DNA from: Microcaldota archaeon
GTDB lineage: Archaea > B1Sed10-29 > B47-G15
Assembly: GCA_003660975.1 (NCBI GenBank)
Contig: QMVG01000001.1
Coordinates: 1 to 64,000, forward strand
DNA: 64,000 bases
Reading direction: 5' to 3'
This document shows positions 1-64,000 of the stretch, in pieces (within the stretch, counting starts at the first letter, position 1; each line of letters opens with the position of its first letter). The notes beneath the pieces are model-generated. The model was not told where the DNA came from. It was given only the letters and a program-made list of their open reading frames with translations, and made no database searches. Position numbers and translations under genes: made by a program.

Positions 1-1
1 A

Positions 2-3000
2 ATGCATGGAGCAATATCAGCAGGCACAAGATGGGACTATACTATGTTGTTCTATATACACAGGAGCAACTGTACGGATAAAAAATACGGGGATGACATT
101 CCTGAAATGTTGTTTAACATTACGAGGAATCCGGCTAATATCACAAATTACACTGGGATATATTTGGGTTACGATAATGGAACTGGGAGCTATGTGTTTA
201 AGGAAACAGGAGATTACATAGAATTCCTCCTTGATGCAGAAGATTATAACAGGAGCAAAGCTGTCTTCGAGATAAGAAATGTTCCACGCAGCTTGTCAAA
301 GAAATTAAAGGTGTGGAGGTCAACAGGGTCTGGATTCCAGCTTCTCAGCTCTGGGAGTGATTACTTAAACCAAACAGGCAATGACAGCTATTATCATTTC
401 AATTACACGTTGATAATGCTTAATTATACGATCGAAAGTGGAAACTCAGAGCGCTTTTTCATAGGAAATAGAAGCCCGCCAAATTTAAATCTAACTGCAA
501 CAAACCTTAGCTCTGTGTCATACTGGATACAATATCATGCAAAGCACATAAACTTCAGCATAAGCAACACAGGGAATACCACTGTTAGAAATGCCAATGT
601 TTCTCTTTTCATAAATGACAGCTATGTGAACAGCAGCAGTATAATGGTAAAAGCACAGTCAAGCAATTCAAGCATAATAAGAGCAAATATAACTGCCACA
701 GGCGGACCGTATATAATAAAGCTCTCTGTTGACCCTGAAGACAAAATTGGAGAAATGAATGAAAGCGATAACAATTACTCAAAAATTGTAAATGTTCGCT
801 TTGCAATGAACTTAAGCATATGGGATGAGACAGATACTCCGAAATTATACACCACTGGTCCAAAGATCCCAAATGAGCAAGTGCTCTTCTTCGCCAATTA
901 CACGAATTTCTCATCCTCTCCCCCGAATATGACGATATGGTGGAACAGCTCGTGGTCACGCAGGATTGAGGTTAACATAACAGAGCCTTATAGTGTTTCA
1001 AGAACGCATGATGTTGCTTATGTGTTATTTAACCATGGCGGTAAGGCAAGGACTGACTGCAGAGATGTCAGAGTATTGGACAATAACTCCCACCTGCTTC
1101 CCAGAAAAATAGGCATATGTAATTCAAGCCATATGGAAATCGCTTTCCCTGTTAACATTTCTGCCTCGCAAACAAGGACTTACTATATCTATTGGGGAAA
1201 CAAAAAAGCTGAAAGCTACAGAACAGCTTTCCCAGACATAAATTGGTATGGCTTGAATGATGAGGACGATTACAGCAGGTCTGGGATGAAATACAATAGA
1301 TTTAGACCGTACAAAAAGAATGGTAACTGGACTTTGGTTATGGATTGGGGAGGTGCAGGCACTCTAAGTGACTATGTGGGGATCAGAGGATACTACACCA
1401 GCAGGTACATAAGTGATGAGAATATAAGCGGCGAGCAGATTTCCCACTACAGCCAAGAAAACGACGAGGATGACAGCAAGTACTCTGAAGACGGTATTAC
1501 ATGGACAATGACTGACTGTTATGATGACTGTGATTATTTTATAAACAATTGGTTTAACCCTGCTTTCAAAAATGAGTTTGACATAGGAACAAGAGCGCCC
1601 TGTGGCGGCTCATCTATAAGGTGCGACTATGGGAACATTTCAATAACCATGCCGGGCAATGAAGACCCGGATGCAGTGCTCATTTTCATAAACGATACGT
1701 ATGGCAGCTGTTATTTCAATGGCACTCCTATAAGCACAAACAGGTATTACAACGCAACGCCAAGAACATTTGGCTTTAATTTAAATATTGGGCAGGAAAC
1801 GGTTTTTGCAGAGTGCAATATAAGTTTTAACTATAGTGGCATAACAAGCCCTTGGGCAATGATGTGGTACAATGCAAGCAAGAAACTTTTTGAGTACAAC
1901 AAAAGCTTTCCAGAGGATGGGCACTTTATATGGAACGTAAGTTGTGGAGGTATCTGGTTTGAACACAAGAAGGCAAATGACACAATAGACATAAGCTCTT
2001 CTCCTGACTTTCAGGTTTTCCCTGAAAACATCTCATATCCTGAATACCTTCTTCAATACCAGAAAGTACAGGTCAATATCAGTGTTTACAACGATGGCAA
2101 CATAAATGGAAACTCAGTTAATGTTACCCTTTGGCAAGGCACGCAGTATGTGAACAGCACTTATATAGACATTCCTGGAAAAACAAGTGCAGTAGCAAGA
2201 ATAAATTGGACACCAAGCAAAGGGGGTTTTGCATACCTAAATGTTTCTGTTGACCCTCTAGACAAAATAACCGAGAGCTTTGAGAACAACAATAATGCAA
2301 CTGTTGAGGTTAATATTACATTCGCCACTACCCTGGATATCTGGGACTCCACTGACACGCCAAAACCACACACGACGGGAAAGGTTTACCAGGGCCAAAC
2401 TGCCAAGTTCTTTGCTAACTTCACAAACGGCTCTGACCCTGCCTTTGACCCAACGTGGTGGAACATAAGCTGGAATATGAGAAAAAAGATAACCATTGAG
2501 GAAACTTATGGTGTTTCCAGAATCCACGATGTTGTTTACATTCACTTTGACCCAGATGGCTTTGTAAGAAGCGACTGTGAGGACATAAGAGTATATGACA
2601 TCGCCAACAGCAGGCTTGTATCAAGAAAGATAGGAAATTGTTCCCCTAACGATGTGTGGATTTCATTCCCAATAAACATCTCTGCAAGCTCATCCAAGGA
2701 TTATTACATATACTACAGCAACCCAACTGCCTCAAAAGGCAACTCAACATTCCCGGCACTGAACTGGTATGGCTTGAATGATGAGGACAACTACTCAAGG
2801 GCTGGTTTCAGATACAATAGACTCAAGCCATATAAATATGGGGGTTATTGGTATATCACATTTGACTGGGGCGCTGCAGGAACACCAAATGCGCCGTCAG
2901 GCATAAGAGGGTATTTCTTCAGTTATTTCGCAAATGAGTCCAAGATAGAGGGCTATGCCATAGACTACAGCAGCCAGGACTCAGACAATGATGACCAGGC

Positions 3001-6000
3001 ATACAGTGATGATGGCAGCTCTTGGACCATGATGGATTGCAGGGATGGCTGTGACTATTTGCTCGGGCCTGAAACACCCCAGCACAAGCACGAATGGGTT
3101 GGTGGAGCAGTAGCGCCCTGTAGCAGTGGAACAAAATGTGACTATGGCTATTTAAAAATAAGGATACCTGAAAACGAAGACCCTGATTCAATCCTGTTCA
3201 ACATAACCATAAAAAACAATACAGCTTATTGGAATGACACAGAGATACTTGGCCTTGGAGCATATAATGTGACGCCCAGAAGCTATGGCTTTGATTACCA
3301 CAACTCAACGCCTGAAACCGTCTCCAACTGCTTCATATCATTTAACATTTCAGGGGGCTGGACTGATTGGGCAGGCATGACATATAACCAAAGCAATGAG
3401 CTTTATATGTACTGGAAGGTTTTTGAGCAGCCAGGTGTTTACACATGGAATGTCAGCTGTGCTGCTCCTCTTGTTCAAGGGCAGAATAAGTCAGACACGA
3501 TAACGATATCTGGCTCGCCTGATTTAAATGTAACTGAAAGCAGCATAAAAGCACCACAAGTTGGAAGACCGTGGCACAGGGTGGAGTTCAACATAACAGT
3601 AAATAACACAGGTTATGACAAATCTCCTTTCACCAATATAACACTGTGGATAAACACCAGCTATCTCAACAGCAGCAGATTAAACATTTCTATGTTGAGC
3701 AGAAATCACACTATGTTCTTCTGGACGCCTTCATCCCCTGGGAATTACCTGCTAAACCTATCAGCAGACCCGAACAATGAAAAGGAAGAGAGCTTTGAAG
3801 ATAACAACAACATAACGAAGTTATTCCTTGTCAGGTATGAGGCCTTGCTGCAAATTTGGGATTCAACAGACCCAAAAGGAGGGTCTCATATAATATACCC
3901 AGACCAGAAAGCAAACTTCTACGCCAACTATACAAATGCCTCTGGATATCCGATAAACAAGTCATTGGCAAGTGATGCGCACTGTAATATATCTATATAC
4001 AACGAAACCACTGATAGGTGGATAGGAAGACCAATGAGATACAACACCACAAGCCAACTCTACGAGTTTAATAGAACATTTTCTCTTGAAGGGGCATATG
4101 AGTGGAATGTGACCTGTAAAGCCACAAATTATGACACAAAACAGCTTTTTGATACCATTTACATAGGCCAAGCCCCTGAGCTTGAGCTGAGAAGGGAAAA
4201 CATAAGCATAAGCCCAGAATTGATTTACAAAGGAAATAGAACCCTTTTGAATATTACTGTTTTTAACCTGGGAACAGAAAATTCAGCATACACCAACATT
4301 TCAGTTTACATTGATGACAGCTATTTCAACAGCACAAGAATCAACATAAGCAAACAGTCATATAATAGAACAACTTTCTTCTGGTATGCAATTAAAGGCA
4401 ATCACACGATAAAGATATCAGCAGACCCAGACGATGAAAAGAGCGAGAATGATGAGAGCAACAACAACATAAGCATAAATGTCACTGTGTTTGAATGGGC
4501 TAACCTATCAATATGGGACCAAACAGATGAACCACGACCTTACACTACAGGTGCTGCGTTTGCAGGTAGCCCTGTTAAATTTTATGCCAATTTCTCAAAC
4601 GCCAGCTCAGGAGCATTAACAGATGACTATTACTCAGGCTGGTGGAATAAAAGCTGGAGCTATCGGCTTGAATACCAGATAAATGAGAGCCTTGGATACA
4701 ACAGGGTAAGAGAGCCTATAACCGTTGTAGTTAATTTCTCGCAATATCCTCTACTACAAGGAAGAAGCATAGACAGGAATTCCATAAGGATAATAAGCAA
4801 TAACAAAGTAAACCAAATAAACGGCCATCCCTATGTCATAACATGGAACGAGGACTACAGCTCTGCTCTGCCAGAGGCAACAATAACTTTTGACCTTAAC
4901 ATAAGTGCAAACGACATCACGAAATTTTGGCTTTATTTTGACACTACTGACAATGAGAACAAAAGCGCAGCTGCCTTCGGAGATTATTATGTCTTCCACT
5001 ACTTTGTGAGAATTGCCAATCTCATAGACATCATGTCAATACACGACAATAATTCCATCTGGATAGAGGACTTAGATGATGATGGAGAAATACTGCATTC
5101 TCAATATTTCAGCAATAAGCCAGCTGGCTGGAGGTATGTAAATAAAAGCCACGATCCAGATAATGTGATCATACACTCTACTTATCCTGTATTCATATAC
5201 GCTGGCCTTGTTTCAACATGGGGCACTAATTTGAATGACTTGGAAGGCACGATATACGCAATTCAGGACCCTGTTCACGGAAATTACAGTTTCTACGGAA
5301 GAAGATTCTATTTCCATTCAACGAACCACACAAGCTCTGGAACAAGAGCTTGGTTCCTTACATATGAAAATACTCCTGTAAATGTAACTATAAAGCATTT
5401 CCTGACAGGCACGCTAATAACAAAACTGCAGATAACAAGCAGCAACATGCAGCCAGGAGGCAGCCCGCTGACATATGATTTCGCTGACGGCACAGACGTA
5501 TTGATAGAAGCAGACTCAGACATATGGATAATTACAGGAGAAGATGATGCTTTCACATCTAGAGATGTTGGTTATACACCTTTAAGAAAGAACAGGACAT
5601 ATTATCTTTTCCCGTATTCAACAGGTTCTACTGGCATAGCCCAGGTCTTTGGAAAGCCAAATACCAATGTCACATTTAATTGGAGCTCAGGCAGCACGTG
5701 GAGGTTGATTCCATCTGATGGCAGGTTGATATTTGTAGAAAGCCTGACAAATGGCGGAAGAATAATGGAGGTCTCAGCAAACGATACAATAGCAGTAAGC
5801 TGGGTTACTGTAAATGACCAAAGCTCATTTGCGGCGGTATATGATGAGAACCACTTTGCTATGGGGCTAAACTTGAGCTTTGTTTTCAATGGCTCTGGCT
5901 ACATGCCAATTAACATCAGCATCTTTACACTGAGCGATGCTACTGATTTTGTTTACAATGACAGCGGTTCTGCTCCAAATGAATACGTGCAAAACAATTT

Positions 6001-6922
6001 AAACGCCTGGAAAGCATACAGAATCCAAGACGGCTCAGGCACTTCCTACATAAAAGGAAGGGTAAGAGCAAATAAACCTGTAATTGTGTACTATGGTGGT
6101 GAGAGACCAGTAGCCACGAACAATGACGAGCTTCACACCGCAACACCCATAATTACCAGACTGCAGTATTCAGCACCTTTACAGCAAAACAATTTCAGAA
6201 AGCAAACAGCATGCGAGCTCCTTATAAATGTAAGTGGCGGCTGGGCTAGAAGACCTATGCAGTATAATGACAGCAAGAAGCTCTACGAGGCCACATACAC
6301 CTTCAGCAAAGGAGGTCATTATTACTGGAATGTAAGTTGCCAAGGCATATACACAGAGCTCAAAAAAGCAAATGACAGCATAGATGTTATCAAAACTGTT
6401 TCTGTGAAAGCAATAAAGAGAGTCAATGACACAACACACAGTGTCTCAATAAATGTAAGCAACATGATGGATATAACAATAGGCCCTGTTATTCTCTACG
6501 ACTTTGTTCCTGAAAACATAACGGCCTTTTCATTCACCACTGCACCAACTGACTCTGACACTATTGGCGGGGACCTGCATGGCACAGTTTATATTTGGGA
6601 TTTAGGTTATTTTGAGCCAGGGGACTGGGCGAATATAAATTACTCTTTTTCAGTTGATGGCTTAGTGAAGTTGTCTGAATTCCACATAGTTGGAATTGAC
6701 CCATTACTTCCACTAGGCTCTAACTCAAGTCATGCTCAACAAAGGGGGAGAAGCAAGAGGGTTCTGCCACACCTGCCCTTTAAGAGAACTTCTCCCCCAA
6801 CACCCCATTTCATGTTTTTTGCAGAGGGGGAGAGAAAAATACTCACACCTGCCCACTATCCCCCCTCTCAATTTTATTTAAAGCTTGCCAATTGGTTAAA
6901 AAGAAAGAAAAAGAAAACATAG
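2..6922 (+). CDS. Giant modular secreted/surface protein with DUF2341-like and CARDB-like repeats (5' end outside window; 3' end may be read-through)
   Basis: Open from window start. Repeated WWNxSWxxR... (DUF2341-type) modules, CARDB-like repeats ending in xDPxDxxxExxExNNN, repeated IWDxTD motif, very many N-x-S/T sequons. The last ~65 residues are low-quality basic sequence over inverted repeats. Confidence 0.85.
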   Translation: MHGAISAGTRWDYTMLFYIHRSNCTDKKYGDDIPEMLFNITRNPANITNYTGIYLGYDNGTGSYVFKETGDYIEFLLDAEDYNRSKAVFEIRNVPRSLSKKLKVWRSTGSGFQLLSSGSDYLNQTGNDSYYHFNYTLIMLNYTIESGNSERFFIGNRSPPNLNLTATNLSSVSYWIQYHAKHINFSISNTGNTTVRNANVSLFINDSYVNSSSIMVKAQSSNSSIIRANITATGGPYIIKLSVDPEDKIGEMNESDNNYSKIVNVRFAMNLSIWDETDTPKLYTTGPKIPNEQVLFFANYTNFSSSPPNMTIWWNSSWSRRIEVNITEPYSVSRTHDVAYVLFNHGGKARTDCRDVRVLDNNSHLLPRKIGICNSSHMEIAFPVNISASQTRTYYIYWGNKKAESYRTAFPDINWYGLNDEDDYSRSGMKYNRFRPYKKNGNWTLVMDWGGAGTLSDYVGIRGYYTSRYISDENISGEQISHYSQENDEDDSKYSEDGITWTMTDCYDDCDYFINNWFNPAFKNEFDIGTRAPCGGSSIRCDYGNISITMPGNEDPDAVLIFINDTYGSCYFNGTPISTNRYYNATPRTFGFNLNIGQETVFAECNISFNYSGITSPWAMMWYNASKKLFEYNKSFPEDGHFIWNVSCGGIWFEHKKANDTIDISSSPDFQVFPENISYPEYLLQYQKVQVNISVYNDGNINGNSVNVTLWQGTQYVNSTYIDIPGKTSAVARINWTPSKGGFAYLNVSVDPLDKITESFENNNNATVEVNITFATTLDIWDSTDTPKPHTTGKVYQGQTAKFFANFTNGSDPAFDPTWWNISWNMRKKITIEETYGVSRIHDVVYIHFDPDGFVRSDCEDIRVYDIANSRLVSRKIGNCSPNDVWISFPINISASSSKDYYIYYSNPTASKGNSTFPALNWYGLNDEDNYSRAGFRYNRLKPYKYGGYWYITFDWGAAGTPNAPSGIRGYFFSYFANESKIEGYAIDYSSQDSDNDDQAYSDDGSSWTMMDCRDGCDYLLGPETPQHKHEWVGGAVAPCSSGTKCDYGYLKIRIPENEDPDSILFNITIKNNTAYWNDTEILGLGAYNVTPRSYGFDYHNSTPETVSNCFISFNISGGWTDWAGMTYNQSNELYMYWKVFEQPGVYTWNVSCAAPLVQGQNKSDTITISGSPDLNVTESSIKAPQVGRPWHRVEFNITVNNTGYDKSPFTNITLWINTSYLNSSRLNISMLSRNHTMFFWTPSSPGNYLLNLSADPNNEKEESFEDNNNITKLFLVRYEALLQIWDSTDPKGGSHIIYPDQKANFYANYTNASGYPINKSLASDAHCNISIYNETTDRWIGRPMRYNTTSQLYEFNRTFSLEGAYEWNVTCKATNYDTKQLFDTIYIGQAPELELRRENISISPELIYKGNRTLLNITVFNLGTENSAYTNISVYIDDSYFNSTRINISKQSYNRTTFFWYAIKGNHTIKISADPDDEKSENDESNNNISINVTVFEWANLSIWDQTDEPRPYTTGAAFAGSPVKFYANFSNASSGALTDDYYSGWWNKSWSYRLEYQINESLGYNRVREPITVVVNFSQYPLLQGRSIDRNSIRIISNNKVNQINGHPYVITWNEDYSSALPEATITFDLNISANDITKFWLYFDTTDNENKSAAAFGDYYVFHYFVRIANLIDIMSIHDNNSIWIEDLDDDGEILHSQYFSNKPAGWRYVNKSHDPDNVIIHSTYPVFIYAGLVSTWGTNLNDLEGTIYAIQDPVHGNYSFYGRRFYFHSTNHTSSGTRAWFLTYENTPVNVTIKHFLTGTLITKLQITSSNMQPGGSPLTYDFADGTDVLIEADSDIWIITGEDDAFTSRDVGYTPLRKNRTYYLFPYSTGSTGIAQVFGKPNTNVTFNWSSGSTWRLIPSDGRLIFVESLTNGGRIMEVSANDTIAVSWVTVNDQSSFAAVYDENHFAMGLNLSFVFNGSGYMPINISIFTLSDATDFVYNDSGSAPNEYVQNNLNAWKAYRIQDGSGTSYIKGRVRANKPVIVYYGGERPVATNNDELHTATPIITRLQYSAPLQQNNFRKQTACELLINVSGGWARRPMQYNDSKKLYEATYTFSKGGHYYWNVSCQGIYTELKKANDSIDVIKTVSVKAIKRVNDTTHSVSINVSNMMDITIGPVILYDFVPENITAFSFTTAPTDSDTIGGDLHGTVYIWDLGYFEPGDWANINYSFSVDGLVKLSEFHIVGIDPLLPLGSNSSHAQQRGRSKRVLPHLPFKRTSPPTPHFMFFAEGERKILTPAHYPPSQFYLKLANWLKRKKKKT
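936..1790 (+). repeat. Intragenic protein-level repeat unit 1 (WWNSSWSRRIEVNITEPYSVSRTHDVAYV...ATPRTFGF)
   Basis: Aligns by eye along its length with unit 2 (WYGLNDEDxYSRxGxxYNRxxPYK, SxWTMxDCxDxCDY, NEDPDxxLxxI, TPRxxGF). Confidence 0.85.
2456..3310 (+). repeat. Intragenic protein-level repeat unit 2 (WWNISWNMRKKITIEETYGVSRIHDVVYI...VTPRSYGF)
   Basis: Same order of motifs as unit 1. Confidence 0.85.
6744..6798. repeat. Stem-loop A: GGGGGAGAAG / CTTCTCCCCC, 35-nt loop containing CACACCTGCCC
   Basis: Perfect 10-bp inverted repeat, 6744-6753 with 6789-6798; CACACCTGCCC at 6768-6778. Confidence 0.85.
6823..6868. repeat. Stem-loop B: AGAGGGGG / CCCCCTCT, 30-nt loop containing CACACCTGCCC
   Basis: Perfect 8-bp inverted repeat, 6823-6830 with 6861-6868; identical CACACCTGCCC at 6844-6854. 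Confidence 0.8.
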
Positions 6923-6929
6923 TGATTGT

Positions 6930-7949
6930 ATGATAGTTGGTGCAGGCATAGTAGGGACCTATCTCGGAGCAATTACAGGAGATATGAAAATCTGGGAAAG
7001 CAAGAGAAAGTTAGAGGAAAAAGCTTGCTCTGGGCTGCTATCAGTCACAGGCCTCAAACAGCTAAAACTGCCATATAAGGAAGCCATAGTAAATGAAGTA
7101 AAAGGAGCAGAGATTTACTCTGAAAATTACTCTTTCACTGTAAAAAAGAGAAGCACTCAGGCATTTGTGCTTGATAGATATATCTTGCAAAAACAGACCT
7201 TACAAATGGCAGAAGACAATGGATGCAGAATACTGTGGAATAAAAAATGGGACGGCGAGGATGATACATATATTATAGGCGCAGACGGTGCGCTAAGTAA
7301 AGTAGCTGAAAGCATGGGAATAAAAAGAAGATATATATTCGCATATCAAATAAAAGCAGAGTATAAGACAGACTCAGAACTGGTCAAGATATTTCTATCA
7401 AAAAGATATGCTCCTGGTTTCTTTGCTTGGATAATACCAGAAGATGAGAAGACATCAAGGATTGGTATTGGTGTGAAAGAAGGAAACCTTAGGAATGCTC
7501 TTTTTGAATTCCTATCCTATAAGGGCATTAAAATAAAACATATTAAAAAAGAGGAGGCAGGTCTGATACCTATATATGAAGACAAAAAGATGGTGAATGA
7601 CAACAAAGCCCTAATAGGTGATGCAGCAGTACAGGTAAAAGCAACAACAGGTGGGGGGATAATTTTTGCTTGTAAGGCGGCCCATATATTAAAGGACGCT
7701 ATTAACAGAAATGATTTGAAGTACTATGAAACAGAATTTAAAAGCAAATACGGAAGAGACCTGGAAATGCATCTGAAAATAAGAAAGATGCTGAACAGGG
7801 TTGATTACGACGCCCTTTTGAAAAAATTGATAAAAAACAACGTGCCTGAAATTATTGAAAAGTACGGTGATATGGACCACCCAAGAAAACTAGTAAAACA
7901 GATACTTATGAAACCGGCTTTATGGCCGCTGATAAGATATGTTATTTAA
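6930..7949 (+). CDS. Geranylgeranyl reductase family FAD-dependent oxidoreductase (archaeal lipid saturation)
   Basis: N-terminal GAGIVGTYLG dinucleotide-binding motif, KACSGLLS segment, IGDAAVQVKATTGGGIIFACKAA typical of digeranylgeranylglycerophospholipid reductases. Confidence 0.85.
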   Translation: MIVGAGIVGTYLGAITGDMKIWESKRKLEEKACSGLLSVTGLKQLKLPYKEAIVNEVKGAEIYSENYSFTVKKRSTQAFVLDRYILQKQTLQMAEDNGCRILWNKKWDGEDDTYIIGADGALSKVAESMGIKRRYIFAYQIKAEYKTDSELVKIFLSKRYAPGFFAWIIPEDEKTSRIGIGVKEGNLRNALFEFLSYKGIKIKHIKKEEAGLIPIYEDKKMVNDNKALIGDAAVQVKATTGGGIIFACKAAHILKDAINRNDLKYYETEFKSKYGRDLEMHLKIRKMLNRVDYDALLKKLIKNNVPEIIEKYGDMDHPRKLVKQILMKPALWPLIRYVI

Positions 7950-8627
7950 TTACTTTCCAAAATTGCGCTGCGTGCTCCTGTAAAAATCAATAGCCTTGTT
8001 GAACTCCCTCCTGTCAAATTCTGGCCACAGCCTTTTGCTAAAGTATAACTCAGAATACACCGCCTGCCAGGGAAGGAAATTACTCAGGCGTTGGTATGAC
8101 CCTGTTCTCACTATGAGGTCAACATCATGCGGCATATAAAGGTGCTTTTTTATGTTTTCTTCTGTCACTTTCTCACCATTGAGCTTCAGAGCCTTTATCG
8201 CATTTATCAATTCGTCCCTCCCGCCATAGCCAAGGGCTATGTTAAGCTCATATTTTTTGTAGTCCTGCGTTTTTTCTTCAAGGTATCGTATATCCTCTCT
8301 TAAGTCTGGAAGAGCGTCTCTTTTGCCTATAATCTTTACCTTTACCTCGTTGTCATGCAGCTTCTTGTGAAGTGCAAACTCTCTCAGATATTTCCTAAAC
8401 AATTTCTTCAGTATGCTTAATTCCACTGACTTTCTTCTCAGGTTTTCAGTAGAAAGAGCATACATCGTCACAACCTTTAGATATGGCAGTTTGAGGCACC
8501 AGTTTAGAACCTTCTCAGCTGTCTTGAAACCCAATTCATAGGCCCTTAAAAGGTCTATGCTGTGCTTTCTAGCAAATCTCCTGTTGCCATCAGGTATGAA
8601 TGCAATGGACTGCAACATTAAAATCAT
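7950..8627 (-). CDS. uppS: Cis-prenyltransferase (UppS-family polyprenyl diphosphate synthase)
   Basis: SIAFIPDGNRRFARKH, TMYALSTENLRR, DLIVRTGSYQRLSNFLPWQAVYSELYFSKRLWPEF family motifs. Confidence 0.93.
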   Translation of the reverse strand: MILMLQSIAFIPDGNRRFARKHSIDLLRAYELGFKTAEKVLNWCLKLPYLKVVTMYALSTENLRRKSVELSILKKLFRKYLREFALHKKLHDNEVKVKIIGKRDALPDLREDIRYLEEKTQDYKKYELNIALGYGGRDELINAIKALKLNGEKVTEENIKKHLYMPHDVDLIVRTGSYQRLSNFLPWQAVYSELYFSKRLWPEFDRREFNKAIDFYRSTQRNFGK

Positions 8628-8652
8628 CTCTCACTCTCTATAACGAAAACGA

Positions 8653-8691
8653 AGTATAAATATTTAAACTTGGAGCTTTTTATTTCTTCTT
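8653..8691 (+). promoter_or_regulatory. Putative archaeal TATA-type promoter for the 8692 operon, probably short leader
   Basis: A/T-rich gtataaatatttaaac about 25-35 nt upstream of ATG 8692. Confidence 0.5.
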
Positions 8692-9279
8692 ATGGAAAGA
8701 GGTATTTCACCAACAGTTTCATTTGTGCTGGTTGTCACAATCATACTTCTAGCAACTGCTGTGACATATCTGTGGGCAGCTCCAATAATCTCTGGCATAA
8801 ACGAACCTGGGAGGGTGAGAAACCTAAAAAACCAAATGGTAAACCTGGATTATATGATAAGAGCAACTGCTCATGGAGACATAAATTTTACCAACAGCTA
8901 TGAGTTATACGCACCTGGAGCATTTCTTGAACTCAGGCCAAGCAACGATTCTATTGTTATGACCTTCGTTCAAAAAGCATTGGTAATAGGAGTGGTCCAA
9001 AAAAACAAAAACACGAAATGCAGCTATGACGCTGAATACCTGAATGACACCATAACAGGAATATATCTTGGCAGAGAAATGAACATGTCAAGAGTATACT
9101 GGGGAGCAAAAGGTGTTGGAGATGCTGAGATAATGATATGCTATGATGATATTGACCTAAAATTTAACGGAGTATGCTCAAAAGGAAAAACAGGAGCACC
9201 GAGAATCTTGGTTTATATGAAAAAGATTGGGGTAAATGCGACAGATAACAGGCCAATTGTAAGCATAGATGTTTGTTAG
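8692..9279 (+). CDS. Archaeal type IV pilin-like protein
   Basis: MERGISPTVSFVLVVTIILLATAVTYLWA: short basic leader plus hydrophobic helix, as in archaeal pilins/flagellins. Confidence 0.75.
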   Translation: MERGISPTVSFVLVVTIILLATAVTYLWAAPIISGINEPGRVRNLKNQMVNLDYMIRATAHGDINFTNSYELYAPGAFLELRPSNDSIVMTFVQKALVIGVVQKNKNTKCSYDAEYLNDTITGIYLGREMNMSRVYWGAKGVGDAEIMICYDDIDLKFNGVCSKGKTGAPRILVYMKKIGVNATDNRPIVSIDVC

Positions 9280-9287
9280 GGATGTAA

Positions 9288-9737
9288 ATGGCCACATTTA
9301 GCATAAACTTTGTTCTGAGGATAAGCGTATTGGCTACAATGATGGTCGCTATTATGCTTGCCATGATTGTTCAGTCAAACGAGATCAAAGCATACCAGCA
9401 GAGCATAAAGATGCAGGAGGTGGCGAAATATATTGACTCAGAGATAACGAACGTGTATCTTAGCCTACAGAAAGTAAACGAAACGCTCAACAAAAGCATA
9501 TATCTGCCATATGACCCGTCCTTTTATTATCTTGTAAACCTGTCGTGCGTTGGAGGGAATATACAAATAAGCGCAGAAACACCTTCTCTGGGCAAAATCT
9601 TTATTATAAAAAAGCGCGTTAAATGCAATGCGAACTCTGTCTCTGGGCTCGCATTTCCTGGGGAGAATTGCATAATGGGAAAGAGAATAGATGCGACTCA
9701 TGTTAATATAACTCTTGTGAGGGATTGCATTGTCTGA
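9288..9737 (+). CDS. Minor pilin-like single-TM protein
   Basis: N-terminal TM helix, Cys-containing ectodomain, 8-nt overlap with the ATPase gene. Confidence 0.6.
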   Translation: MATFSINFVLRISVLATMMVAIMLAMIVQSNEIKAYQQSIKMQEVAKYIDSEITNVYLSLQKVNETLNKSIYLPYDPSFYYLVNLSCVGGNIQISAETPSLGKIFIIKKRVKCNANSVSGLAFPGENCIMGKRIDATHVNITLVRDCIV

Positions 9738-11667
9738 AAATATCGACAAGAAAAAACTGGCCAAGATACTGAAAAGAGCAGTGAATGAGATAAAACCAGA
9801 GGACATACCTCTATTCGCTGATAGAAGAGATATATTCATACAGCCTGCTCCAAAGATTCACGTTATTGAAGAGGTAAAAGCACCTGAAGAAATTAAGATA
9901 AAGGCTGGAAAGGACATCTTCAAAGAACTTGAAAAAGAGGTAAAGGAAGGCAAAGGCGCTAGCATAATAAAACCAAAGGGCCCTATAGTGCTTGAATTCC
10001 CAAAAATAACAGAGGAATTGAAAACATTTAACGTGATAAACATAAACGAGCTGGGAAAAGGAGAGGTTCTAGGCTTACCTTTCAGCAGCCACACGCTACC
10101 AGAGGTTGAAAAAAGCAAGAAGATAAACAGCGAGTGGGAACCTCCAGAAATGGAAAAAATAGACATGAGATATGCTTTGATAGAACCGTATGCTTATGCT
10201 AGCATTCATTGGGATGGAAAAAATAACGAATTGGTGTACAGTGTAATAGAGCCACCGCTGACTGATAGGGAGAAGAAGATATTGGAACAGCTTAAGGAAA
10301 TGATTTCTGACCTTCTGGACATAAATCTTATGGAAGCTACGAACACCAAGGAACTACAGCAATATCTGAAAAAGAAGATAGACCAATTGATAAGGGACTA
10401 CGAGATAAAGGTTTCTGAGGTTGAATATTGGAAGATATTGTATTACATTTACAGAAACTTCTTGGGTCTTGGGAAGATAGAACCTTTGATGCATGACCCG
10501 AACATTGAGGATATCTCATGCGATGGTGTAAACATACCTATTTTTGTATTCCACAGAAAATTTGGCAGTCTAAAAACTAATATCAAGTTTGAAAGCGATG
10601 ACGAGTTAAATACATTTGTAACAAAGTTGGCGCAACGTTGCGGCAAGCACATAAGTGTTGCTGAACCCCTTTTAGACGCAGCCCTGCCTGACGGGTCGAG
10701 ATTAAGTGCCACATACAGTGCAGGTGGAGACATAGCAACAAAGGGAAGCACGTTCACCATCAGAAAATTTACGAAAGACCCGCTTACCATAATAGACCTA
10801 ATGAATTACGGAACCATACCTGCTACAATGGCTGCTTATCTGTGGTTGGCAATAGAATTTAGGAACTCCACTCTTGTGGCTGGTGGGACAGCAACAGGAA
10901 AAACGAGCACTCTCAACACGCTTTGCTTGTTCATACACCCTGAGGCCAAAATAGTAAGCATTGAAGACACAAGTGAATTGAGGCTACCCCACGAGCATTG
11001 GATAGCGAAAATTGCAAGACCTGGCTATGGGCAGGCAGGAGCCTCTGGAGAAAAGAGAGGAGAGATAAGCATGTTTGACTTGTTAAAGACAGCGCTGAGG
11101 GAGAGACCTGAAGTTATAGTGGTGGGCGAAGTAAGAGGAAAAGAAGCATATGTACTATTCCAAGGTATGGCTACAGGACATATGGGCTTATCAACGATTC
11201 ATGCTGAAAGCATGAACGCAGTTGTCAGCAGGTTGACAACACCTCCTATTAACTTATCACCAGGCCTGCTCCAGCACTTAAAGCTGGTGATAGTCCTGCA
11301 ACATGCACATATAAAGGGGATAGATGTAAGAAGGGTGAAGGAAGTTGTTGAGATAGTAGGCATAGATGCAAGAACTCAGAGACCTATAACAAACCAGATA
11401 TTTAGGTGGGTGCCTTCAGGGGATTATTATGAATTTGCTTCTGACAGGAGTTATATACTAAATAGAATCATAGACGAGAAAGGAGTAAGTGAGCGCAGTG
11501 TCTGGGCAGAGCTGAAAAGAAGGAGAGACATCCTAAATTGGATGAAAAAGAAAAACATAAGATATTATGAGGATGTGGGCAACATAGTTGCCACATATTA
11601 CAAAAATCCAGAGCTTATCTTGGAGAAGGTTTATGGGGAGGAAAATGAAAGCGCCAATATTCAGTAA
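9730..11667 (+). CDS. Type II/IV secretion system (TadA/FlaI/PilT-like) ATPase, system A
   Basis: Walker A GGTATGKTSTLN, IEDTSELRLPHEHW, RERPEVIVVGEVRGKEA (Walker B), GHMGLSTIHAES. TTG start. Confidence 0.93.
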   Translation: MSENIDKKKLAKILKRAVNEIKPEDIPLFADRRDIFIQPAPKIHVIEEVKAPEEIKIKAGKDIFKELEKEVKEGKGASIIKPKGPIVLEFPKITEELKTFNVININELGKGEVLGLPFSSHTLPEVEKSKKINSEWEPPEMEKIDMRYALIEPYAYASIHWDGKNNELVYSVIEPPLTDREKKILEQLKEMISDLLDINLMEATNTKELQQYLKKKIDQLIRDYEIKVSEVEYWKILYYIYRNFLGLGKIEPLMHDPNIEDISCDGVNIPIFVFHRKFGSLKTNIKFESDDELNTFVTKLAQRCGKHISVAEPLLDAALPDGSRLSATYSAGGDIATKGSTFTIRKFTKDPLTIIDLMNYGTIPATMAAYLWLAIEFRNSTLVAGGTATGKTSTLNTLCLFIHPEAKIVSIEDTSELRLPHEHWIAKIARPGYGQAGASGEKRGEISMFDLLKTALRERPEVIVVGEVRGKEAYVLFQGMATGHMGLSTIHAESMNAVVSRLTTPPINLSPGLLQHLKLVIVLQHAHIKGIDVRRVKEVVEIVGIDARTQRPITNQIFRWVPSGDYYEFASDRSYILNRIIDEKGVSERSVWAELKRRRDILNWMKKKNIRYYEDVGNIVATYYKNPELILEKVYGEENESANIQ

Positions 11668-12550
11668 GCCATATAGGATACTAGCATACAAGATATGCAA
11701 GAAATTGGGTATCTTTTCAATTCCCTTCCTCTCGAGGCAGATGAAAAAAATAAAACCGCTGCTTCTATCAGCAAAGTTGAGAATGACTGAGGAAGAATAT
11801 TTTGGGACTATAATATTTACGACTATGCTGCTATTCCCGTTTGAATCAATTATTTTTTATTTACTGTTGATAACTGTGCCTGCCTTCTCTTTTCTGTCTG
11901 CCTTATTTTTATCCCTGATATTTGCAAGCTTTATGTCGGTTGTCATCTTCGCAGTCTTTCTCATCTATCCAACATATAGAGTTGAACAAATAAAAAGGGA
12001 TATAGAAGCCAATGTTCCGTATGCAGCCATGCATATGGCAACCATTGCTGGCACAGGTGTTCCTACGTATAAAATATTTGAAATGATGGGAAAGTTCAAA
12101 GAATATGGTGAAGTAAGTGATGAATGCAAGAGGATAAGCAGAGACATAAACTTTTTTGGCTATGACATGTTAACAACAATGTCAAAAACAGCCACCAATA
12201 CACCTAGCCCGAGCTTTAAGGACCTGCTCTGGGGTCTGGTTGCAGTGATACGCTCAGGGGGAGATACTAGGCATTTCCTAATGGAAAAGGCCAGGCAGTA
12301 TTTGGAAAGGCAAAAGAACATTGAGAAAGAGTATTTAGATAGCTTAAGCGTGATGGCAGAGTTGTATATAACGCTTTTTGTGGCTGGCCCCATACTCTTC
12401 GTGATCATGGTGACAATTATGGGCAGTATGACAAATCTCGGTCTACCTGTTACTGTTATCCTTTCTGTGCTGATATATTTCATACTTCCGATAGCCTCAA
12501 TAGCATATATTATAATGTTGGAGGGCAGTAAGCCTGTTGGCTTTGAATGA
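11645..12550 (+). CDS. TadC/FlaJ-like (T2SF family) membrane platform protein, system A copy 1
   Basis: Multi-TM, helical cytosolic domain with ANVPYAAMHMATIAGTGVPTYKIFEMM; start refined to MKAPIFSK. Confidence 0.82.
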   Translation: MKAPIFSKPYRILAYKICKKLGIFSIPFLSRQMKKIKPLLLSAKLRMTEEEYFGTIIFTTMLLFPFESIIFYLLLITVPAFSFLSALFLSLIFASFMSVVIFAVFLIYPTYRVEQIKRDIEANVPYAAMHMATIAGTGVPTYKIFEMMGKFKEYGEVSDECKRISRDINFFGYDMLTTMSKTATNTPSPSFKDLLWGLVAVIRSGGDTRHFLMEKARQYLERQKNIEKEYLDSLSVMAELYITLFVAGPILFVIMVTIMGSMTNLGLPVTVILSVLIYFILPIASIAYIIMLEGSKPVGFE

Positions 12551-12559
12551 GGTGCGTGC

Positions 12560-13714
12560 ATGAAGATAAACATAGACAGAAAAAGCCTGCTGATAATGGT
12601 ATCAGGCTTGATACTGCTGTTAATTGATATTCTGTTCCTGTTGGAAAGCCCCTATTTCCAAAATCTTGTGATTATCTCCATTATGGTTATAAGCGCTCCG
12701 CTTTTGATAAGGCAGTATCTGGAATATAGGCGGATAAAACTTATAGAGAGATACCTCCCAGATTTCCTTAGGGATGTTGCAGAAGCCAGAAAATCAGGCA
12801 TGCCTCTTATAAGGGCAATACAAAACGCAAGTAAGGGAAATTATGGGCCATTGACTGAGGAAATGAAGAAAGTCAGCAACCAATTGTCATGGGGTGTCTC
12901 TCTTGAAGAGGCTCTGAGGAAGTTCATGGAAAGGGTAAACAGCAAATTTGTAAAACAGGCAGTGCTCATAATAATAGAAGCATATAAATCAGGGGGAGAA
13001 ATATCAAACATATTAGAAACAGTAAGCACGGACATAGAAACATTAAAGGAAATGGAAAGTGAGAGGAAGAGCAAACTTAAGATATACACCTATTCAATGT
13101 ATATGATATTCTTGCTTTTTCTAATGATAATAATAGTGCTTGCTGTTACATTTATTCCTGCCACGCCTGAGCTTGCAAGCGTTGCTAAGATAATGGGAGG
13201 ACAGACTCAGGAGGTTGCTGAAGCCGACTTCTTGACACTATTCTTCCATCTGGCCTTAATAGAGGCAGTGTTTGCTGGTTTGATAAGCGGGCAGATGGGT
13301 GAAGGCAGCATAATAGCAGGTATAAAACACAGCGTGATTCTTGTTGTAATTACTATGCTGGTTTTCTCCTTTTTCATTTCACAGGCGCCTTTTTCATCCA
13401 AAATTGCGGAAGAGATAATAAAGTCTCCTCCAGGGGTGGAAAGCACGCTTTCCATACAAAAGATATATGTTCTGGATAAGGATGTTAGCAGCATGGAGAT
13501 TATAGAGGAGTTAAGAAAAAAGGCGCCTAATCCAGAGGTATTCAGTGATATAACTCCCAATGATGTGTTCTTTAGGGCTGAAAACTGCAAACCATGCAGT
13601 AGGGGAGATATAGAAGTCAGAGCACATTCTATAAAAGTGAACAAAGCAAGTAGGATACATTACATAGTTAAGCAACGCAACAAAAAATATTATGTGAGTA
13701 TTGGGGGAGAGTAA
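12560..13714 (+). CDS. TadC/FlaJ-like (T2SF family) membrane platform protein, system A copy 2
   Basis: YLPDFLRDVAEARKSGMPLIRAIQNASKGNYGPLTEEMKKVSNQLSWGVSLEEAL is typical of T2SF/GspF domains. Confidence 0.87.
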   Translation: MKINIDRKSLLIMVSGLILLLIDILFLLESPYFQNLVIISIMVISAPLLIRQYLEYRRIKLIERYLPDFLRDVAEARKSGMPLIRAIQNASKGNYGPLTEEMKKVSNQLSWGVSLEEALRKFMERVNSKFVKQAVLIIIEAYKSGGEISNILETVSTDIETLKEMESERKSKLKIYTYSMYMIFLLFLMIIIVLAVTFIPATPELASVAKIMGGQTQEVAEADFLTLFFHLALIEAVFAGLISGQMGEGSIIAGIKHSVILVVITMLVFSFFISQAPFSSKIAEEIIKSPPGVESTLSIQKIYVLDKDVSSMEIIEELRKKAPNPEVFSDITPNDVFFRAENCKPCSRGDIEVRAHSIKVNKASRIHYIVKQRNKKYYVSIGGE

Positions 13715-14232
13715 TGAGAGCGAACCTTAACTTTGACTTTATAGTTGCCCTGGCTCTCTTTGTAACTGCATATGCTACCTTAACCACCAGTATGCCTTCA
13801 TTTGCTATTGGGTACAGGGCTTTGGAAGACCCTCTCCTCGTCGACTCAGAATATTTGCTTCATACACTTATTGCAAACGCAGGCGAACCTGGAAACTGGA
13901 GCTCCACGACACAAGTGAATAGGATAGGATTAGCATACTTTAACAGGACAAGCTATCCCTATGTGCTTTCACTGGAAAAAATAAAAGCAGTAAATGGTAA
14001 AGACTGCGCATCCTTTCTAGATAAGACAGACACAAATATAAACTTCAAGTTCAGGGTGGATGTTAAGAAAGGAACAAAAAGCTCAAGTTATGAATGCAAT
14101 GCAGAGCTTCCGCTTGGAGCCAGGCTCATCCAGAGGCCTGTTAAGGTTGCTTACATTGAGGGGGTAGGCAAAGATGCAAAGGTAATATATAATGTGTCAA
14201 GATTTTATCTTTGGACCTGGCTGGCCAAATAG
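13714..14232 (+). CDS. Pilin-like/secreted single-TM protein
   Basis: N-terminal hydrophobic segment NFDFIVALALFVTAYATL; operonic overlap. Confidence 0.55.
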   Translation: MRANLNFDFIVALALFVTAYATLTTSMPSFAIGYRALEDPLLVDSEYLLHTLIANAGEPGNWSSTTQVNRIGLAYFNRTSYPYVLSLEKIKAVNGKDCASFLDKTDTNINFKFRVDVKKGTKSSSYECNAELPLGARLIQRPVKVAYIEGVGKDAKVIYNVSRFYLWTWLAK

Positions 14233-14240
14233 GTGTTAGT

Positions 14241-14672
14241 ATGAAAGGATTTATGCATCTCACTGAGGCAATCATTGCAATCATGCTGTTGATGGTAGTA
14301 TTGAATGCTGTTCAGAGCAATATTGGGGAAAGATATGAGGACTTTAGCGGCACGTATAGGTTGAAATCCCTAGCAGATAGCCTTGTCTTTTCTGTCTGCA
14401 ATGACCAAAATGTAAGGCAGCACTTGGTGAACAATGACTTAACGTATATTTCAAGTTCAGAGCTTGATTGGGCACTGCCTAAAGATGTTTCTTACAAAAT
14501 AGTACTTTACTCGCAAGGAGGCAATGTAATTGGCTCTATAGGCTATCAGCCATCCGAGAAGGATGTGGTTGTCACGAGCAGCTGTTTGATATCAGGGTAT
14601 ATGGAGATAAACAATATGTCCAACTACTCATACGCTCCGCGAAAACTAGTGGCTATGTTGTGGAATAGGTGA
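14241..14672 (+). CDS. Pilin-like single-TM protein
   Basis: MKGFMHLTEAIIAIMLLMVVLNAVQS; start refined from ORF start 14211. Confidence 0.55.
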   Translation: MKGFMHLTEAIIAIMLLMVVLNAVQSNIGERYEDFSGTYRLKSLADSLVFSVCNDQNVRQHLVNNDLTYISSSELDWALPKDVSYKIVLYSQGGNVIGSIGYQPSEKDVVVTSSCLISGYMEINNMSNYSYAPRKLVAMLWNR

Positions 14673-14676
14673 TTTC

Positions 14677-14955
14677 ATGAATAGGGGACAGTTTTTCATA
14701 TTGACTGTGGTGCTTGTCTCTGTGCTGATTGCTGCTGTCGCAGAAAATTACTTTTTTGAATTGGAAGCAAAAAGGAGCTTTAACAGGATAGAAAGCAATT
14801 ATGCCCTTATGGAAAATATCAAGACAGAGCTGGCAATCGTCACTATGATGGATCCTATGAATAGCACAAGAATAAAGAACTTCACATTATACATAGCAAA
14901 CGAAAGTAAAAAGGCAAATATTAAAGCAAATATAACAACGAGGTTATTGCCGTGA
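14677..14955 (+). CDS. Small pilin-like protein
   Basis: MNRGQFFILTVVLVSVLIAAVAENYFFELE; operon position. Confidence 0.55.
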   Translation: MNRGQFFILTVVLVSVLIAAVAENYFFELEAKRSFNRIESNYALMENIKTELAIVTMMDPMNSTRIKNFTLYIANESKKANIKANITTRLLP

Positions 14956-17264
14956 AAAAATTGTTATTAATCATTATGTTTGCATTGCTCATTAATCTTG
15001 CTTACTCAGCAGAGGCCAGATGGTCTGACACTATGAGGATAACAAATAACGCTGTGAGAGATAGCTTTACAGATATCTCATGCACAAGCCCATACTTCTG
15101 CATGGCTGTTTGGCAATGGGAGATATCAAGTAACAGATATGAAATAAATGCTTCATTTTGGGATGGCAATTCCTGGAGCACAGCAATGAATTTGACTTTA
15201 ATGAACTCACTTGAGAGGAATACGCGCCCAACTGTGTCATGTATTTCTCCTTCATTCTGCATGGCGGCTTGGGAGTACAATGACCTAGTAAATCCCACGC
15301 AGATAGCATATTCTACATGGAACGGATTGTCATGGTCAAGGGCCTCTGTGCTGACCTCTGCAAGCAGGGCGCAGAGTTGGCCTACATTAAAGTGCCTTGA
15401 CATTAGCGGAAACACGTGGTGCATGCTCGTCTGGGTAAATGATACGGGCATAGGCCTGAAACTCTCGTATTGGGACTATGACCAAAATGCTTACAATGGC
15501 TGGGACCCTGCAAAGGCACCCCAGGGTCTCCAGATAAATACTGGCTCTGCTGATGTAACAAGGCCTGATGTTGACTGCAATAGCAATAATTTCTGCGTGG
15601 CGTCGTACACTGAATTAACACTGCCAAGCACCATAAAAGCTGTGAAATGGGCTGGCTCATCTTGGGGGACTATTTCAGGCACTGTGTCTGGGTCTCTCTC
15701 AAATGACAATGACTTTTCATCAGTTGCTTGCGGAAATGAAATTGCTCCTGTTTTAACAGATTACTGTGAATTTGCGTGGGAAAATCTGGGCAGTCCGAAT
15801 TCAGTTTACCACAACAATTACAATGATTTCACGCCTTCTTTGGGAAGCCCAACAAGTATTACATCAAACAACAAAGGGGGAAAGCCAGATTTGAGCTGCA
15901 CCAAAAATGCAAATCACATGAACTGCACTTTTGTATGGAATAATTATACTGGCTCCCAATGGGAAATAGTTGGAACTGCGTATGAGGGGGGGTGGGTCTA
16001 TGACCCTGCAGTGAATATAAGTAATTCATCGTCCAGCAATGCCAATGCAAGTATATCTCAACCTGTTGATTGGTTTTCAATGACTGTCTTTCAAGAAAAT
16101 GACGGAGACGAGGAGATATACGCGGTCTACTCACAGAAAAATATACCTCCATACAATTTTCAAGCTAACGACAACGGAGCAGGGAATATTGACAATTACA
16201 CAGATGTTAAGATATCTGCTACATGGACTGACCCAAATCTTAATGAAATTGTAAACCTCTTTGTTGCCAATAACAGTAAGTTTATAGGCTGCAATAAAAG
16301 CAGCAGCAGCTGGTGCTTGTGTACAGATATGGGGCAAACAGATGGAGATGGAGAGTGCATTATAGACACTGCCAAGCAAAAGAACAAAGTGTGGTGGTAT
16401 GCAAGAGCCTGTGATGATGAGTGGAACTGCTCTGCTTATGACAATGACTCATACTATGTAACGCAAAAGAACAAGCCATATCTAACATACGTGGACGTGA
16501 AACCAGATAACCCGAACACCACAGTCAGTTTATCGTGTAATTTCAGGGCAAGCGACGCAGATAGCACTGATAAACTGCATGCTAACATAACGTGGTTTGT
16601 GAATGTGACTCCAGACAGTTTTATGCATGTGGATGACTATGATGTTATAAACACCCCGCTTCCAAATGGCGATCCTGGAAATGTGAGCCCCCTGAAGATT
16701 CCATATGACCATGTAAACCATACGAAGCATAGAGTATGGAAATGCCAAGTAACTGTAAGGGATGGCACCGGAACGCCTTATGACGCTAAAAACGGATCAG
16801 AGGAGATAGTAAACAGCTTGGCTGAGATATCCTCAATAAGCCTTAATCCAAAACCAGCGTATCCCTTTGATGATTTGGTCTGCAACACGACTGTGAGTGA
16901 TGCTGATGGGGACAACCTAAACGTACAGTACAGGTTTGACAAGGATGGGCTGTTGTTTAGGACTGGCACTGCCACTTGTTGGGGAAGCCCGCCGTACAAG
17001 TGCAATGCAACTGTTGGCAGTCCTGCTACATCTGCTGGGGAAACATGGAAGTGTACAATGAATGTCACTGATGATGAAACCAATCCTTCGCTGGCAGATG
17101 TAGATTATGACACCCTTCAAATAAATTATCCTCAAGGCAATTGCGATGTTTATATAAATTGCAGTGCTGATACCTGTAAGTTCGCAAGAGAGTTTAATAT
17201 TAGTTTAAGTCCTTTTGAAGGATATGCAAGAATCAAAAGCAAATATAAGGTGTGCTGGTCATGA
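14952..17264 (+). CDS. Secreted protein with N-terminal propeller-like repeats and C-terminal Ig-like repeats
   Basis: Signal peptide MKKLLLIIMFALLINLAYSAEA; repeated SCxSPxFCMAxW...WDGxxWS motif; later extracellular beta-domain-like repeats. GTG start overlapping the upstream gene. Confidence 0.7.
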   Translation: MKKLLLIIMFALLINLAYSAEARWSDTMRITNNAVRDSFTDISCTSPYFCMAVWQWEISSNRYEINASFWDGNSWSTAMNLTLMNSLERNTRPTVSCISPSFCMAAWEYNDLVNPTQIAYSTWNGLSWSRASVLTSASRAQSWPTLKCLDISGNTWCMLVWVNDTGIGLKLSYWDYDQNAYNGWDPAKAPQGLQINTGSADVTRPDVDCNSNNFCVASYTELTLPSTIKAVKWAGSSWGTISGTVSGSLSNDNDFSSVACGNEIAPVLTDYCEFAWENLGSPNSVYHNNYNDFTPSLGSPTSITSNNKGGKPDLSCTKNANHMNCTFVWNNYTGSQWEIVGTAYEGGWVYDPAVNISNSSSSNANASISQPVDWFSMTVFQENDGDEEIYAVYSQKNIPPYNFQANDNGAGNIDNYTDVKISATWTDPNLNEIVNLFVANNSKFIGCNKSSSSWCLCTDMGQTDGDGECIIDTAKQKNKVWWYARACDDEWNCSAYDNDSYYVTQKNKPYLTYVDVKPDNPNTTVSLSCNFRASDADSTDKLHANITWFVNVTPDSFMHVDDYDVINTPLPNGDPGNVSPLKIPYDHVNHTKHRVWKCQVTVRDGTGTPYDAKNGSEEIVNSLAEISSISLNPKPAYPFDDLVCNTTVSDADGDNLNVQYRFDKDGLLFRTGTATCWGSPPYKCNATVGSPATSAGETWKCTMNVTDDETNPSLADVDYDTLQINYPQGNCDVYINCSADTCKFAREFNISLSPFEGYARIKSKYKVCWS

Positions 17265-17800
17265 TACGCTTTAAAAAAGAAGAGTTCAAAGTAGAGGTTG
17301 CGGATAAATTTTGGAAAAAGGTCATAGGCCTTATGTTCAGAAAAAAGCTGGACCACGCCCTGCTAATTCCATTAAATAAAGAGACAAGAAAAGGAGCTAG
17401 CATACACTCTATGTTTATGAGGTTCACATTTGATGCTATTTTTTTAAATAAGGACTTGGAAGTCGTTGATATGGCCACCATAAAACCGTGGACGCTAAAC
17501 TTCACCCCAAAGGCCGCGGCAAAGTACATAGTAGAGGTGCCTGAATACACCATAGTAAAGAACCTAATAAACCTCGGGGATGTCATAGAAATAGATGAAA
17601 TAGAAAAGGAGCCGGAGCCTGAACGCATTGAACACTACGAAAAAACATTTGCTCCAATAAAGAGAGACATAAAGGCGTTCAAGCAGAGTCCATCTATTCC
17701 TTACTTCCTGAAAAACTATTTTATCAAGAAAAAATTAACTGCAAGTAATAAAGAAAGGTTAGAAAAACCTAATAATAAGAAGCAGAAGCAAAAGAGATAA
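17261..17800 (+). CDS. DUF192 family protein with basic C-terminal tail
   Basis: GLMFRKKLDHALLIPL...SIHSMFMRFTFDAIFLNKDLEVVDM...AKYIVEVPEYTI is the DUF192 signature; ATGA overlap with the upstream stop. Confidence 0.85.
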   Translation: MIRFKKEEFKVEVADKFWKKVIGLMFRKKLDHALLIPLNKETRKGASIHSMFMRFTFDAIFLNKDLEVVDMATIKPWTLNFTPKAAAKYIVEVPEYTIVKNLINLGDVIEIDEIEKEPEPERIEHYEKTFAPIKRDIKAFKQSPSIPYFLKNYFIKKKLTASNKERLEKPNNKKQKQKR

Positions 17801-19422
17801 TGCGCTTAAGCTTGGACAGGGAAAAGTGTACTGATTGCGGAGCATGTTTGGAAAGCTGTCCCATGCAACCAAGAGACGTAAGCATATCCCAGTTTCTAAA
17901 CTGCCCTTGTGAAGCAAAACCTTGCCTGTCTGTTTGTCCTGAAAAAGCAATTGAAGAGAGAAATGGCGCTGTTGTAATAAACAGAAAGAAATGCAATGAC
18001 TGTGGCAAGTGTATAGAGGTATGTCCGAATCATGCAATAGGCAGGGATAAGGATGGGCATGTAGTCAAATGTGATATGGGCTTTTCATTTGGTTATCCAA
18101 AATGCGTGCAGACCTGCCCGTATAATGCTATAAAATACGAACTCACGGAGGAAGAAAAGGAGAAGATAAGTGAATGGATAGGTTGGGAAAAGAGTGATGA
18201 GGCAGAATATAAGGCAGACGTGAGGCGCATAGGTTTTGAGGAAGCAAGAATCATACACAACACAATAAAGATATTCAGAAGGGAGTTCAACGATTACGAC
18301 GAAAATATCATAAGGAAAATAATCAATGCCTACTGCGACAAGAAAAACATAGAAATTGAGAAAAAACTTTTTGAGAAGATTGTAAAGCAGGTTGAATCCG
18401 AAATCAGGGGTTATGGAGTGCTTGACCTATTTTTGAATGACGATGACTTAGAGGAAATTGCTGTTATTGGGAGCAACAAACCAATATATGTTTACCATAA
18501 GGACAAAGGCTGGCTTAAAAGCAATGTGACGGTAACTAATGAACAGAAGATAATAGACCTAGCCAATAAAATGAGCAGAGACCTGGGAAGAAGAATCACT
18601 ATGCAAAAACCAAGAATAAATGCCAACATAAAACTTGGCAGAATCCATGCAGGCATGAGGCCTGTTGCCTTCTCAGGCGCTTGCCTGACAATAAGGAAAT
18701 TTAGGAGGAAGTTATTCAGCCCCGAGGAATTGGTGCAAAACCAAAGCATAAGCAAGGAAGCATTGCACTTTTTAGCAATGGCTATGAAATCAGATGTAAG
18801 CATAATGGTCGTTGGGAACACAGGCAGCGGAAAAACAACGCTAATGAACGCACTTTTTGATTTTATTCCGTTAAATGAACGCATTATCATTGTTGAGGAG
18901 ACGCCTGAAATAAATGTGAAGCACCCGCACCAGATTAGATTAACAGTTTCAGAGGATTTGGACATAAGCATGCATGAGCTAATTGAGGACACATTGAGGA
19001 TGAGGCCTGATAGGGTCATAGTTGGAGAAATAAGAAGCCCTGAAGAGGTAAAGGCATTCATAAACACGATGTTGGCAGGCCAGGGCAAGGCCTCTTATGC
19101 CACATTTCACGCCCAAAACGCAGAGGAGGCACTGATCAGAATGCAGAGCATGGGGATAAACCCAATGGACCTCAATGCTCTGGACCTGATAGTAAGCCAA
19201 AGAAGATGGTCTGAAATAGGAAGAACAGGAGAGGTTAGAAGGGTTGTTGAGATCGCCTCTGTAGAGAAAAATTACAGGGGAAGTCCAAGGATAAAACATT
19301 TGTTCAAATATGATATGAGAAAGAAAAAGCTGGAAATGAAAACGCTTGAGGGGCCTGCTGTTGAAAAGATATGTTTGAGCTATGGGATTAAGGCAAAAGA
19401 TTTAATGAGGACCAAAGTATGA
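17800..19422 (+). CDS. Polyferredoxin (multi 4Fe-4S)-TadA/FlaI-like ATPase fusion, system B
   Basis: N-term CTDCGACLESCP, CPCEAKPCLSVCP, CNDCGKCIEVCP, CDMGFSFGYPKCVQTCP; C-term Walker A GNTGSGKTTLMNAL, VEETPEINVKHPHQIRL, MRPDRVIVGEIRSPEEV, ATFHAQNAEEAL, all in one uninterrupted frame. Confidence 0.92.
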   Translation: MRLSLDREKCTDCGACLESCPMQPRDVSISQFLNCPCEAKPCLSVCPEKAIEERNGAVVINRKKCNDCGKCIEVCPNHAIGRDKDGHVVKCDMGFSFGYPKCVQTCPYNAIKYELTEEEKEKISEWIGWEKSDEAEYKADVRRIGFEEARIIHNTIKIFRREFNDYDENIIRKIINAYCDKKNIEIEKKLFEKIVKQVESEIRGYGVLDLFLNDDDLEEIAVIGSNKPIYVYHKDKGWLKSNVTVTNEQKIIDLANKMSRDLGRRITMQKPRINANIKLGRIHAGMRPVAFSGACLTIRKFRRKLFSPEELVQNQSISKEALHFLAMAMKSDVSIMVVGNTGSGKTTLMNALFDFIPLNERIIIVEETPEINVKHPHQIRLTVSEDLDISMHELIEDTLRMRPDRVIVGEIRSPEEVKAFINTMLAGQGKASYATFHAQNAEEALIRMQSMGINPMDLNALDLIVSQRRWSEIGRTGEVRRVVEIASVEKNYRGSPRIKHLFKYDMRKKKLEMKTLEGPAVEKICLSYGIKAKDLMRTKV

Positions 19423-20240
19423 GGGACATTATGGACGAAGCAGTGGAATCTGCTTATGCTAACTTATCAGTTATTGCCAAGTATTTTTATGACAAAAAAT
19501 TTGAAAAAGCGCTAAAAGAGGCCCAAATGCCTTACAGCGCTTTGGAATATACCTCATTTGCGATTGCCTTAGGCATTGTCTCTGCAATTTTCTCAACACT
19601 CCTAATTGCAGTCACTGAGCTGTGGTTTGCTTTTCTTCCGCTTGCTTTCGCGTTTGCCTATACATTGGCAATGCTTTATCCAAAGCAAAAAGCAGTGCAT
19701 ATAAGAAAAGCAGTTGAAAAGGAAATTCCTGATTTTCTCAGAGATGTGGCCCTTGAGCTAAACGCAGGCAGCTCATTTGAAAAAGCTCTGCTGACTTATT
19801 CCAAGAAAGGAACAGTGTTCTCACAATTAGTCAGAAAAGCTGTGCTCTCAATAAAGCACGGTGGGAGCGTCCAGGAGGCACTGGGCTCTCTGGCATTGAT
19901 GACTTCATCAAAGAGGTTGATGAGAACAGTTAATGCCTTAATATCTGTATACGAAAAAACATCCAAGAAACAGGGAGACATACTGCAAAAGCTAGCGAGA
20001 GATTTTTCCAGAGAGGATTATGCTAGACTGAAAGAATATCACTCAAAGGTAGCTGTCTATTCCTTGATTTTCATAACTTTCTCATCTGTGCTTCCTGCCA
20101 TGTACCAAGGCTTTGTGGCAATTGCTTCAAGGTTCTTGAGCATTGGCATAAGCCCTGAGCAAGCCCTATTAATACCTGCTCTTTTATTCCCGCTCTTAAA
20201 CATCCTCATAATAGCCATAGTGAGGGAGAAAGCCCCATGA
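19419..20240 (+). CDS. TadB/FlaJ-like membrane platform protein, system B copy 1
   Basis: EIPDFLRDVALELNAGSSFEKALLTYSKKG...SIKHGGSVQEALGSLA; TM segments; ATGA overlap. Confidence 0.82.
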   Translation: MRDIMDEAVESAYANLSVIAKYFYDKKFEKALKEAQMPYSALEYTSFAIALGIVSAIFSTLLIAVTELWFAFLPLAFAFAYTLAMLYPKQKAVHIRKAVEKEIPDFLRDVALELNAGSSFEKALLTYSKKGTVFSQLVRKAVLSIKHGGSVQEALGSLALMTSSKRLMRTVNALISVYEKTSKKQGDILQKLARDFSREDYARLKEYHSKVAVYSLIFITFSSVLPAMYQGFVAIASRFLSIGISPEQALLIPALLFPLLNILIIAIVREKAP

Positions 20241-20935
20241 GAATATTAAAAACGTACTTTGAAAAGAAAAAAGAAAGAGAAATGGAAGAAGAGATACCAG
20301 AAATCCTCTACCACGTTGCCAACATGCTATCATACACTAGTATTGAGGAGGTAATTAACTGGATTGCTTCAAGAGAAGGAGAGATAGGAAGGCGCTTTTT
20401 GCTTGTCAACAGAAAAATAAAGAATGGTGAAAGTGCTGAAAGGGCATTGCTTGAACTAAGAGAGAGTGTCAGAAGTGATTTCATAAAAAGAGCAGTGGAT
20501 ATGCTAATCTCTGAGTGCAGGACAGGAGCTAAGAACAGTAATATGCTAAGAGAAGTTGCGGAAGACATGCAAGACATGTTGCAGGCCAGAAGGGAAAAGA
20601 CAGCATCAGCAACTGTTGAGAAATACACTTTGTTAATTGCTGGAACTGTAATAGTGCCTCTTCTCTTGGGTCTCATGATAAGCATAAGCCACAACCTTAG
20701 CTCTGCTGAGCTGGGCGACTTTGCACTTTCCTCTGTAGACAGTGCCATAATAGAAAACAGCATACTTGGAAGTCAGATATATATCGTTGAGTATGCTTTC
20801 ATAGCAGCCCTGTTCATAGCTATTCAAGAGGGTAAAAGTGAGAACATGTTGAGATACTTAATTATAATACTTCCCAGCTCTGTTTTGATATTCAACCTGG
20901 CCCAACGCTTCAATGTCTTGCAGGTCCTATCGTAA
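20237..20935 (+). CDS. TadC/FlaJ-like membrane platform protein, system B copy 2
   Basis: EEIPEILYHVANMLSYTSIEEVINW...NRKIKNGESAERALLEL...MLISECRTGAKNSNMLREVAEDMQD. Confidence 0.8.
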   Translation: MRILKTYFEKKKEREMEEEIPEILYHVANMLSYTSIEEVINWIASREGEIGRRFLLVNRKIKNGESAERALLELRESVRSDFIKRAVDMLISECRTGAKNSNMLREVAEDMQDMLQARREKTASATVEKYTLLIAGTVIVPLLLGLMISISHNLSSAELGDFALSSVDSAIIENSILGSQIYIVEYAFIAALFIAIQEGKSENMLRYLIIILPSSVLIFNLAQRFNVLQVLS

Positions 20936-20975
20936 CACCAGAACTGTTTTAAAGATTACGTGCTTTTTATAGTGT

Positions 20976-21851
20976 ATGGGGAGAAAAATTGAGGCCTACA
21001 AGCTGGAGCCAAAGCTGTTCTTTACGATGCTTCTTTGCATTCTAATCATATTCTTCACGTTTATCGTGCTGACATATAAAGAAGAGGCAGTGAGCAGGAA
21101 GGTCAGCAAAAACGAGAGTTTCAGCATAAATGTATCACTAAACAAAACAGAGGAAAACATAAGCACAGCTGAAATACCAAGTGAAAACAAAAGTGAGGAA
21201 AAAACATTATACGTGAAAGCAGAATTTTTGGAAAGTAGAACAGGCAGGGAAAACTTTTCTGTGGCATATGATGGTAGTGTACTTGAGGTAAGAAGCAACC
21301 CTCTTGGCATGGGAGACTGGGCTGTTGTTTTCACAGTAAATGATGAGATAAAAAACTTCTCATTTGAGTACTTAGAGAATGCAAGCATACAGCTCTTTGA
21401 CCCTTTTATTAGGATACATTTTTACAGCTATAACCCCGAGCTGAGTGCTAATGACCTGTCATCTTTACCTTCCCCTGATTATTTCTACCTGGCAGAGGCG
21501 AGGGTTGACCCGAGCGCTTCATACCCTGTTGGCCAAAGAGAGATGTGGGGACCTGAAATCTGCTACAGTAAATACAAATACTGTGACAGCGAACAAAAAG
21601 GTAGGAAGGGGCAGATAGTGCTAAGCTCTGAGTATTTGAAAAGCCTGGCCAAAGAGTTTAAGAAGAAAGATATAGAGCCAAAGATGAAGGCTCCTGTAAC
21701 AGTTGTCATACACGGGAATAACCTTGTGAGAAAAAGCAGCCATGTCTGGCGAATAAGAGAGATAAAGGTCAATGGCATAAAGCTTAAATTCTCTTTGCTA
21801 GTTGATAAGTACAGAAACAGGACAGTATATATGAAAAACGTGGAGGGATAG
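20976..21851 (+). CDS. Single-pass membrane-anchored extracytoplasmic protein of unknown function
   Basis: One N-terminal TM (LFFTMLLCILIIFFTFIVLTY) and N-glycosylation-rich ectodomain. Confidence 0.55.
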   Translation: MGRKIEAYKLEPKLFFTMLLCILIIFFTFIVLTYKEEAVSRKVSKNESFSINVSLNKTEENISTAEIPSENKSEEKTLYVKAEFLESRTGRENFSVAYDGSVLEVRSNPLGMGDWAVVFTVNDEIKNFSFEYLENASIQLFDPFIRIHFYSYNPELSANDLSSLPSPDYFYLAEARVDPSASYPVGQREMWGPEICYSKYKYCDSEQKGRKGQIVLSSEYLKSLAKEFKKKDIEPKMKAPVTVVIHGNNLVRKSSHVWRIREIKVNGIKLKFSLLVDKYRNRTVYMKNVEG

Positions 21852-21852
21852 A

Positions 21853-22590
21853 ATGAAGCATGTTGAGGTCGTGCTAACACGAGATGTTGACCTAAAAAAT
21901 AGTGTGCTTATAGAGGGCTTTCCTGGTGTTGGCTTAGTAGGAACCATTGCGGTTAGCTACATAGTGGAAAAAACAGGAATGAAAGCAATAGGTTATATAG
22001 ATTCGGAGAGTTTTCCCCCCATAATAACAATACATAAGGGCAGGCCTTACTTTCCTATGCGAATCTATAAGCACCCAAGCAAGGACTTCTGTGTGCTTCT
22101 GGCAGAGTTTGTTACACCCTCTGATGTGATTCATGAACTGGCTAAGAAGATATTGAGCTTTGCAAAGGAAAAAGGAATAAGGCAGATAATATCCCTTGCT
22201 GGCATGAGCATGCCTGAAAACGAGAGGGAATCAGAGATATTTGGCATAGCTTCAAATGAAGAGATGCAGCTTTTCTTAGCTTCAAAAAATGTAAAAGCAA
22301 TTGAAGAGGGCGTAACAACAGGTGTTAGTGGCATGCTCATCGCAGAGTGTGCTAGGGAAAATTTTCCTGCTATTACTCTGCTCGCACAGTCAGAGTACAA
22401 GGTGCCGAACCCAAGGGCTTCGGCGGAATTGATAAAGAAACTGGATGAACTCATAGGCCTTGAGGTTGACACAAGTGAATTGCTCAGAGAGGCCAAAGAG
22501 ATAGAGAAAAAGATGAAAGGGCTGATGAGCAAGAGCGTGAAAGAAAAGAAGATGTACAAGGAGGTTGAGGATTCCCTCATGTATGAGTAA
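21853..22590 (+). CDS. Proteasome assembly chaperone family (PAC2) protein
   Basis: LIEGFPGVGLVGTIAVSYIVEKTGMKAIGYIDSESFPPIITIHKGRPYFPMRIY and VTTGVSGMLIAEC motifs. Confidence 0.88.
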   Translation: MKHVEVVLTRDVDLKNSVLIEGFPGVGLVGTIAVSYIVEKTGMKAIGYIDSESFPPIITIHKGRPYFPMRIYKHPSKDFCVLLAEFVTPSDVIHELAKKILSFAKEKGIRQIISLAGMSMPENERESEIFGIASNEEMQLFLASKNVKAIEEGVTTGVSGMLIAECARENFPAITLLAQSEYKVPNPRASAELIKKLDELIGLEVDTSELLREAKEIEKKMKGLMSKSVKEKKMYKEVEDSLMYE

Positions 22591-22599
22591 GGTGGTGCG

Positions 22600-23151
22600 A
22601 TGAAGGAGCTTGAAGACATAAGGGAATTTTACAAGATTATGAGCCCAAGGCTCACTGTCTTGGTAACTACGATGGACGCGAGAGGCGTGGCAGATGTGGC
22701 TGCTTTCTCGTTTGTAACTCCTATCTCTTTTGACCCACCAATGCTGCTGTTGGCAGTTGGACCAAACAAGCACTCATATTGGAGCATAACTACGAAAAAA
22801 GAGTTTGTTGTAAACGTGCCTAGCGAGGAATTGGCTGAGAAAATCATGATAGCAGGAGAGCCGTTCGACCCAAAGGCAAGCAAGATAGAAAGAGCAGGTT
22901 TTGAGACGATTCCAAGCAAGGTGGTTGGGCCTCCCAGCATAAAAGACTGCGTGGCAAACATAGAGTGCTACGTTGAAGACGCCAGAAAATATGGGGACCA
23001 TGTTATAATAGTCGGCAAGGTAGTTGCTGTGAGGGTCAGGGATGACGCTGTTGACGAGGAATATAGGTTAAGGACAGATAAAATAAGACCACCGCTCCAC
23101 ATAAGTGATAATGTATTTGCTTTCCCGTACGTTGAAAAGAAAATAGAGTAA
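22600..23151 (+). CDS. Flavin reductase-like / FMN-binding split-barrel protein (flavoredoxin-like)
   Basis: PRLTVLVTTMDARGVADVAAFSFVTPISFDPPMLLLAVGPNKHSYWSITTKKEFVVNVPS. Confidence 0.87.
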   Translation: MKELEDIREFYKIMSPRLTVLVTTMDARGVADVAAFSFVTPISFDPPMLLLAVGPNKHSYWSITTKKEFVVNVPSEELAEKIMIAGEPFDPKASKIERAGFETIPSKVVGPPSIKDCVANIECYVEDARKYGDHVIIVGKVVAVRVRDDAVDEEYRLRTDKIRPPLHISDNVFAFPYVEKKIE

Positions 23152-24117
23152 TTACTGCTTGACAATAACATCCTTGCCACAGTGGGGACATTTGTATATT
23201 ATCATGTCTCCTTCTCTTCTTACAGAGCTGGCACAGTGGGAGCAAAAGCCCTTGCCACAGTAGGGGCAGTATATAACTGTGACGTTTTTTCTTCCGCAAT
23301 TGGGGCAAGTCATGCCTTTTTCCTTTGGAATCTCCTCCGTCTCATTTACGCCTGCTATGTTTGACAGCTCACTCTCAAGCTCGGACAGCGTTCCAAGCTC
23401 TGCACTATTGTCTAATGAGAGGTCTTCTAATGTGAGGCTTTCTATTGAGGATAGGTCAATAGCCTGAGCTTCAGCTGTTTTCTCTGCTGTTGGAACTGTC
23501 TTCTCTCCAGAGCCTTTCTTATATGTCATATCAATCTTAACCTGCTCTATCAATTTCTCTCTATGTTTTCCCCTTCTCGCCCTTCTCTCAGCAGCTCTCT
23601 TTTTGTAGCTTTCAACTGCTTCGTTCAGCTTGTCAAAGAGCTGTGCATGTGTCTCTTGCCCTGTGTTCATGATTTTTGCCAAGCCGAGCTTAAGCTCTGG
23701 CGTCTTTAATTTCAGGCTTGGCCCAATGTGTTTCTCTTCAGCTGCTTTTTTCTCTGTGAATTGCTTTGATGTTTCTTTTTTCTTGAACGCCCCAACATCA
23801 AACCTCAGGACAGGAAGCGCTACTTTAATCGTGTCTCCCATAGATGACTTCAGGTAAATAAACACCGCTATAACCAAGACAAGCATGGGATAAGTTATGA
23901 AAAAGAGGTAATAGCTGATGAAATAAGAAGCAAGAAAAGACAATGCAAATATTAAGAACCCTGTCATTAAGGAGTAAAACCACTTGTCCTTGTTGTTGAG
24001 GCTTCTTATGTCTGGATAGGCATACCTCAATGTAAGATAACCAAAACTGATGCTTCCAAGGCTACCCACCATTACTGCAATAAGCCATAGCTCCAGAGGG
24101 GTTATAACAAACACCAT
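23152..24117 (-). CDS. Multi-TM protein with C-terminal double zinc-ribbon-like domain
   Basis: N-terminal TM segments, C-terminal CPNCGRKNVTVIYCPYCGKGFCSHCASSVRREGDMIIYKCPHCGKDV. Confidence 0.65.
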   Translation of the reverse strand: MVFVITPLELWLIAVMVGSLGSISFGYLTLRYAYPDIRSLNNKDKWFYSLMTGFLIFALSFLASYFISYYLFFITYPMLVLVIAVFIYLKSSMGDTIKVALPVLRFDVGAFKKKETSKQFTEKKAAEEKHIGPSLKLKTPELKLGLAKIMNTGQETHAQLFDKLNEAVESYKKRAAERRARRGKHREKLIEQVKIDMTYKKGSGEKTVPTAEKTAEAQAIDLSSIESLTLEDLSLDNSAELGTLSELESELSNIAGVNETEEIPKEKGMTCPNCGRKNVTVIYCPYCGKGFCSHCASSVRREGDMIIYKCPHCGKDVIVKQ

Positions 24118-24169
24118 GTATCTATTAAGAGAAGAATAATTTATATATTAATAAGCATTTAGTTTAAAC
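24118..24169. promoter_or_regulatory. Divergent promoter region between 23152-24117(-) and 24170(+)
   Basis: 52-nt A/T-rich intergenic stretch with tttatatatta between divergent starts. Confidence 0.45.
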
Positions 24170-24664
24170 ATGGCATTTATCCCAAACCCAATCAGCAATC
24201 CCTTGCTTTTTCTTGTAGCATATTTTCTGGCAAATATGGGCTTAGATGCTTTGAGGACTACAGCTGAGCTTGCCTTGTTTAGCAGCATAATTGCCTACCC
24301 TTTTGTCTTTATGGGTGACTTCATATATGGAAAACTGAGGAGGAAGATAAGGGTAGAACCTATAGTTGTTTTCTACATCGCCTCGTTCATAAGCTTTGTG
24401 ATTGCCTGGTTTGTGCTGAGGCTTTGGTCTGCCTTGTTGGGAGGAGAGCCCTTCATTGACATTTCCGTATCTCAGCTCTTTTCCTCCTTCTTCGCTGCTT
24501 CAATAATCGTCTTCGTGCTTGCACTGTTTGGTCATTATATTATGAGGAAAATAGAGCTGAGGTATGAAATGCCCAAACCGATTATGTACTTCATCATCGT
24601 CTATCTGATAAGCTTAATGTTGTGGAGCGTGGTTGCTCTGTCTTATACATTTTTATTGCACTAA
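24170..24664 (+). CDS. Multi-TM membrane protein, unknown function
   Basis: Four predicted hydrophobic segments. Confidence 0.55.
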   Translation: MAFIPNPISNPLLFLVAYFLANMGLDALRTTAELALFSSIIAYPFVFMGDFIYGKLRRKIRVEPIVVFYIASFISFVIAWFVLRLWSALLGGEPFIDISVSQLFSSFFAASIIVFVLALFGHYIMRKIELRYEMPKPIMYFIIVYLISLMLWSVVALSYTFLLH

Positions 24665-24688
24665 TGAGTAATTAAAAAGGGTGTTTTG

Positions 24689-27600
24689 GTGGAAAGAGCA
24701 TATGCCTTTTTGATGGCTTTGGTACTGATCTCCTCAGTTTTCACTCCTTATGCATATGCCATTAGGGAGAGAAATAACAACGATTATGTGGTGCATGACA
24801 TAAGCGTTAAAGAAAAAAGCTTAAGCCACTTTATCGGAAGTTCAGATGACAACTGCTGGTTGAAGGTCAGGACATCTGCAATTGACCATGACGAGTTCTC
24901 AAAGCTGATGGAGGCCGTTGATGAGGACATAGACAGCTTCGGAAACATTGTCTTGGGAAGGATACAGAGAGAAAGGGAGAGAGCAGGCATAGCAGACGAC
25001 CCAGAGGTGGAAAAAGCCAGAAACCAGATATTTATGATAAACGGCGTGCCTGTGAGGCTTTACGACATAGCTTCAAGGAGCGCTAAGAATCCAGACGATG
25101 TCTGCCACTTAAGCTCTGTGCTGGTTGACGGTGCCATATCTCTTGGCATGGGAATAAACCAGAACCTGAGGTTTTGCGCTGACAACCCCTCTCCTGCCTG
25201 TGAGGAGGGCTATGCTTCTTCTGTGAGCAGGAAAGACCTGGTCGCAGTTGAGAGAATAATAAGCGAACTGAAAAAAGCAGAGGATGACAAGGAAGTCAAT
25301 TGGGACGCTGTTTCATCTGAATTTGAGAAATTGCACATTGATTTTGAGACAGATGGAAAAAGCGACGGGGAGCTTCTTGATGAAGCTACTGCCAACCTCG
25401 CGAGCATCATAAAAGAAAAAAAGGTAAAGTACAGCCCTGCCAACATAATTGAAAGCAACAGGACCTTCATAACGCTGGCTCCTTCAGACATCATTTACCT
25501 CTTTCCCAAGGAAATAATGAACATGGCCAATGTAATAAGCGGCTTGAGAAAGGACCTCAACAAGTGGAACCTGATGGGCCTCGGGGTTGGGCTGAGCAGC
25601 ATAGGCATTGGTTGGATGAACTCCATAGCAACCAGGTCAGTCACCAGGCTTGGCAGGGGCATAGCAGAGGACAGCGACGAGTTTGCCAGCTTGACCAGGC
25701 AGGGAGGGAGAGTAAGAGGCTTGTTTACCCGAGGAAGCCCGAGTCAAAGGATGATAAGAAGATGGAGCCGCGGTGGAGGCACTATTACAGAAGAGCTAGT
25801 CCCTTCTGCAGGACAGGGAATTAGAGACAGACTTGGAGGCTGGTGGTGGAAAAAGGTTAGAGCGAAAAACCTGAGAAATGTGGGCATAGCTGAGGATGAA
25901 ATTAATGGCATAGCAGATGCGTTGAGAAAGGGAAATATAGATGAGGCTGTGAAAAAGCTGGATGATATTACACGGGATTTGGATAATATTCCCACAAAAG
26001 AAAAAGTAGATGACATTGCAGATGGGCTGAGAAGGATATCAAAGCAAAAGCAAATAACTGGGGAAGCACTCAACGATCAGGTGAGTAAACTGGATGAGCT
26101 TGCTGAAAAGTTTCCTGATGAGGTTCCCGATGAAGCAGAAGTGAAAAAAACTTTAGGAGACGTAAAGAAGATGCTGGAAGGCGGGAGCGTAGATAAAGAA
26201 GTGATAGAAAAGGCTGTGAAAAAGTTGGATGACCTTGCTGAGAATCTTCCCAGCAATACCAAGCTGAAAGCTTTCAAGGAAGAATTAGAAAAGATTAACT
26301 ATTACAGGGACATAAACAGGAGAAGAGCCATAGCTGATGCTCTGGAGAGAAAGCTGACCGAAATCACGCCAAAGGACCCATCCAATACAAAGGAATGGTC
26401 CAAGGCATTTCAGAGCCATTATAAAGACAAAATTTACATAGGGCAGCAAAAGATAGAAGATGTTTTAAATGGATGGAAAAGAGAGGGGAGAATAATGGAC
26501 AGTGACATTAGTGAATTTCTGGAGACCATTGAGAGTGGAAAGTATGACGAGGCCATAAAGGCATTACCGTCTGACATACAAAGTGAGGACATAATAGCAG
26601 ATATAAGAAATGTAGCGGCAAAAGCAAAGAAGACAACTGGAGGGAAGATTGATGATATGGATAAATTTTTAAAGGCGAAGGTCGGCGGTGAATATGTTGG
26701 AGAGCTTGGAGATGTGATGACAGACATCGTGAAGGCAAATGCAGGTGGCTTTGGGGCGCTTATTGACCTGGCCAGGGCTGCAGGCAAATCTAAGGCCCTA
26801 TATTACCTCGCAAGTGCTGCAATCAGAGTAGGGCAGAGGGCGAGATATGTTTTGGACATTGGAAGGACTGCTATGTTTGCTGGCTTTATAGCAAGCACTG
26901 CCTTCAAGGGGGACGTGCAGGGCTTTTTCTCAATGCACACCTTCAATCTTGAGCTGAGCCCGAAGGAAGTGCTCAAGCAAAGCGGAAAGGACGGCTATGT
27001 TGACGTGCTTGCTGTAAGCAGAAAGGCAAGCATTGACATGGTGGAGCCAGACATGGTGACAGCCGTGCTGGCCTACTTTGGCATTGATGTGGGCAAGATG
27101 CTTAACGCTCCGCCGAGCGAGGAGAAAATAATAGCGGAAAAGCTGAAGAGCATAAGCAAGATGCTCTTCTTCATGGACCAGGAGGGAAGCGTGGTTGAGG
27201 GAAGGATCAACAGCATAGGGAGGATTGACGAGCTGGGGTCAAGGAGGTTCATGCTCCTGGCGAGAAACCCGGCGCAAAGCCACTTCCTGCTGGCAGAGCA
27301 CCCTCACTCGTATAAGGTCTCGTCATCTGGAAAGTACAGCTCGCTTCTGCTGAACATAAACAATGTTGACTTAAGCGTCATAGGTCCTGACGTGGTGGAC
27401 TACGCGCAGCCAGACAGGATCACCACCTTCCTCGCAAATTGGATGCCATCTCCTTGGAAGCTGGTGCTGATGGGGGCGGCATGGGGCATCTTTGATGTGG
27501 CAGCAGTTGCCACAAGCAAGTTGGGCATACTCGGCGTTTCAATTCCCGTGATGTACTATGCAACCAGGCTCTTCGGAGAAAGAGGCACCTCACTCGTCTC

Positions 27601-29650
27601 TGACATAACGAAAACAGAGGCATACGTGAAGCTTGTGGATATAGAGGAGGCCATGAAAAGCGAGAACAACTGCGTCAAGGTCAGGAAAAGAGAGGCAGAT
27701 AAATTAGGTAAGATAGTAAAAGGGGCTGAAGCGTTGATAGCCTTAGGGGCGGGTGTTGATGTTGTTGACACTTTTGCTCCTGGACCATGGCAAGCAGCCA
27801 CCTTGCTAGCACAATTAGGAATAGCCTATGCCCAGTACAAACAGGAGAAGAAATTTGCAGAAGCCCAGGTAGATGCGCTGAACGCGATGAAAGGCTGCTA
27901 CGACACTAAATTCCTGGCCTTAGGCATACAGAAGATTCCCACAAAGCAGAAAACTGAAAAGGATGTGATGAGCTCTCTAAAGAGCGGTGAGCTGGAAGGT
28001 GTTGTGTCAGGGCTGGACCAGACGGTAGCCAACCTAATAAAGAGCTTAACGCCATCTGAGAGCGTTTCAGGGCTTGCAAGGGAATTTGCTGATAACTACT
28101 ACTGGAATGTGATGTCCCTGCAGGGAGATTACGACGGACCCAGCATAACAAGGATTACAGGAGATGAGATATACAGGGTTCACTTCAACAGAGATGCTAC
28201 AATGAAGTGGTTCAACACGCCTGACTGTGCCATTGACTACTGCCAGGAATTGGATAACGGCCAGTACTGGTGCATGAGAAGTGAGGGGTACAAATGGCTT
28301 GACAATGATGGAAACACCATGGTAGAAGGGCCTCAAGCAGCCTCTGCCAGGTGGAGAAACAATGACGGCTACATGGAGATTGCTGTAAAATCAATTGACA
28401 TAAATAATAAGGTTGCTAAGGCCATGACAATACATAATGATATTACGCCATACGTGAGCTTTGATGACCCCTGTCTCAAAAAAGAAGTGGCTAAGCTGAT
28501 GGGTCTTTTCAGAGATGGGGATTACAGGGCTTATGCTGACACATTATTAAAGAATAGTTTGGGAGATCTGGAGCTGATAAAAACAGAGGACGCGTATATC
28601 TGGATGGAGGACGGGGATGTTATTGTCAGTTTTAACAAGCAGAAGGTTTGCGGGGACAGGATGGCAGCTTCAAAGTCAATTGCCAGGTTTGAGGGCGCGG
28701 ACATTGAGATATATGGTGATGGAACTGTTAAAATCGTGAAGGACGGTGAAGAGCTGCCTTGCGGAAACTTCAAACTTGGTAAAGGACTGAACGCAGGATA
28801 TGTTAGCTTTGAGAACGGCAAGCTCATGGCAGGAGACGCGTCTGCATACAAGAAACTATTTGGATGGAAGGACCTTGAATCAGTGCTGCACCTGATTATT
28901 TATGATTTGTCTTCAGTAAATGGCGATGTGCTTGATAATATGGGCTGGGAGAGGTGCAGCGTGGAGATTGATGGTAAGACATACTACGGCTTTAGGCTGT
29001 CTTTTGACTTTGATGGCGAGAGCAACAAGGAAGAGCAGTGGAACACCCTGCTTGACGACAGGTGCTTCATAGACTGGACTGCTGTTGATGACTATGGAGG
29101 CATAAGGTTCAACACAGATGAAGATGGAAATGCCTATGCTGAGATAACGCTTCCAAGTGGGGAGCAGGTAAGGGTAGATGACCTAGAGTATAATGAGGAA
29201 AAGAAGAGCTTTGAGGGCAAGGGAGAGGACGGCCATGACTACAGCATAACTGTGAAGGTTGAAAACGGCCAGCCAACTGCATATGTCATGGATGAGGAAG
29301 GAAATGTATACAGGATGCCTCTGTGGATGGCTCGCAGCAATAATGGCGCGTTGGTTTATGACGGGAAGACAGGTGCATTGAGCATAACGAACACGTTCCC
29401 ATTCGCAATAAATCCTGATTTCATAAACTACGGCGCTGACGGAAACGCGATGATGTCTCCTGGGAGGCCTCCATGGATTGTTTCCGAGCAGGACATCAGC
29501 AGGGCAGAGCAAGGCTGGAGGCAGATGGGCCAGCAGAACATATTGGCAGCGCTGCCGTGGACGCCAACAGAAACAACACAGCTGCTGCTCTTCGTAGTGC
29601 TGCTGCTGTCTGGCCTACTGCTAATAAGGAGGAGGAGAAATGAAAATTAA
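24689..29650 (+). CDS. Giant secreted protein (~1653 aa) with helical repeat region and C-terminal TM plus Arg-rich tail
   Basis: Signal peptide-like N-term AYAFLMALVLISSVFTPYAYA; helical KKLDDLAENLP-type repeats; C-term PWTPTETTQLLLFVVLLLSGLLLIRRRRNEN. GTG start at 24689 (TTG at 24686 also possible). Confidence 0.75.
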   Translation: MERAYAFLMALVLISSVFTPYAYAIRERNNNDYVVHDISVKEKSLSHFIGSSDDNCWLKVRTSAIDHDEFSKLMEAVDEDIDSFGNIVLGRIQRERERAGIADDPEVEKARNQIFMINGVPVRLYDIASRSAKNPDDVCHLSSVLVDGAISLGMGINQNLRFCADNPSPACEEGYASSVSRKDLVAVERIISELKKAEDDKEVNWDAVSSEFEKLHIDFETDGKSDGELLDEATANLASIIKEKKVKYSPANIIESNRTFITLAPSDIIYLFPKEIMNMANVISGLRKDLNKWNLMGLGVGLSSIGIGWMNSIATRSVTRLGRGIAEDSDEFASLTRQGGRVRGLFTRGSPSQRMIRRWSRGGGTITEELVPSAGQGIRDRLGGWWWKKVRAKNLRNVGIAEDEINGIADALRKGNIDEAVKKLDDITRDLDNIPTKEKVDDIADGLRRISKQKQITGEALNDQVSKLDELAEKFPDEVPDEAEVKKTLGDVKKMLEGGSVDKEVIEKAVKKLDDLAENLPSNTKLKAFKEELEKINYYRDINRRRAIADALERKLTEITPKDPSNTKEWSKAFQSHYKDKIYIGQQKIEDVLNGWKREGRIMDSDISEFLETIESGKYDEAIKALPSDIQSEDIIADIRNVAAKAKKTTGGKIDDMDKFLKAKVGGEYVGELGDVMTDIVKANAGGFGALIDLARAAGKSKALYYLASAAIRVGQRARYVLDIGRTAMFAGFIASTAFKGDVQGFFSMHTFNLELSPKEVLKQSGKDGYVDVLAVSRKASIDMVEPDMVTAVLAYFGIDVGKMLNAPPSEEKIIAEKLKSISKMLFFMDQEGSVVEGRINSIGRIDELGSRRFMLLARNPAQSHFLLAEHPHSYKVSSSGKYSSLLLNINNVDLSVIGPDVVDYAQPDRITTFLANWMPSPWKLVLMGAAWGIFDVAAVATSKLGILGVSIPVMYYATRLFGERGTSLVSDITKTEAYVKLVDIEEAMKSENNCVKVRKREADKLGKIVKGAEALIALGAGVDVVDTFAPGPWQAATLLAQLGIAYAQYKQEKKFAEAQVDALNAMKGCYDTKFLALGIQKIPTKQKTEKDVMSSLKSGELEGVVSGLDQTVANLIKSLTPSESVSGLAREFADNYYWNVMSLQGDYDGPSITRITGDEIYRVHFNRDATMKWFNTPDCAIDYCQELDNGQYWCMRSEGYKWLDNDGNTMVEGPQAASARWRNNDGYMEIAVKSIDINNKVAKAMTIHNDITPYVSFDDPCLKKEVAKLMGLFRDGDYRAYADTLLKNSLGDLELIKTEDAYIWMEDGDVIVSFNKQKVCGDRMAASKSIARFEGADIEIYGDGTVKIVKDGEELPCGNFKLGKGLNAGYVSFENGKLMAGDASAYKKLFGWKDLESVLHLIIYDLSSVNGDVLDNMGWERCSVEIDGKTYYGFRLSFDFDGESNKEEQWNTLLDDRCFIDWTAVDDYGGIRFNTDEDGNAYAEITLPSGEQVRVDDLEYNEEKKSFEGKGEDGHDYSITVKVENGQPTAYVMDEEGNVYRMPLWMARSNNGALVYDGKTGALSITNTFPFAINPDFINYGADGNAMMSPGRPPWIVSEQDISRAEQGWRQMGQQNILAALPWTPTETTQLLLFVVLLLSGLLLIRRRRNEN

Positions 29651-30239
29651 GGTGCTGGTGCTGGTTATTGCAATGCTGTTTTTGTCTTATGCTGTAAGCG
29701 ATGAAGTGTTAAAGGAGTTGCTGACCGACTACGGCTGCCAAGAGGTAGAAAACGGCGTTATGTGCCCAGAGCTGGGCTATGTGGAGGGCATGGACTTCAA
29801 TATGCTTGAAAACATAAGCTGCATGGTGCTTGATTACGAAAACGCCACTCCTGACTGCGTGAGCAGTATAGAGTTAAGAGGCAATGTCATACAGGAATAT
29901 AAGGTATCCTACGACAACGGCAGCACTGAAAAGCTTTACAAAAGAGTGCCTGGTTACATGCTGAAGAATGTAATTGCAGTCATAAACCCCGAAAACATTG
30001 AGCTAAGCAAGTGCGAAAAGACAGGAGAGGACATATTTTACATTTACTACAGCTGCCCTTATGAGGGAAAGCAGATGTCTGGAGACCTTGCCTTTTTGTT
30101 CAATGAGTTCAACAACGAATCAATAGCAGTTGTGCTGAACATGCGCGAAAGGGGAGTTAGCTTAACTGTGGTGGCTTTCGCCATCGTACTGATAGTTGGC
30201 CTGGGAATCCTGGGTTATGTGCTCAAAAAAAGGCGTTAA
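29640..30239 (+). CDS. Secreted/membrane protein with signal peptide and C-terminal TM
   Basis: MKIKVLVLVIAMLFLSYAVS N-term; LTVVAFAIVLIVGLGILGYVLKKRR C-term; overlaps upstream stop. Confidence 0.6.
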   Translation: MKIKVLVLVIAMLFLSYAVSDEVLKELLTDYGCQEVENGVMCPELGYVEGMDFNMLENISCMVLDYENATPDCVSSIELRGNVIQEYKVSYDNGSTEKLYKRVPGYMLKNVIAVINPENIELSKCEKTGEDIFYIYYSCPYEGKQMSGDLAFLFNEFNNESIAVVLNMRERGVSLTVVAFAIVLIVGLGILGYVLKKRR

Positions 30240-30712
30240 TAGTATATCCTAAGCGAAATCCTCCAATCTCCTATGTGGCTGCTTCCAACATATGTGTTGG
30301 GATAACTCTTGCTTGGATAACCATTACTTACAACACAACCGTTGCTGTCCTTGTACATGCAAAAGATATTGCTGTCTTTCTCAAAGCAAAGGGAAAAATT
30401 GCCTGGGCTGTACTTGGTTAAATTTTTGTAGAGCTCTGGGTAATCTGTGCACAAAAAACTACTTAAGTCACTGATTTGTAATCTTGGGTTAGAAAGTTCT
30501 TTGTAAAGCTCGGGCCAGAAGTAGTCTTCTCCGCCCCCCTCGTAGTGCATTGCAACAAGTGCGCTGTTTATGAACTCGTATGCATATGCTGATGATGCCT
30601 GTCTCAGCGTGGATATGCCATACTGACCAGCACTGAATATTACGAGAATGCTCGCTATGCTGGCAACTATCACAAATAGCATTGCGTCCACTATGGCTGC
30701 CTGTGCCTTCAT
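30236..30712 (-). CDS. Pilin-like protein, system C
   Basis: MKAQAAIVDAMLFVIVASIASILVIFSAGQYG hydrophobic N-term; start refined from 30733. Confidence 0.6.
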   Translation of the reverse strand: MKAQAAIVDAMLFVIVASIASILVIFSAGQYGISTLRQASSAYAYEFINSALVAMHYEGGGEDYFWPELYKELSNPRLQISDLSSFLCTDYPELYKNLTKYSPGNFSLCFEKDSNIFCMYKDSNGCVVSNGYPSKSYPNTYVGSSHIGDWRISLRIYY

Positions 30713-31116
30713 CCTGCACTCCTCCACACGCAAACGACAATGGCATCAAATATATAGCCGGTGTTTGATTGCCTTGCTATGATGTACTTATATCGCAGAG
30801 CGTTGATCTGGCAAACATTTTGGTTTCCGTCTGAATCAAAGTAAATGGCGTATTCAACATTATGGCTTTCAGCTATCATATCTGCCTTCTGCATCAAGGG
30901 ACTGTTAGGATTAAGGTCTTCATCTGAAAGCACGCCTTCAGAGGTAAATACTTTGGCTATCAAAAGAGAGGCCTCGTTCAGCTCCATTGCCTCTCTCTTC
31001 TCCCCAACAAGGCCATAGGCAAAAACTATTCCAGAGAAGAACATAAATAGCGCGAAAAGCACTATTATGAGCGTTGGAAGGTCGTCTCCTATTGGTCCTA
31101 TGAAAGCTTTTCTCAT
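30709..31116 (-). CDS. Pilin-like/minor pilin protein, system C
   Basis: MRKAFIGPIGDDLPTLIIVLFALFMFFSGIVFAY; start refined from 31134; short overlaps. Confidence 0.55.
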   Translation of the reverse strand: MRKAFIGPIGDDLPTLIIVLFALFMFFSGIVFAYGLVGEKREAMELNEASLLIAKVFTSEGVLSDEDLNPNSPLMQKADMIAESHNVEYAIYFDSDGNQNVCQINALRYKYIIARQSNTGYIFDAIVVCVWRSAG

Positions 31117-31646
31117 CCACACACCACCGAGCAAGCTGTCATTTGGCAGCCCTCTATCTCGATTTTTTTATCTGCATTGTCCACCGTTATCTTTATGTAG
31201 CTGTTTTCTGTTGAATTCAGGATAATCTCTTCCCCATAGTTGCAGCTTTCAAGAGAGTAACCTGAAGGTATCAGGGCATAGGCAGAGGAAATGTAGGTCT
31301 CTGGCTTATGCTCTCCTTCTCTCGGATAGGAAAGCATGGCTATTGCTGCGTAGAGTCTTTTATATGTTCCTGCACCTTCAAGACCTATGACAAGCGTATA
31401 TGGCTCTCCTTTCTCAAGGTTCAGGCGGTAGGACTTCTCAGGAATCCTTCTTGGAAGGGGAAAGTTAAGGGTTGCTTCTTCTAGGTTTGACGATAGAGTA
31501 TTGCTTATGGTGTTCACAAGGTCTGATGCTAGGGCTTCAGCTGCCTGGTTCCTGCTCTGCTCTTGGCCTATGCTCATAAAGGAGAAGACAACCCCGAATG
31601 TAACGAAAAGGAATATCAGCATTACCACTTTTGACATTATCCACAT
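31113..31646 (-). CDS. Pilin-like/minor pilin protein, system C
   Basis: MWIMSKVVMLIFLFVTFGVVFSFMS N-term TM; start refined from 31697. Confidence 0.55.
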   Translation of the reverse strand: MWIMSKVVMLIFLFVTFGVVFSFMSIGQEQSRNQAAEALASDLVNTISNTLSSNLEEATLNFPLPRRIPEKSYRLNLEKGEPYTLVIGLEGAGTYKRLYAAIAMLSYPREGEHKPETYISSAYALIPSGYSLESCNYGEEIILNSTENSYIKITVDNADKKIEIEGCQMTACSVVCG

Positions 31647-31662
31647 TCCAAGACCCTTCACG

Positions 31663-32250
31663 CTATCCACCTGCGTAAATTTCCATTTCGTCCCCACTCT
31701 TCTTGCTTATGGTTAAGGTGTACCTAGTTGGCTTGAACCTGCAATTAATGTAAACATTGTTGCTCCATTCTCCTTGGTTTTCGAAATCAAGGTCAGAGAA
31801 TTTACATTCAGCAATATTGCTACTACTAATGCCTGTTGGGAAGAATTCTATGCTTACAGAACTTGGAACGTCAACTGCCTCTATCAATGGGCTTCCTGTC
31901 TCGCCTGCTATGCTGAGCACAAGCAGATAACAGCTCTCCCTGCCAAGTGCGGCCTTACATGTTTCCTCTGAGCCTCCTATCATTCTTATGCCTTCAAAGG
32001 AGGGGTCTGCGCAGCCAACAGGGGAAAAGTCAACGACAACTGTCCTGTTGCTGCCCACAGAGCCGTGGTAAACAGACTCTATTTCCCTTGCCAGGTATGA
32101 CATGGATGCCTGCATCTTCTCGTAGAACTGCGCTGAGCAGGAGTTTTGGTATGTGTAGAAAGCAATTATGAGAACAAAGGAGAGTATGGCCACTCCTATG
32201 AGCAACTCTATCGGGGCCTCTTCTTGCCCTCTTCCTGAAAGCACCGGCAT
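31663..32250 (-). CDS. Pilin-like protein, system C
   Basis: MPVLSGRGQEEAPIELLIGVAILSFVLIIAFYTYQ class III-like leader; start refined from 32361. Confidence 0.6.
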   Translation of the reverse strand: MPVLSGRGQEEAPIELLIGVAILSFVLIIAFYTYQNSCSAQFYEKMQASMSYLAREIESVYHGSVGSNRTVVVDFSPVGCADPSFEGIRMIGGSEETCKAALGRESCYLLVLSIAGETGSPLIEAVDVPSSVSIEFFPTGISSSNIAECKFSDLDFENQGEWSNNVYINCRFKPTRYTLTISKKSGDEMEIYAGG

Positions 32251-32296
32251 AATTAGGTAAAAGCATGGCAGGTATAAAAAACATAAAGAGGAGATT

Positions 32297-32437
32297 TCAG
32301 AAAAGCAGAAAACCAAGCTGCTGGGCGTAAGTGGCAGCGCTCTGGAACATTGGCTTTGCAATCGTGTATATCAATATAGCTGCTATCACCAGCACAATGG
32401 CAAGGTATATTGGAGTCCAGCTAACAGCTCTTTTCAT
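32297..32437 (-). CDS. Tiny (46 aa) single-TM protein, candidate small pilin, absent from the supplied ORF track
   Basis: Manual translation: MKRAVSWTPIYLAIVLVIAAILIYTIAKPMFQSAATYAQQLGFLLF*; fills the gap between two pilin-like genes on the same strand. Confidence 0.6.
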   Translation of the reverse strand: MKRAVSWTPIYLAIVLVIAAILIYTIAKPMFQSAATYAQQLGFLLF

Positions 32438-32449
32438 AGCTATCCCTCA

Positions 32450-32890
32450 CTAGCAACTGTCAAAGTCTGCATCTCCGATGCCTATATAGCAAGTGGTTCC
32501 TGATGTGTCTGTTGTACACTTTGCTTTTACCTTTGCCCTGAAGTCTTTTTCAACTCCTAATTCGTCCTTATCAGTACCAATGGATACTGCTTCATTACTT
32601 GTTAGGGTAGTCTCGGCGCAGAACTTTAAAGTCACTCCGCTGCCTCCAACTGCGTCTGTAAAGGTGTCTGTCGTGTAAACCGTTCCAGCAACGAAGGAGG
32701 CCTCTCCGCTGCTGACAAAGGTGGAGCCCTTGTACTGGTATGCCTTGGAAAGCTGCTGCCTAATTGCAGACGCAGGGTCTGCTCCTGGCGTTGAGATGTT
32801 TCCCAAGATGCCGAGCAGTATGCCAAGAATTGCAACTGCCACCACTGCTGCTATCATCAGCTTGAAGGTGTCAAAGGCCTGTCCTCTCAT
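32450..32890 (-). CDS. Pilin-like protein (QAF-type), system C
   Basis: MRGQAFDTFKLMIAAVVAVAILGILLGILGNI, similar to the N-term of the next gene. Confidence 0.62.
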   Translation of the reverse strand: MRGQAFDTFKLMIAAVVAVAILGILLGILGNISTPGADPASAIRQQLSKAYQYKGSTFVSSGEASFVAGTVYTTDTFTDAVGGSGVTLKFCAETTLTSNEAVSIGTDKDELGVEKDFRAKVKAKCTTDTSGTTCYIGIGDADFDSC

Positions 32891-32937
32891 CAAAACAATC
32901 ACCTCAGGAAGATTAAGTCATCAAAGTATTTAAAAGT

Positions 32938-33321
32938 TTATTGGCAGTTCTTGCTTCCTATGTAAAGCATTGTTTGCCCGCTGCTGGTCTTAGCGCTGAC
33001 CGGCAGCTCTATGTTTTCATCAACCTCGCAAAGACCTGAACTGCAAGAAAAGGCAGATCCGAACTGTTGTCCCACACTGACGCCGTCGACCCCGATGCTT
33101 GAAAATGAAAAGCCCTCTCCCTTAACAAATGAAACCCTGTCCCTGGCAAAGCAGAGGCCAGGCGCCTTTTTTGACTGCTCTGACAGCTCCTTCAGGATTT
33201 GGGCAGAGCTGAGAGGAGATGCAGGTGACTGAGAAGCGAAGTAAACGAGCAAGAGCAGGAAAACCGCAAAGACAGAAGCTATGAGAAGCTTGAAAACCGT
33301 AAAAGCCTGCGCCTTTCTCAT
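32938..33321 (-). CDS. Pilin-like protein (QAF-type), system C
   Basis: MRKAQAFTVFKLLIASVFAVFLLLLVYFAS; start refined from 33360. Confidence 0.62.
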   Translation of the reverse strand: MRKAQAFTVFKLLIASVFAVFLLLLVYFASQSPASPLSSAQILKELSEQSKKAPGLCFARDRVSFVKGEGFSFSSIGVDGVSVGQQFGSAFSCSSGLCEVDENIELPVSAKTSSGQTMLYIGSKNCQ

Positions 33322-33325
33322 AAAA

Positions 33326-35347
33326 TCACGCCGCCATTGTGGATGCAAACCAAGCTGCAAAGAAGAAAAGTGTCATGGCAATCGGGACTGTTTTAGCTAT
33401 GCTCATCTTTAAGGCAAGAGGGTTGTCGCCCTCGTTTATCTTTGTGATGAAGTAGAGCAAGAGGACAGTTATCTCCAGCACGTAAATTGTTATTATTATA
33501 AGAAACGTCATCGCGTCAGGCATTGAGGCCAGCGCTTGTGGGTTTATGAAGCCAACTGGAATGCCTGCGCTTGGCCCTGCTCCTATAAACTCACTGCCTC
33601 CCAGGGAAAGCAAGGCCCCTACAATCACTTTCTGGAGAGCAGAGGTTATTCCCAGCACAAGGGGAGCTATCAAATACGCTATGCTTCTCATCATAGCAGT
33701 TATCTCCTCTAGGACCGCTCTCACCTTCTCCTTGACCTTCTTTGCATCTCTCAGCTGTATTGAGAGTGAAAGCAGAACCCTTGCCCCCTGCTGCACCCCC
33801 AGAGAAAGGGAATCTATCACAACCCTTACTGTGTTCTTTATTATCTTGCTCGGAACATGTCTCAAAGAACCATAGGCAGGGTCAAAGAAGGCTGCCTCTA
33901 TTGTCATGCCTAAATTCTTTATGTTCTCTGCCGTTATCCTGTATGTCCTGGACAGCGGGCTGTCAGTGAGGAAGTTGGCAGTGTACTCAACAGCCTCCTC
34001 TATGGGCCTGTTCTCTCCCAAGCGCGATGCCAAGATGTATATGGAATCCTGAAAGTCAGCCTCCATCCTCATAATCTTGTCTTGCAGTTTCTTCTTAGGA
34101 TAAGTGCTGCCGTATAAGTAAACAGAAACAAAAATCACAGCAGACATCACATAACCTGCCATAGTAAAGAAAGGAATGTAAGAGGCAATAGCTTCCTTGT
34201 CCCAAGGCCTTGTTATTGCTGGGTTCGGATTCAGGAATGGCTCAAACACGTAAATGAAGAGATACGCGGTTGCAAGCATTGCAAAGACTGCAAGCAGAAT
34301 GACAGGGATGTTCGTGTTTCCTATTTTTATGTGCGCCTTCTTTGGCAATTCAGGATGGTCATCTGGAATGTGGGGGGCCTCGTAAACAGGGGGCCTCCTT
34401 GAAAGTATTTGCCTCGCGAAAACAAAAGCCCCAAGAGGCACCAGGATGTTATAGATAAGCACTAGAACCCAGAGCTGCGCAAAAGGCAGATTCGCCATAA
34501 TGCTTCCAATGGGGAGCATGATTATAAGCATAAGGGGAAGCAAAACCCCGACATAATAGAGATATATGCTTGGCTGTCTCATTTTCATAGCATACTTGTC
34601 CATATCGTCCTTTATACCCTCCAAAACATCATATATTGCCTTGTCCAATATCGCGTGCCTCTTGGCCTCATCAACCTCTATGACACTTGACCTTATCAGC
34701 ATGAGAGCATGCTTGAACTCATCAGAGTACTGCCCCCATTTGTATGCCAGCTTGTCCAATGCCTCCTCTGCAGAAGAGTATATGCCCATTTTGAGGTTCC
34801 ATGAAAGCTCCTTCAGCTCGCTTGCTATCTTTCCCCTGCCATGCTCAGAGGCAAAGTCTATTGCCCTTTCCAAGTTTGGAGAAAGCTTCATGCTTATAAC
34901 CATGTAATTTACTATTTCTGGAACCTCCAGAACAGACCTCATCTTGATAGAATCCGCGTGGAAGATTGGATACCTCTGCACGTAATAGGTAAGAGCTATG
35001 GGGCCCAAAAGCAGCATTGGCAGGACATACATCAAGGCATAATAAGGCAGACCTGAAAAGAAGATTAAGAGCAAGGCGATGAATACGCATGGAATGAATG
35101 AAGCTGCAAAGAAAAGGGTTGTTGTATTGCTCACCTGCTCAGCAGATAGGTCCCAGCCAAGAAAATCAATTGCCTGCTTCAGCTTCAAATCCTTGAAAGG
35201 CATAGGGCTTTCTGCTTTTCCCAGCTTACGCGCAATCCTGTAATACCAATTGTCTTCCTCAAAAACAGGCTTCTTTTCCTCTGCTATCAGCGAGCTGTAA
35301 GCTTCTGCATAAGCCTTTGGAACCCTGTCTTCACTTCTTCGCGCCAC
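33326..35347 (-). CDS. Double-T2SF (TadC/FlaJ-like) membrane platform fusion protein, system C
   Basis: 673 aa with two copies of TM-helical cytosolic-TM architecture (EVPEIVNYMVISMKLSPNLERAIDFA... and DSIYILASRLGENRPIEEAVEYTA...). Confidence 0.83.
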   Translation of the reverse strand: MARRSEDRVPKAYAEAYSSLIAEEKKPVFEEDNWYYRIARKLGKAESPMPFKDLKLKQAIDFLGWDLSAEQVSNTTTLFFAASFIPCVFIALLLIFFSGLPYYALMYVLPMLLLGPIALTYYVQRYPIFHADSIKMRSVLEVPEIVNYMVISMKLSPNLERAIDFASEHGRGKIASELKELSWNLKMGIYSSAEEALDKLAYKWGQYSDEFKHALMLIRSSVIEVDEAKRHAILDKAIYDVLEGIKDDMDKYAMKMRQPSIYLYYVGVLLPLMLIIMLPIGSIMANLPFAQLWVLVLIYNILVPLGAFVFARQILSRRPPVYEAPHIPDDHPELPKKAHIKIGNTNIPVILLAVFAMLATAYLFIYVFEPFLNPNPAITRPWDKEAIASYIPFFTMAGYVMSAVIFVSVYLYGSTYPKKKLQDKIMRMEADFQDSIYILASRLGENRPIEEAVEYTANFLTDSPLSRTYRITAENIKNLGMTIEAAFFDPAYGSLRHVPSKIIKNTVRVVIDSLSLGVQQGARVLLSLSIQLRDAKKVKEKVRAVLEEITAMMRSIAYLIAPLVLGITSALQKVIVGALLSLGGSEFIGAGPSAGIPVGFINPQALASMPDAMTFLIIITIYVLEITVLLLYFITKINEGDNPLALKMSIAKTVPIAMTLFFFAAWFASTMAA

Positions 35348-37610
35348 CTTTCCCCCCTCTTGAAATGAGTGGTTTTACGTGTGCTTCAAGGAGCCATTTC
35401 TTCCATTCTGCTTCTGCCTCCTTGTAGTTCACAGAGCCATGCTCTTCCCTCTGCCTCTCCAGAATCAGAAGCCACTTATCATTTGCAGGAACAGTATGAG
35501 AGGCCTCCAAGAGCTCAGGTATCTTGTACTTCCTCTTCATATCTACCATGTACTGCTTAACGCTTGCCCTTGCGTAAATATCATCCCAGAGCTCCTTAAT
35601 TTTCAGACCCCTGCTCTTTGCAATCCTCGGAAACAGCTCAGAGCGCTTTACTTCCTTTTCGTTTACGTACTGGTTGTCCTTTGATGTGTCAAACTCCACA
35701 AGCTTTATCAGGCCACCCTCTTTTTCAGGTTCTTCATACCAATGCTTTCCCACCTCTGTTATCTCTATAAGCCTTCTCTCCCTTCTTATCGAGCCCTTGA
35801 ATCTTATGGGAGCGCAGGTAACTATAACATCAGTGGCCTTAAACGATGTATTAGGAACTTCAAGGTCATTGACAATCCTGTCCCAAACACTGTATGCGTT
35901 TTCTCCGTGTATCGTTCCCATAACGACATTGCCAACAGCCCCTATTCTCATGGCTTCGTAAAGAACTTGTGCTTCTTTGCTCCTAACCTCTCCTATTATC
36001 AGCACAGAATCTCCTAACCTCAGGGCAGTTCTCAATGCCTCCTCTGGTGGCACCTCTGCACTGGTCCTGGAAACAGCAATGGCTGACTGGGTTTTCAGAC
36101 GCTGTATGTTATAACCTATGTTTCTCATAAACTGGACTGGTATCTCCAAGGTGTCCTCTTGAACGATGATCCTTAGGCTTGGAAGAATTTCGAGCATCAG
36201 AGCCATGAGCATGGATGTTTTGCCTGAACCTCTAGCACCGTTGACAAGTGTCGAGGCCTGGGCATCCACGAAAAAGGACAGCATGCCTGCTGTGAGTGAG
36301 TTTAACATCTTGACATCTATGAACTGTGGTAATGTCCATGGTGTTTCCTTATGCAATCTCAAAGCAAACGCAACGCCATCAGGAGACAGAGGAGGACCTA
36401 TCACAGCAACCCTTGTTTTCAAGTCGTGCATGTCCATGTCAAAAACAGGGTGCGCTTCATCAAAAGGTCTTCCTGACTGGGCCCTCAGTCTTGATATAAT
36501 GCCTTTTGCTTCCCTCTCAGTGAAAAGCACATTTGTCTGGCAGCTGCCGTAATCGCTGTGCACCACGTAAACAGGCTTTGAGCCAAGAGGCGCATCCATA
36601 TAAATATCTGTCAGCTTCCTGTCGCTGAGCAGTAATTCCATCATGCCATATCCAACAGTATACCTGGCAACTATGCCTGCTAACCTTCTGACCTGCTCCC
36701 CTGATAAGCTTATGTCGTTCCTCTGGGCAAGGTCTGCAATTGTTGCCTCATAAACCTTTTTGAAGTATTCCCTTATCTCTGATGCTTCCATAAACTGTAT
36801 GCCTTCTGGATGGTAGTTTGAAACAATTTCCCTTGTCCTCGTGAGGAGCATATATTCTTCTGGGCTTAGGTTGTACTCTGGTGGCGAGATATAGTATAGA
36901 TATTGAATCTTCTCAGGGTGCTTATAGATGTTTACGTTTGCGTCAAGCACCTCATATTGGTCCACCAGCTCAACGCCAACAGGCGTCTTGAAAAAAACCC
37001 TTGAAGAAACAAAGGCAGGTTTTATTTCAACCTGAAACAGCGTTCTGTATATTGACCTGTCCTTTGGGATCTGCTTTACTCTGCTTATAATCAGCTTTGC
37101 CTTCTTTATCAGCTCTGTTTTCTCAAAAGCATTGCGCATGAAGTTAAGCACTTTAAGGTAGGGTTCAGCGCATTTTTTGTAGGCCTTTCCCTCTGACGAA
37201 AGCCTTTCCTCTTCCTGTTTTATGGCAGATATTGTTTTCAGGTACGCAGCTATAGGGTCTGAAAAAATTAAGTCAGTAGATATAGACATTATAAGGTTAT
37301 GGCGCGCAGCATAAAGGCCTTCGCACTCTGGATATGGAGCTATCTTCTCGTGCGACCAGACGCTTTCCCTGTGGAAAAGGGAGGCCAAGTCCGCAATCTC
37401 TTTTAGCATCTTGGTTTGCTCTTCGTTGTAAACCCTCTCATATACCTCTGCCAAGACAACGAGGTCTGCGTTTGTCTTTCCCAAAAGCTCTATTACCTCT
37501 CTCATGCACTGCTGGGAATCAGCCACTGATGCTGCAAAGGAAGCGCCCCTATAGTCTATTATTAAATATCTCTTTCCTCCTTCACTTTTAATGATGTATT
37601 TATGGGTCAA
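35331..37610 (-). CDS. Type II/IV secretion system (TadA/FlaI-like) ATPase with long N-terminal extension, system C
   Basis: Walker A NGARGSGKTSMLMAL, QEDTLEIPVQFMRNIGYNIQRLKTQSA, GDSVLIIGEVRSKEAQVLYEAMRIGAVGNVVMGTIHGENAYSV. TTG start with GGTGA upstream. Confidence 0.9.
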   Translation of the reverse strand: MTHKYIIKSEGGKRYLIIDYRGASFAASVADSQQCMREVIELLGKTNADLVVLAEVYERVYNEEQTKMLKEIADLASLFHRESVWSHEKIAPYPECEGLYAARHNLIMSISTDLIFSDPIAAYLKTISAIKQEEERLSSEGKAYKKCAEPYLKVLNFMRNAFEKTELIKKAKLIISRVKQIPKDRSIYRTLFQVEIKPAFVSSRVFFKTPVGVELVDQYEVLDANVNIYKHPEKIQYLYYISPPEYNLSPEEYMLLTRTREIVSNYHPEGIQFMEASEIREYFKKVYEATIADLAQRNDISLSGEQVRRLAGIVARYTVGYGMMELLLSDRKLTDIYMDAPLGSKPVYVVHSDYGSCQTNVLFTEREAKGIISRLRAQSGRPFDEAHPVFDMDMHDLKTRVAVIGPPLSPDGVAFALRLHKETPWTLPQFIDVKMLNSLTAGMLSFFVDAQASTLVNGARGSGKTSMLMALMLEILPSLRIIVQEDTLEIPVQFMRNIGYNIQRLKTQSAIAVSRTSAEVPPEEALRTALRLGDSVLIIGEVRSKEAQVLYEAMRIGAVGNVVMGTIHGENAYSVWDRIVNDLEVPNTSFKATDVIVTCAPIRFKGSIRRERRLIEITEVGKHWYEEPEKEGGLIKLVEFDTSKDNQYVNEKEVKRSELFPRIAKSRGLKIKELWDDIYARASVKQYMVDMKRKYKIPELLEASHTVPANDKWLLILERQREEHGSVNYKEAEAEWKKWLLEAHVKPLISRGGKGGAKK

Positions 37611-38174
37611 ATGAATTCACCTTTGAGAACTCTCCTCTCTAAAAGAGAGTTGTGGAGGGGTTTCACCTTCTTAATAAGTATCGGAGCTTTTTATATCTTT
37701 TTCTACATCTGCCTCCAGCCGCTAATTTATTACATAGAGAGCATAAGTACTGTGCTTACATCTTTTTTTCTCTCTGTCCTGGGGGTTGAGCACTCACTAG
37801 GCTTTGCTGCAGAGCCAGTGATAAGGGTAGGCAGCGTGGATGCGGTTATAGGCAGGTTATGCGCTGGGGACATTGAGATAGCAATGGTGCTGGCGGTAAT
37901 TTTTGCTACATTTGACAGGAAGCTAGGAGATAGGATAAAGGCAGCGCTTGTGGCTCTTCCTTTTATATTAATTGCTAATGCGATAAGGATATCAACGGTG
38001 CTGTGGGTTGGAAGCTCAATGGGCTGGGCAAGTGCTGACTTCGTTCACGACGTGCTTTTCAGGATAACATTGCTTGTGGTTGTTCTGTTATACTATGCTT
38101 TCTGGTATCTTGGATACATGGGCAGGTGCGCGGCTAAAATATTAAATAAAATAAATACCTTAGCAAAGCGATGA
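37602..38174 (+). CDS. Archaeosortase/exosortase-like integral membrane transpeptidase
   Basis: Multi-TM with GRLCAGDIEIAMVLAVIFA (Cys), LPFILIANAIRISTVLWVGS (N-x-x-R), ASADFVHDVLFRITLLVVVLLYYAFW (His): the family triad and spacing. Alternative ATG at 37611. Confidence 0.82.
   Translation: MGQMNSPLRTLLSKRELWRGFTFLISIGAFYIFFYICLQPLIYYIESISTVLTSFFLSVLGVEHSLGFAAEPVIRVGSVDAVIGRLCAGDIEIAMVLAVIFATFDRKLGDRIKAALVALPFILIANAIRISTVLWVGSSMGWASADFVHDVLFRITLLVVVLLYYAFWYLGYMGRCAAKILNKINTLAKR
37628..37651. repeat. Inverted repeat AACTCTC-N10-GAGAGTT
   Basis: 37628-37634 with 37645-37651; nested alternative CTCTCT-AAA-AGAGAG (37635-37649). Confidence 0.6.
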
Positions 38175-38944
38175 AAGGTTTTTCTCTTTTTACTCCACTT
38201 GTTGGAAGTATGATGATGATAACCGCTATAATAATTTCCATGACGATGATACAGAGCGATGCCCACAGCGCCAAGAGCTTTAACAGGGTAATGATAATGG
38301 ACGAGGCCAGAATGCAGGCCAGAATCATCCAGGCAGGCGTTAGCTCTTCGCTCCTGATAAACATTGAGAAAGCGATAAATAAGGTTGTAGAGGACGTTAT
38401 AAATAGAGGGGCTGTTTCGTGCAATAGTAACCGATGTGAGCATGCAATCAAAGGCCTTATTAAAAGCAAATTGGAGGAGAAAGATAAAGAGATTTTCTAC
38501 GCGTCCGCGCATGGTGATTATGAGAATGTTTGGATGGATATAGCAGGTATGATCAGCAACGATTACCTATCTGGTATGGGGTGTAGTGGTCAAGACAGGT
38601 TAGAAAAGTATATGAATTGTCTGTCTAACGCTTTGTCAAACCAACAACAAAGCAGTAGCTTAATAGAAGCTAACTGGAGAGGTGAAACGTTGACAGTAAG
38701 AATAAATCCCCCGCAGCCGGGAACTGAGTTGGCCGAATTGTTTAATATAAAGGCAAATGTTGGGGATTCATCAACTCCCTCAACAATCACCGTAAACGTG
38801 CTGCCAAGAGCCATCTCATATGAAAGAGATATGGAAATAAGTTGTACTCCCTGCGATTCTGGCCAAGCCGCCTGCAGTGTAGATGGTCAGCAGATTACAG
38901 TAAGCTGTGTGTCTTCAACTGGTGGGGGATTCAATAGGATATGA
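38171..38944 (+). CDS. Pilin-like/secreted single-TM protein downstream of archaeosortase
   Basis: MKGFSLFTPLVGSMMMITAIIISMTMIQSDAHS; 4-nt overlap with archaeosortase gene; CTPCDSGQAAC near C-term. Confidence 0.55.
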   Translation: MKGFSLFTPLVGSMMMITAIIISMTMIQSDAHSAKSFNRVMIMDEARMQARIIQAGVSSSLLINIEKAINKVVEDVINRGAVSCNSNRCEHAIKGLIKSKLEEKDKEIFYASAHGDYENVWMDIAGMISNDYLSGMGCSGQDRLEKYMNCLSNALSNQQQSSSLIEANWRGETLTVRINPPQPGTELAELFNIKANVGDSSTPSTITVNVLPRAISYERDMEISCTPCDSGQAACSVDGQQITVSCVSSTGGGFNRI

Positions 38945-39007
38945 AGATGAAGTATTATATTTAAAGAAATATTAAATTAAAAAGAAAGGAAATTGCAAGG
39001 TGATTAG

Positions 39008-42000
39008 GTGGGGTTTGGAGATCTTTATTATAAGATTGAGGACAAGTGGTATGACCTTTTGGACTGGATTGAGGCCAAGGGCGTGCCTGTTTACTCTGTG
39101 GTTGACCCAATTGAGGATGCAGGCATTCCATCGCTTCCTGTTTTCGTGGGAATCTTTCTTTTGCTCTGCTACTTTGTCCTGACTGCGTTCGCGCCTGGCT
39201 TGGGAATTGCAGAGGAAGTAAATTTCTCTGTGCAGGTGTCTGACAGCAACGGAAACCTGATTCCAGACGCAGTGGTAAAAATAAGCAAAGGAGGGGAACT
39301 GCTCGTTGAGGGAAAGACATCCATACTTGGAAACTTTGACGCAAGCTTGCCGAAAGGCAGTTATGACATATCTGTCAGCGCTGCGGATTGTGATGGGATA
39401 TCAAAGCCGATTGAGGTTGTTGAAAGCGGTCAGGTAATCAGCATCACGCTGAACTGCGAGATGAGCTTTGCAAAGCAGGTAAGCATCTGCTTTGTCAGCA
39501 ATGACGGGGACACATTGGACACGCCCATAGAGGCAAACGAGGTTGACGAGTACGGCAACTTTATAGACAATGCGGGCAGATGTGATAATGCAGACAGCTG
39601 CAATTTCGAGCTAAAAGACAAATCGCTTTACGTCTTTGAGTCCCTGCATTACAGAAGCGAAATGGTTTACACCAAAAAGGATGTTGAAAGGATTTCTGAA
39701 AGGAAAAACTGCATAACGCTTGAAAGGAAAGAGGAGGAGATAGTTGAAAAAGGTTTGTTCACTGTCGAGCTGCTGCATTCTGACGGAAGCCCTGTTCCAT
39801 GGCAGCTGGTTAATTTAGTTTCTCCAGATAACCACAATTACATCATAGCAAGCCAGCACACGTCCAACGCTGGAAAGGACATAGGTAGCACGACGTTCAA
39901 GCTGAGGGTTGGCACGAAATTCATAATAGTCGTGCCTGGAGGCGAAAACACCACATACTACAAGGGAAACACAACATATGAGATAAGCTCAGAGCCACAG
40001 AGGGTGAGCATAAAATTAGACACGAGCGCAGACACTCTTTTCGCTGTAAGGGAAGAAAAAGCAGGAGTTCCAACACCTGTTCAGGGAGTTAAGATAACTG
40101 TCTTCAAAATAAAAGAGCCAAAGGACGAGATAGTTGCATTTGGCGAGACAGATAGGAATGGGGAGGCACACCTAAGCTTAACTGATGGCGAAAGATATAG
40201 GGTTTCCTTCTTCAAGGCAGGCTACAGGTATGTTGAAACAACAGTTAAGGGAGGAAGCGAGAAGGAGGTCGTCTTGGAGAAAATCTCAAAGGAAGAAGTG
40301 GGAACTGTTGATGTTTACGTGAGCATTGAGGGAAGAGAGCCTGTGAAGGATGCTATTGTCATTATGAAGCATTACGGAAACTCAAGCAAGACAGGATACG
40401 GCATCCTAAAAACAGACGCAAGAGGCCACGTGCATTACGAGTGGGTGCTTCCAGGGGAATACTGCATAATAGTGGCAAGGGCCAAGGACGAAACTAAGTG
40501 TGGGGAGCACAGCTTTACAGTGAAGGCAAATGAGAAGACAAGGGTCAATGTAGAGCTGAAGCCAATAATGTACAGCTTGGATGTCAATGTCCTGCTGAAA
40601 GGAGAGGGCGTGAGAGATGCAAAGGTATCTGTCAAAGACGCGTACTCTGGAGAGGCCATTGCATCTGGAAAAACAGATTACACTGGCTTCGTGAGCTTTC
40701 CGAACATAGCTGAGAGGAGCAAGATAAGGGTTTATGTGGAATACCTGCACAAAGATTTGGAAAGCGGCAGGACAACGCTTTACAGCCAGAGCACTGCCAA
40801 CATAATTGAGATGGATGATGATAAGGAAATCACCTTAAACCTTGTGGAGACAGGCACGAAAATCCAGTTTCTTGGTATAACAAGCAAAAGCGAGAGCTGG
40901 TGGTACGATGGCAGCAAGTGGGTGCAAGGAGCCCCTGAGCTGGTGGCAGGAAATGTGTATTACGCTGTCTTCGCTGTTGGGCTGCCCAAGCTTGAAGGAA
41001 AGAAATGGGATAGTGTTAAATTTTTGATAAGCAATCCTGAAAGCGAGGATTACGTGGCTCTCAGGAAGGCCGGAAACCTGCCCAGTTATATAAGAGACAG
41101 TAAAGCAGTTGAAAGCTCTTCAAGGTTATTCACTGTCTCTGGAAATTACGATGATAGCTCTGATATTATTTCTATATCAATTCCAATCAGGGTCAGACAG
41201 GTATTTGACGGGAGAGTGAAATACTTCCTGAACTTTTACGCTGAGTGGTGGAGAGGTAAAGACATTGTTAGAGACCCTGCAGGAAAGGACTTCAAGAAGA
41301 GCCCTGACTTTTATATTAGGGGCGAGCGCTGTTTCAAAAAAGGCAATTTCGGCATCTGCATAAAGGGAAAGAAAGAAGGCGGAATATTCTATCCTGACGA
41401 CCGATTCCACTTAGAGAAGGGAGAAAGCGCAAACTTTACCATAATAATCAGCAACGAAGGCTCTAATGCATTCGGCGGTAAGATAAAGCTGGAGGACCCA
41501 AAGAGGACAGTTGCTTTTGAAGACATAACTGCTGTCCTTACAACCCCTGAGGAGCAAGTAGGGTTAGAATATGGATTGGACAACGCAGCTGCCAGCATAA
41601 GCATAGACGCATCCCAGTATAAAAAAGAGGACGTGGCAGGGCTGCCTGTTGGCAGCAAAATCACGATAAAGACAAGAATAAAAGCAGTCTTCCCAATACA
41701 GTACACAGACATTGAGCTAAAAGTGGAAGGTAAAGCAGAGCAAGGGCTTGCTTACATATCATTCCCAATATCTGGAGATGCAGACGTACTGCTGAGAAAG
41801 AAGCCAGGGGCGATAACAGAGCTTGCAAGCAGTATCTTGTTCCAGGTAAGGGAAAACAACAGCGGCGCTCCTGGAAGGGCTGTTTACTTTGACCCCAGCA
41901 GTGTAAGTATTTACGGACCTGCATTGAACAAATTTTGTGGAGGAATCCTCTCCACGTCTTCAAGCAATGTGGGCTTCTCTGTTGACAGGCATGGAAACAT

Positions 42001-45000
42001 AACTGTTGACTTCAATGATTACTGCCACCTAAGTGTTGATCCACTCTTTGATGAAAAGCAGCAGATGTTCCTGTATGTAGAAAGCCCCATATTTGAAGGA
42101 AAAACCTTCTCAATACCTGTAAGCCCCTGCGTGCTCGGCGTGTCGCTGGACAAGAAAACAGTGTTCGCAGGAGGAGAATGCAATCTTCAATTAGTCTTTG
42201 ACGATGAGAAAAGCGGCTTGTATAAGGATGAAGAGTTGACTGAAGCTGCGAGCTCCTGCATTGGAGACAGGTGGCTTGTAGTACGTAAAAACGAGAACTG
42301 CAACCCTGTTTTCGGAGAAATAAAAGAAAAGAACGTGAGCATAGAAGCAAAGGAAAGTTGGGTTGCTGGTGAATGGGTCAAGGCAAATATATCAGGCGAA
42401 AAGCTGGAAAAGAACGTTAATAATGAAATTGTAAGCTTCTCGTACGAAGAGATTCCTCCTGACGTGGTGGGAGACAGGGACATAGGAGATCTTGACAAGG
42501 AAGAGGTAAACGGGGCTGCTGTGCTGAAAATCAAGGCAACGGCTAAAAATGAAGTCAATGGCGACGTGTACGTCAGGCAGGACATAGAGATGCCTCTGGT
42601 CATAAGGGATGCAGGCAACTGCCTCACAGTGCCTGAAAGGGAAAGCACTGTGCAGATTCTCCCAAACATAGTGTGCCCGATTAACTTTGAAATAGGCAAC
42701 TTCCCAGGAATTGAAGGCGGAGAGCCCGTGTGCAGCAAGAGCAATTCAATCACATACATATTCGGAAGGAGCGACAAGGACTACTGCAATGACCTTGACC
42801 TTAATAAGATAGAGTCCTTAGAAGTGGAATACAATGAAGAAGAATACAGTGAAAGTAGTTTTGTCCATGTTTCAAGCAAAAGCACTGGGCTGAACGTAAG
42901 TATAACCAAAGGCAGTGGAGAGAACCCACCAAGGACTGTAAAGCTGACAGTTAAACCGAAGATAGAGGGCTTCAAGACAGAAAGGAAAGTCATTGTCAAT
43001 GCTAACCTGGACGGTGGTGGATGCTATGACGCAAATGAGATAGGGAGGGTAAAGCTGCACGGGAACACAGAGTGCAAGATAACGTTCAGCGCAGGTGAAT
43101 CCTCTGGCGGAGAAGGATATATCGAGTGTAAAGACATTGAAGAGGCAGAAGATTACAAAACAGCAACAGTCGAGATAAAAAAGAGGGTGGATGAATGCCC
43201 TGACTTTTTAATCAGCAGCGCGAGTATCGAGGGAGATTCGAATTGGGAGATTACTGAAACTGGCGATAAATATGTAAAAGTGAAGTACGACAAGGGGGAC
43301 TTCAGATACGGGGACACATTTGAGGCAAATCTAAACCTGGAATTAGAGCTCAACTATGAGAACGGGAAAGAGCTTTCAGAAAATATCGTTGTCCCTCTTG
43401 AGACAGGGCTCAACCTGCCTGGCTGGGAAAATGTATATGCAAAAGCAGTGCAGCCTTACCATTTCAATGATGACGGCTCAGTTGACGTTTCGTCGCTTGA
43501 CTGCGAATCAAATGCCTGCAACCTGGAGCAGGCAATGCTATGGCTCAAAGAGCAAAGCAATGACTTCACAAGCAGTCCTGAGGAGGGGATAAGCTTCAAT
43601 CTCGTTCACACGGGCGCCACGGTCCACGACATACAGGCTGCTATGGAAAAAATTGAAAGCGGGAAAAACATTGTGGTGGCAGATAATGTTGATGGCTCAA
43701 GTGGTGATGCGATAGTCATTTCAAGTGACTCTGAACTGGGCTTGGGAGAAAACGCGCTGAGAATAAACAAGGCGAGGAGCGACGGCGAGGAGATAATACC
43801 ATTCCTGCGATTCTCCAACAAGGGAGCAGGTGAAATCAACTCTAGGAAGGCAAGATACTTTAATTACTACTTGCCATTGGTTGCCGATGGGAGCAGTGAA
43901 CTGAATACAATGGTGGATGCTCCAGAGGACTTAAAGGAGAACGTTAAAGAGATGCTGGCAGAGATGTGGGGCTTGCAAGCAGAAGAGCTGAGCTGGCCTT
44001 CTGTGTCCTATTCTGCGAGGATAGTGGTAAAGAGCTGTGGAGTAGATGACAACAGCGAATGCTGCTCTGATTACAATGAGAAGGTCGGCAGCTCGTCCAC
44101 TCCTGCTGTCTTCGTGCTCACCTCTGGCCAAACTGTGCCAGTCACTTGCGTGGTGGCGAGAAACGAGAAGGCCCTCAGCAACTTCATTGAAACCGTAAGC
44201 AGCTTCCTGGAAGGCAGCAAAAGAATGGCCTACAATAAGGACAAGGACTACCTAACTACCCAGAGGAACTTCATAATCCTGAAAGGCGTTGAAGGAAGCA
44301 GCGACTTCTTTGCTGACACTAACAGGTGGCAAAAAGTAAATGATGAACTGAAAGATGAAATAGCTTCTGTGCTGGGCGTTGACAAGAAAAAGGCAATGCT
44401 GGTCCACATGGAACCAGAGGAAAACTGGGAGAACACATATGTGGCTCCTGACATGACCATATTCGTGTGTTCAAAAGGCGAACAGTGCGGCTGGGATTCT
44501 CTTGAAATAAATTCATTACCAGAGTTTGAAGGAGCACACATATGGATTCCAGAAGGAGGCATGTACAAGTACGACAGCAGTATTGGAAGCTTCCTACTTG
44601 TAGATGACAGCGAAAAGGACTCCTGGATAAGCATAGGCAAAAAGCTGCTGCCATACGAAGGAAATACCTACATCCACGCTATTGATGAGAACAACCGCAA
44701 CACGAAACTGTGCCCCAACTCAGAAAGCTGCGTTATCGGAATAAAGAACATCAATGGAATCACGAAAGCAGTGGTGGACGCAAAGGAAATGACTGATGAG
44801 GAGCTGCTTAGCTACGTGAAGAAGGCCGAAGGAAATGAATACTTTGCGCTGCACCTAATCCCAACAGACGAGGAAAAGGATATAGGGAAGCAGTGCAGGG
44901 TGGAAGACGAGGAAGTAAAGATACTTGATGAAAACGGGAATGAAGCGCAACTTGGCTACGGAAACGTTTACCTTGTGGCAGTGGAGAAGGCAGAGACCGG

Positions 45001-46216
45001 CGACAGCAAGAAGGCCGTTTACCTCAAAGAGCTGACCAGCTTCGAAACGCCTGAGCTGGGCGACTGTTATGTTGGGGCAGAGGAAATGGATATTAATCAG
45101 TTAATGGATTTGATTACAGAAAACATTTACGGCACTGAAGACGCAGAGCCCAAGCTCCAGAAGGGAGAACTTATCAAAATTGTTAGGATAAATAATCCTT
45201 ACTATAAAAAGTTTGGTTATTATGACCCAGACGATAAGATATCCTCGTTTGAAGTCTATGAAGGAGACACCTCTGTGAGCAGGCTTGTCCAAGGGGGTTA
45301 TTACAAACTATCAATAACTGCCCCAGAGTCAAAAGAGAGACAGTATAAAATTAAATTAGAACTTCTCAAAATTGATACAAGTGGATTGGAAGGTAAAGAG
45401 ATTGGGTTCCTCGGGTTGGCCAAAAAAGCCATTGTTAGATATCCAACATATAATGAAGGAAAGATTGCTATTGTCAAAGGAGGGGAATGCAATGATGCAG
45501 TAACAGAAATAAATTATTGTAGAAATGATGATCTGGTGTTCCACAAGCAAGTAGAGGGGAGTGTGAAGTATAAATTAAAAGAAGGTGGACCTTTAGGCGG
45601 TTATGTGATAGAGCCTAAATATTATTGCCAGAAAAATGATGCTAACTTACGCGAAAGCTTTTGTGTTGAATCTGATAAGATCCCAACTCCAGGTTTAGAC
45701 GAAAAGGAGGTATATAAAATATTTGAATGTCCTGCTCCTTTAGGATATGTTGCACATAAAGTTGGAGATACACATATGAAAGATACGATAAATCAAATTG
45801 TCACTTTTATGTTTATGCAAGGAGGAGTCTTTTACAGACCTTCCGTAGCACCCATCCCAGACAGGCAACCAAGTTGCATTAGTGAGAAGGCATTCGATTA
45901 TATGGATAGATATAATGACCTATTGTATTATGCGAGACCAAGTTTTCATAATTATATGGGTGAATACTTCTCTAATGGTTATCAATCCTCCACTGTAAGT
46001 GGCACCCATAAACCATATATTGGCAAGCCAATCAAATATGGAGACGGAAATCAGTACTTTGCGTGTGGGTCACTAGATGGTTATGAGTACAGTAGCTTTG
46101 TTCCACCTTATTACTGCTGCGACGTCGGACTCGGCCTCCACGTTACAAATGGACACTGCTGTCCTATTGGTTTTGATTGGAATGAAGGAAAAAAACTGTG
46201 TGTAAGGACTGGCTGA
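39008..46216 (+). CDS. Giant (2402 aa) membrane-anchored extracellular protein with carboxypeptidase-regulatory-like/Ig-like repeats
   Basis: ~45-residue N-terminal cytosolic segment, TM (PSLPVFVGIFLLLCYFVLTAFAPGLG), then repeats of type VxVxxxGxPVxDAxVxIxxxGxxxxxGxTDxxGxxxxxLxxGxYxIxVxA. GTG start. Confidence 0.8.
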   Translation: MGFGDLYYKIEDKWYDLLDWIEAKGVPVYSVVDPIEDAGIPSLPVFVGIFLLLCYFVLTAFAPGLGIAEEVNFSVQVSDSNGNLIPDAVVKISKGGELLVEGKTSILGNFDASLPKGSYDISVSAADCDGISKPIEVVESGQVISITLNCEMSFAKQVSICFVSNDGDTLDTPIEANEVDEYGNFIDNAGRCDNADSCNFELKDKSLYVFESLHYRSEMVYTKKDVERISERKNCITLERKEEEIVEKGLFTVELLHSDGSPVPWQLVNLVSPDNHNYIIASQHTSNAGKDIGSTTFKLRVGTKFIIVVPGGENTTYYKGNTTYEISSEPQRVSIKLDTSADTLFAVREEKAGVPTPVQGVKITVFKIKEPKDEIVAFGETDRNGEAHLSLTDGERYRVSFFKAGYRYVETTVKGGSEKEVVLEKISKEEVGTVDVYVSIEGREPVKDAIVIMKHYGNSSKTGYGILKTDARGHVHYEWVLPGEYCIIVARAKDETKCGEHSFTVKANEKTRVNVELKPIMYSLDVNVLLKGEGVRDAKVSVKDAYSGEAIASGKTDYTGFVSFPNIAERSKIRVYVEYLHKDLESGRTTLYSQSTANIIEMDDDKEITLNLVETGTKIQFLGITSKSESWWYDGSKWVQGAPELVAGNVYYAVFAVGLPKLEGKKWDSVKFLISNPESEDYVALRKAGNLPSYIRDSKAVESSSRLFTVSGNYDDSSDIISISIPIRVRQVFDGRVKYFLNFYAEWWRGKDIVRDPAGKDFKKSPDFYIRGERCFKKGNFGICIKGKKEGGIFYPDDRFHLEKGESANFTIIISNEGSNAFGGKIKLEDPKRTVAFEDITAVLTTPEEQVGLEYGLDNAAASISIDASQYKKEDVAGLPVGSKITIKTRIKAVFPIQYTDIELKVEGKAEQGLAYISFPISGDADVLLRKKPGAITELASSILFQVRENNSGAPGRAVYFDPSSVSIYGPALNKFCGGILSTSSSNVGFSVDRHGNITVDFNDYCHLSVDPLFDEKQQMFLYVESPIFEGKTFSIPVSPCVLGVSLDKKTVFAGGECNLQLVFDDEKSGLYKDEELTEAASSCIGDRWLVVRKNENCNPVFGEIKEKNVSIEAKESWVAGEWVKANISGEKLEKNVNNEIVSFSYEEIPPDVVGDRDIGDLDKEEVNGAAVLKIKATAKNEVNGDVYVRQDIEMPLVIRDAGNCLTVPERESTVQILPNIVCPINFEIGNFPGIEGGEPVCSKSNSITYIFGRSDKDYCNDLDLNKIESLEVEYNEEEYSESSFVHVSSKSTGLNVSITKGSGENPPRTVKLTVKPKIEGFKTERKVIVNANLDGGGCYDANEIGRVKLHGNTECKITFSAGESSGGEGYIECKDIEEAEDYKTATVEIKKRVDECPDFLISSASIEGDSNWEITETGDKYVKVKYDKGDFRYGDTFEANLNLELELNYENGKELSENIVVPLETGLNLPGWENVYAKAVQPYHFNDDGSVDVSSLDCESNACNLEQAMLWLKEQSNDFTSSPEEGISFNLVHTGATVHDIQAAMEKIESGKNIVVADNVDGSSGDAIVISSDSELGLGENALRINKARSDGEEIIPFLRFSNKGAGEINSRKARYFNYYLPLVADGSSELNTMVDAPEDLKENVKEMLAEMWGLQAEELSWPSVSYSARIVVKSCGVDDNSECCSDYNEKVGSSSTPAVFVLTSGQTVPVTCVVARNEKALSNFIETVSSFLEGSKRMAYNKDKDYLTTQRNFIILKGVEGSSDFFADTNRWQKVNDELKDEIASVLGVDKKKAMLVHMEPEENWENTYVAPDMTIFVCSKGEQCGWDSLEINSLPEFEGAHIWIPEGGMYKYDSSIGSFLLVDDSEKDSWISIGKKLLPYEGNTYIHAIDENNRNTKLCPNSESCVIGIKNINGITKAVVDAKEMTDEELLSYVKKAEGNEYFALHLIPTDEEKDIGKQCRVEDEEVKILDENGNEAQLGYGNVYLVAVEKAETGDSKKAVYLKELTSFETPELGDCYVGAEEMDINQLMDLITENIYGTEDAEPKLQKGELIKIVRINNPYYKKFGYYDPDDKISSFEVYEGDTSVSRLVQGGYYKLSITAPESKERQYKIKLELLKIDTSGLEGKEIGFLGLAKKAIVRYPTYNEGKIAIVKGGECNDAVTEINYCRNDDLVFHKQVEGSVKYKLKEGGPLGGYVIEPKYYCQKNDANLRESFCVESDKIPTPGLDEKEVYKIFECPAPLGYVAHKVGDTHMKDTINQIVTFMFMQGGVFYRPSVAPIPDRQPSCISEKAFDYMDRYNDLLYYARPSFHNYMGEYFSNGYQSSTVSGTHKPYIGKPIKYGDGNQYFACGSLDGYEYSSFVPPYYCCDVGLGLHVTNGHCCPIGFDWNEGKKLCVRTG

Positions 46217-46257
46217 ATTCTAAAAGCTTTTTAAACCTCTTGTTCTTGTATATCTTG

Positions 46258-46620
46258 ATGGAGCCAATGGCAAGCATTGCAGTGATAGGGATAATAAGCA
46301 GGATACTCGGAGATATCAACCTGGCTGTAACTGGCTTCAAGATAATTGTTTTGCTCTTTGTCATACAGTTCATACGCTCGCATTTTGACGCAGGGCCTAT
46401 TCCTGTGCTGCTCACACTGATAATTGGGTACATATTCCTCTTCCAATACTGGGAGATATTCGGTCCGATAATGCTTGTTTACTTTTTCATAATATTTGGA
46501 TTTGTCTCAGTGCTGCTTGACATAGCCATAGTCAAGCCTTGGGCAGGAGGAGGTCATGTCAAAAAACCAGACATGACAAGTAAAGATATGTTGGAGAGGA
46601 TGAGAAAATACCATGGGTGA
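46258..46620 (+). CDS. Small membrane protein (array member 1)
   Basis: Multi-TM; start refined to ATG 46258 downstream of TATA-like ttttaaac. Confidence 0.6.
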   Translation: MEPMASIAVIGIISRILGDINLAVTGFKIIVLLFVIQFIRSHFDAGPIPVLLTLIIGYIFLFQYWEIFGPIMLVYFFIIFGFVSVLLDIAIVKPWAGGGHVKKPDMTSKDMLERMRKYHG

Positions 46621-46624
46621 TTGA

Positions 46625-46990
46625 ATGAACAAAGGGTTTACTGTTGTTCCAATGATAATAATCGCTCTCATATTTTTAGTTATAATAGGGCTTGGGGTTG
46701 CGCTTATAGTAAAAATACCAATACTTAACATAATGTTTAGGTTTTACATGCTCATCATAATATACACTTTCGTGAGGAGGATAGTTGGGACAGGGATATT
46801 GGCATATGTCATAACCGCAATACTAGCATACATATTCGTGTGGAAGCTCTGGGTTATGGCAGCAGGCGTATATCTCTCATATATCATATTTAGCTTTGGA
46901 ATCTCAGGCATAATCATATTCGGCCTTGAGGGAATGTGGAGAAGAGGTGGAGGAGAAGTGGCTGAGGAGGCAGCTAAAAGGCTGGCATAG
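46625..46990 (+). CDS. Small membrane protein (array member 2)
   Basis: Multi-TM small ORF in array. Confidence 0.6.
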   Translation: MNKGFTVVPMIIIALIFLVIIGLGVALIVKIPILNIMFRFYMLIIIYTFVRRIVGTGILAYVITAILAYIFVWKLWVMAAGVYLSYIIFSFGISGIIIFGLEGMWRRGGGEVAEEAAKRLA

Positions 46991-47020
46991 TTATATTAAT
47001 AAAAAATGTAATAATATTGC

Positions 47021-47260
47021 GTGATGCATATGGGAGGTCTTTGGTCTGACATAGGTATTGCCATTACAATAATACTATTTGTATATCTAGTAAAATGGGC
47101 AAGCGATTTAACGAAAAGCAAAACACTGGGCATTATAATAGGGGCTGCTATAGCTTACTTTACATTCTACCAGCACTTTGAAGTATTGCTATTCGTACTG
47201 CTGTTCTTCTTCGGTTATCCGTTCTGGGAGAGCTTAACAAAGGGATTCCTTGGAGAGTGA
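47021..47260 (+). CDS. Small membrane protein (array member 3)
   Basis: TM-rich ORF; GTG start, or ATG at 47024/47030. Confidence 0.55.
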   Translation: MMHMGGLWSDIGIAITIILFVYLVKWASDLTKSKTLGIIIGAAIAYFTFYQHFEVLLFVLLFFFGYPFWESLTKGFLGE

Positions 47261-47264
47261 AGCA

Positions 47265-47555
47265 ATGGATCAGTTCTCTACGATAGTGTTGATTGTAATG
47301 ATGTTCCTAGCCTGGACCAGAGACCTGACATGGCTTTTCATAGGTCTTGTAGTCATACTTGTACTAACCAGTAAGAGCATAGGTCTTGCAGCGCTTTTCA
47401 TAGCGGGGGCTGCCATAACCTGGCTGCTGAACTTAAAGGAATACTGGGTAATAGTGATGATATTGATGGCATTGATAGTAATAGCTGTTAAAAGAAAAGA
47501 GGGCTCGTCTGCTGGATATTATTCCCCAGAGCTGTTGAGGTTATTGGGTGGGTAA
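47265..47555 (+). CDS. Small membrane protein (array member 4)
   Basis: MDQFSTIVLIVMMFLAWTRDLTWLFIGLVVILVL; start refined from 47250. Confidence 0.58.
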   Translation: MDQFSTIVLIVMMFLAWTRDLTWLFIGLVVILVLTSKSIGLAALFIAGAAITWLLNLKEYWVIVMILMALIVIAVKRKEGSSAGYYSPELLRLLGG

Positions 47556-47897
47556 ATGGCAAATGAAGGTATTGTAGTGCTGTCTTTTATCCTAATCTTA
47601 TTGGGATTCTACCTAAAACAGCTATGGCTCAGCTTCATATTTATAATGGTGATATTCGCTTTACTGCTCACAAGGCCTAGTAAAAAGGCGAAGAAAGCTG
47701 CTCCAAGAGGACCTGTGGTAAGGCCTATAATAGTGAAGAGAAAGTATGTGGGGCCTGAGTCAATATATCCTGAAAAAATGCATATTAAAATAACGCCTAG
47801 GGCCCCTGATGACTGGTATGAATATGGGGGAGAGTATCTGGGAGGATTTATAGGTAAAAGCTTAAGGTTCATAAAGAGAAAATTGGGAGGAGATTAA
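47556..47897 (+). CDS. Small membrane protein with tail motif VRPIIVKRK..ESIYPEKMHIKITP (array member 5)
   Basis: Two hydrophobic segments plus conserved cytosolic tail motif shared with neighbours. Confidence 0.65.
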   Translation: MANEGIVVLSFILILLGFYLKQLWLSFIFIMVIFALLLTRPSKKAKKAAPRGPVVRPIIVKRKYVGPESIYPEKMHIKITPRAPDDWYEYGGEYLGGFIGKSLRFIKRKLGGD

Positions 47898-48242
47898 GTG
47901 TTAAATGTCTTTGCATTCTTAATTGTTGTCTTTCTGGTTGCATTATTCTTGAGAATTGACATCGTTGTATACCTGACTATCATAGTGGCGATAATTCTTG
48001 CTTTGACATACAAAAAGCCAGAGGAGAAGAAAGTAGCTGAAAAGGCAGCTCCGAGAGAGGTTATATATCCTGTTATATATGAAGATGCTGGAGAGCCTCC
48101 ATACTTATATCCTAAGAAGCAACAGATAAAAGTCAGACCAAATCAGATAGATGATGTTGAATGGGAAAAGACAGTTGCCATGCCTGGTAGAATACTGGCA
48201 AGCATAATGGGCTTCTTTACTGGAAAATATAAGAAGAAGTGA
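47898..48242 (+). CDS. Small membrane protein with tail motif IYPVIYEDA..PYLYPKKQQIKVRP (array member 6)
   Basis: Paralogous architecture; GTG start. Confidence 0.65.
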   Translation: MLNVFAFLIVVFLVALFLRIDIVVYLTIIVAIILALTYKKPEEKKVAEKAAPREVIYPVIYEDAGEPPYLYPKKQQIKVRPNQIDDVEWEKTVAMPGRILASIMGFFTGKYKKK

Positions 48243-48595
48243 TGGCTATGAGGTTTGACTTGTTCCTCTTTGTGTTTTTCATTGGGCTTTTCTTTTACTT
48301 GTCTGGATACAAGGCACTCTCACTTGTGCTCTTCATAATCTCTGTTGTACTGCTGCTCTATGACAGGCCAAAAAGGGCAAAAAAGGCAGCTGCTGGCTAT
48401 GAAATGGGAGAACCAATTATAATTGAGAGCACAAGAAATGCTCCATTTAGGATACCTGACAAATACTGGCTGAAGGTAGCCCCGAAAAAGGGCCCTGCGC
48501 AGCCAGGAGGCAAGTTTACCAAGGCAGGTTTTAAGACATTCGGCAGGATAAACGAATATATTGCTGATAAGGTAAAAGAATGGTGGAATGGCTGA
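48239..48595 (+). CDS. Small membrane protein with tail motif GEPIIIEST..PFRIPDKYWLKVAP (array member 7)
   Basis: Paralogous architecture; overlaps upstream stop. Confidence 0.65.
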   Translation: MMAMRFDLFLFVFFIGLFFYLSGYKALSLVLFIISVVLLLYDRPKRAKKAAAGYEMGEPIIIESTRNAPFRIPDKYWLKVAPKKGPAQPGGKFTKAGFKTFGRINEYIADKVKEWWNG

Positions 48596-49038
48596 TGATT
48601 GCCAGCTTAACAGGCATATTGCTCTCAATCATTGGATTGATATATTCAAATGCAATTATCCTACTTTTGGGGGTTATTTTTATTGTTATTGACTTCTTGC
48701 CTTCAAAAAAGAGCAAAACTGAGCAAAAAGCAGTAGCAACCGAGGTGAAAAAAGAAAGGCACATCGTGGTAAACAGCCCCCCTCCTACTGAGGAAGGAGC
48801 TGAATTCTTTATGGCAATGCAAGCAGGCAATCCAGCAATGCCACATATCAGAAAGATGTATACGGATAAGGAAACAAGCGAGGTGCTAATGCCACACGAC
48901 TACCTGCCTTTCCAGGAACCTGCCAACATAAACCCTCTAAGGAAAATATTTATTGGCTATCCAAATTATGTCTTAAGGCGAATCTTCAGTGGTGTCAATT
49001 TCTTTGAAGACCTGGAAAAAAGGTGGAGAGAAAAATAG
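48580..49038 (+). CDS. Small membrane protein with divergent tail (array member 8)
   Basis: Two hydrophobic segments, tail KKERHIVVNSPPP...; overlaps upstream gene. Confidence 0.6.
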   Translation: MVEWLMIASLTGILLSIIGLIYSNAIILLLGVIFIVIDFLPSKKSKTEQKAVATEVKKERHIVVNSPPPTEEGAEFFMAMQAGNPAMPHIRKMYTDKETSEVLMPHDYLPFQEPANINPLRKIFIGYPNYVLRRIFSGVNFFEDLEKRWREK

Positions 49039-49611
49039 TTACTTTTCCAATCTCATAAGAAACTTGGTGTTTGTGTCAAGAATCTTCTGGTTTATGTCCC
49101 TCAAAGCTTTTATTGATGCCTTCATATCAATTAGCATTTCTTTTATCTGTTGGAGCTCTTCTCCCAATTCCCCTATACTTGAAATCTTTTCGTGAAGCGC
49201 ATTGTGGCCCTCCTTCATTTCAGAAACAGCAGAATGTATCTCATTTATTTTTTCCTTGTGCTCTTGAACATTGCTTTTTATTTCGTGGATATGGTCCTCG
49301 TATGCGCTAACCTTTTCGTTCAACTGCTCGACTGCCTCATGAATCCGCGATGTGTTTTCGCTTTGTTTTTTTATCTCTGGCATGATGGGAGTTAAGTGGT
49401 CTCCACTTTCTATTTTTTCTTTTATGTTTTGTACGGTGTTGTGGATGTCTTGATTGCTCGGCGCTGATTTGGCTTCATCCAGCACTGAGGATATTTCGTC
49501 CTCACTGAGAGACATGGCCTTTAATGTTTTTTTAATGTCCTCCTGCCCCATACCAGATGCGTTCATAGAGCGCACAATGCTGGCTATCTGCTCCAACTTT
49601 TCCTTTTCCAT
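49039..49611 (-). CDS. Coiled-coil protein
   Basis: MEKEKLEQIASIVRSMNASGMGQEDIKKTLKAMSLSEDEI followed by long heptad-like region; start refined from 49647. Confidence 0.6.
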   Translation of the reverse strand: MEKEKLEQIASIVRSMNASGMGQEDIKKTLKAMSLSEDEISSVLDEAKSAPSNQDIHNTVQNIKEKIESGDHLTPIMPEIKKQSENTSRIHEAVEQLNEKVSAYEDHIHEIKSNVQEHKEKINEIHSAVSEMKEGHNALHEKISSIGELGEELQQIKEMLIDMKASIKALRDINQKILDTNTKFLMRLEK

Positions 49612-49667
49612 ATTAATGTTTAAAGCATATGAATATATAAAAAGCAATCCTCTAATACTCTGATTAT

Positions 49668-51008
49668 ATGGATTCAGATCAGCTCTTATTCGGACCTTGG
49701 AGCCCTATTTTCAAAGGAGATTGGACAGGGCATCCCATAGAGATCCTTGAAAATCCAGAGAAAATGGTGCTTACTGTGCTAAACTTTGATGGTGAGCAAT
49801 ATGTTCTGCTGAATAAATTTCTCATAGCTGAGGGATATGTTGAAAAGCTAATAGAAGAAATGCCAGGAAAGAACAGCTTCATATTTAAAATACTGCCAAG
49901 TAAAAAGCTCAAAATCATTTCTCTTTCTTCTGAGATAAAGAAGGCAGGTAAAGACATCAATGAAAAAATAAGAGACTTGAAGGCTGAGCTTGAAAAAAGG
50001 AAAGAACTGCTCACAAGCATTTCAGCAAGGTATTCCGTAAATATCAGGGAATTAAAAGAAAGTCCAGAAGCAGCTGAGCTACTTTTCTCAGAGCCTGTTC
50101 TAAGCTTGGCCACATTAACGCTCAAGAGAACAGAGAAAAAAGGCAAACTGGGCCTTTTAGGCATAAAAAGCAATGGCCAGCTGCTTTATGTGGATAGAGC
50201 GTCAATGAGGTCTGTGGCCTTGATAGGTGAACTGGAGAAGATGAGAAAATGCTTGCAGGTCTTAATAGAAAACAGTTTCTTAGATAACCTGAGCCCAATG
50301 ATAATTGACAAAAGCGACTACTTTGAACGCATGGTTTCAGCCAATCAGTCATTTGACTCTGCCGTATTTCCTTTGTCTCCAATGGGCTTTCCAATAGAGA
50401 GGATTAAGATAGGAGACATAGGCATAAGCTTTGCTGTCCTGACTGCAAAGCGTTTGAAGGCCTTGCTAAGAGTAAAAGAGAGCAAAAGCTTTGACATTAT
50501 CTCTGATATCATGGAAAAAGAAGGTGACTTTGCAACGTTGGAGGACTTAGAAAACAAGATAATGGAGATAAATGACGAGAGCCAGAGGTTTCATGCCTAT
50601 CGTGCAGCAAGATGGATAAGCTTAATTGAGCGCTTATATGGAGATTTATTTAAAAAGAGGCTAGAAATGCCTCCAGAAAGGCAAATAACCATTATAGACC
50701 CAGGAAATTACAGAAAGGAGATAGTGGAATTGTTCTTACTATCTTTACTACAGGAGAGCATGGAAAACAGGGCTGTCTTTGTAAGCAATCAAAACTTCCT
50801 GAAGACAGCGGCTTTAAGAGAAGACATAATAGATAACATAGAAAAGACCTCTTCCTGTTTTGTGTTTGAAGATGAAATTGACATACCAAAAAGGATGTCT
50901 GAAAAGGTAACAATGAGCATAAAATATGTCTCTAATAATGACTTTGCAGTAAAGGACAGGAAGAAAGGCAAGTTTAGAATAAGATTGAGAGATACACTAA
51001 GTGCCTAA
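49668..51008 (+). CDS. HerA/FtsK-like NTPase fold protein lacking a recognisable Walker A (candidate pseudo-ATPase)
   Basis: Order of segments resembles HerA: LYVDRASMRSVALIGELEKMRKCLQVLIENSFLDNLSPMIIDKSDYF, helical insert EDLENKIMEINDESQRFHAYRAARWISLIERLYG, ITIIDPGNYRKEIVELFLLSLLQ; no GxxGxGK[ST]. Confidence 0.45.
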   Translation: MDSDQLLFGPWSPIFKGDWTGHPIEILENPEKMVLTVLNFDGEQYVLLNKFLIAEGYVEKLIEEMPGKNSFIFKILPSKKLKIISLSSEIKKAGKDINEKIRDLKAELEKRKELLTSISARYSVNIRELKESPEAAELLFSEPVLSLATLTLKRTEKKGKLGLLGIKSNGQLLYVDRASMRSVALIGELEKMRKCLQVLIENSFLDNLSPMIIDKSDYFERMVSANQSFDSAVFPLSPMGFPIERIKIGDIGISFAVLTAKRLKALLRVKESKSFDIISDIMEKEGDFATLEDLENKIMEINDESQRFHAYRAARWISLIERLYGDLFKKRLEMPPERQITIIDPGNYRKEIVELFLLSLLQESMENRAVFVSNQNFLKTAALREDIIDNIEKTSSCFVFEDEIDIPKRMSEKVTMSIKYVSNNDFAVKDRKKGKFRIRLRDTLSA

Positions 51009-51427
51009 CCTTTTAATTTTTTTAGTTTCTCATCTAAAAGCTCTTCTAACTGGTCTATCTTAACATATTCTACAGGATTAATGTTATCAAGCACATATTT
51101 AATTTCAGCTATCTGGGCTTCTAACTCGGATATTCTTTTTGTATTGTCTCTCACACTTCTCTCTATTGAGCTAAAAAGTGTCTTCAGCTCTTCATTGCTT
51201 TTTTTTATTTCATCCATTAGATTCTTATTGATTGGTTCTGCCTTGAGGCCTTTTTCCTCCATAAGCTTTTTTATATTTTTGTTATGCGTAATAAGTGTTT
51301 TTCCTATTATTTGCTCGTTTTTTTCTATCACCATCATTCGCTGCGCAATTACCCTTATCTTTGAATCCAAAGCCCTTATTTCTGAATAAAGCTCTTGAAG
51401 TCCTATGCTCCTGGAATCATGAGGCAT
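51005..51427 (-). CDS. Coiled-coil protein
   Basis: Heptad-rich throughout; convergent 4-nt overlap with 49668-51008. Confidence 0.6.
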   Translation of the reverse strand: MPHDSRSIGLQELYSEIRALDSKIRVIAQRMMVIEKNEQIIGKTLITHNKNIKKLMEEKGLKAEPINKNLMDEIKKSNEELKTLFSSIERSVRDNTKRISELEAQIAEIKYVLDNINPVEYVKIDQLEELLDEKLKKLKG

Positions 51428-51487
51428 AACAACACCAATTTAAATTATGACAACTCTTAAACATATAAAGATTATGCTGGTGCGGAT

Positions 51488-53803
51488 ATGCAAAAAGTTG
51501 AGGGCGTGTTGTTCGATATAAAAGCAGAAAATGGTGGATTATCAATAGTTCTGAAAGGAGACAAAAAACACATAATAAAAGACCAGATAAGATATTATTT
51601 CTACCTGCTTCCAGAAGAAAGAGTAAGCAAAGCAACTGTAAAAAGGGTTGAAGGTGTGGAGGATGTTGAAGAAGTCAGCATGAAAATTCACCATGTGCCT
51701 GTGAAAGCGTTTAAGGTCTATGTGAAAAATGGGCAGAATAGCGTAGAGCTGGCAAAAAGATTGGCGGATTTTGGTGAACTGAGAGAAGACGACATAAAAA
51801 TAAAATACAGGTACTTAATAGACAAAGACTTGTTTGCTTCTGAAAATTATGTATTTGAAGGTGGAAAATTCAGAAAGAAAGAAGAAGAGAAGTTGAGATT
51901 GAAGGTATGTGCTTATGATATAGAGACCTACAATAAAAACGGGGCCCCAAATCCCGATAAAGACCCAATAATAAGCATAGCATATGCAGATGAAAGCGAA
52001 TGTATAGCTTTCACGTGGAAAAACTCCCAATATAAAAATGAAAAAGAAATGATAACTGCATTTATCCAATATCTTAAGAGGGAGGACCCTGATATTATAA
52101 TGGGCTACAATGCAGACCTCTTTGACATGCCTTATCTTAAAAAGAGGTGCAATAAATTAGGCATAAACTTAGAGCTGTCAATTGACGGCTCTGAAGTGAA
52201 AAACAAAAGAAGCGGTTTAAGCGCAAAGACAGAGATTTTCGGAAGGGTGCATTTTGACGTCTACAAAGCTGTTTCTTTTATGATAACAACTAGTGGTCTC
52301 CGTGTGTCAAAGAAAGACCTTGAGACAGTTTACAAAGAAATGTTGGGCAAGAACAAAAAAGAGATAGATGGCAGGCTGATCTACGAATACTGGGACAAGG
52401 GCAAAATAGAGGAGCTTGTTGAATACAATAAAAGCGATGCGAAAGCAACATATGAGATAGGAATGAAGGCTTTACCAATATATATCGCCCTGTCGCGCAT
52501 AGTTGGCTTTCCAATTCAAGATGTAATAAATATGAGCGCCACGCAGATGATAGAGTGGATCCTGATAAGAGATGCTCACAGAAAAGGCGTTTTATCTCCG
52601 AGAAGGCCAGACGATAGAGAGATAAGATATAGGATAATGCAGGGGCCGATTAAGGGAGCATTTGTAAAGCTTCCAAAAAAAGGACTGCATGAGAACATCG
52701 TTGTTTGTGACTTCAGGTCACTTTACCCTTCCATTATTATCTCCCACAACATAGGCCCTGACACGCTAAACGCCCCTGGATGCAAGGAGTTTTTTGAATC
52801 TCCAGAAGGTCACAGGTTTTGCAAAGATAAAGAATCCATAATTGCTGGCATGATAAAGCGGCTTGTTGAAAGCAGAATCAAAACAAAAGCGGAAATGAAA
52901 CGCGCAAAAGCAGAAGATGATAAAAAGCAATTATATTACAAACAACACTCTCTAAAGATACTGGCGAACGCAACGTACGGCTATTTGGATTTCAACGCAG
53001 CTCGTTGGTATTGTAGAGAGTGTGCTGAGAGCATAACAGCTTGGGCAAGGCACTATATACAGAACACCATAAAAAAGGCAGAAGATTACGGCTTTGAGGT
53101 GATATACGGGGATACTGACTCTGTTTTCTTAAAACTCGGAAATAAAACCGTGGAAGATGCTAAGCAATTCGTGAATGAGATAAACTCCTCTTTACCAAAA
53201 GACATGGAATTGGAATATGAGGGCTTTTATCCGAGAGCCATATTCGTAACTAAAAGAGAGGGAGGTGCAGCAAAAAAGAGGTATGCACTACTGGGTGAAG
53301 ATGGACTAATACGTATAACTGGTTTGGAGTTTGTAAGAAGGGACTGGGCCCCAATTGCAAGAAAAGCGCAGGAGGAGGTTATAAAGACAGTGCTAAAGGA
53401 GGGAGACCCCAAAAAAGCCATATCAATCGCAAGAGAGATAATAAAAGAGCTAAAAGATGGTAAGGTAAGTATAGATGACCTGGTTGTTTACACGCCACTT
53501 TCAAGGCCCTTGGAGAACTACGAACAAATAGGGCCTCATGTGAAGGCCGCTCAAAAGCTGAAGCGTGCTGGCTATCGTGTTAAAACAGGCACTGTTATTG
53601 GTTATATAATCACTAAGGGGAGTGGAAGCATAAGCGATAGAGCATATCCCATAGAGCTGCTTGGAAACAGAAAGTATGACGCAGATTATTATATAAAACA
53701 CCAGGTCATACCTGCTGTCATAAAGATTCTCGGGGAGTTCAACATAAAGGAAGATGAATTGTATTATAATCATAAACAGACAGGGTTGGGTATATGGACG
53801 TGA
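51488..53803 (+). CDS. polB: Family B DNA polymerase
   Basis: Exo motif CAYDIETYNK; DFRSLYPSIIISHNIGPDTL; KILANATYGYLDF; YGDTDSVFLKLG. Confidence 0.96.
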   Translation: MQKVEGVLFDIKAENGGLSIVLKGDKKHIIKDQIRYYFYLLPEERVSKATVKRVEGVEDVEEVSMKIHHVPVKAFKVYVKNGQNSVELAKRLADFGELREDDIKIKYRYLIDKDLFASENYVFEGGKFRKKEEEKLRLKVCAYDIETYNKNGAPNPDKDPIISIAYADESECIAFTWKNSQYKNEKEMITAFIQYLKREDPDIIMGYNADLFDMPYLKKRCNKLGINLELSIDGSEVKNKRSGLSAKTEIFGRVHFDVYKAVSFMITTSGLRVSKKDLETVYKEMLGKNKKEIDGRLIYEYWDKGKIEELVEYNKSDAKATYEIGMKALPIYIALSRIVGFPIQDVINMSATQMIEWILIRDAHRKGVLSPRRPDDREIRYRIMQGPIKGAFVKLPKKGLHENIVVCDFRSLYPSIIISHNIGPDTLNAPGCKEFFESPEGHRFCKDKESIIAGMIKRLVESRIKTKAEMKRAKAEDDKKQLYYKQHSLKILANATYGYLDFNAARWYCRECAESITAWARHYIQNTIKKAEDYGFEVIYGDTDSVFLKLGNKTVEDAKQFVNEINSSLPKDMELEYEGFYPRAIFVTKREGGAAKKRYALLGEDGLIRITGLEFVRRDWAPIARKAQEEVIKTVLKEGDPKKAISIAREIIKELKDGKVSIDDLVVYTPLSRPLENYEQIGPHVKAAQKLKRAGYRVKTGTVIGYIITKGSGSISDRAYPIELLGNRKYDADYYIKHQVIPAVIKILGEFNIKEDELYYNHKQTGLGIWT

Positions 53804-53807
53804 TGTT

Positions 53808-54707
53808 ATGGACGATCTGGAAAAGTTTAAACGAGCGGGAAAAATAGCTGCTGAGGTAAGAGAAGAATCAATGAAGCTAATACGCATAGGAGAAAAGGCA
53901 TTAGATGTAGCCAATATGATAGAAAGGTGGATTTTAGAAAAAGGAGGGAGCATAGCGTTTCCTGTAAACATAAGTGTAAATAACCAAGCTGCTCATGCGA
54001 CGCCATCATATAATGATGAATATGTGTTTGGAGAAAAAGACCTAGTCACTATTGACATAGGTGTTCATGTTGACGGTTTTGTTGGGGGAGATACTGCGTA
54101 TAGCGTGGACCTTTCAGGTGAGAGGCAAATCTTAACTGAAACCTCAAAGAAAGCTTTAGAAAACGCTTTATCAAAGGTAAAGGCAGGTGTGGAGATTGGG
54201 GAAATAGGAAAGGAGATTGAGGAAACAGCAAGACAAGCTTCATTGAGGCCTGTTGAGAACCTGACAGGGCATGGCCTTGCTAGGTGGCAAGTTCATACAT
54301 TGCCATCTATCCCAAACATAGGCAATAAAGACAAAACAAAATTAAAAGAGGGCCAAATAATCGCGATAGAACCTTTCATAAGCAATGGGAGTGGCCGAGT
54401 AAGAGAAGGTGTGCGTACGGAGATATTTTCATTTGAAGGAAAAGTACTGACAAGGAATAGAGATGCAAGGAAATTACTTGATATTATATATGAAAATTAT
54501 AAAACATTGCCATTCGCCGAGAGATGGCTTTATGACTATATGCCTGAGCTAAAACTGAAGTTGGCTTTGAGAGACCTCGCTATGAGAGGGGCCATAAGAG
54601 GCTATCCCATACTGAAGGATGTAGAAGGTTCATTTGTCTCCCAGCATGAAGTTTCCTTAATAGTTGAGAAAGACTCATGCACTTTACTTACGCCCATGAA
54701 ATTTTAA
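53808..54707 (+). CDS. map: Type II methionine aminopeptidase
   Basis: AFPVNISVNNQAAHATPSYNDEYVFGEKDLVTIDIGVHVDGFVGGDTAYSVDLS; LTGHGLARWQVHTLPSIPN; IIAIEPFISNGSG. Start refined from 53754. Confidence 0.95.
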   Translation: MDDLEKFKRAGKIAAEVREESMKLIRIGEKALDVANMIERWILEKGGSIAFPVNISVNNQAAHATPSYNDEYVFGEKDLVTIDIGVHVDGFVGGDTAYSVDLSGERQILTETSKKALENALSKVKAGVEIGEIGKEIEETARQASLRPVENLTGHGLARWQVHTLPSIPNIGNKDKTKLKEGQIIAIEPFISNGSGRVREGVRTEIFSFEGKVLTRNRDARKLLDIIYENYKTLPFAERWLYDYMPELKLKLALRDLAMRGAIRGYPILKDVEGSFVSQHEVSLIVEKDSCTLLTPMKF

Positions 54708-54743
54708 GCAAAATAATAAAAAGTACTATTGGATGATATTAGC

Positions 54744-55775
54744 ATGACAAACAAAAATGCTTTGCTTTTAATTGTGTTATACTCTGCCTTTAGCATTTTG
54801 TGGTTGTATGTATTCTCCATTACTGGCTTTTCGCTTTCGGACTCAGTTAACTTTAATGTCATGAGTAAAATTGTGGGTTCTATTAGACTTTTATTTTTGA
54901 TTGGCTTCTTAATGGCTCTCTCGCTTGTTACTTTGTCTTATTTTTCAGATAGGCTTGAAAGAAAAAAAGCCATCATATTCTCTATTGCTGCTGTAATACT
55001 GACATTGTTAATTTCTTCGCTCTTTTTCCAAAACAAAATGCAGTTTTTGTTGATGATGCTCTTTTACGGCCTAGGAAGTGTATGGGTATCATATCAGAAA
55101 AGTGAAAAGAAAGGTGCAAGCAGACGCATGAGAGATGGATGGAAGATGGCAAAAAAGATGACATTAAGCTTGGCCTTTGGTGCTGTTATTGTGTCTGTTA
55201 TATTTGTTAATATGAACGCAACATATTATGAGGACAGTTTTAAAGATTCCTTGCTTTCTCTTGTCTCGTCATTTGATGTAAGCAAAATGCTCTCTGATCC
55301 AGAGTTCATTGAGGAGATGGTAAAGGAGCAGATACCTGATTACCAGACGTTCAGGGAAGAGGCCTTGGCCTCTCAGGGTATAGAAAGCATAGATGATGTT
55401 AGGGAAAAGATAAGAGAACAGTATGAAAATCAGGCAGGTTGGGAGCAGATACCAGAAGACAGACAGAGAGAGATTATAGAAAACGCAACGCTAACGTCGT
55501 GGAATTTACTTGAGCAGCAAATAAATGAGTCATACCAGAATATGTTTGGTTCAGAAGCGTTAAGGTCCAGGATATCTGAGATGCAGTCAAAAATCTCCAA
55601 AGAGAACATAGGCAAAATAAGCTCTCAATTCATAGAAAAAATGCCCTTTATGAATATTTTAATAAAAGCTTTGCCATATGTTGTTGCCTTCATTTCTTTC
55701 TCAGCCATTACGCTTTTCGGCACCGTATGTGTAGCTCCTTTTGCCGCTGTGCTGAATTTATTGTTTAGGCGATAA
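54744..55775 (+). CDS. Multi-TM protein of unknown function with extracytoplasmic helical loop
   Basis: Four to six hydrophobic segments around a charged helical region; TTG at 54729 or ATG at 54744. Confidence 0.55.
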   Translation: MTNKNALLLIVLYSAFSILWLYVFSITGFSLSDSVNFNVMSKIVGSIRLLFLIGFLMALSLVTLSYFSDRLERKKAIIFSIAAVILTLLISSLFFQNKMQFLLMMLFYGLGSVWVSYQKSEKKGASRRMRDGWKMAKKMTLSLAFGAVIVSVIFVNMNATYYEDSFKDSLLSLVSSFDVSKMLSDPEFIEEMVKEQIPDYQTFREEALASQGIESIDDVREKIREQYENQAGWEQIPEDRQREIIENATLTSWNLLEQQINESYQNMFGSEALRSRISEMQSKISKENIGKISSQFIEKMPFMNILIKALPYVVAFISFSAITLFGTVCVAPFAAVLNLLFRR

Positions 55776-55808
55776 ACTATTTTAAGGATGGATGTCAAGA
55801 AATAATAA

Positions 55809-55883
55809 GGGCCCGTAGCACAGCTTGGATAGTGCGGCAGGCTTCGGACCTGCAGGTCGTGGGTTCGAATCCCACCGGGCTCG
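55809..55883 (+). tRNA. tRNA-Arg (anticodon TCG)
   Basis: Cloverleaf: acceptor GGGCCCG/CGGGCTC, anticodon stem GCAGG-CTTCGGA-CCTGC, GGGTTCGAATCCC T-arm. Confidence 0.95.
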
Positions 55884-55897
55884 TTTGCTTAAGTGGC

Positions 55898-55981
55898 GCA
55901 GGGATGACGGAGTGGCCAAACGTGCTAGGTTCAGGGCCTAGTGGCTTAGTGCCTACGAGGGTTCGAATCCCTCTCCCTGCA
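55898..55981 (+). tRNA. tRNA-Leu (anticodon CAG)
   Basis: Acceptor GCAGGGA/TCCCTGC, anticodon CTAGG-TTCAGGG-CCTAG, long variable arm, GAGGGTTCGAATCCCTC T-arm. Confidence 0.95.
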
Positions 55982-55983
55982 TT

Positions 55984-56144
55984 AGGGACCGAAGGTCCCT
56001 ATTGAGGGCTTCAGTTTCGCTTAAGCCTTTAATACAGCAATAACAAAAAAGGCTTAAATCCCTCCCCCTGCATTGCAACGTAGCTCGTTGCATCCGCAGG
56101 CGATCTTCGATCGCCTTTGCTCAAGCAAAAAAGAGGGAGAGGGA
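55984..56144 (+). ncRNA. Candidate structured RNA / palindrome cluster downstream of tRNA-Leu
   Basis: Inverted repeats AGGGACC-GAA-GGTCCCT; TTAAGCCTTT/AAAGGCTTAA; TGCAACG-TAGCT-CGTTGCA; GGCGATC-TTC-GATCGCC; TTTGCT-CA-AGCAAA; outer TCCCTCCCCCT (56059-56069)/AGGGAGAGGGA (56134-56144), 10 of 11 pairs. Confidence 0.45.
56057..56074 (+). repeat. Near-copy of tRNA-Leu 3' end (AATCCCTCCCCCTGCATT vs AATCCCTCTCCCTGCATT at 55966-55983)
   Basis: 17 of 18 identical, extending 2 nt past the discriminator base. Confidence 0.8.
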
Positions 56145-56167
56145 AGTTTTGGTGTCGGTGGTAAACT

Positions 56168-56911
56168 ATGAATGTAATACTGCTTGCTGGAGGTTTTGCT
56201 AAGAGAATGTGGCCGTTAACGAAAAACCAACCAAAACACCTGCTACCTGTAGCTGGTAAACCTATGTTAAGTTATGTGCTTGAAAAATTAGAAAAGAGCA
56301 ATGTGGACACAGTTTACATAAGCACAAATGCCAAGTTTAAAAGCCACTTCCAAAATTTTTTAGATAGATACAGAAAAAACAGCAAAGTAAAAATTGAACT
56401 GATAATAGAGGACACGCTCAGTGAGGAAGAAAAGCTTGGCAGCATTGGGGCGCTAGGTCTTATAATAGAGAGTAAAGCGTTATATGATGATTTAATGATA
56501 ATAGGTGCAGATAACATCTTCTCATTTGAACTCAGTGATTTCATAGGTTACTTTGAGGAGAAGAACGCTTCTGTGATAGCTGTTTATGATGTCAAAAACC
56601 TGGAGATGGCAAAGAAATATGGTATAGTGAAAGTAGATGAAAATAACAAGATAATAGAATTTGTTGAAAAACCTGAAAAACCCTCTTCAACATTGGCTGC
56701 CACTGCCTGTTATATATTAAAGAGAGATGATGCTTTAAGCATATTGCAGTATCTTAGTGAGGGAAAACCAGCGGACAGAATGGGAGATTTTATATCTTGG
56801 CTTTACAAGAGAAGTGACATATATGCATATAAATTTTCTGACTATTGGTTTGACATAGGAAGCCTTGAAGGACTGAAAATGGCTGATGAATTTCTATCTA
56901 AAAAGGGGTAA
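56168..56911 (+). CDS. Sugar-nucleotidyltransferase (glucose-1-phosphate thymidylyl/uridylyltransferase-like)
   Basis: MNVILLAGGFAKRMWPLTKNQPKHLLPVAGKPMLSYVLEKL; DLMIIGADNIF. Confidence 0.93.
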   Translation: MNVILLAGGFAKRMWPLTKNQPKHLLPVAGKPMLSYVLEKLEKSNVDTVYISTNAKFKSHFQNFLDRYRKNSKVKIELIIEDTLSEEEKLGSIGALGLIIESKALYDDLMIIGADNIFSFELSDFIGYFEEKNASVIAVYDVKNLEMAKKYGIVKVDENNKIIEFVEKPEKPSSTLAATACYILKRDDALSILQYLSEGKPADRMGDFISWLYKRSDIYAYKFSDYWFDIGSLEGLKMADEFLSKKG

Positions 56912-57569
56912 ACCGCATTGTGGTCAACATATAATCCTTGGGAAAGGCAATGACTATCGCAATAGAGCTAGCCAGCCCTACAACAAAGGCCATGACTATT
57001 ACTGTGCATATGTAAGAAAGAAGAGCTTTTGCGAAAGAGCTATTATTCGCTATTTTTATGGCAGTAGCGTTTACCCAGAGCTGCCAAATAAAAAACACAA
57101 TACTAATCAAAAAGGCAGTAAAGATAAATGATTGGAGATTCTGACCAGACCTGACAGCTGCTGTTATTGAGGAATTTGCAGCAAAAGGGTAGTAGACAAT
57201 CCCCATTACAAAGGCCAGCAAAGCAATGGAAATTTGTTGGACGAAATTTAGAATTGTTGCATGTCCCATTAAGGCCAGTGTTTTATGAAAATCCCGCCTA
57301 GCTCCGAAAAGCCATACAAAATAAGATGATATGTAAGCAGTAAGTATGAAAACAAGCACTGCGAGCACCACGGCGACTATCACCTGGAGCAAAAGAGTTA
57401 GGCTTGGAACATAGCCCACAAGGAGATATAAGGAGATTATAAATAATTGTGTAAGCGTGAAAAGCATAGCTGCTATTTCTATTCCATCTTTTGCCCTAGC
57501 TCCTGGCATACTGTTGAAACTTTTCTTTGGAGAAAATAGCAGCTTAAGTAGATATGAGAAGTAAATCAT
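56898..57569 (-). CDS. Yip1-domain-like membrane protein
   Basis: LLFSPKKSFNSM...followed by TM domain, paralogous to two neighbours. Confidence 0.6.
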   Translation of the reverse strand: MIYFSYLLKLLFSPKKSFNSMPGARAKDGIEIAAMLFTLTQLFIISLYLLVGYVPSLTLLLQVIVAVVLAVLVFILTAYISSYFVWLFGARRDFHKTLALMGHATILNFVQQISIALLAFVMGIVYYPFAANSSITAAVRSGQNLQSFIFTAFLISIVFFIWQLWVNATAIKIANNSSFAKALLSYICTVIVMAFVVGLASSIAIVIAFPKDYMLTTMRFTPF

Positions 57570-57609
57570 ATGATAAAGAATGCAGTAGATATATAAAAAA
57601 ATAGGGGGG

Positions 57610-58200
57610 TTAGACAGCTGGGTATAACAGATTCATTATTGGTAGCAGAATTACTGAGTAAGCTATGACTGCTGCAATTAAAGCGATTGCTGCTTCCCAT
57701 GTCTTCACGCTGTTGGCTTCAGATATTGCAACACTGTCTACCCAAAGAGCCCAAATCATAAAAACTAAGGCCACTGCAAATATGGGCACGATGACAAAGG
57801 AAGCTAACTGAGTTACAGCTCCTGGGGATAAAAGGTCTGCTGGCATGCTTGCTGATAATAGATTTACTAATATCAGCCATATCACTGCAAATAACAGTAA
57901 TAACGTATGCGCATAACCTAGAAGAGCTATGCTCTTTTTCACTTGCCTCCTTCCGCCCATCGCTCCTGCTATGTATGCAGCAATTGTTGCAATTACAAAC
58001 AGAGCAATTAGCGTCACGATAAGCTCTGCCAACCATGTCATTACTGATATGTCATTCATGTTAATCAACAGATAGGAAAGCAAGCTAACAATAACTGCTA
58101 TCGACAGTCCGTCATATATGGTTGCTTTTTTGTTTAGTTCAGCAAAGGCCTGCCTTGGCTTGTAAATTAGCATAAAGGCGTTTTTCCAGTCGAGATTCAT
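57610..58200 (-). CDS. Yip1-domain-like membrane protein
   Basis: MLIYKPRQAFAELNKKATIYDGLSIAVIVSLLSYL; AAYIAGAMGGRRQVKKSIALLGYAHT. Confidence 0.65.
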   Translation of the reverse strand: MNLDWKNAFMLIYKPRQAFAELNKKATIYDGLSIAVIVSLLSYLLINMNDISVMTWLAELIVTLIALFVIATIAAYIAGAMGGRRQVKKSIALLGYAHTLLLLFAVIWLILVNLLSASMPADLLSPGAVTQLASFVIVPIFAVALVFMIWALWVDSVAISEANSVKTWEAAIALIAAVIAYSVILLPIMNLLYPAV

Positions 58201-58303
58201 GGCATCACCAATTATGTAAAAGCAGCTATATTAAAAAGCTTTTGTATGGTTTTGAAAAGCAAAACTTTATTAAGCAATGCTAACTGATATTTTTGGTGAT
58301 TCA

Positions 58304-58909
58304 ATGTTCAAAACAGCTTTGGACTGCATAGTAAATCCGTCAAAAGGCATAAAGCTCGCATCAAAGAAAACTGTGGGACAAGGGATAACAGTTCTAATAG
58401 CAGGGATAATAATAGCTGCTTTGCTTGATGGCTTGTCCGCTTACTTGGGCACACCTTTTTTCTTTGCTCAAGGTATAATGACAAACGCAAGTGGAGAGTT
58501 CAGCTCTGCGTTCAGCAATTCACTTCTGTCATTAGCAACAGTATTTATTGTGCTGACAGTTACCGTTGCTGTGATAATGAACGCCCTAGGACATAGAAAG
58601 AACACGCTTAAGTTCATATCAACTGTCTCTTTTCCATTTGCAGCCATGAGCGTAGTGGTCGCAGTAATAAACTTAGTAATAATAGCAATAGCACTGCTGC
58701 AAGCAGTATCATTAGTGATAGGTATTACAGGCTACCTCTTTTTCCTGACAACAGTTTACGCATATATACTTTACGCTAAAAGCATAAGTGAGCATTATAA
58801 AGTTAGCATGGAAAAGGCAGCTGCAGTGATAATATTGGTAATAATTGTGGCGAATCTGAGCAGTATGGCTTTTGCAATAGGCAACTTGATGTCAGGCATC
58901 AGCTTTTAA
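58304..58909 (+). CDS. Yip1-domain-like membrane protein
   Basis: MFKTALDCIVNPSKGIKLASKKTVGQGITVLIAGIII; VIMNALGHRKNTLKFISTVSFPFA; start refined from 58277. Confidence 0.6.
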   Translation: MFKTALDCIVNPSKGIKLASKKTVGQGITVLIAGIIIAALLDGLSAYLGTPFFFAQGIMTNASGEFSSAFSNSLLSLATVFIVLTVTVAVIMNALGHRKNTLKFISTVSFPFAAMSVVVAVINLVIIAIALLQAVSLVIGITGYLFFLTTVYAYILYAKSISEHYKVSMEKAAAVIILVIIVANLSSMAFAIGNLMSGISF

Positions 58910-59920
58910 GAGCTTTATGTCCAAAACCACTTGAACCGTGCTGGGGCTGTAAGGCCTCGCTATTCTCTTGTTTATTATCTTGAATGCTATTCCCTCTTTA
59001 TCTGCCTCCTCCTTTACGATTTCCTCTGCGTATTCAAAAGCGTTGTCTTTCGGCGCGAACTGGTAGTAGTGAACGACAGCATCGGCTTTTGCTATCTTAA
59101 AAGCATATTTGAGAAAATGCCTCGCACCTTCTGGTAAGGGCATTATAATCCTATCGCATCTTTCAGCTATTCTCTTGTATGCAACTGAAACATCCCCTTT
59201 TATCGGGATAATGATATTTTCCATGTGGTTAAGTGATATGTTTTTAACAAGAAGCCTATATGCCTCTGGATTCAGCTCTATCGCGTATATTTTAACATTT
59301 TTCTGCTTCTTTCCTATGACTAAAGCAAATGGTCCTACCCCTGCAAAAAAATAGGCTATCCTCTCTCCTGCTTTTACCTGCGATGCAATCCTTTCCCGCT
59401 CGTGAGACAGCCTTGGCGTGAAGTAAACTTTATTTACATCAACCAGCATTCTTGCCCCTGATTCCTTATGCTCAGTTAAGGTCCTCTTATCACCGCCTAT
59501 AACCTCAACAGGCCGTATCCTAAAAACACCTCCGTGCTTCCCTGCTCTTTTGCAGACTGTCTTCACGTGTTTATGGACCTTCATTATTGCTTCTGCAATG
59601 TCCTTCTCATACCTCTCTAGGCCTTTCCCAATCTCAATGACTGCTATGTCCCCTATTATATCGAAACTCTTTGTAAGCTTGGACAATTCGTCTTCACTGA
59701 GACGGTCTTTAAGAGCCTCCTCTAAACTGAAATAGCTTTGTTCAGCGGCTTTTAGCTTCTTTTCTACAGTCTCGTAGCCTTTTACCTTGTCTTTAATAGG
59801 AAAGTAAACATAAGCTGAGTCAAAAAAAGTTTTGTAGCGCTTGTCAAAGACACCTATCTCTACCAAATGTTTTCTCGTCTTTTCAGCATCCTTTTTCCTA
59901 ACCTTTACACAAAGCACCAT
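58892..59920 (-). CDS. Trm5/TYW2-family tRNA (guanine-N1)-methyltransferase
   Basis: VNKVYFTPRLSHERERIASQVKAGERIAYFFAGVGPFALVIGKK, IELNPEAYRLLVKNISLN, DRIIMPLPEGARHFLKYA. Confidence 0.9.
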   Translation of the reverse strand: MVLCVKVRKKDAEKTRKHLVEIGVFDKRYKTFFDSAYVYFPIKDKVKGYETVEKKLKAAEQSYFSLEEALKDRLSEDELSKLTKSFDIIGDIAVIEIGKGLERYEKDIAEAIMKVHKHVKTVCKRAGKHGGVFRIRPVEVIGGDKRTLTEHKESGARMLVDVNKVYFTPRLSHERERIASQVKAGERIAYFFAGVGPFALVIGKKQKNVKIYAIELNPEAYRLLVKNISLNHMENIIIPIKGDVSVAYKRIAERCDRIIMPLPEGARHFLKYAFKIAKADAVVHYYQFAPKDNAFEYAEEIVKEEADKEGIAFKIINKRIARPYSPSTVQVVLDIKLLKADA

Positions 59921-59954
59921 AATTGTTTATTAAACAAGATTCAATAAAAGAGTT

Positions 59955-60737
59955 ATGACCTTTTTTGATGACTATTTCGTAAAACCAATCATAGAGGGAA
60001 GCGGTTATAATATTGTAAATACAGTGACATATGGCCTTCTTTTTATAATCTCCCTATTCGCTGTCAAAAAAATACTCGTTCACCTGCAAATAAAAACAGA
60101 CAAAAAACTATGGTGGAAACTTACTCCTCTTGTGATTTCCGCAGGTTTACTGAGGGCATTGCAGGACCATCACTTATTCTCATTTATGGCTTTGTTTCAA
60201 TACCTTTTCGTAACCCCTTTCATTTACCTGCTTATCTTCGCTATAGCTATAACGCTGCTTTTACTTGAAAGAAAAATTAAAAACATAACAATATATGTCT
60301 CTTCTGTAATGGCCATCTTTCTTTTCTTTTTTGTTGCTGTAATGGCAAGGCAATGGTATTATTTTAGTATTGCGATTGCTTTGCTCGTCCTCTCTATATC
60401 TATCACTTTCCTGCTGATGAAAATTACAAGGATGAAGTTTATGGATAAAATAAACTGGAGTGTTGTGGTTGCCCAAACTCTAGATGCCTGCTCCAGCTTT
60501 ACAGCCATATCGGTAATGGGAAGCTTTGCTGAACAACATGTAGTTCCAAACATTATATTTTCACAATTGCCTTTCTACCTTTTCATACCATTAAAAGTGT
60601 CTCTGGCAGTGTTTGCTGTGTATGTAATAGATAGGGAAGTTAGAGGCGCATGGAATTGGTTGTTAAAATTCAGCATACTTGTTTTGGGCTTAGGGCCTGG
60701 AACACGAAATTTAATGACAATGTTAATAAGTAATTAG
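59955..60737 (+). CDS. DUF63 family membrane protein
   Basis: DYFVKPIIEGSGYNIVNTVTYGLLFIISLFAVKKIL ... DACSSFTAI ... EQHVVPN are DUF63 hallmarks. Confidence 0.85.
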   Translation: MTFFDDYFVKPIIEGSGYNIVNTVTYGLLFIISLFAVKKILVHLQIKTDKKLWWKLTPLVISAGLLRALQDHHLFSFMALFQYLFVTPFIYLLIFAIAITLLLLERKIKNITIYVSSVMAIFLFFFVAVMARQWYYFSIAIALLVLSISITFLLMKITRMKFMDKINWSVVVAQTLDACSSFTAISVMGSFAEQHVVPNIIFSQLPFYLFIPLKVSLAVFAVYVIDREVRGAWNWLLKFSILVLGLGPGTRNLMTMLISN

Positions 60738-60785
60738 AGAAACAACGGCAAACAGTAATAAATATGTTTATTCTAAAAAATGTGA

Positions 60786-60858
60786 GCGCCAGTAGTCTAG
60801 CCTGGTAGGACTTTGGCTTCCCAAGCCAACGACCCGGGTTCAAATCCCGGCTGGCGCA
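60786..60858 (+). tRNA. tRNA-Gly (anticodon CCC)
   Basis: Acceptor GCGCCAG/CTGGCGC, anticodon TTGGC-TTCCCAA-GCCAA, GGGTTCAAATCCC T-arm. Confidence 0.95.
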
Positions 60859-60938
60859 TTTCACAAGCTTTGAAGGCAAGCTATAAGCTGTCAAAAAATA
60901 AAAACTAAAAAATAAGCCGAACTTCCTAAAAAATTTTC

Positions 60939-61226
60939 TTATCTTTCAACCTTCATTTCTCCATTTCGGCCTATATTAACTTGCAGCTCGCCGTTCCATT
61001 CCTTTGTGTAAGCTCCTTTTATGCTTATTTTGTCTCCTTCCTCAACTTGGTCTACTTGCTTACCCCAAAGGGTGAGTTTCACTGAGCCACTGTCATCCTC
61101 TATCACTGCGTTAGATACTCTATTTGGTCCATACTTTGTTGTTATCTGCTTTGTTTCTCCTTTTTCTTTAACAGTGGCCTCAAGATCGACGTCTTGCATG
61201 CCTGCCTTAAGCTCAGCAATTTTCAT
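60939..61226 (-). CDS. OB-fold nucleic-acid-binding protein (RPA/SOSS-B-like)
   Basis: VDLEATVKEKGETKQITTKYGPNRVSNAVIEDDSGSVKLTLWGKQVDQVEEGDKISIKGAY. Confidence 0.88.
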   Translation of the reverse strand: MKIAELKAGMQDVDLEATVKEKGETKQITTKYGPNRVSNAVIEDDSGSVKLTLWGKQVDQVEEGDKISIKGAYTKEWNGELQVNIGRNGEMKVER

Positions 61227-61235
61227 TTTTTCACC

Positions 61236-61652
61236 TCATTTTTCAAAAAGTTTTTTCTTAAACGCGTCCTCCACCATCTTTGAATGGTCAAAACCAAGAG
61301 GGTGCGGGATTTTGTCTAGGGGAAAATATCTGGCTTCCTCTGCATCACTGCCAGCCCTTGCATCCTCATTTGTGCGCACATAAAAGCAAACAGATATTGC
61401 TCTTGGTTCTCTTGGGTCCCTGTCTGGGTCTGAATAAACCCCAACAAGTTTCAAGCTGTTTAGATTAACAGAGATTGAAGTCTCTTCCTTAAGCTCTCTT
61501 ACAGCTGCTTCTTCAACTGTCTCATTCTTGTCTACATGGCCTCCTGGCAAGCACCACTTATCCTTAAATGGTTCCTGCTTTCTCCTTATAAGAAGAATGC
61601 CCTTGTCTGACTCGACAATCAAATCAACAGCCACCCTGTAGAGATCTGCCAT
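61236..61652 (-). CDS. NUDIX hydrolase
   Basis: Nudix box GGHVDKNETVEEAAVRELKEETSI. Confidence 0.93.
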   Translation of the reverse strand: MADLYRVAVDLIVESDKGILLIRRKQEPFKDKWCLPGGHVDKNETVEEAAVRELKEETSISVNLNSLKLVGVYSDPDRDPREPRAISVCFYVRTNEDARAGSDAEEARYFPLDKIPHPLGFDHSKMVEDAFKKKLFEK

Positions 61653-61700
61653 GTACTCCCCTAAAACAATAACAAGACCAAAAAAGTAAAGGTCTCCAAC

Positions 61701-61913
61701 TCATATCTCTTTTAGGGTCTTTATGAAGAATTCTTTTATTTCTTCTTCAGCTGGGAAACCTATTCCTGCTTTGTATCTCTTGTCACCTGTTCTCGTGTAA
61801 TATCCCTTTGAAAGAGATATGAACTCTGCATCTTCTACTTTCTTTCTTGCTATCTCAATAAAATTGTTCCCATACTTGTATTCTTCAGATTTTATTGTTT
61901 CATATTCTGCCAT
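61701..61913 (-). CDS. Small conserved-looking protein of unknown function
   Basis: MAEYETIKSEEYKYGNNFIEIARKKVEDAEFISLSKGYYT...; start refined from 61940. Confidence 0.5.
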   Translation of the reverse strand: MAEYETIKSEEYKYGNNFIEIARKKVEDAEFISLSKGYYTRTGDKRYKAGIGFPAEEEIKEFFIKTLKEI

Positions 61914-62014
61914 GTATTTCACACTCCTATGGTTGTACATTAATTTCTGTTAATCAGGTATAAAAAGGAGTAGCTTACACAGGGTTATTAAAATGAGAAA
62001 AAAGTAATTTAACT

Positions 62015-63142
62015 ATGATTTATGCTTTTGTGTTCGGTAAAAACTGGAAGCTCAGCTTGGCTGAAATTTTGTCGTATTTTGAATATAGGGAAATAAAGTG
62101 GTCATTTGTGGATTTAAGCAAAAAAGCAATCGTGGTTGATACAGAAATCTCCCCACAGGACACCATAAGTGATTTAGGTGGCACGCTTAAGATAGTAAAA
62201 ATTGAAAAGCAATTCCCTTTTGCTGAATTGTTTAGCCAAGATTTTGGGGACTGGACAGAGAGGCCAATAAGCGTATATGGTTCGTATAAGCTTCTTCATA
62301 ACATAAGAAAAGTATTTAACATTGTCCCGAAAGACAAGGTTCTCTCTCACACAGAGATTATTTCCAAGGGCTTGAAAGAATCAGCCCTTATTTTTGGACT
62401 TAAAACTTGTTACTGGGGGAAGACTGTGGCAGTAAGCAACCCTTTTGGGTTCAAAAAAAGAGACATTCAAAAACCTGCCCAAAGAACAAGATTAGCCATA
62501 TCTCCATCAAGAGCAAGGATATTGTTAAATTTAAGCCAGGCGAAAGAAAATGTCTTGGACCCCTTTTGTGGTGTTGGGACCATAGCAGTTGAGGCGATAT
62601 TCCATGGGATTAAAAGGGTATATATAAGTGATTACGACAAAGAGGTATTGAAAGATGCTGAGAAAAATGTTAGGTGGGCCAAAAAAGTGGCAGGCTCAAA
62701 TGCAAAGGTAATCATAAAACACTGCGACGCGAGAAAAATTTCTGAATGTTTTTCGAAGGTAGAGGCAGTTGCAACAGAACCTGATCTTGGTGTAAGTTTA
62801 AAAAGAAGGCCAAGTAAAGCAGACGCAAGACAGATAATATTATACTTAAAACCTCTTTACAAAAAGTTCATGAATAGCCTGCGTGATTGTTTAGAGTTGG
62901 GGGGAAGAGTGGCAATTACATTGCCTTGTATAAATTCAAAGTCAGGCAAGGTGTATGCAGGTAAATTCTTTCTGGGTTATGAGCTAGTAGACCCTTTTGA
63001 AAGCATAGCTCAGAGATACAGGGAGTTCTTAAAGTTAGATGGAAAGACAGTGCTTGATGAGGAAAGGGAAAAAGGCGTTAAAAGAAACGTCATAAGAGAG
63101 TTTTGTGTGTATAGGTTGAGAGAAAAAGCAACAAAAAAATAA
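62015..63142 (+). CDS. tRNA (guanine-N2)-methyltransferase, Trm-G10/Trm11-like
   Basis: RDIQKPAQRTRLAISPSRARILLNLSQAKENVLDPFCGVGTIAVEAIFHGIKRVYISDYD. Confidence 0.85.
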   Translation: MIYAFVFGKNWKLSLAEILSYFEYREIKWSFVDLSKKAIVVDTEISPQDTISDLGGTLKIVKIEKQFPFAELFSQDFGDWTERPISVYGSYKLLHNIRKVFNIVPKDKVLSHTEIISKGLKESALIFGLKTCYWGKTVAVSNPFGFKKRDIQKPAQRTRLAISPSRARILLNLSQAKENVLDPFCGVGTIAVEAIFHGIKRVYISDYDKEVLKDAEKNVRWAKKVAGSNAKVIIKHCDARKISECFSKVEAVATEPDLGVSLKRRPSKADARQIILYLKPLYKKFMNSLRDCLELGGRVAITLPCINSKSGKVYAGKFFLGYELVDPFESIAQRYREFLKLDGKTVLDEEREKGVKRNVIREFCVYRLREKATKK

Positions 63143-63184
63143 TAAACATAAAGCGTTTATTATATGGAAAGGAGAGTGAACGTC

Positions 63185-64000
63185 ATGTCTGAATTCATAA
63201 AGTTTTTTGATGAGCTAAGTAAAGAAGATGTTTCCCTTGTTGGTGGAAAAAACGCAAACCTGGGTGAGATGATAAGCAAGGCAAACGTGCCTGTGCCTTT
63301 TGGTTTCGCTATAACTGCCAAAGCATATCAATACTTTATCGAAAAAAACAACCTATATAGCAAAATCTCTGTTGAAATGAAGAGGTTAACTGACATTAAT
63401 GACACTAAAACACTACAAAGCGTGGGTAAAAACATCAGGGAAATGATTGAAGGAGCAGATATACCAGAGGATTTAGAGCAAGAGATAAAAGAGAGTTACC
63501 GAAAACTAGCAGAAAAAATAGGCATTGAAAAGCCCTTTGTTGCTGTAAGGTCAAGTGCAACAGCGGAAGATTTGCCAGGTGCTTCTTTTGCTGGCCAGCA
63601 GGAAACATATTTAAATGTCAGGGGAGAGGAAGAACTAATAGAAAAAACAAAAAAGTGTTTTGCATCTCTCTTTACAGACAGAGCTATTTTTTACAGGATA
63701 GAGAAAGGTTTTGATTGGAGGAAGGTCAGCCTCAGCGTAGGCGTTCAAAAAATGGTTAACTCAAAGGCCGCTGGTGTGATGTTTACCTTGGATGTAAGAA
63801 ATGGAGATACAAGCAAAATAGTTATAGAAGGGGCTTGGGGGCTTGGAGAGTACATTGTGCAAGGCACTGTGACCCCGGACCACTGGCTTGTTGATAAGGA
63901 AACAATGAAGATAGTTGAGACAAAGATAAGTGATAAGCCAATTATGCTGCTTAGAGCCCCTGGAGGGGGCAATATAGAACAAACAGTTATGGAGGATATG
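63185..64000 (+). CDS. ppsA: Phosphoenolpyruvate synthase, truncated by window end
   Basis: Manual translation MSEFIKFFDELSKEDVSLVGGKNANLGEMISKANVPVPFGFAITAKAYQYFI... EGAWGLGEYIVQGTVTPDHWLV; ggaaaggag upstream; in-frame ATG at 63164 also possible. Absent from ORF track because it has no stop in the window. Confidence 0.93.
   Translation, partial: MSEFIKFFDELSKEDVSLVGGKNANLGEMISKANVPVPFGFAITAKAYQYFIEKNNLYSKISVEMKRLTDINDTKTLQSVGKNIREMIEGADIPEDLEQEIKESYRKLAEKIGIEKPFVAVRSSATAEDLPGASFAGQQETYLNVRGEEELIEKTKKCFASLFTDRAIFYRIEKGFDWRKVSLSVGVQKMVNSKAAGVMFTLDVRNGDTSKIVIEGAWGLGEYIVQGTVTPDHWLVDKETMKIVETKISDKPIMLLRAPGGGNIEQTVMEDM

What the first reader, a model, noticed from the sequence alone, without database searches (positions are those of the whole stretch)
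17800..19422. Polyferredoxin fused to a TadA/FlaI-like secretion ATPase
Seen directly: one uninterrupted 540-aa frame carries about four Cys clusters (CTDCGACLESCP, CPCEAKPCLSVCP, CNDCGKCIEVCP, CDMGFSFGYPKCVQTCP) followed by a complete T2/T4 secretion ATPase with Walker A GNTGSGKTT and Walker B VIVGEIR. Known: ferredoxin folds of this HycB/NrfC-like type carry electrons, and FlaI/TadA ATPases power pilus assembly. The combination is not one I associate with a characterised machine. Inference: a redox- or oxygen-gated pilus/secretion motor, or a redox-delivery machine. The two T2SF-like platform genes follow at once with 4-nt overlaps, but no obvious pilin does, so its substrate is unknown.
Basis: partly seen in the sequence, partly recalled or inferred. 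Interest (0 to 1): 0.88.

Follow-up and report, generated by a model that had tools for sequence, protein, structure and literature searches.

The report
Iron-sulfur ferredoxin fused to archaeal pilus motor
A pilus-motor ATPase of small uncultured archaea carries an iron-sulfur ferredoxin at its front end; the fusion is real and widely kept in two or more archaeal phyla, some lineages have lost its iron-sulfur clusters one whole cluster at a time, and we found no earlier description of it, which suggests a pilus motor that senses redox state.

Summary
ORF 17800-19422 (540 aa) joins a four-motif polyferredoxin of HycB/NrfC/DmsB fold (residues 1-114) to a complete FlaI/TadA/GspE-type motor ATPase. 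One correction: the fourth Cys motif has three, not four, cysteines (15 in all). It is no artefact: 15 of 19 genomes of the window's class (Diapherotrites) carry the fusion, one carries it as two overlapping genes, 22 of 93 genomes of a second phylum (probably Micrarchaeota) carry it, and a third archaeal lineage has two copies. In three retained variants the missing cysteines are exactly the four ligands of one [4Fe-4S] cluster, or of two, in the interlaced ferredoxin arrangement: strong indirect evidence that real clusters are bound. Fd-less orthologs arose repeatedly, so the clusters are accessory, not part of the motor's core. Best reading: the second motor of a type IV pilus-like machine, with a redox-responsive Fe-S domain. 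Gating and retraction are inferred, not shown. A new variant of a known kind.

The parts
17800..18141 (+). Polyferredoxin domain, residues 1-114, four Cys motifs (A: C10 C13 C16 C20; B: CPCEAKPCLSVC ending at C46-P; C: C65 C68 C71 C75; D: C91 C102 C106, the usual second Cys missing), HycB/NrfC/DmsB-like fold
   Evidence: Pfam Fer4 families; PDB sequence matches to MvhB, FwdF, NrfC; AF2 model pLDDT 83.6 matched to HycB3/NrfC/FdnH/WOR5 Fe-S subunits; conserved ligand columns
18142..18603 (+). Linker and N-terminal domain of the motor ATPase, residues about 115-268 (family signature RRIT.Q.PR.NA)
   Evidence: alignment of 14 fused orthologs; AF2 model
18604..19224 (+). T2SSE motor ATPase core, residues 269-475: Walker A, Asp box, Walker B, His box intact
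   Evidence: Pfam PF00437 138 bits; Foldseek to archaeal GspE 2OAP 2e-31, FlaI 4IHQ 8e-30, CpaF/TadA 1e-29
19419..20240 (+). T2SSF-like platform protein 1
   Evidence: Pfam PF00482, conserved directly downstream
20237..20935 (+). T2SSF-like platform protein 2
   Evidence: Pfam PF00482, conserved
17252..17800 (+). DUF192 (COG1430) protein, overlaps the start of the fusion by 1 nt; conserved upstream neighbour
   Evidence: PF02643
21853..22590 (+). PAC2-family protein, conserved downstream neighbour in fused and unfused loci
   Evidence: PF09754
22600..23151 (+). Flavin-reductase-like (FMN) protein; neighbour in the window's class only
   Evidence: PF01613
20976..21851 (+). Membrane-anchored protein of unknown family between T2SSF and PAC2
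   Evidence: no Pfam match; no homolog among the relatives' loci
9730..11667 (+). Upstream FlaI-like motor ATPase of the neighbouring pilus module
   Evidence: PF00437; NF058587 416 bits, under its cut-off of 550
11588..12550 (+). T2SSF platform protein of the upstream module
12560..13714 (+). T2SSF platform protein of the upstream module
8692..9279 (+). Pilin-like protein, class III-type N-terminus MERG|ISPTVSFVLVV
9288..9737 (+). Pilin-like small membrane protein
13714..14232 (+). Pilin-like protein (relatives: KKG|SLNIEF..., Glu at +5)
14211..14672 (+). Pilin-like protein (relatives: K/R-G-F...EA...)
14677..14955 (+). Pilin-like protein MNRGQFF...
14952..17264 (+). Large secreted protein with signal peptide (770 aa); a large secreted protein sits here in relatives

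Best explanation
The protein is a type IV filament motor ATPase (FlaI/TadA/CpaF/archaeal GspE type, presumably a hexamer) whose N-terminus is a four-cluster polyferredoxin. It works with the two T2SSF-like platform proteins encoded right after it, in a two-motor type IV pilus-like machine whose pilins and first motor are encoded just upstream in the same gene run. SHOWN by sequence and model: the fusion, intact ATPase motifs, a HycB/NrfC-like fold, conserved gene order, cluster-by-cluster loss of ligands, and repeated presence/absence of the domain. INFERRED: clusters are bound in vivo (strong inference); they work as an accessory redox, oxygen or iron sensor that changes motor activity or its docking (moderate); the machine extends, retracts or switches the upstream pilus rather than building a separate one (weak).
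For: Fusion in 15 of 19 genomes of the class, split into two adjacent genes in one (L054:3343-3720 and 2078-3361); 22 of 93 genomes of a second phylum; two paralogs in a third lineage. 22 of 38 Fd domains keep all 16 ligand positions. 7 genomes in two families miss exactly A1-A3+D4, 3 miss exactly B1-B3+C4, 4 miss A1-A3+D4 and C1-C3+B4: whole clusters in the interlaced ferredoxin pairing, the best of 24 pairings. Fold matches: ATPase to 2OAP, FlaI, CpaF; Fd to HycB3, WOR5, FHL HycB, NrfC. Fd-less orthologs are not one clade (p-AU 2e-7; at least 11 changes) and keep T2SSF/PAC2 neighbours, so the domain is accessory. 16 co-directional genes, gaps -80 to +40 nt; the same order in G015 and G017, and upstream T4P-type modules in several more. 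Prepilin peptidases are in the genome.
Against: No biochemistry. HycB-type domains normally carry electrons; none is proven here to be a sensor. No electron donor or acceptor was identified, and the flavin-reductase-like neighbour does not follow the Fd domain. The window's own copy lacks one ligand of the fourth cluster. In the second phylum the upstream pilin module is mostly not beside the fusion (G097 is an exception), so sharing of pilins is unproven there. Each motor has its own platform pair, which could mean two separate machines.
Confidence: 0.5

Rival explanations
1. The Fe-S domain is a structural or docking module: it takes the place of the N-terminal partner-binding domain of PilB/GspE-type motors and attaches the hexamer to platform or DUF192/PAC2 partners, with clusters that only hold the fold together.
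For: It sits where other motors carry partner-binding N-domains (general knowledge of the family); metal domains exist in the family (zinc domain of EpsE, PMC5061722). Fd-less orthologs keep the same neighbours.
Against: If partner binding were the job, repeated complete loss needs a substitute, and none was seen; stepwise loss of single clusters leaves the other clusters exact, which fits redox function at least as well as structure.
Confidence: 0.28
2. The domain is an electron relay: electrons pass through the polyferredoxin at the membrane to a redox partner, possibly the adjacent flavin-reductase-like protein, or outward.
For: The nearest folds are electron-transfer subunits of HDCR, FHL, polysulfide reductase and W-enzymes; a flavin-reductase-like gene lies downstream of PAC2 in most of the class.
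Against: That gene is retained, away from the locus, in Fd-less genomes G001 and G005 and is not next to the fusion in the second phylum; Fd-less motors persist; no membrane redox subunit was seen nearby.
Confidence: 0.12
3. It is an ordinary motor of a second, separate pilus or secretion machine; the Fe-S domain is a lineage quirk with only a minor effect.
For: Own T2SSF pair; unfused orthologs are the majority over all (52 of 90 scored).
Against: Conservation of all 16 ligands in 22 divergent sequences argues against a neutral passenger.
Confidence: 0.09
4. Assembly or frameshift artefact that joined two genes.
For: None; the genome is a fragmented MAG.
Against: The same fusion in 36 other genomes; no strong compositional jump.
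Confidence: 0.01

Closest known systems
Archaeal secretion ATPase GspE (2OAP) and archaellum motor FlaI (4IHQ)
   Same: ATPase fold, all catalytic motifs, T2SSF partner genes
   Different: No Fe-S domain; the FlaI equivalog model gives 174 bits against a cut-off of 550
CpaF/TadA motor of Tad pili (8RJF, 9E24)
   Same: Fold, and one ATPase with two T2SSF-like proteins; best NCBIfam match is TadA-type TIGR03819 at 180 bits
   Different: Below the cut-off of 373; CpaF is a single bidirectional motor (PMC11300603, PMC12019362), whereas here two motor modules lie in tandem and one bears Fe-S motifs
HycB/NrfC/DmsB four-cluster Fe-S subunits and methanogen polyferredoxins (MvhB, VhuB, FwdF)
   Same: Four interlaced cluster motifs, fold match with TM (query) 0.60-0.70
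   Different: Those are subunits of redox enzymes; here the domain is fused to a mechanical motor
EpsE zinc domain (T2SS ATPase)
   Same: A metal-binding Cys domain in a secretion ATPase (PMC5061722)
   Different: Zinc, four Cys, within the ATPase's C-terminal part; not a ferredoxin

Membership tests
T2SSE / type IV filament motor ATPases | T2SSE profile above the curated cut-off | tested here: met
   138.4 bits against 24.9
T2SSE / type IV filament motor ATPases | Walker A, Asp box, Walker B, His box | tested here: met
   read in sequence; key residues invariant or nearly so in 13 aligned relatives
T2SSE / type IV filament motor ATPases | ATP hydrolysis as a hexamer | not testable with these tools
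   needs protein
FlaI archaellum motor (NF058587) | equivalog score over cut-off | tested here: not met
   173.7 against 550
PilT/PilU retraction ATPases (TIGR01420) | subfamily score over cut-off | tested here: not met
   48.5 against 319
TadA/CpaF (TIGR03819) | score over cut-off | tested here: not met
   180 against 373, though the best-ranked model
HycB/NrfC/DmsB-like four-cluster ferredoxins | 16 Cys in four motifs with interlaced ligation | tested here: met
   family: 22 of 38 have all 16, and loss patterns fit the interlaced pairing; the window copy has 15 of 16
HycB/NrfC/DmsB-like four-cluster ferredoxins | fold | tested here: met
   Foldseek E 1e-6 to HycB3, probability 1.00
HycB/NrfC/DmsB-like four-cluster ferredoxins | part of a redox enzyme complex | tested here: not met
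   no molybdo/hydrogenase subunit recognised among the neighbours seen
HycB/NrfC/DmsB-like four-cluster ferredoxins | clusters bound | not testable with these tools
   needs UV-vis/EPR
Type IV pilus-like system | motor, platform, pilins with class III N-termini, prepilin peptidase | tested here: met
   (pilins by N-terminus and synteny only, no Pfam pilin match)

The most novel reading that the evidence does not exclude
A two-motor archaeal type IV pilus in which the second motor, a candidate retraction or switching ATPase, is turned on or off by a built-in multi-cluster iron-sulfur sensor, coupling pilus dynamics of DPANN archaea to redox state or oxygen. Archaeal T4P gene clusters are reported to lack a dedicated retraction ATPase (PMC11178815).
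Probability: 0.17. Interest if true: 0.87.

Novelty: new variant of a known kind. Interest (0 to 1): 0.64.

Why it matters
No redox-active cofactor is known to us on a type IV filament motor. If the clusters gate the motor, this is a direct physical link between redox state and surface filaments, in archaea many of which depend on cell-cell contact with a host. The tandem of two complete motor/platform modules with pilins also offers a concrete candidate for the open question of how archaeal pili retract. The recurrent cluster-by-cluster loss gives ready-made natural variants (four, three, two and no clusters) for testing what each cluster does.

Tried and rejected
Artefact: rejected by homologs. 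Ferredoxin-flavin reductase partnership: the gene neighbours the fusion in most of the class, but it is kept away from the locus in Fd-less G001 and G005 and was not seen within about 5 kb downstream in the second phylum, so no covariation. Separate ferredoxin gene next to unfused orthologs: none found except G010. Literature: the main text of the Makarova 2016 census holds no ferredoxin, DUF192 or PAC2 (supplements not readable); other searches found nothing. First alignment A1 was too diverse for the collection scan; A2 worked. Promoter and terminator scans gave no more than chance. In one search the wrong window ORF entered one alignment; redone. G016's short Fd (8 Cys) looks like an internal deletion or an error and was left out of one pairing test. 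Four orthologs cut off at a contig end were not scored for Fd state.

Full report
WHAT IS THERE. The frame at 17800-19422 is open and 540 aa long. Pfam sees ferredoxin domains over residues 5-112 and T2SSE over 269-475, far above cut-off. The four motor motifs are intact. AlphaFold2 with 13 sequences gives a good model (pLDDT 87.4, pTM 0.64) whose best PDB matches are archaeal GspE (2OAP), FlaI and CpaF/TadA. The N-terminal 131 residues modelled alone (pLDDT 83.6) match the four-cluster Fe-S subunits of the hydrogen-dependent CO2 reductase, tungsten oxidoreductases, formate hydrogenlyase and polysulfide reductase. Sequence matches in the PDB say the same: MvhB, FwdF, NrfC.

CORRECTION. The window's fourth motif has only three Cys: relatives read KCDLC...C...C, the window KCDMG...C...C. 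The second motif is one residue short (CxC). The fourth site may hold a [3Fe-4S] cluster or use another ligand; this is inference.

IT IS CONSERVED. In the window's class 15 of 19 genomes, the window's own included, have the fusion, one (G010) has ferredoxin and ATPase as two adjacent overlapping genes, two (G001, G005) lack the ferredoxin, and one 61%-complete genome gave no ortholog. A scan of 397 archaeal genomes found the fusion elsewhere only in G274, a 3.8-Mb genome with two paralogs, each with a polyferredoxin.

THE CLUSTERS ARE PROBABLY REAL. In ferredoxins the fourth Cys of one motif binds the cluster of its partner motif (established knowledge). Call the motifs A-D. Of 38 ferredoxin domains, 22 keep all 16 ligand positions. 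Seven (two families) lack exactly A1, A2, A3 and D4 while keeping A4 and D1-D3. Three lack exactly B1-B3 and C4 while keeping B4 and C1-C3. Four lack A1-A3+D4 and C1-C3+B4. So ligands vanish by whole cluster in the interlaced arrangement and not by motif; without the deletion case G016 this pairing is the best of 24 by a clear margin (1 partial cluster against 3 or more). This is what one expects if each cluster is really assembled and if half-sites are selected against. It is indirect evidence; relatedness within families means that there are about four independent events, not fourteen.

THE DOMAIN IS ACCESSORY. On a tree of the ATPase part, Fd-bearing and Fd-less forms need at least 11 changes, and the Fd-less forms are rejected as one clade (p-AU 2e-7; quick tree, deep branches weak). 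With paralogs as outgroup the lowest branches are mostly Fd-bearing, which fits an ancestral fusion with repeated loss, but direction is not proven. Fd-less orthologs keep T2SSF and PAC2 neighbours about as often as Fd-bearing ones. So the motor works without the clusters, which favours a regulatory or docking role over an essential electron-transfer role.

THE SURROUNDINGS. Sixteen genes from 8692 to 23151 run in one direction with gaps of -80 to +40 nt. In order: two pilin-like proteins, a FlaI-like ATPase, two T2SSF, three pilin-like proteins, a 770-aa secreted protein, DUF192, the fusion, two T2SSF, an unknown membrane protein, PAC2, a flavin-reductase-like protein. The same order, flanked by an undecaprenyl-diphosphate-synthase gene, is found in G015 and G017, and an upstream pilus-type module (ATPase and/or T2SSF and/or pilin-like genes) in G004, G008, G010, G011, G014 and G097. 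The pilin-like proteins have class III-type N-termini, for example MERG|ISPTVSFVLVV and, in a relative, KKG|SLNIEF; they have no Pfam pilin match, so this rests on N-terminus and synteny. Two prepilin peptidases are in the genome. The fusion is therefore the second motor of a two-module locus; whether both serve one filament is open.

MECHANISM. Most likely the polyferredoxin senses redox, oxygen or iron state and changes the ATPase hexamer's activity or its docking to the platform. Shown: architecture, conservation, whole-cluster loss, dispensability. Inferred: cluster binding, sensing, the target. A retraction role is attractive because archaeal T4P clusters are reported to lack PilT-like ATPases and Aap pili have a single ATPase type (PMC11178815), but the protein is not a PilT by score and CpaF shows that one motor can do both (PMC11300603, PMC12019362).

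NOVELTY. No paper found in the held library links a ferredoxin to a secretion or pilus ATPase, and the main text of the archaeal T4P census has no mention of ferredoxin, DUF192 or PAC2. Absence from this library is not proof; automatic annotation probably lists such proteins. The parts are known kinds; the combination and its evolution appear undescribed.

Noticed in passing
window 24686-29650: 1654-aa secreted protein with a TM segment near each end and no Pfam family over cut-off; large proteins of similar size and position recur downstream of the locus in most relatives in both phyla.
   Followed up: partly
window 17252-17800: DUF192 (COG1430) protein is a frequent upstream neighbour of this motor with and without the ferredoxin; in the window it has a long Lys-rich tail. 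Its role in pilus loci seems undescribed.
   Followed up: partly
window 21853-22590: PAC2-family (proteasome assembly chaperone-like) gene is tightly linked to the motor in both phyla (48 of 60 loci with enough sequence).
   Followed up: partly
window 8001-8627 (-): Undecaprenyl diphosphate synthase gene flanks the pilus locus here and flanks the unfused motor in Micrarchaeota-named records, often with a geranylgeranyl-reductase-like gene.
   Followed up: partly
window 35871-36425 (-): A third T2SSE ATPase in the window (761-aa frame); the genome has eight T2SSE matches over cut-off.
   Followed up: no
L173:6524-8938 and L174:6864-8831: Two paralogous polyferredoxin-ATPase fusions in a 3.8-Mb archaeal genome of another phylum, one with a long Pro/Lys-rich N-terminal tail.
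   Followed up: partly
L054:2078-3720 (-): Natural split of the fusion into a 125-aa four-cluster ferredoxin gene and an overlapping ATPase gene.
   Followed up: yes
L055:9470-10792 (-): Ferredoxin part reduced to 8 Cys (two motifs) by a clean internal deletion, or an assembly error.
   Followed up: no
window 20976-21851: Membrane-anchored 291-aa protein without known family, inside the locus, not conserved in relatives.
   Followed up: no

What the first reader, a model, noticed from the sequence alone, without database searches (positions are those of the whole stretch)
37602..38174. Divergent archaeosortase-like enzyme beside a pilus operon
The 190-aa multi-TM protein has a Cys (RLCAGDIE), an NxxR (NAIRISTVLW) and a His (DFVHDVLF) in the order and TM context of exosortase/archaeosortase. 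It overlaps a pilin-like gene by 4 nt and lies divergently against ATPase C, with the two 5' ends overlapping. Archaeosortases normally process C-terminal PGF-CTERM-type tails; here it is embedded between a pilus operon and giant surface proteins, so it may be dedicated to local clients.
Basis: partly seen in the sequence, partly recalled or inferred. Interest (0 to 1): 0.72.

Follow-up and report, generated by a model that had tools for sequence, protein, structure and literature searches.

The report
Pilus-dedicated archaeosortase with one client
This archaeon carries a membrane cutting-and-anchoring enzyme (an archaeosortase) built into a pilus gene cluster, and comparison of about 390 archaeal genomes points to a single large surface protein from the same cluster as its target, through a tail signal (roughly LPxxPE) that the protein-family libraries searched do not contain.

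Summary
Window 37602-38174 (+) encodes a 190-aa exosortase/archaeosortase-family protein: TIGR04178 44 bits (cut-off 23), PF09721 28.4 (cut-off 25.7). It falls far below every curated subfamily cut-off. Cys87, Asn126, Arg129 and His149 are invariant in 31 pilus-linked homologs.

It is a core part of a conserved pilus module. In 25 of 26 loci, across the phylum (Diapherotrites/Iainarchaeota) and other small-genome archaea, it lies divergently beside the same pilus ATPase, and it forms its own clade.

The likely client is not the adjacent gene. It is the 1654-aa secreted protein at 24686-29650, at the far end of the pilin operon. Its family ends in [LIV]PxxP(E) + TM + short, mostly basic tail. 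Pro-x-x-Pro precedes the TM in 20/20 family members used to find the motif and 14/16 found later, against 4/134 control proteins with C-terminal TMs. The client family occurs in 36 of 388 genomes; 35 of these have the pilus archaeosortase. In this genome the tail signal is found only once. Both motif exceptions have very divergent archaeosortases.

Cleavage, the acceptor and the phenotype are inferred, not shown. A similar GIPSLP-TM stretch in the giant neighbour remains unexplained.

The parts
37602..38174 (+). Archaeosortase of the pilus-linked clade, 190 aa; putative active-site residues Cys87, Arg129 (in NxxR) and His149
   Evidence: TIGR04178 44 bits and PF09721 28.4 bits, both over cut-off; residues invariant in 31/31 homologs; AF2 mean pLDDT 92.5
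24686..29650 (+). Candidate client: 1654-aa protein with an N-terminal signal-peptide-like segment and a C-terminal motif-TM-basic tail
   Evidence: Family found in 36 of 388 genomes, 35 of them with the pilus archaeosortase; no Pfam or NCBIfam family
29552..29572 (+). Putative sorting motif LPWTPTE (residues 1623-1629), family consensus [LIV]PxxP(E)
   Evidence: P1624 in 36/36 and P1627 in 34/36 homologs; tail profile hit 51.7 bits, the only one in this genome that includes the motif
29582..29626 (+). C-terminal hydrophobic segment LLLFVVLLLSGLLLI of the client
   Evidence: Sequence and hydropathy; C-terminal helix in the AF2 model after a low-confidence linker
29627..29647 (+). Basic C-terminus RRRRNEN of the client
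   Evidence: Sequence
35331..37610 (-). Pilus ATPase (T2SSE family), divergent from the archaeosortase
   Evidence: PF00437 62.6 bits; divergent neighbour in 25 of 26 loci
33326..35347 (-). TadC/T2SSF-like membrane platform protein
   Evidence: PF00482 20.9 bits, below its cut-off of 25.2; syntenic in relatives
32938..33360 (-). Pilin-like protein
   Evidence: Hydrophobic N-terminus and synteny
32450..32902 (-). Pilin-like protein (GQAF... N-terminus)
   Evidence: Synteny and BLAST matches in relatives, including other phyla
31663..32361 (-). Pilin-like protein (GQEEAPIELLIG...); the true start is probably internal
   Evidence: Synteny
31113..31697 (-). Pilin-like protein
   Evidence: Synteny
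30709..31134 (-). Pilin-like protein (IGPIGDDLP...)
   Evidence: Synteny, including other phyla
30236..30733 (-). Pilin-like protein
   Evidence: Synteny
38171..38944 (+). Large minor-pilin-like protein, N-terminus KGFSLFTPLVG; 4-nt overlap with the archaeosortase
   Evidence: [KR]GF(S/A/N)xF(T/S/A)(P/A)x(V/I) N-terminus conserved, mostly in the gene next to the archaeosortase
39008..46216 (+). Giant surface protein, 2402 aa, one N-terminal TM preceded by GIPSLP, CarboxypepD_reg-like domains
   Evidence: PF13620 56.4 bits; N-terminal segment conserved in 24 homologous genes

Best explanation
The gene encodes a polytopic archaeosortase that belongs to one type IV/Tad-like pilus system and serves essentially one substrate. 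The substrate is the 1654-aa secreted protein at 24686-29650. It is exported by its N-terminal signal peptide and held by its C-terminal TM with an Arg-rich end inside the cell. The enzyme's Cys87, activated by Arg129 and His149 near the outer face of the membrane, attacks the chain at or just after the LPxxP(E) motif, removes the TM and basic tail, and joins the new C-terminus to an acceptor. Membership, active-site conservation, linkage to the pilus and pairing with the client tail are computed here. Cleavage, attachment and the cut position are inferred from the family. The acceptor is unknown: the phosphatidylserine-decarboxylase homolog needed for ArtA substrate maturation in Haloferax was found in none of the 19 genomes of this class, so the acceptor or its supply probably differs from ArtA's.
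For: Family profiles over cut-off. C87, N126, R129 and H149 invariant 31/31. Pilus-linked members fall on one side of a supported branch (UFBoot 98, SH-aLRT 86) away from 16 other archaeosortases; the one row labelled 'other' inside it, G222, also lies in a pilus locus. Divergent to the same ATPase in 25/26 loci, and pairwise distances of enzyme and ATPase correlate (Mantel r 0.68, 0 of 2000 permutations as high). Client family in 36 of 388 genomes, 35 with the pilus archaeosortase. Pro-x-x-Pro before the C-terminal TM in 20/20 clients against 4/134 controls, and in 14/16 homologs not used to define it. The tail profile re-found clients on contigs unlinked to the enzyme, one per genome, only in enzyme-positive genomes. 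The motif prolines are among about 25 highly conserved columns in a fast-evolving protein. The two motif exceptions, G154 and G339, have very divergent enzymes. H. volcanii ArtA recognises a motif-TM-basic tripartite signal (PMC9263693); M. maripaludis ArtE is required for transformation, a process that uses a type IV-like pilus (PMC10133366).
Against: No cleavage, lipid or pilus data exist. The enzyme, ATPase and client are co-inherited, so co-occurrence cannot separate 'enzyme acts on tail' from 'both belong to one module'. The tail was never found on an unrelated protein, so the signal cannot be shown to be portable. A similar GIPSLP stretch precedes the N-terminal TM of the giant gene in about 22 of 24 homologs and does not co-vary with the client motif, so part of the conservation may reflect a membrane-interface role. 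A few client tails are weakly basic or acidic (G017: SRYFSKEEEE). Distances between C, R and H in the model could not be measured.
Confidence: 0.68

Rival explanations
1. The enzyme is a real, module-dedicated archaeosortase, but its substrate is another module protein (the giant protein with its N-terminal GIPSLP-TM, or the minor pilin), and the client's tail is only a conserved membrane anchor.
For: GIPSLP-TM precedes the giant's TM in about 22 of 24 homologs. The giant and the minor-pilin-like gene are often the enzyme's direct neighbours. ArtA can process a tripartite signal that is not at the C-terminus (PMC9263693).
Against: In the giant the motif precedes a signal-anchor-like TM and so probably faces the cytoplasm, away from the active site; no basic third part follows that TM. 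The minor pilin has no C-terminal TM. The 1654-aa family has the canonical signal-peptide plus motif-TM-basic layout.
Confidence: 0.17
2. PxxP next to a TM is a structural membrane-interface element of this pilus module; the archaeosortase has many diffuse clients elsewhere in the genome.
For: PxxP-TM occurs in two unrelated module proteins, and the genome has a second archaeosortase, so more than one tail type may exist.
Against: Only 4 of 134 control proteins with C-terminal hydrophobic segments carry PxxP there. The tail profile finds one protein in this genome (51.7 bits; next hit 13.1 bits, without the motif columns). The enzyme's clade and the client have matching distributions.
Confidence: 0.1
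3. The protein has lost catalysis and acts as a membrane assembly or scaffold factor of the pilus machine.
For: It is strictly tied to the ATPase and platform genes.
Against: Cys, Asn, Arg and His are invariant in 31 of 31 homologs that are otherwise very divergent.
Confidence: 0.05

Closest known systems
Archaeosortase A / PGF-CTERM (Haloferax volcanii ArtA)
   Same: Polytopic membrane enzyme with a conserved Cys and Arg; client with a motif-TM-basic C-terminal signal.
   Different: The window protein does not match TIGR04125 even at E 10. Its third conserved residue is His149, where ArtA uses Arg253 (PMC9263693). The motif is LPxxP(E), not PGF. There is apparently one client instead of several. 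No PS decarboxylase in this class.
Archaeosortase ArtE (TIGR04124), required for transformation in Methanococcus maripaludis
   Same: Small archaeosortase; in M. maripaludis it is needed for natural transformation, which uses a type IV-like pilus (PMC10133366).
   Different: 24.1 bits against a cut-off of 95. Whether artE lies beside pilus genes was not examined here.
Archaeosortase D (TIGR04175), the nearest curated subfamily
   Same: All 14 members of alignment A1 match it weakly.
   Different: 29.3 bits against a cut-off of 125.
Archaeosortase B / VPXXXP-CTERM (TIGR04144)
   Same: Proline-rich recognition motif, by the family's name.
   Different: 22 bits against a cut-off of 150; Pro spacing of three (PxxP) instead of four.
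DPANN pilus islands with FliI/TadC described by Makarova et al. 2019 (PMC6393860)
   Same: ATPase, TadC, diverse pilins and surface proteins in DPANN genomes.
   Different: The held main text names no sortase and no sorted client. Whether these are the same loci could not be checked.

Membership tests
Exosortase/archaeosortase superfamily (TIGR04178, PF09721) | Profile score over the curated cut-off | tested here: met
   44 bits against 23; 28.4 against 25.7
Exosortase/archaeosortase superfamily (TIGR04178, PF09721) | Conserved Cys, NxxR and His/Arg in order | tested here: met
   C87, N126, R129 and H149 invariant in 31/31 homologs, also in five members of the second paralog group
Exosortase/archaeosortase superfamily (TIGR04178, PF09721) | Active-site residues close together in the fold | tested here: inconclusive
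   Confident model, pLDDT 92.5, but coordinates are not exposed; no solved relative
Exosortase/archaeosortase superfamily (TIGR04178, PF09721) | Cognate C-terminal motif-TM-basic tail in the genome | tested here: met
   LPWTPTE-TM-RRRRNEN on window 24686-29650; family-wide conservation
Exosortase/archaeosortase superfamily (TIGR04178, PF09721) | Proteolytic or transpeptidase activity | not testable with these tools
   Needs an experiment
Archaeosortase A (TIGR04125 / PGF-CTERM) | Subfamily profile over cut-off | tested here: not met
   No TIGR04125 match for the window protein at E up to 10
Archaeosortase A (TIGR04125 / PGF-CTERM) | PssA/PssD lipid partners | tested here: not met
   PssD family PF02666 absent from 19 of 19 genomes of the class, H. 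volcanii control positive; PssA not tested
Archaeosortases B, D and E (TIGR04144, TIGR04175, TIGR04124) | Subfamily profile over cut-off | tested here: not met
   22, 29.3 and 24.1 bits against 150, 125 and 95
Type IV pilus / Tad-like system (the neighbouring module) | T2SSE ATPase | tested here: met
   PF00437 62.6 bits against 24.9
Type IV pilus / Tad-like system (the neighbouring module) | T2SSF/TadC platform protein | tested here: inconclusive
   PF00482 20.9 bits, below its cut-off of 25.2; 673 aa, syntenic with the ATPase
Type IV pilus / Tad-like system (the neighbouring module) | Class III (prepilin) signal peptides | tested here: inconclusive
   Basic-Gly followed by a hydrophobic stretch seen by eye and by pattern; no dedicated predictor available

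The most novel reading that the evidence does not exclude
The enzyme acts as an archaeal counterpart of a pilus sortase: it joins the client's LPxxPE end to a pilus subunit or to the giant fibre protein instead of to a lipid, so that a single large surface protein is covalently mounted on the pilus machine of many small-genome archaea.
Probability: 0.12. Interest if true: 0.85.

Novelty: new variant of a known kind. Interest (0 to 1): 0.62.

Why it matters
Archaeosortases are mostly thought of as cell-wall sorting enzymes with many clients. Here one clade of the enzyme looks like a fixed component of a pilus system, paired with a single client and a tail signal (LPxxPE + TM) that Pfam and NCBIfam lack. 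That gives a testable enzyme-substrate pair for archaea that mostly cannot be cultured. It may also help explain why an archaeosortase is needed for pilus-dependent DNA uptake in Methanococcus. It offers a handle on the surface machinery with which DPANN archaea may contact hosts.

Tried and rejected
A sequence search of the PDB gave nothing credible, and Foldseek found no match with E below 0.001. The 14-member alignment was too diverse for the genome-contig scan; a five-member one gave four loci. The AF2 model of the client's last 915 residues is poor (mean pLDDT 47.8; only about residues 670-825 of the fragment and the C-terminal helix are confident), so I did not fold-search it. The adjacent 199-aa gene 29640-30239 has a C-terminal TM and KKRR but no PxxP, and its neighbours in relatives lack the motif; rejected as a client. 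The minor-pilin-like neighbour has no C-terminal TM. The genes inserted between enzyme and ATPase in some relatives (for example L043 8109-9596, L114 10323-12569) are not conserved. The archaeosortases of G030, G052 and G072 (85-97 bits) are not pilus-linked in the tree and have no client, so a bit score alone does not define the clade. A Fisher value for a 36/1/0/351 table used rounded counts and is not relied on. The script that sought PxxP in giants (10 of 24) placed the TM start too early; the by-eye count is about 22 of 24.

Full report
CHECK. Its stop overlaps the next start by 4 nt (ATGA, 38171). The divergent ATPase ORF starts with TTG at 37610, so the two 5' ends overlap by 9 nt if the first ATG is used; an in-frame ATG at 37611 would make them abut. 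Close divergent starts recur in the order: ORF gaps of -9 to -30 nt in G000, G002, G004 and G005, and +33 nt in G003.

IDENTITY. NCBIfam TIGR04178 gives 44 bits (cut-off 23, E 2.1e-11) and Pfam PF09721 28.4 bits (cut-off 25.7). No curated subfamily comes close: ArtD 29.3 of 125, XrtG 26.1 of 102.75, ArtE 24.1 of 95, ArtB 22 of 150. The same weak pattern holds for the 14 members of alignment A1. AF2 gives a confident model (mean pLDDT 92.5) with helices 14-59, 90-101, 108-140 and 142-169. C87 precedes the second helix, R129 lies in the third and H149 near the start of the fourth, which fits an active site near one membrane face; distances could not be read out. No solved structure matches with E below 0.001.

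A CONSERVED MODULE. Profile search finds the enzyme in 15 of the 19 genomes of the phylum with more than 160 bits and at 85-190 bits in other archaeal lineages. The window therefore most likely belongs to Diapherotrites/Iainarchaeota. In relatives the same block recurs: giant gene, pilin-like gene with GF(S/A)xFTPxVG, archaeosortase, then divergently ATPase, TadC-like protein and pilins. Enzyme and ATPase are divergent in 25 of 26 loci; the exception, G205, has both on one strand 5.8 kb apart. C87, N126, R129 and H149 are invariant in all 31 pilus-linked sequences. Their pairwise distances track those of the ATPase (Mantel r 0.68, 0 of 2000 permutations as high). In a maximum-likelihood tree all pilus-linked enzymes lie on one side of a supported branch (98/86). 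The single row labelled 'other' there (G222) also sits in a pilus locus; my ORF filter had dropped it.

THE CLIENT. Proteins in the loci were screened for a C-terminal TM with a basic end. One family stood out: the protein at the far end of the pilin operon, window 24686-29650. It is about 1350-1730 aa long, with a signal peptide and a C-terminal TM, and no Pfam or NCBIfam family. Just before the TM it carries [LIV]PxxP, usually LPSLPE in other lineages. In all 20 members Pro-x-x-Pro lies there, against 4 of 134 other proteins with C-terminal hydrophobic segments (after removing two copies of clients; Fisher 1.7e-21). In an 18-sequence alignment the two prolines are among about 25 highly conserved columns out of 1070 well-filled ones. 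The AF2 model of the last 915 residues is mostly poor but shows a beta-rich domain, a low-confidence linker of about 55 residues, and then the C-terminal helix.

OUT-OF-SAMPLE TESTS. A 40-column tail profile (A4) searched in 297 genomes re-found the training members. It also found seven clients not used to build it (G008, G010, G016, G118, G188, G239, G290), on contigs or positions away from the enzyme, one per genome, all in genomes with the pilus archaeosortase. The weaker hits elsewhere, with one exception (G084, 17.5 bits, on a 775-aa ORF), lack the motif columns. In the window's own genome the only hit with the motif is 29537-29647 (51.7 bits); the next is 13.1 bits without it. A profile of the client body found the family in 36 of 388 genomes. 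Thirty-three of these have the enzyme at E below 1e-15, G154 has a divergent copy beside its ATPase, G339 has a contig-edge fragment, and G015 (87% complete, broken contig) has none. Sixteen further client C-termini were read: 14 carry PxxP. The two that do not, G339 (LPSLGE) and G154 (LPLLEP), are the two with very divergent enzymes. Overall the first proline is present in 36 of 36, the second in 34 of 36, and the following Glu in 21 of 36. Genomes are related, so these counts are not independent events.

MECHANISM. Shown by computation: family membership, conserved active-site residues, fixed place in a pilus module, and a one-to-one pairing with a protein that has the tripartite tail layout typical of archaeosortase substrates. 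Inferred: export by the signal peptide, cleavage at or after LPxxP(E) by Cys87, loss of the TM and basic end, and attachment to an acceptor. In H. volcanii, ArtA processes PGF-TM-basic tails with lipid attachment, and PssA and PssD are involved; Cys173, Arg214 and Arg253 are critical (PMC9263693). Here the third residue is His. A PssD homolog (PF02666) is absent from all 19 genomes of the class, while the H. volcanii control is positive. The acceptor or its supply may therefore differ. An archaeosortase in a pilus-dependent process has precedent: in-frame deletion of artE abolished transformation in M. maripaludis (PMC10133366).

LIMITS. The client and the enzyme are co-inherited parts of one module, so co-occurrence cannot prove enzyme-substrate contact, and the tail was never seen on an unrelated protein. 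The giant protein next to the enzyme carries a similar GIPSLP stretch before its N-terminal TM (about 22 of 24 homologs). It does not co-vary with the client motif and probably faces the cytoplasm, but it leaves room for a second client or for a membrane-interface role of the motif.

NOVELTY. The open-access library held nothing on an archaeosortase in a DPANN pilus locus. The review of archaeal type IV pili (PMC4858521) contains no 'sortase', and a 2019 survey describes DPANN pilus islands without one in the passages read (PMC6393860). Subscription papers and preprints were not searchable. I rate it a new variant of a known kind.

Noticed in passing
G000 contig C4 6149-6709 (L048 6149-6709, minus strand): A second archaeosortase of a different clade (TIGR04178 51.5 bits), followed by a long coiled-coil protein that recurs beside its homologs in G002, G003, G006 and G007; its client is unknown.
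   Followed up: partly
window 39008-46216: Giant genes in 24 homologous cases share an acidic N-terminal segment (YxxxEDKWYxxLDxLxxKGIPVYxxxDPLExxGIPSLP) right before a single N-terminal TM; GIPSLP resembles the client's LPSLPE.
   Followed up: partly
window 17800-19422: A second pilus ATPase has an N-terminal 4Fe-4S ferredoxin-like domain (PF00037, PF13237) fused to T2SSE; relatives of the gene show Cys-rich N-termini too (for example L126, L142). PAC2 and flavin-reductase-like genes lie nearby.
   Followed up: partly
window 9730-11667, 17800-19422 and 35331-37610: Three different pilus-type ATPase genes lie within 28 kb, each with its own TadC-like and pilin-like neighbours.
   Followed up: no
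window 38171-38944: The minor-pilin-like family ranges from 257 aa here to about 740 aa in relatives, with a nearly fixed N-terminus KGF(S/A)xFTPxVG that has Pro near the usual Glu5 position.
   Followed up: partly
window 46198-49038: A run of six to seven small membrane proteins (78-152 aa) downstream of the giant, partly conserved in relatives (L034, L038), with no known family found for the one tested.
   Followed up: no
window 2-6922: A 2306-residue surface ORF with CARDB domains ends in a stretch (SSHAQQRGRSKR...) that looks unlike the rest; a frameshift near the 3' end is possible.
   Followed up: no
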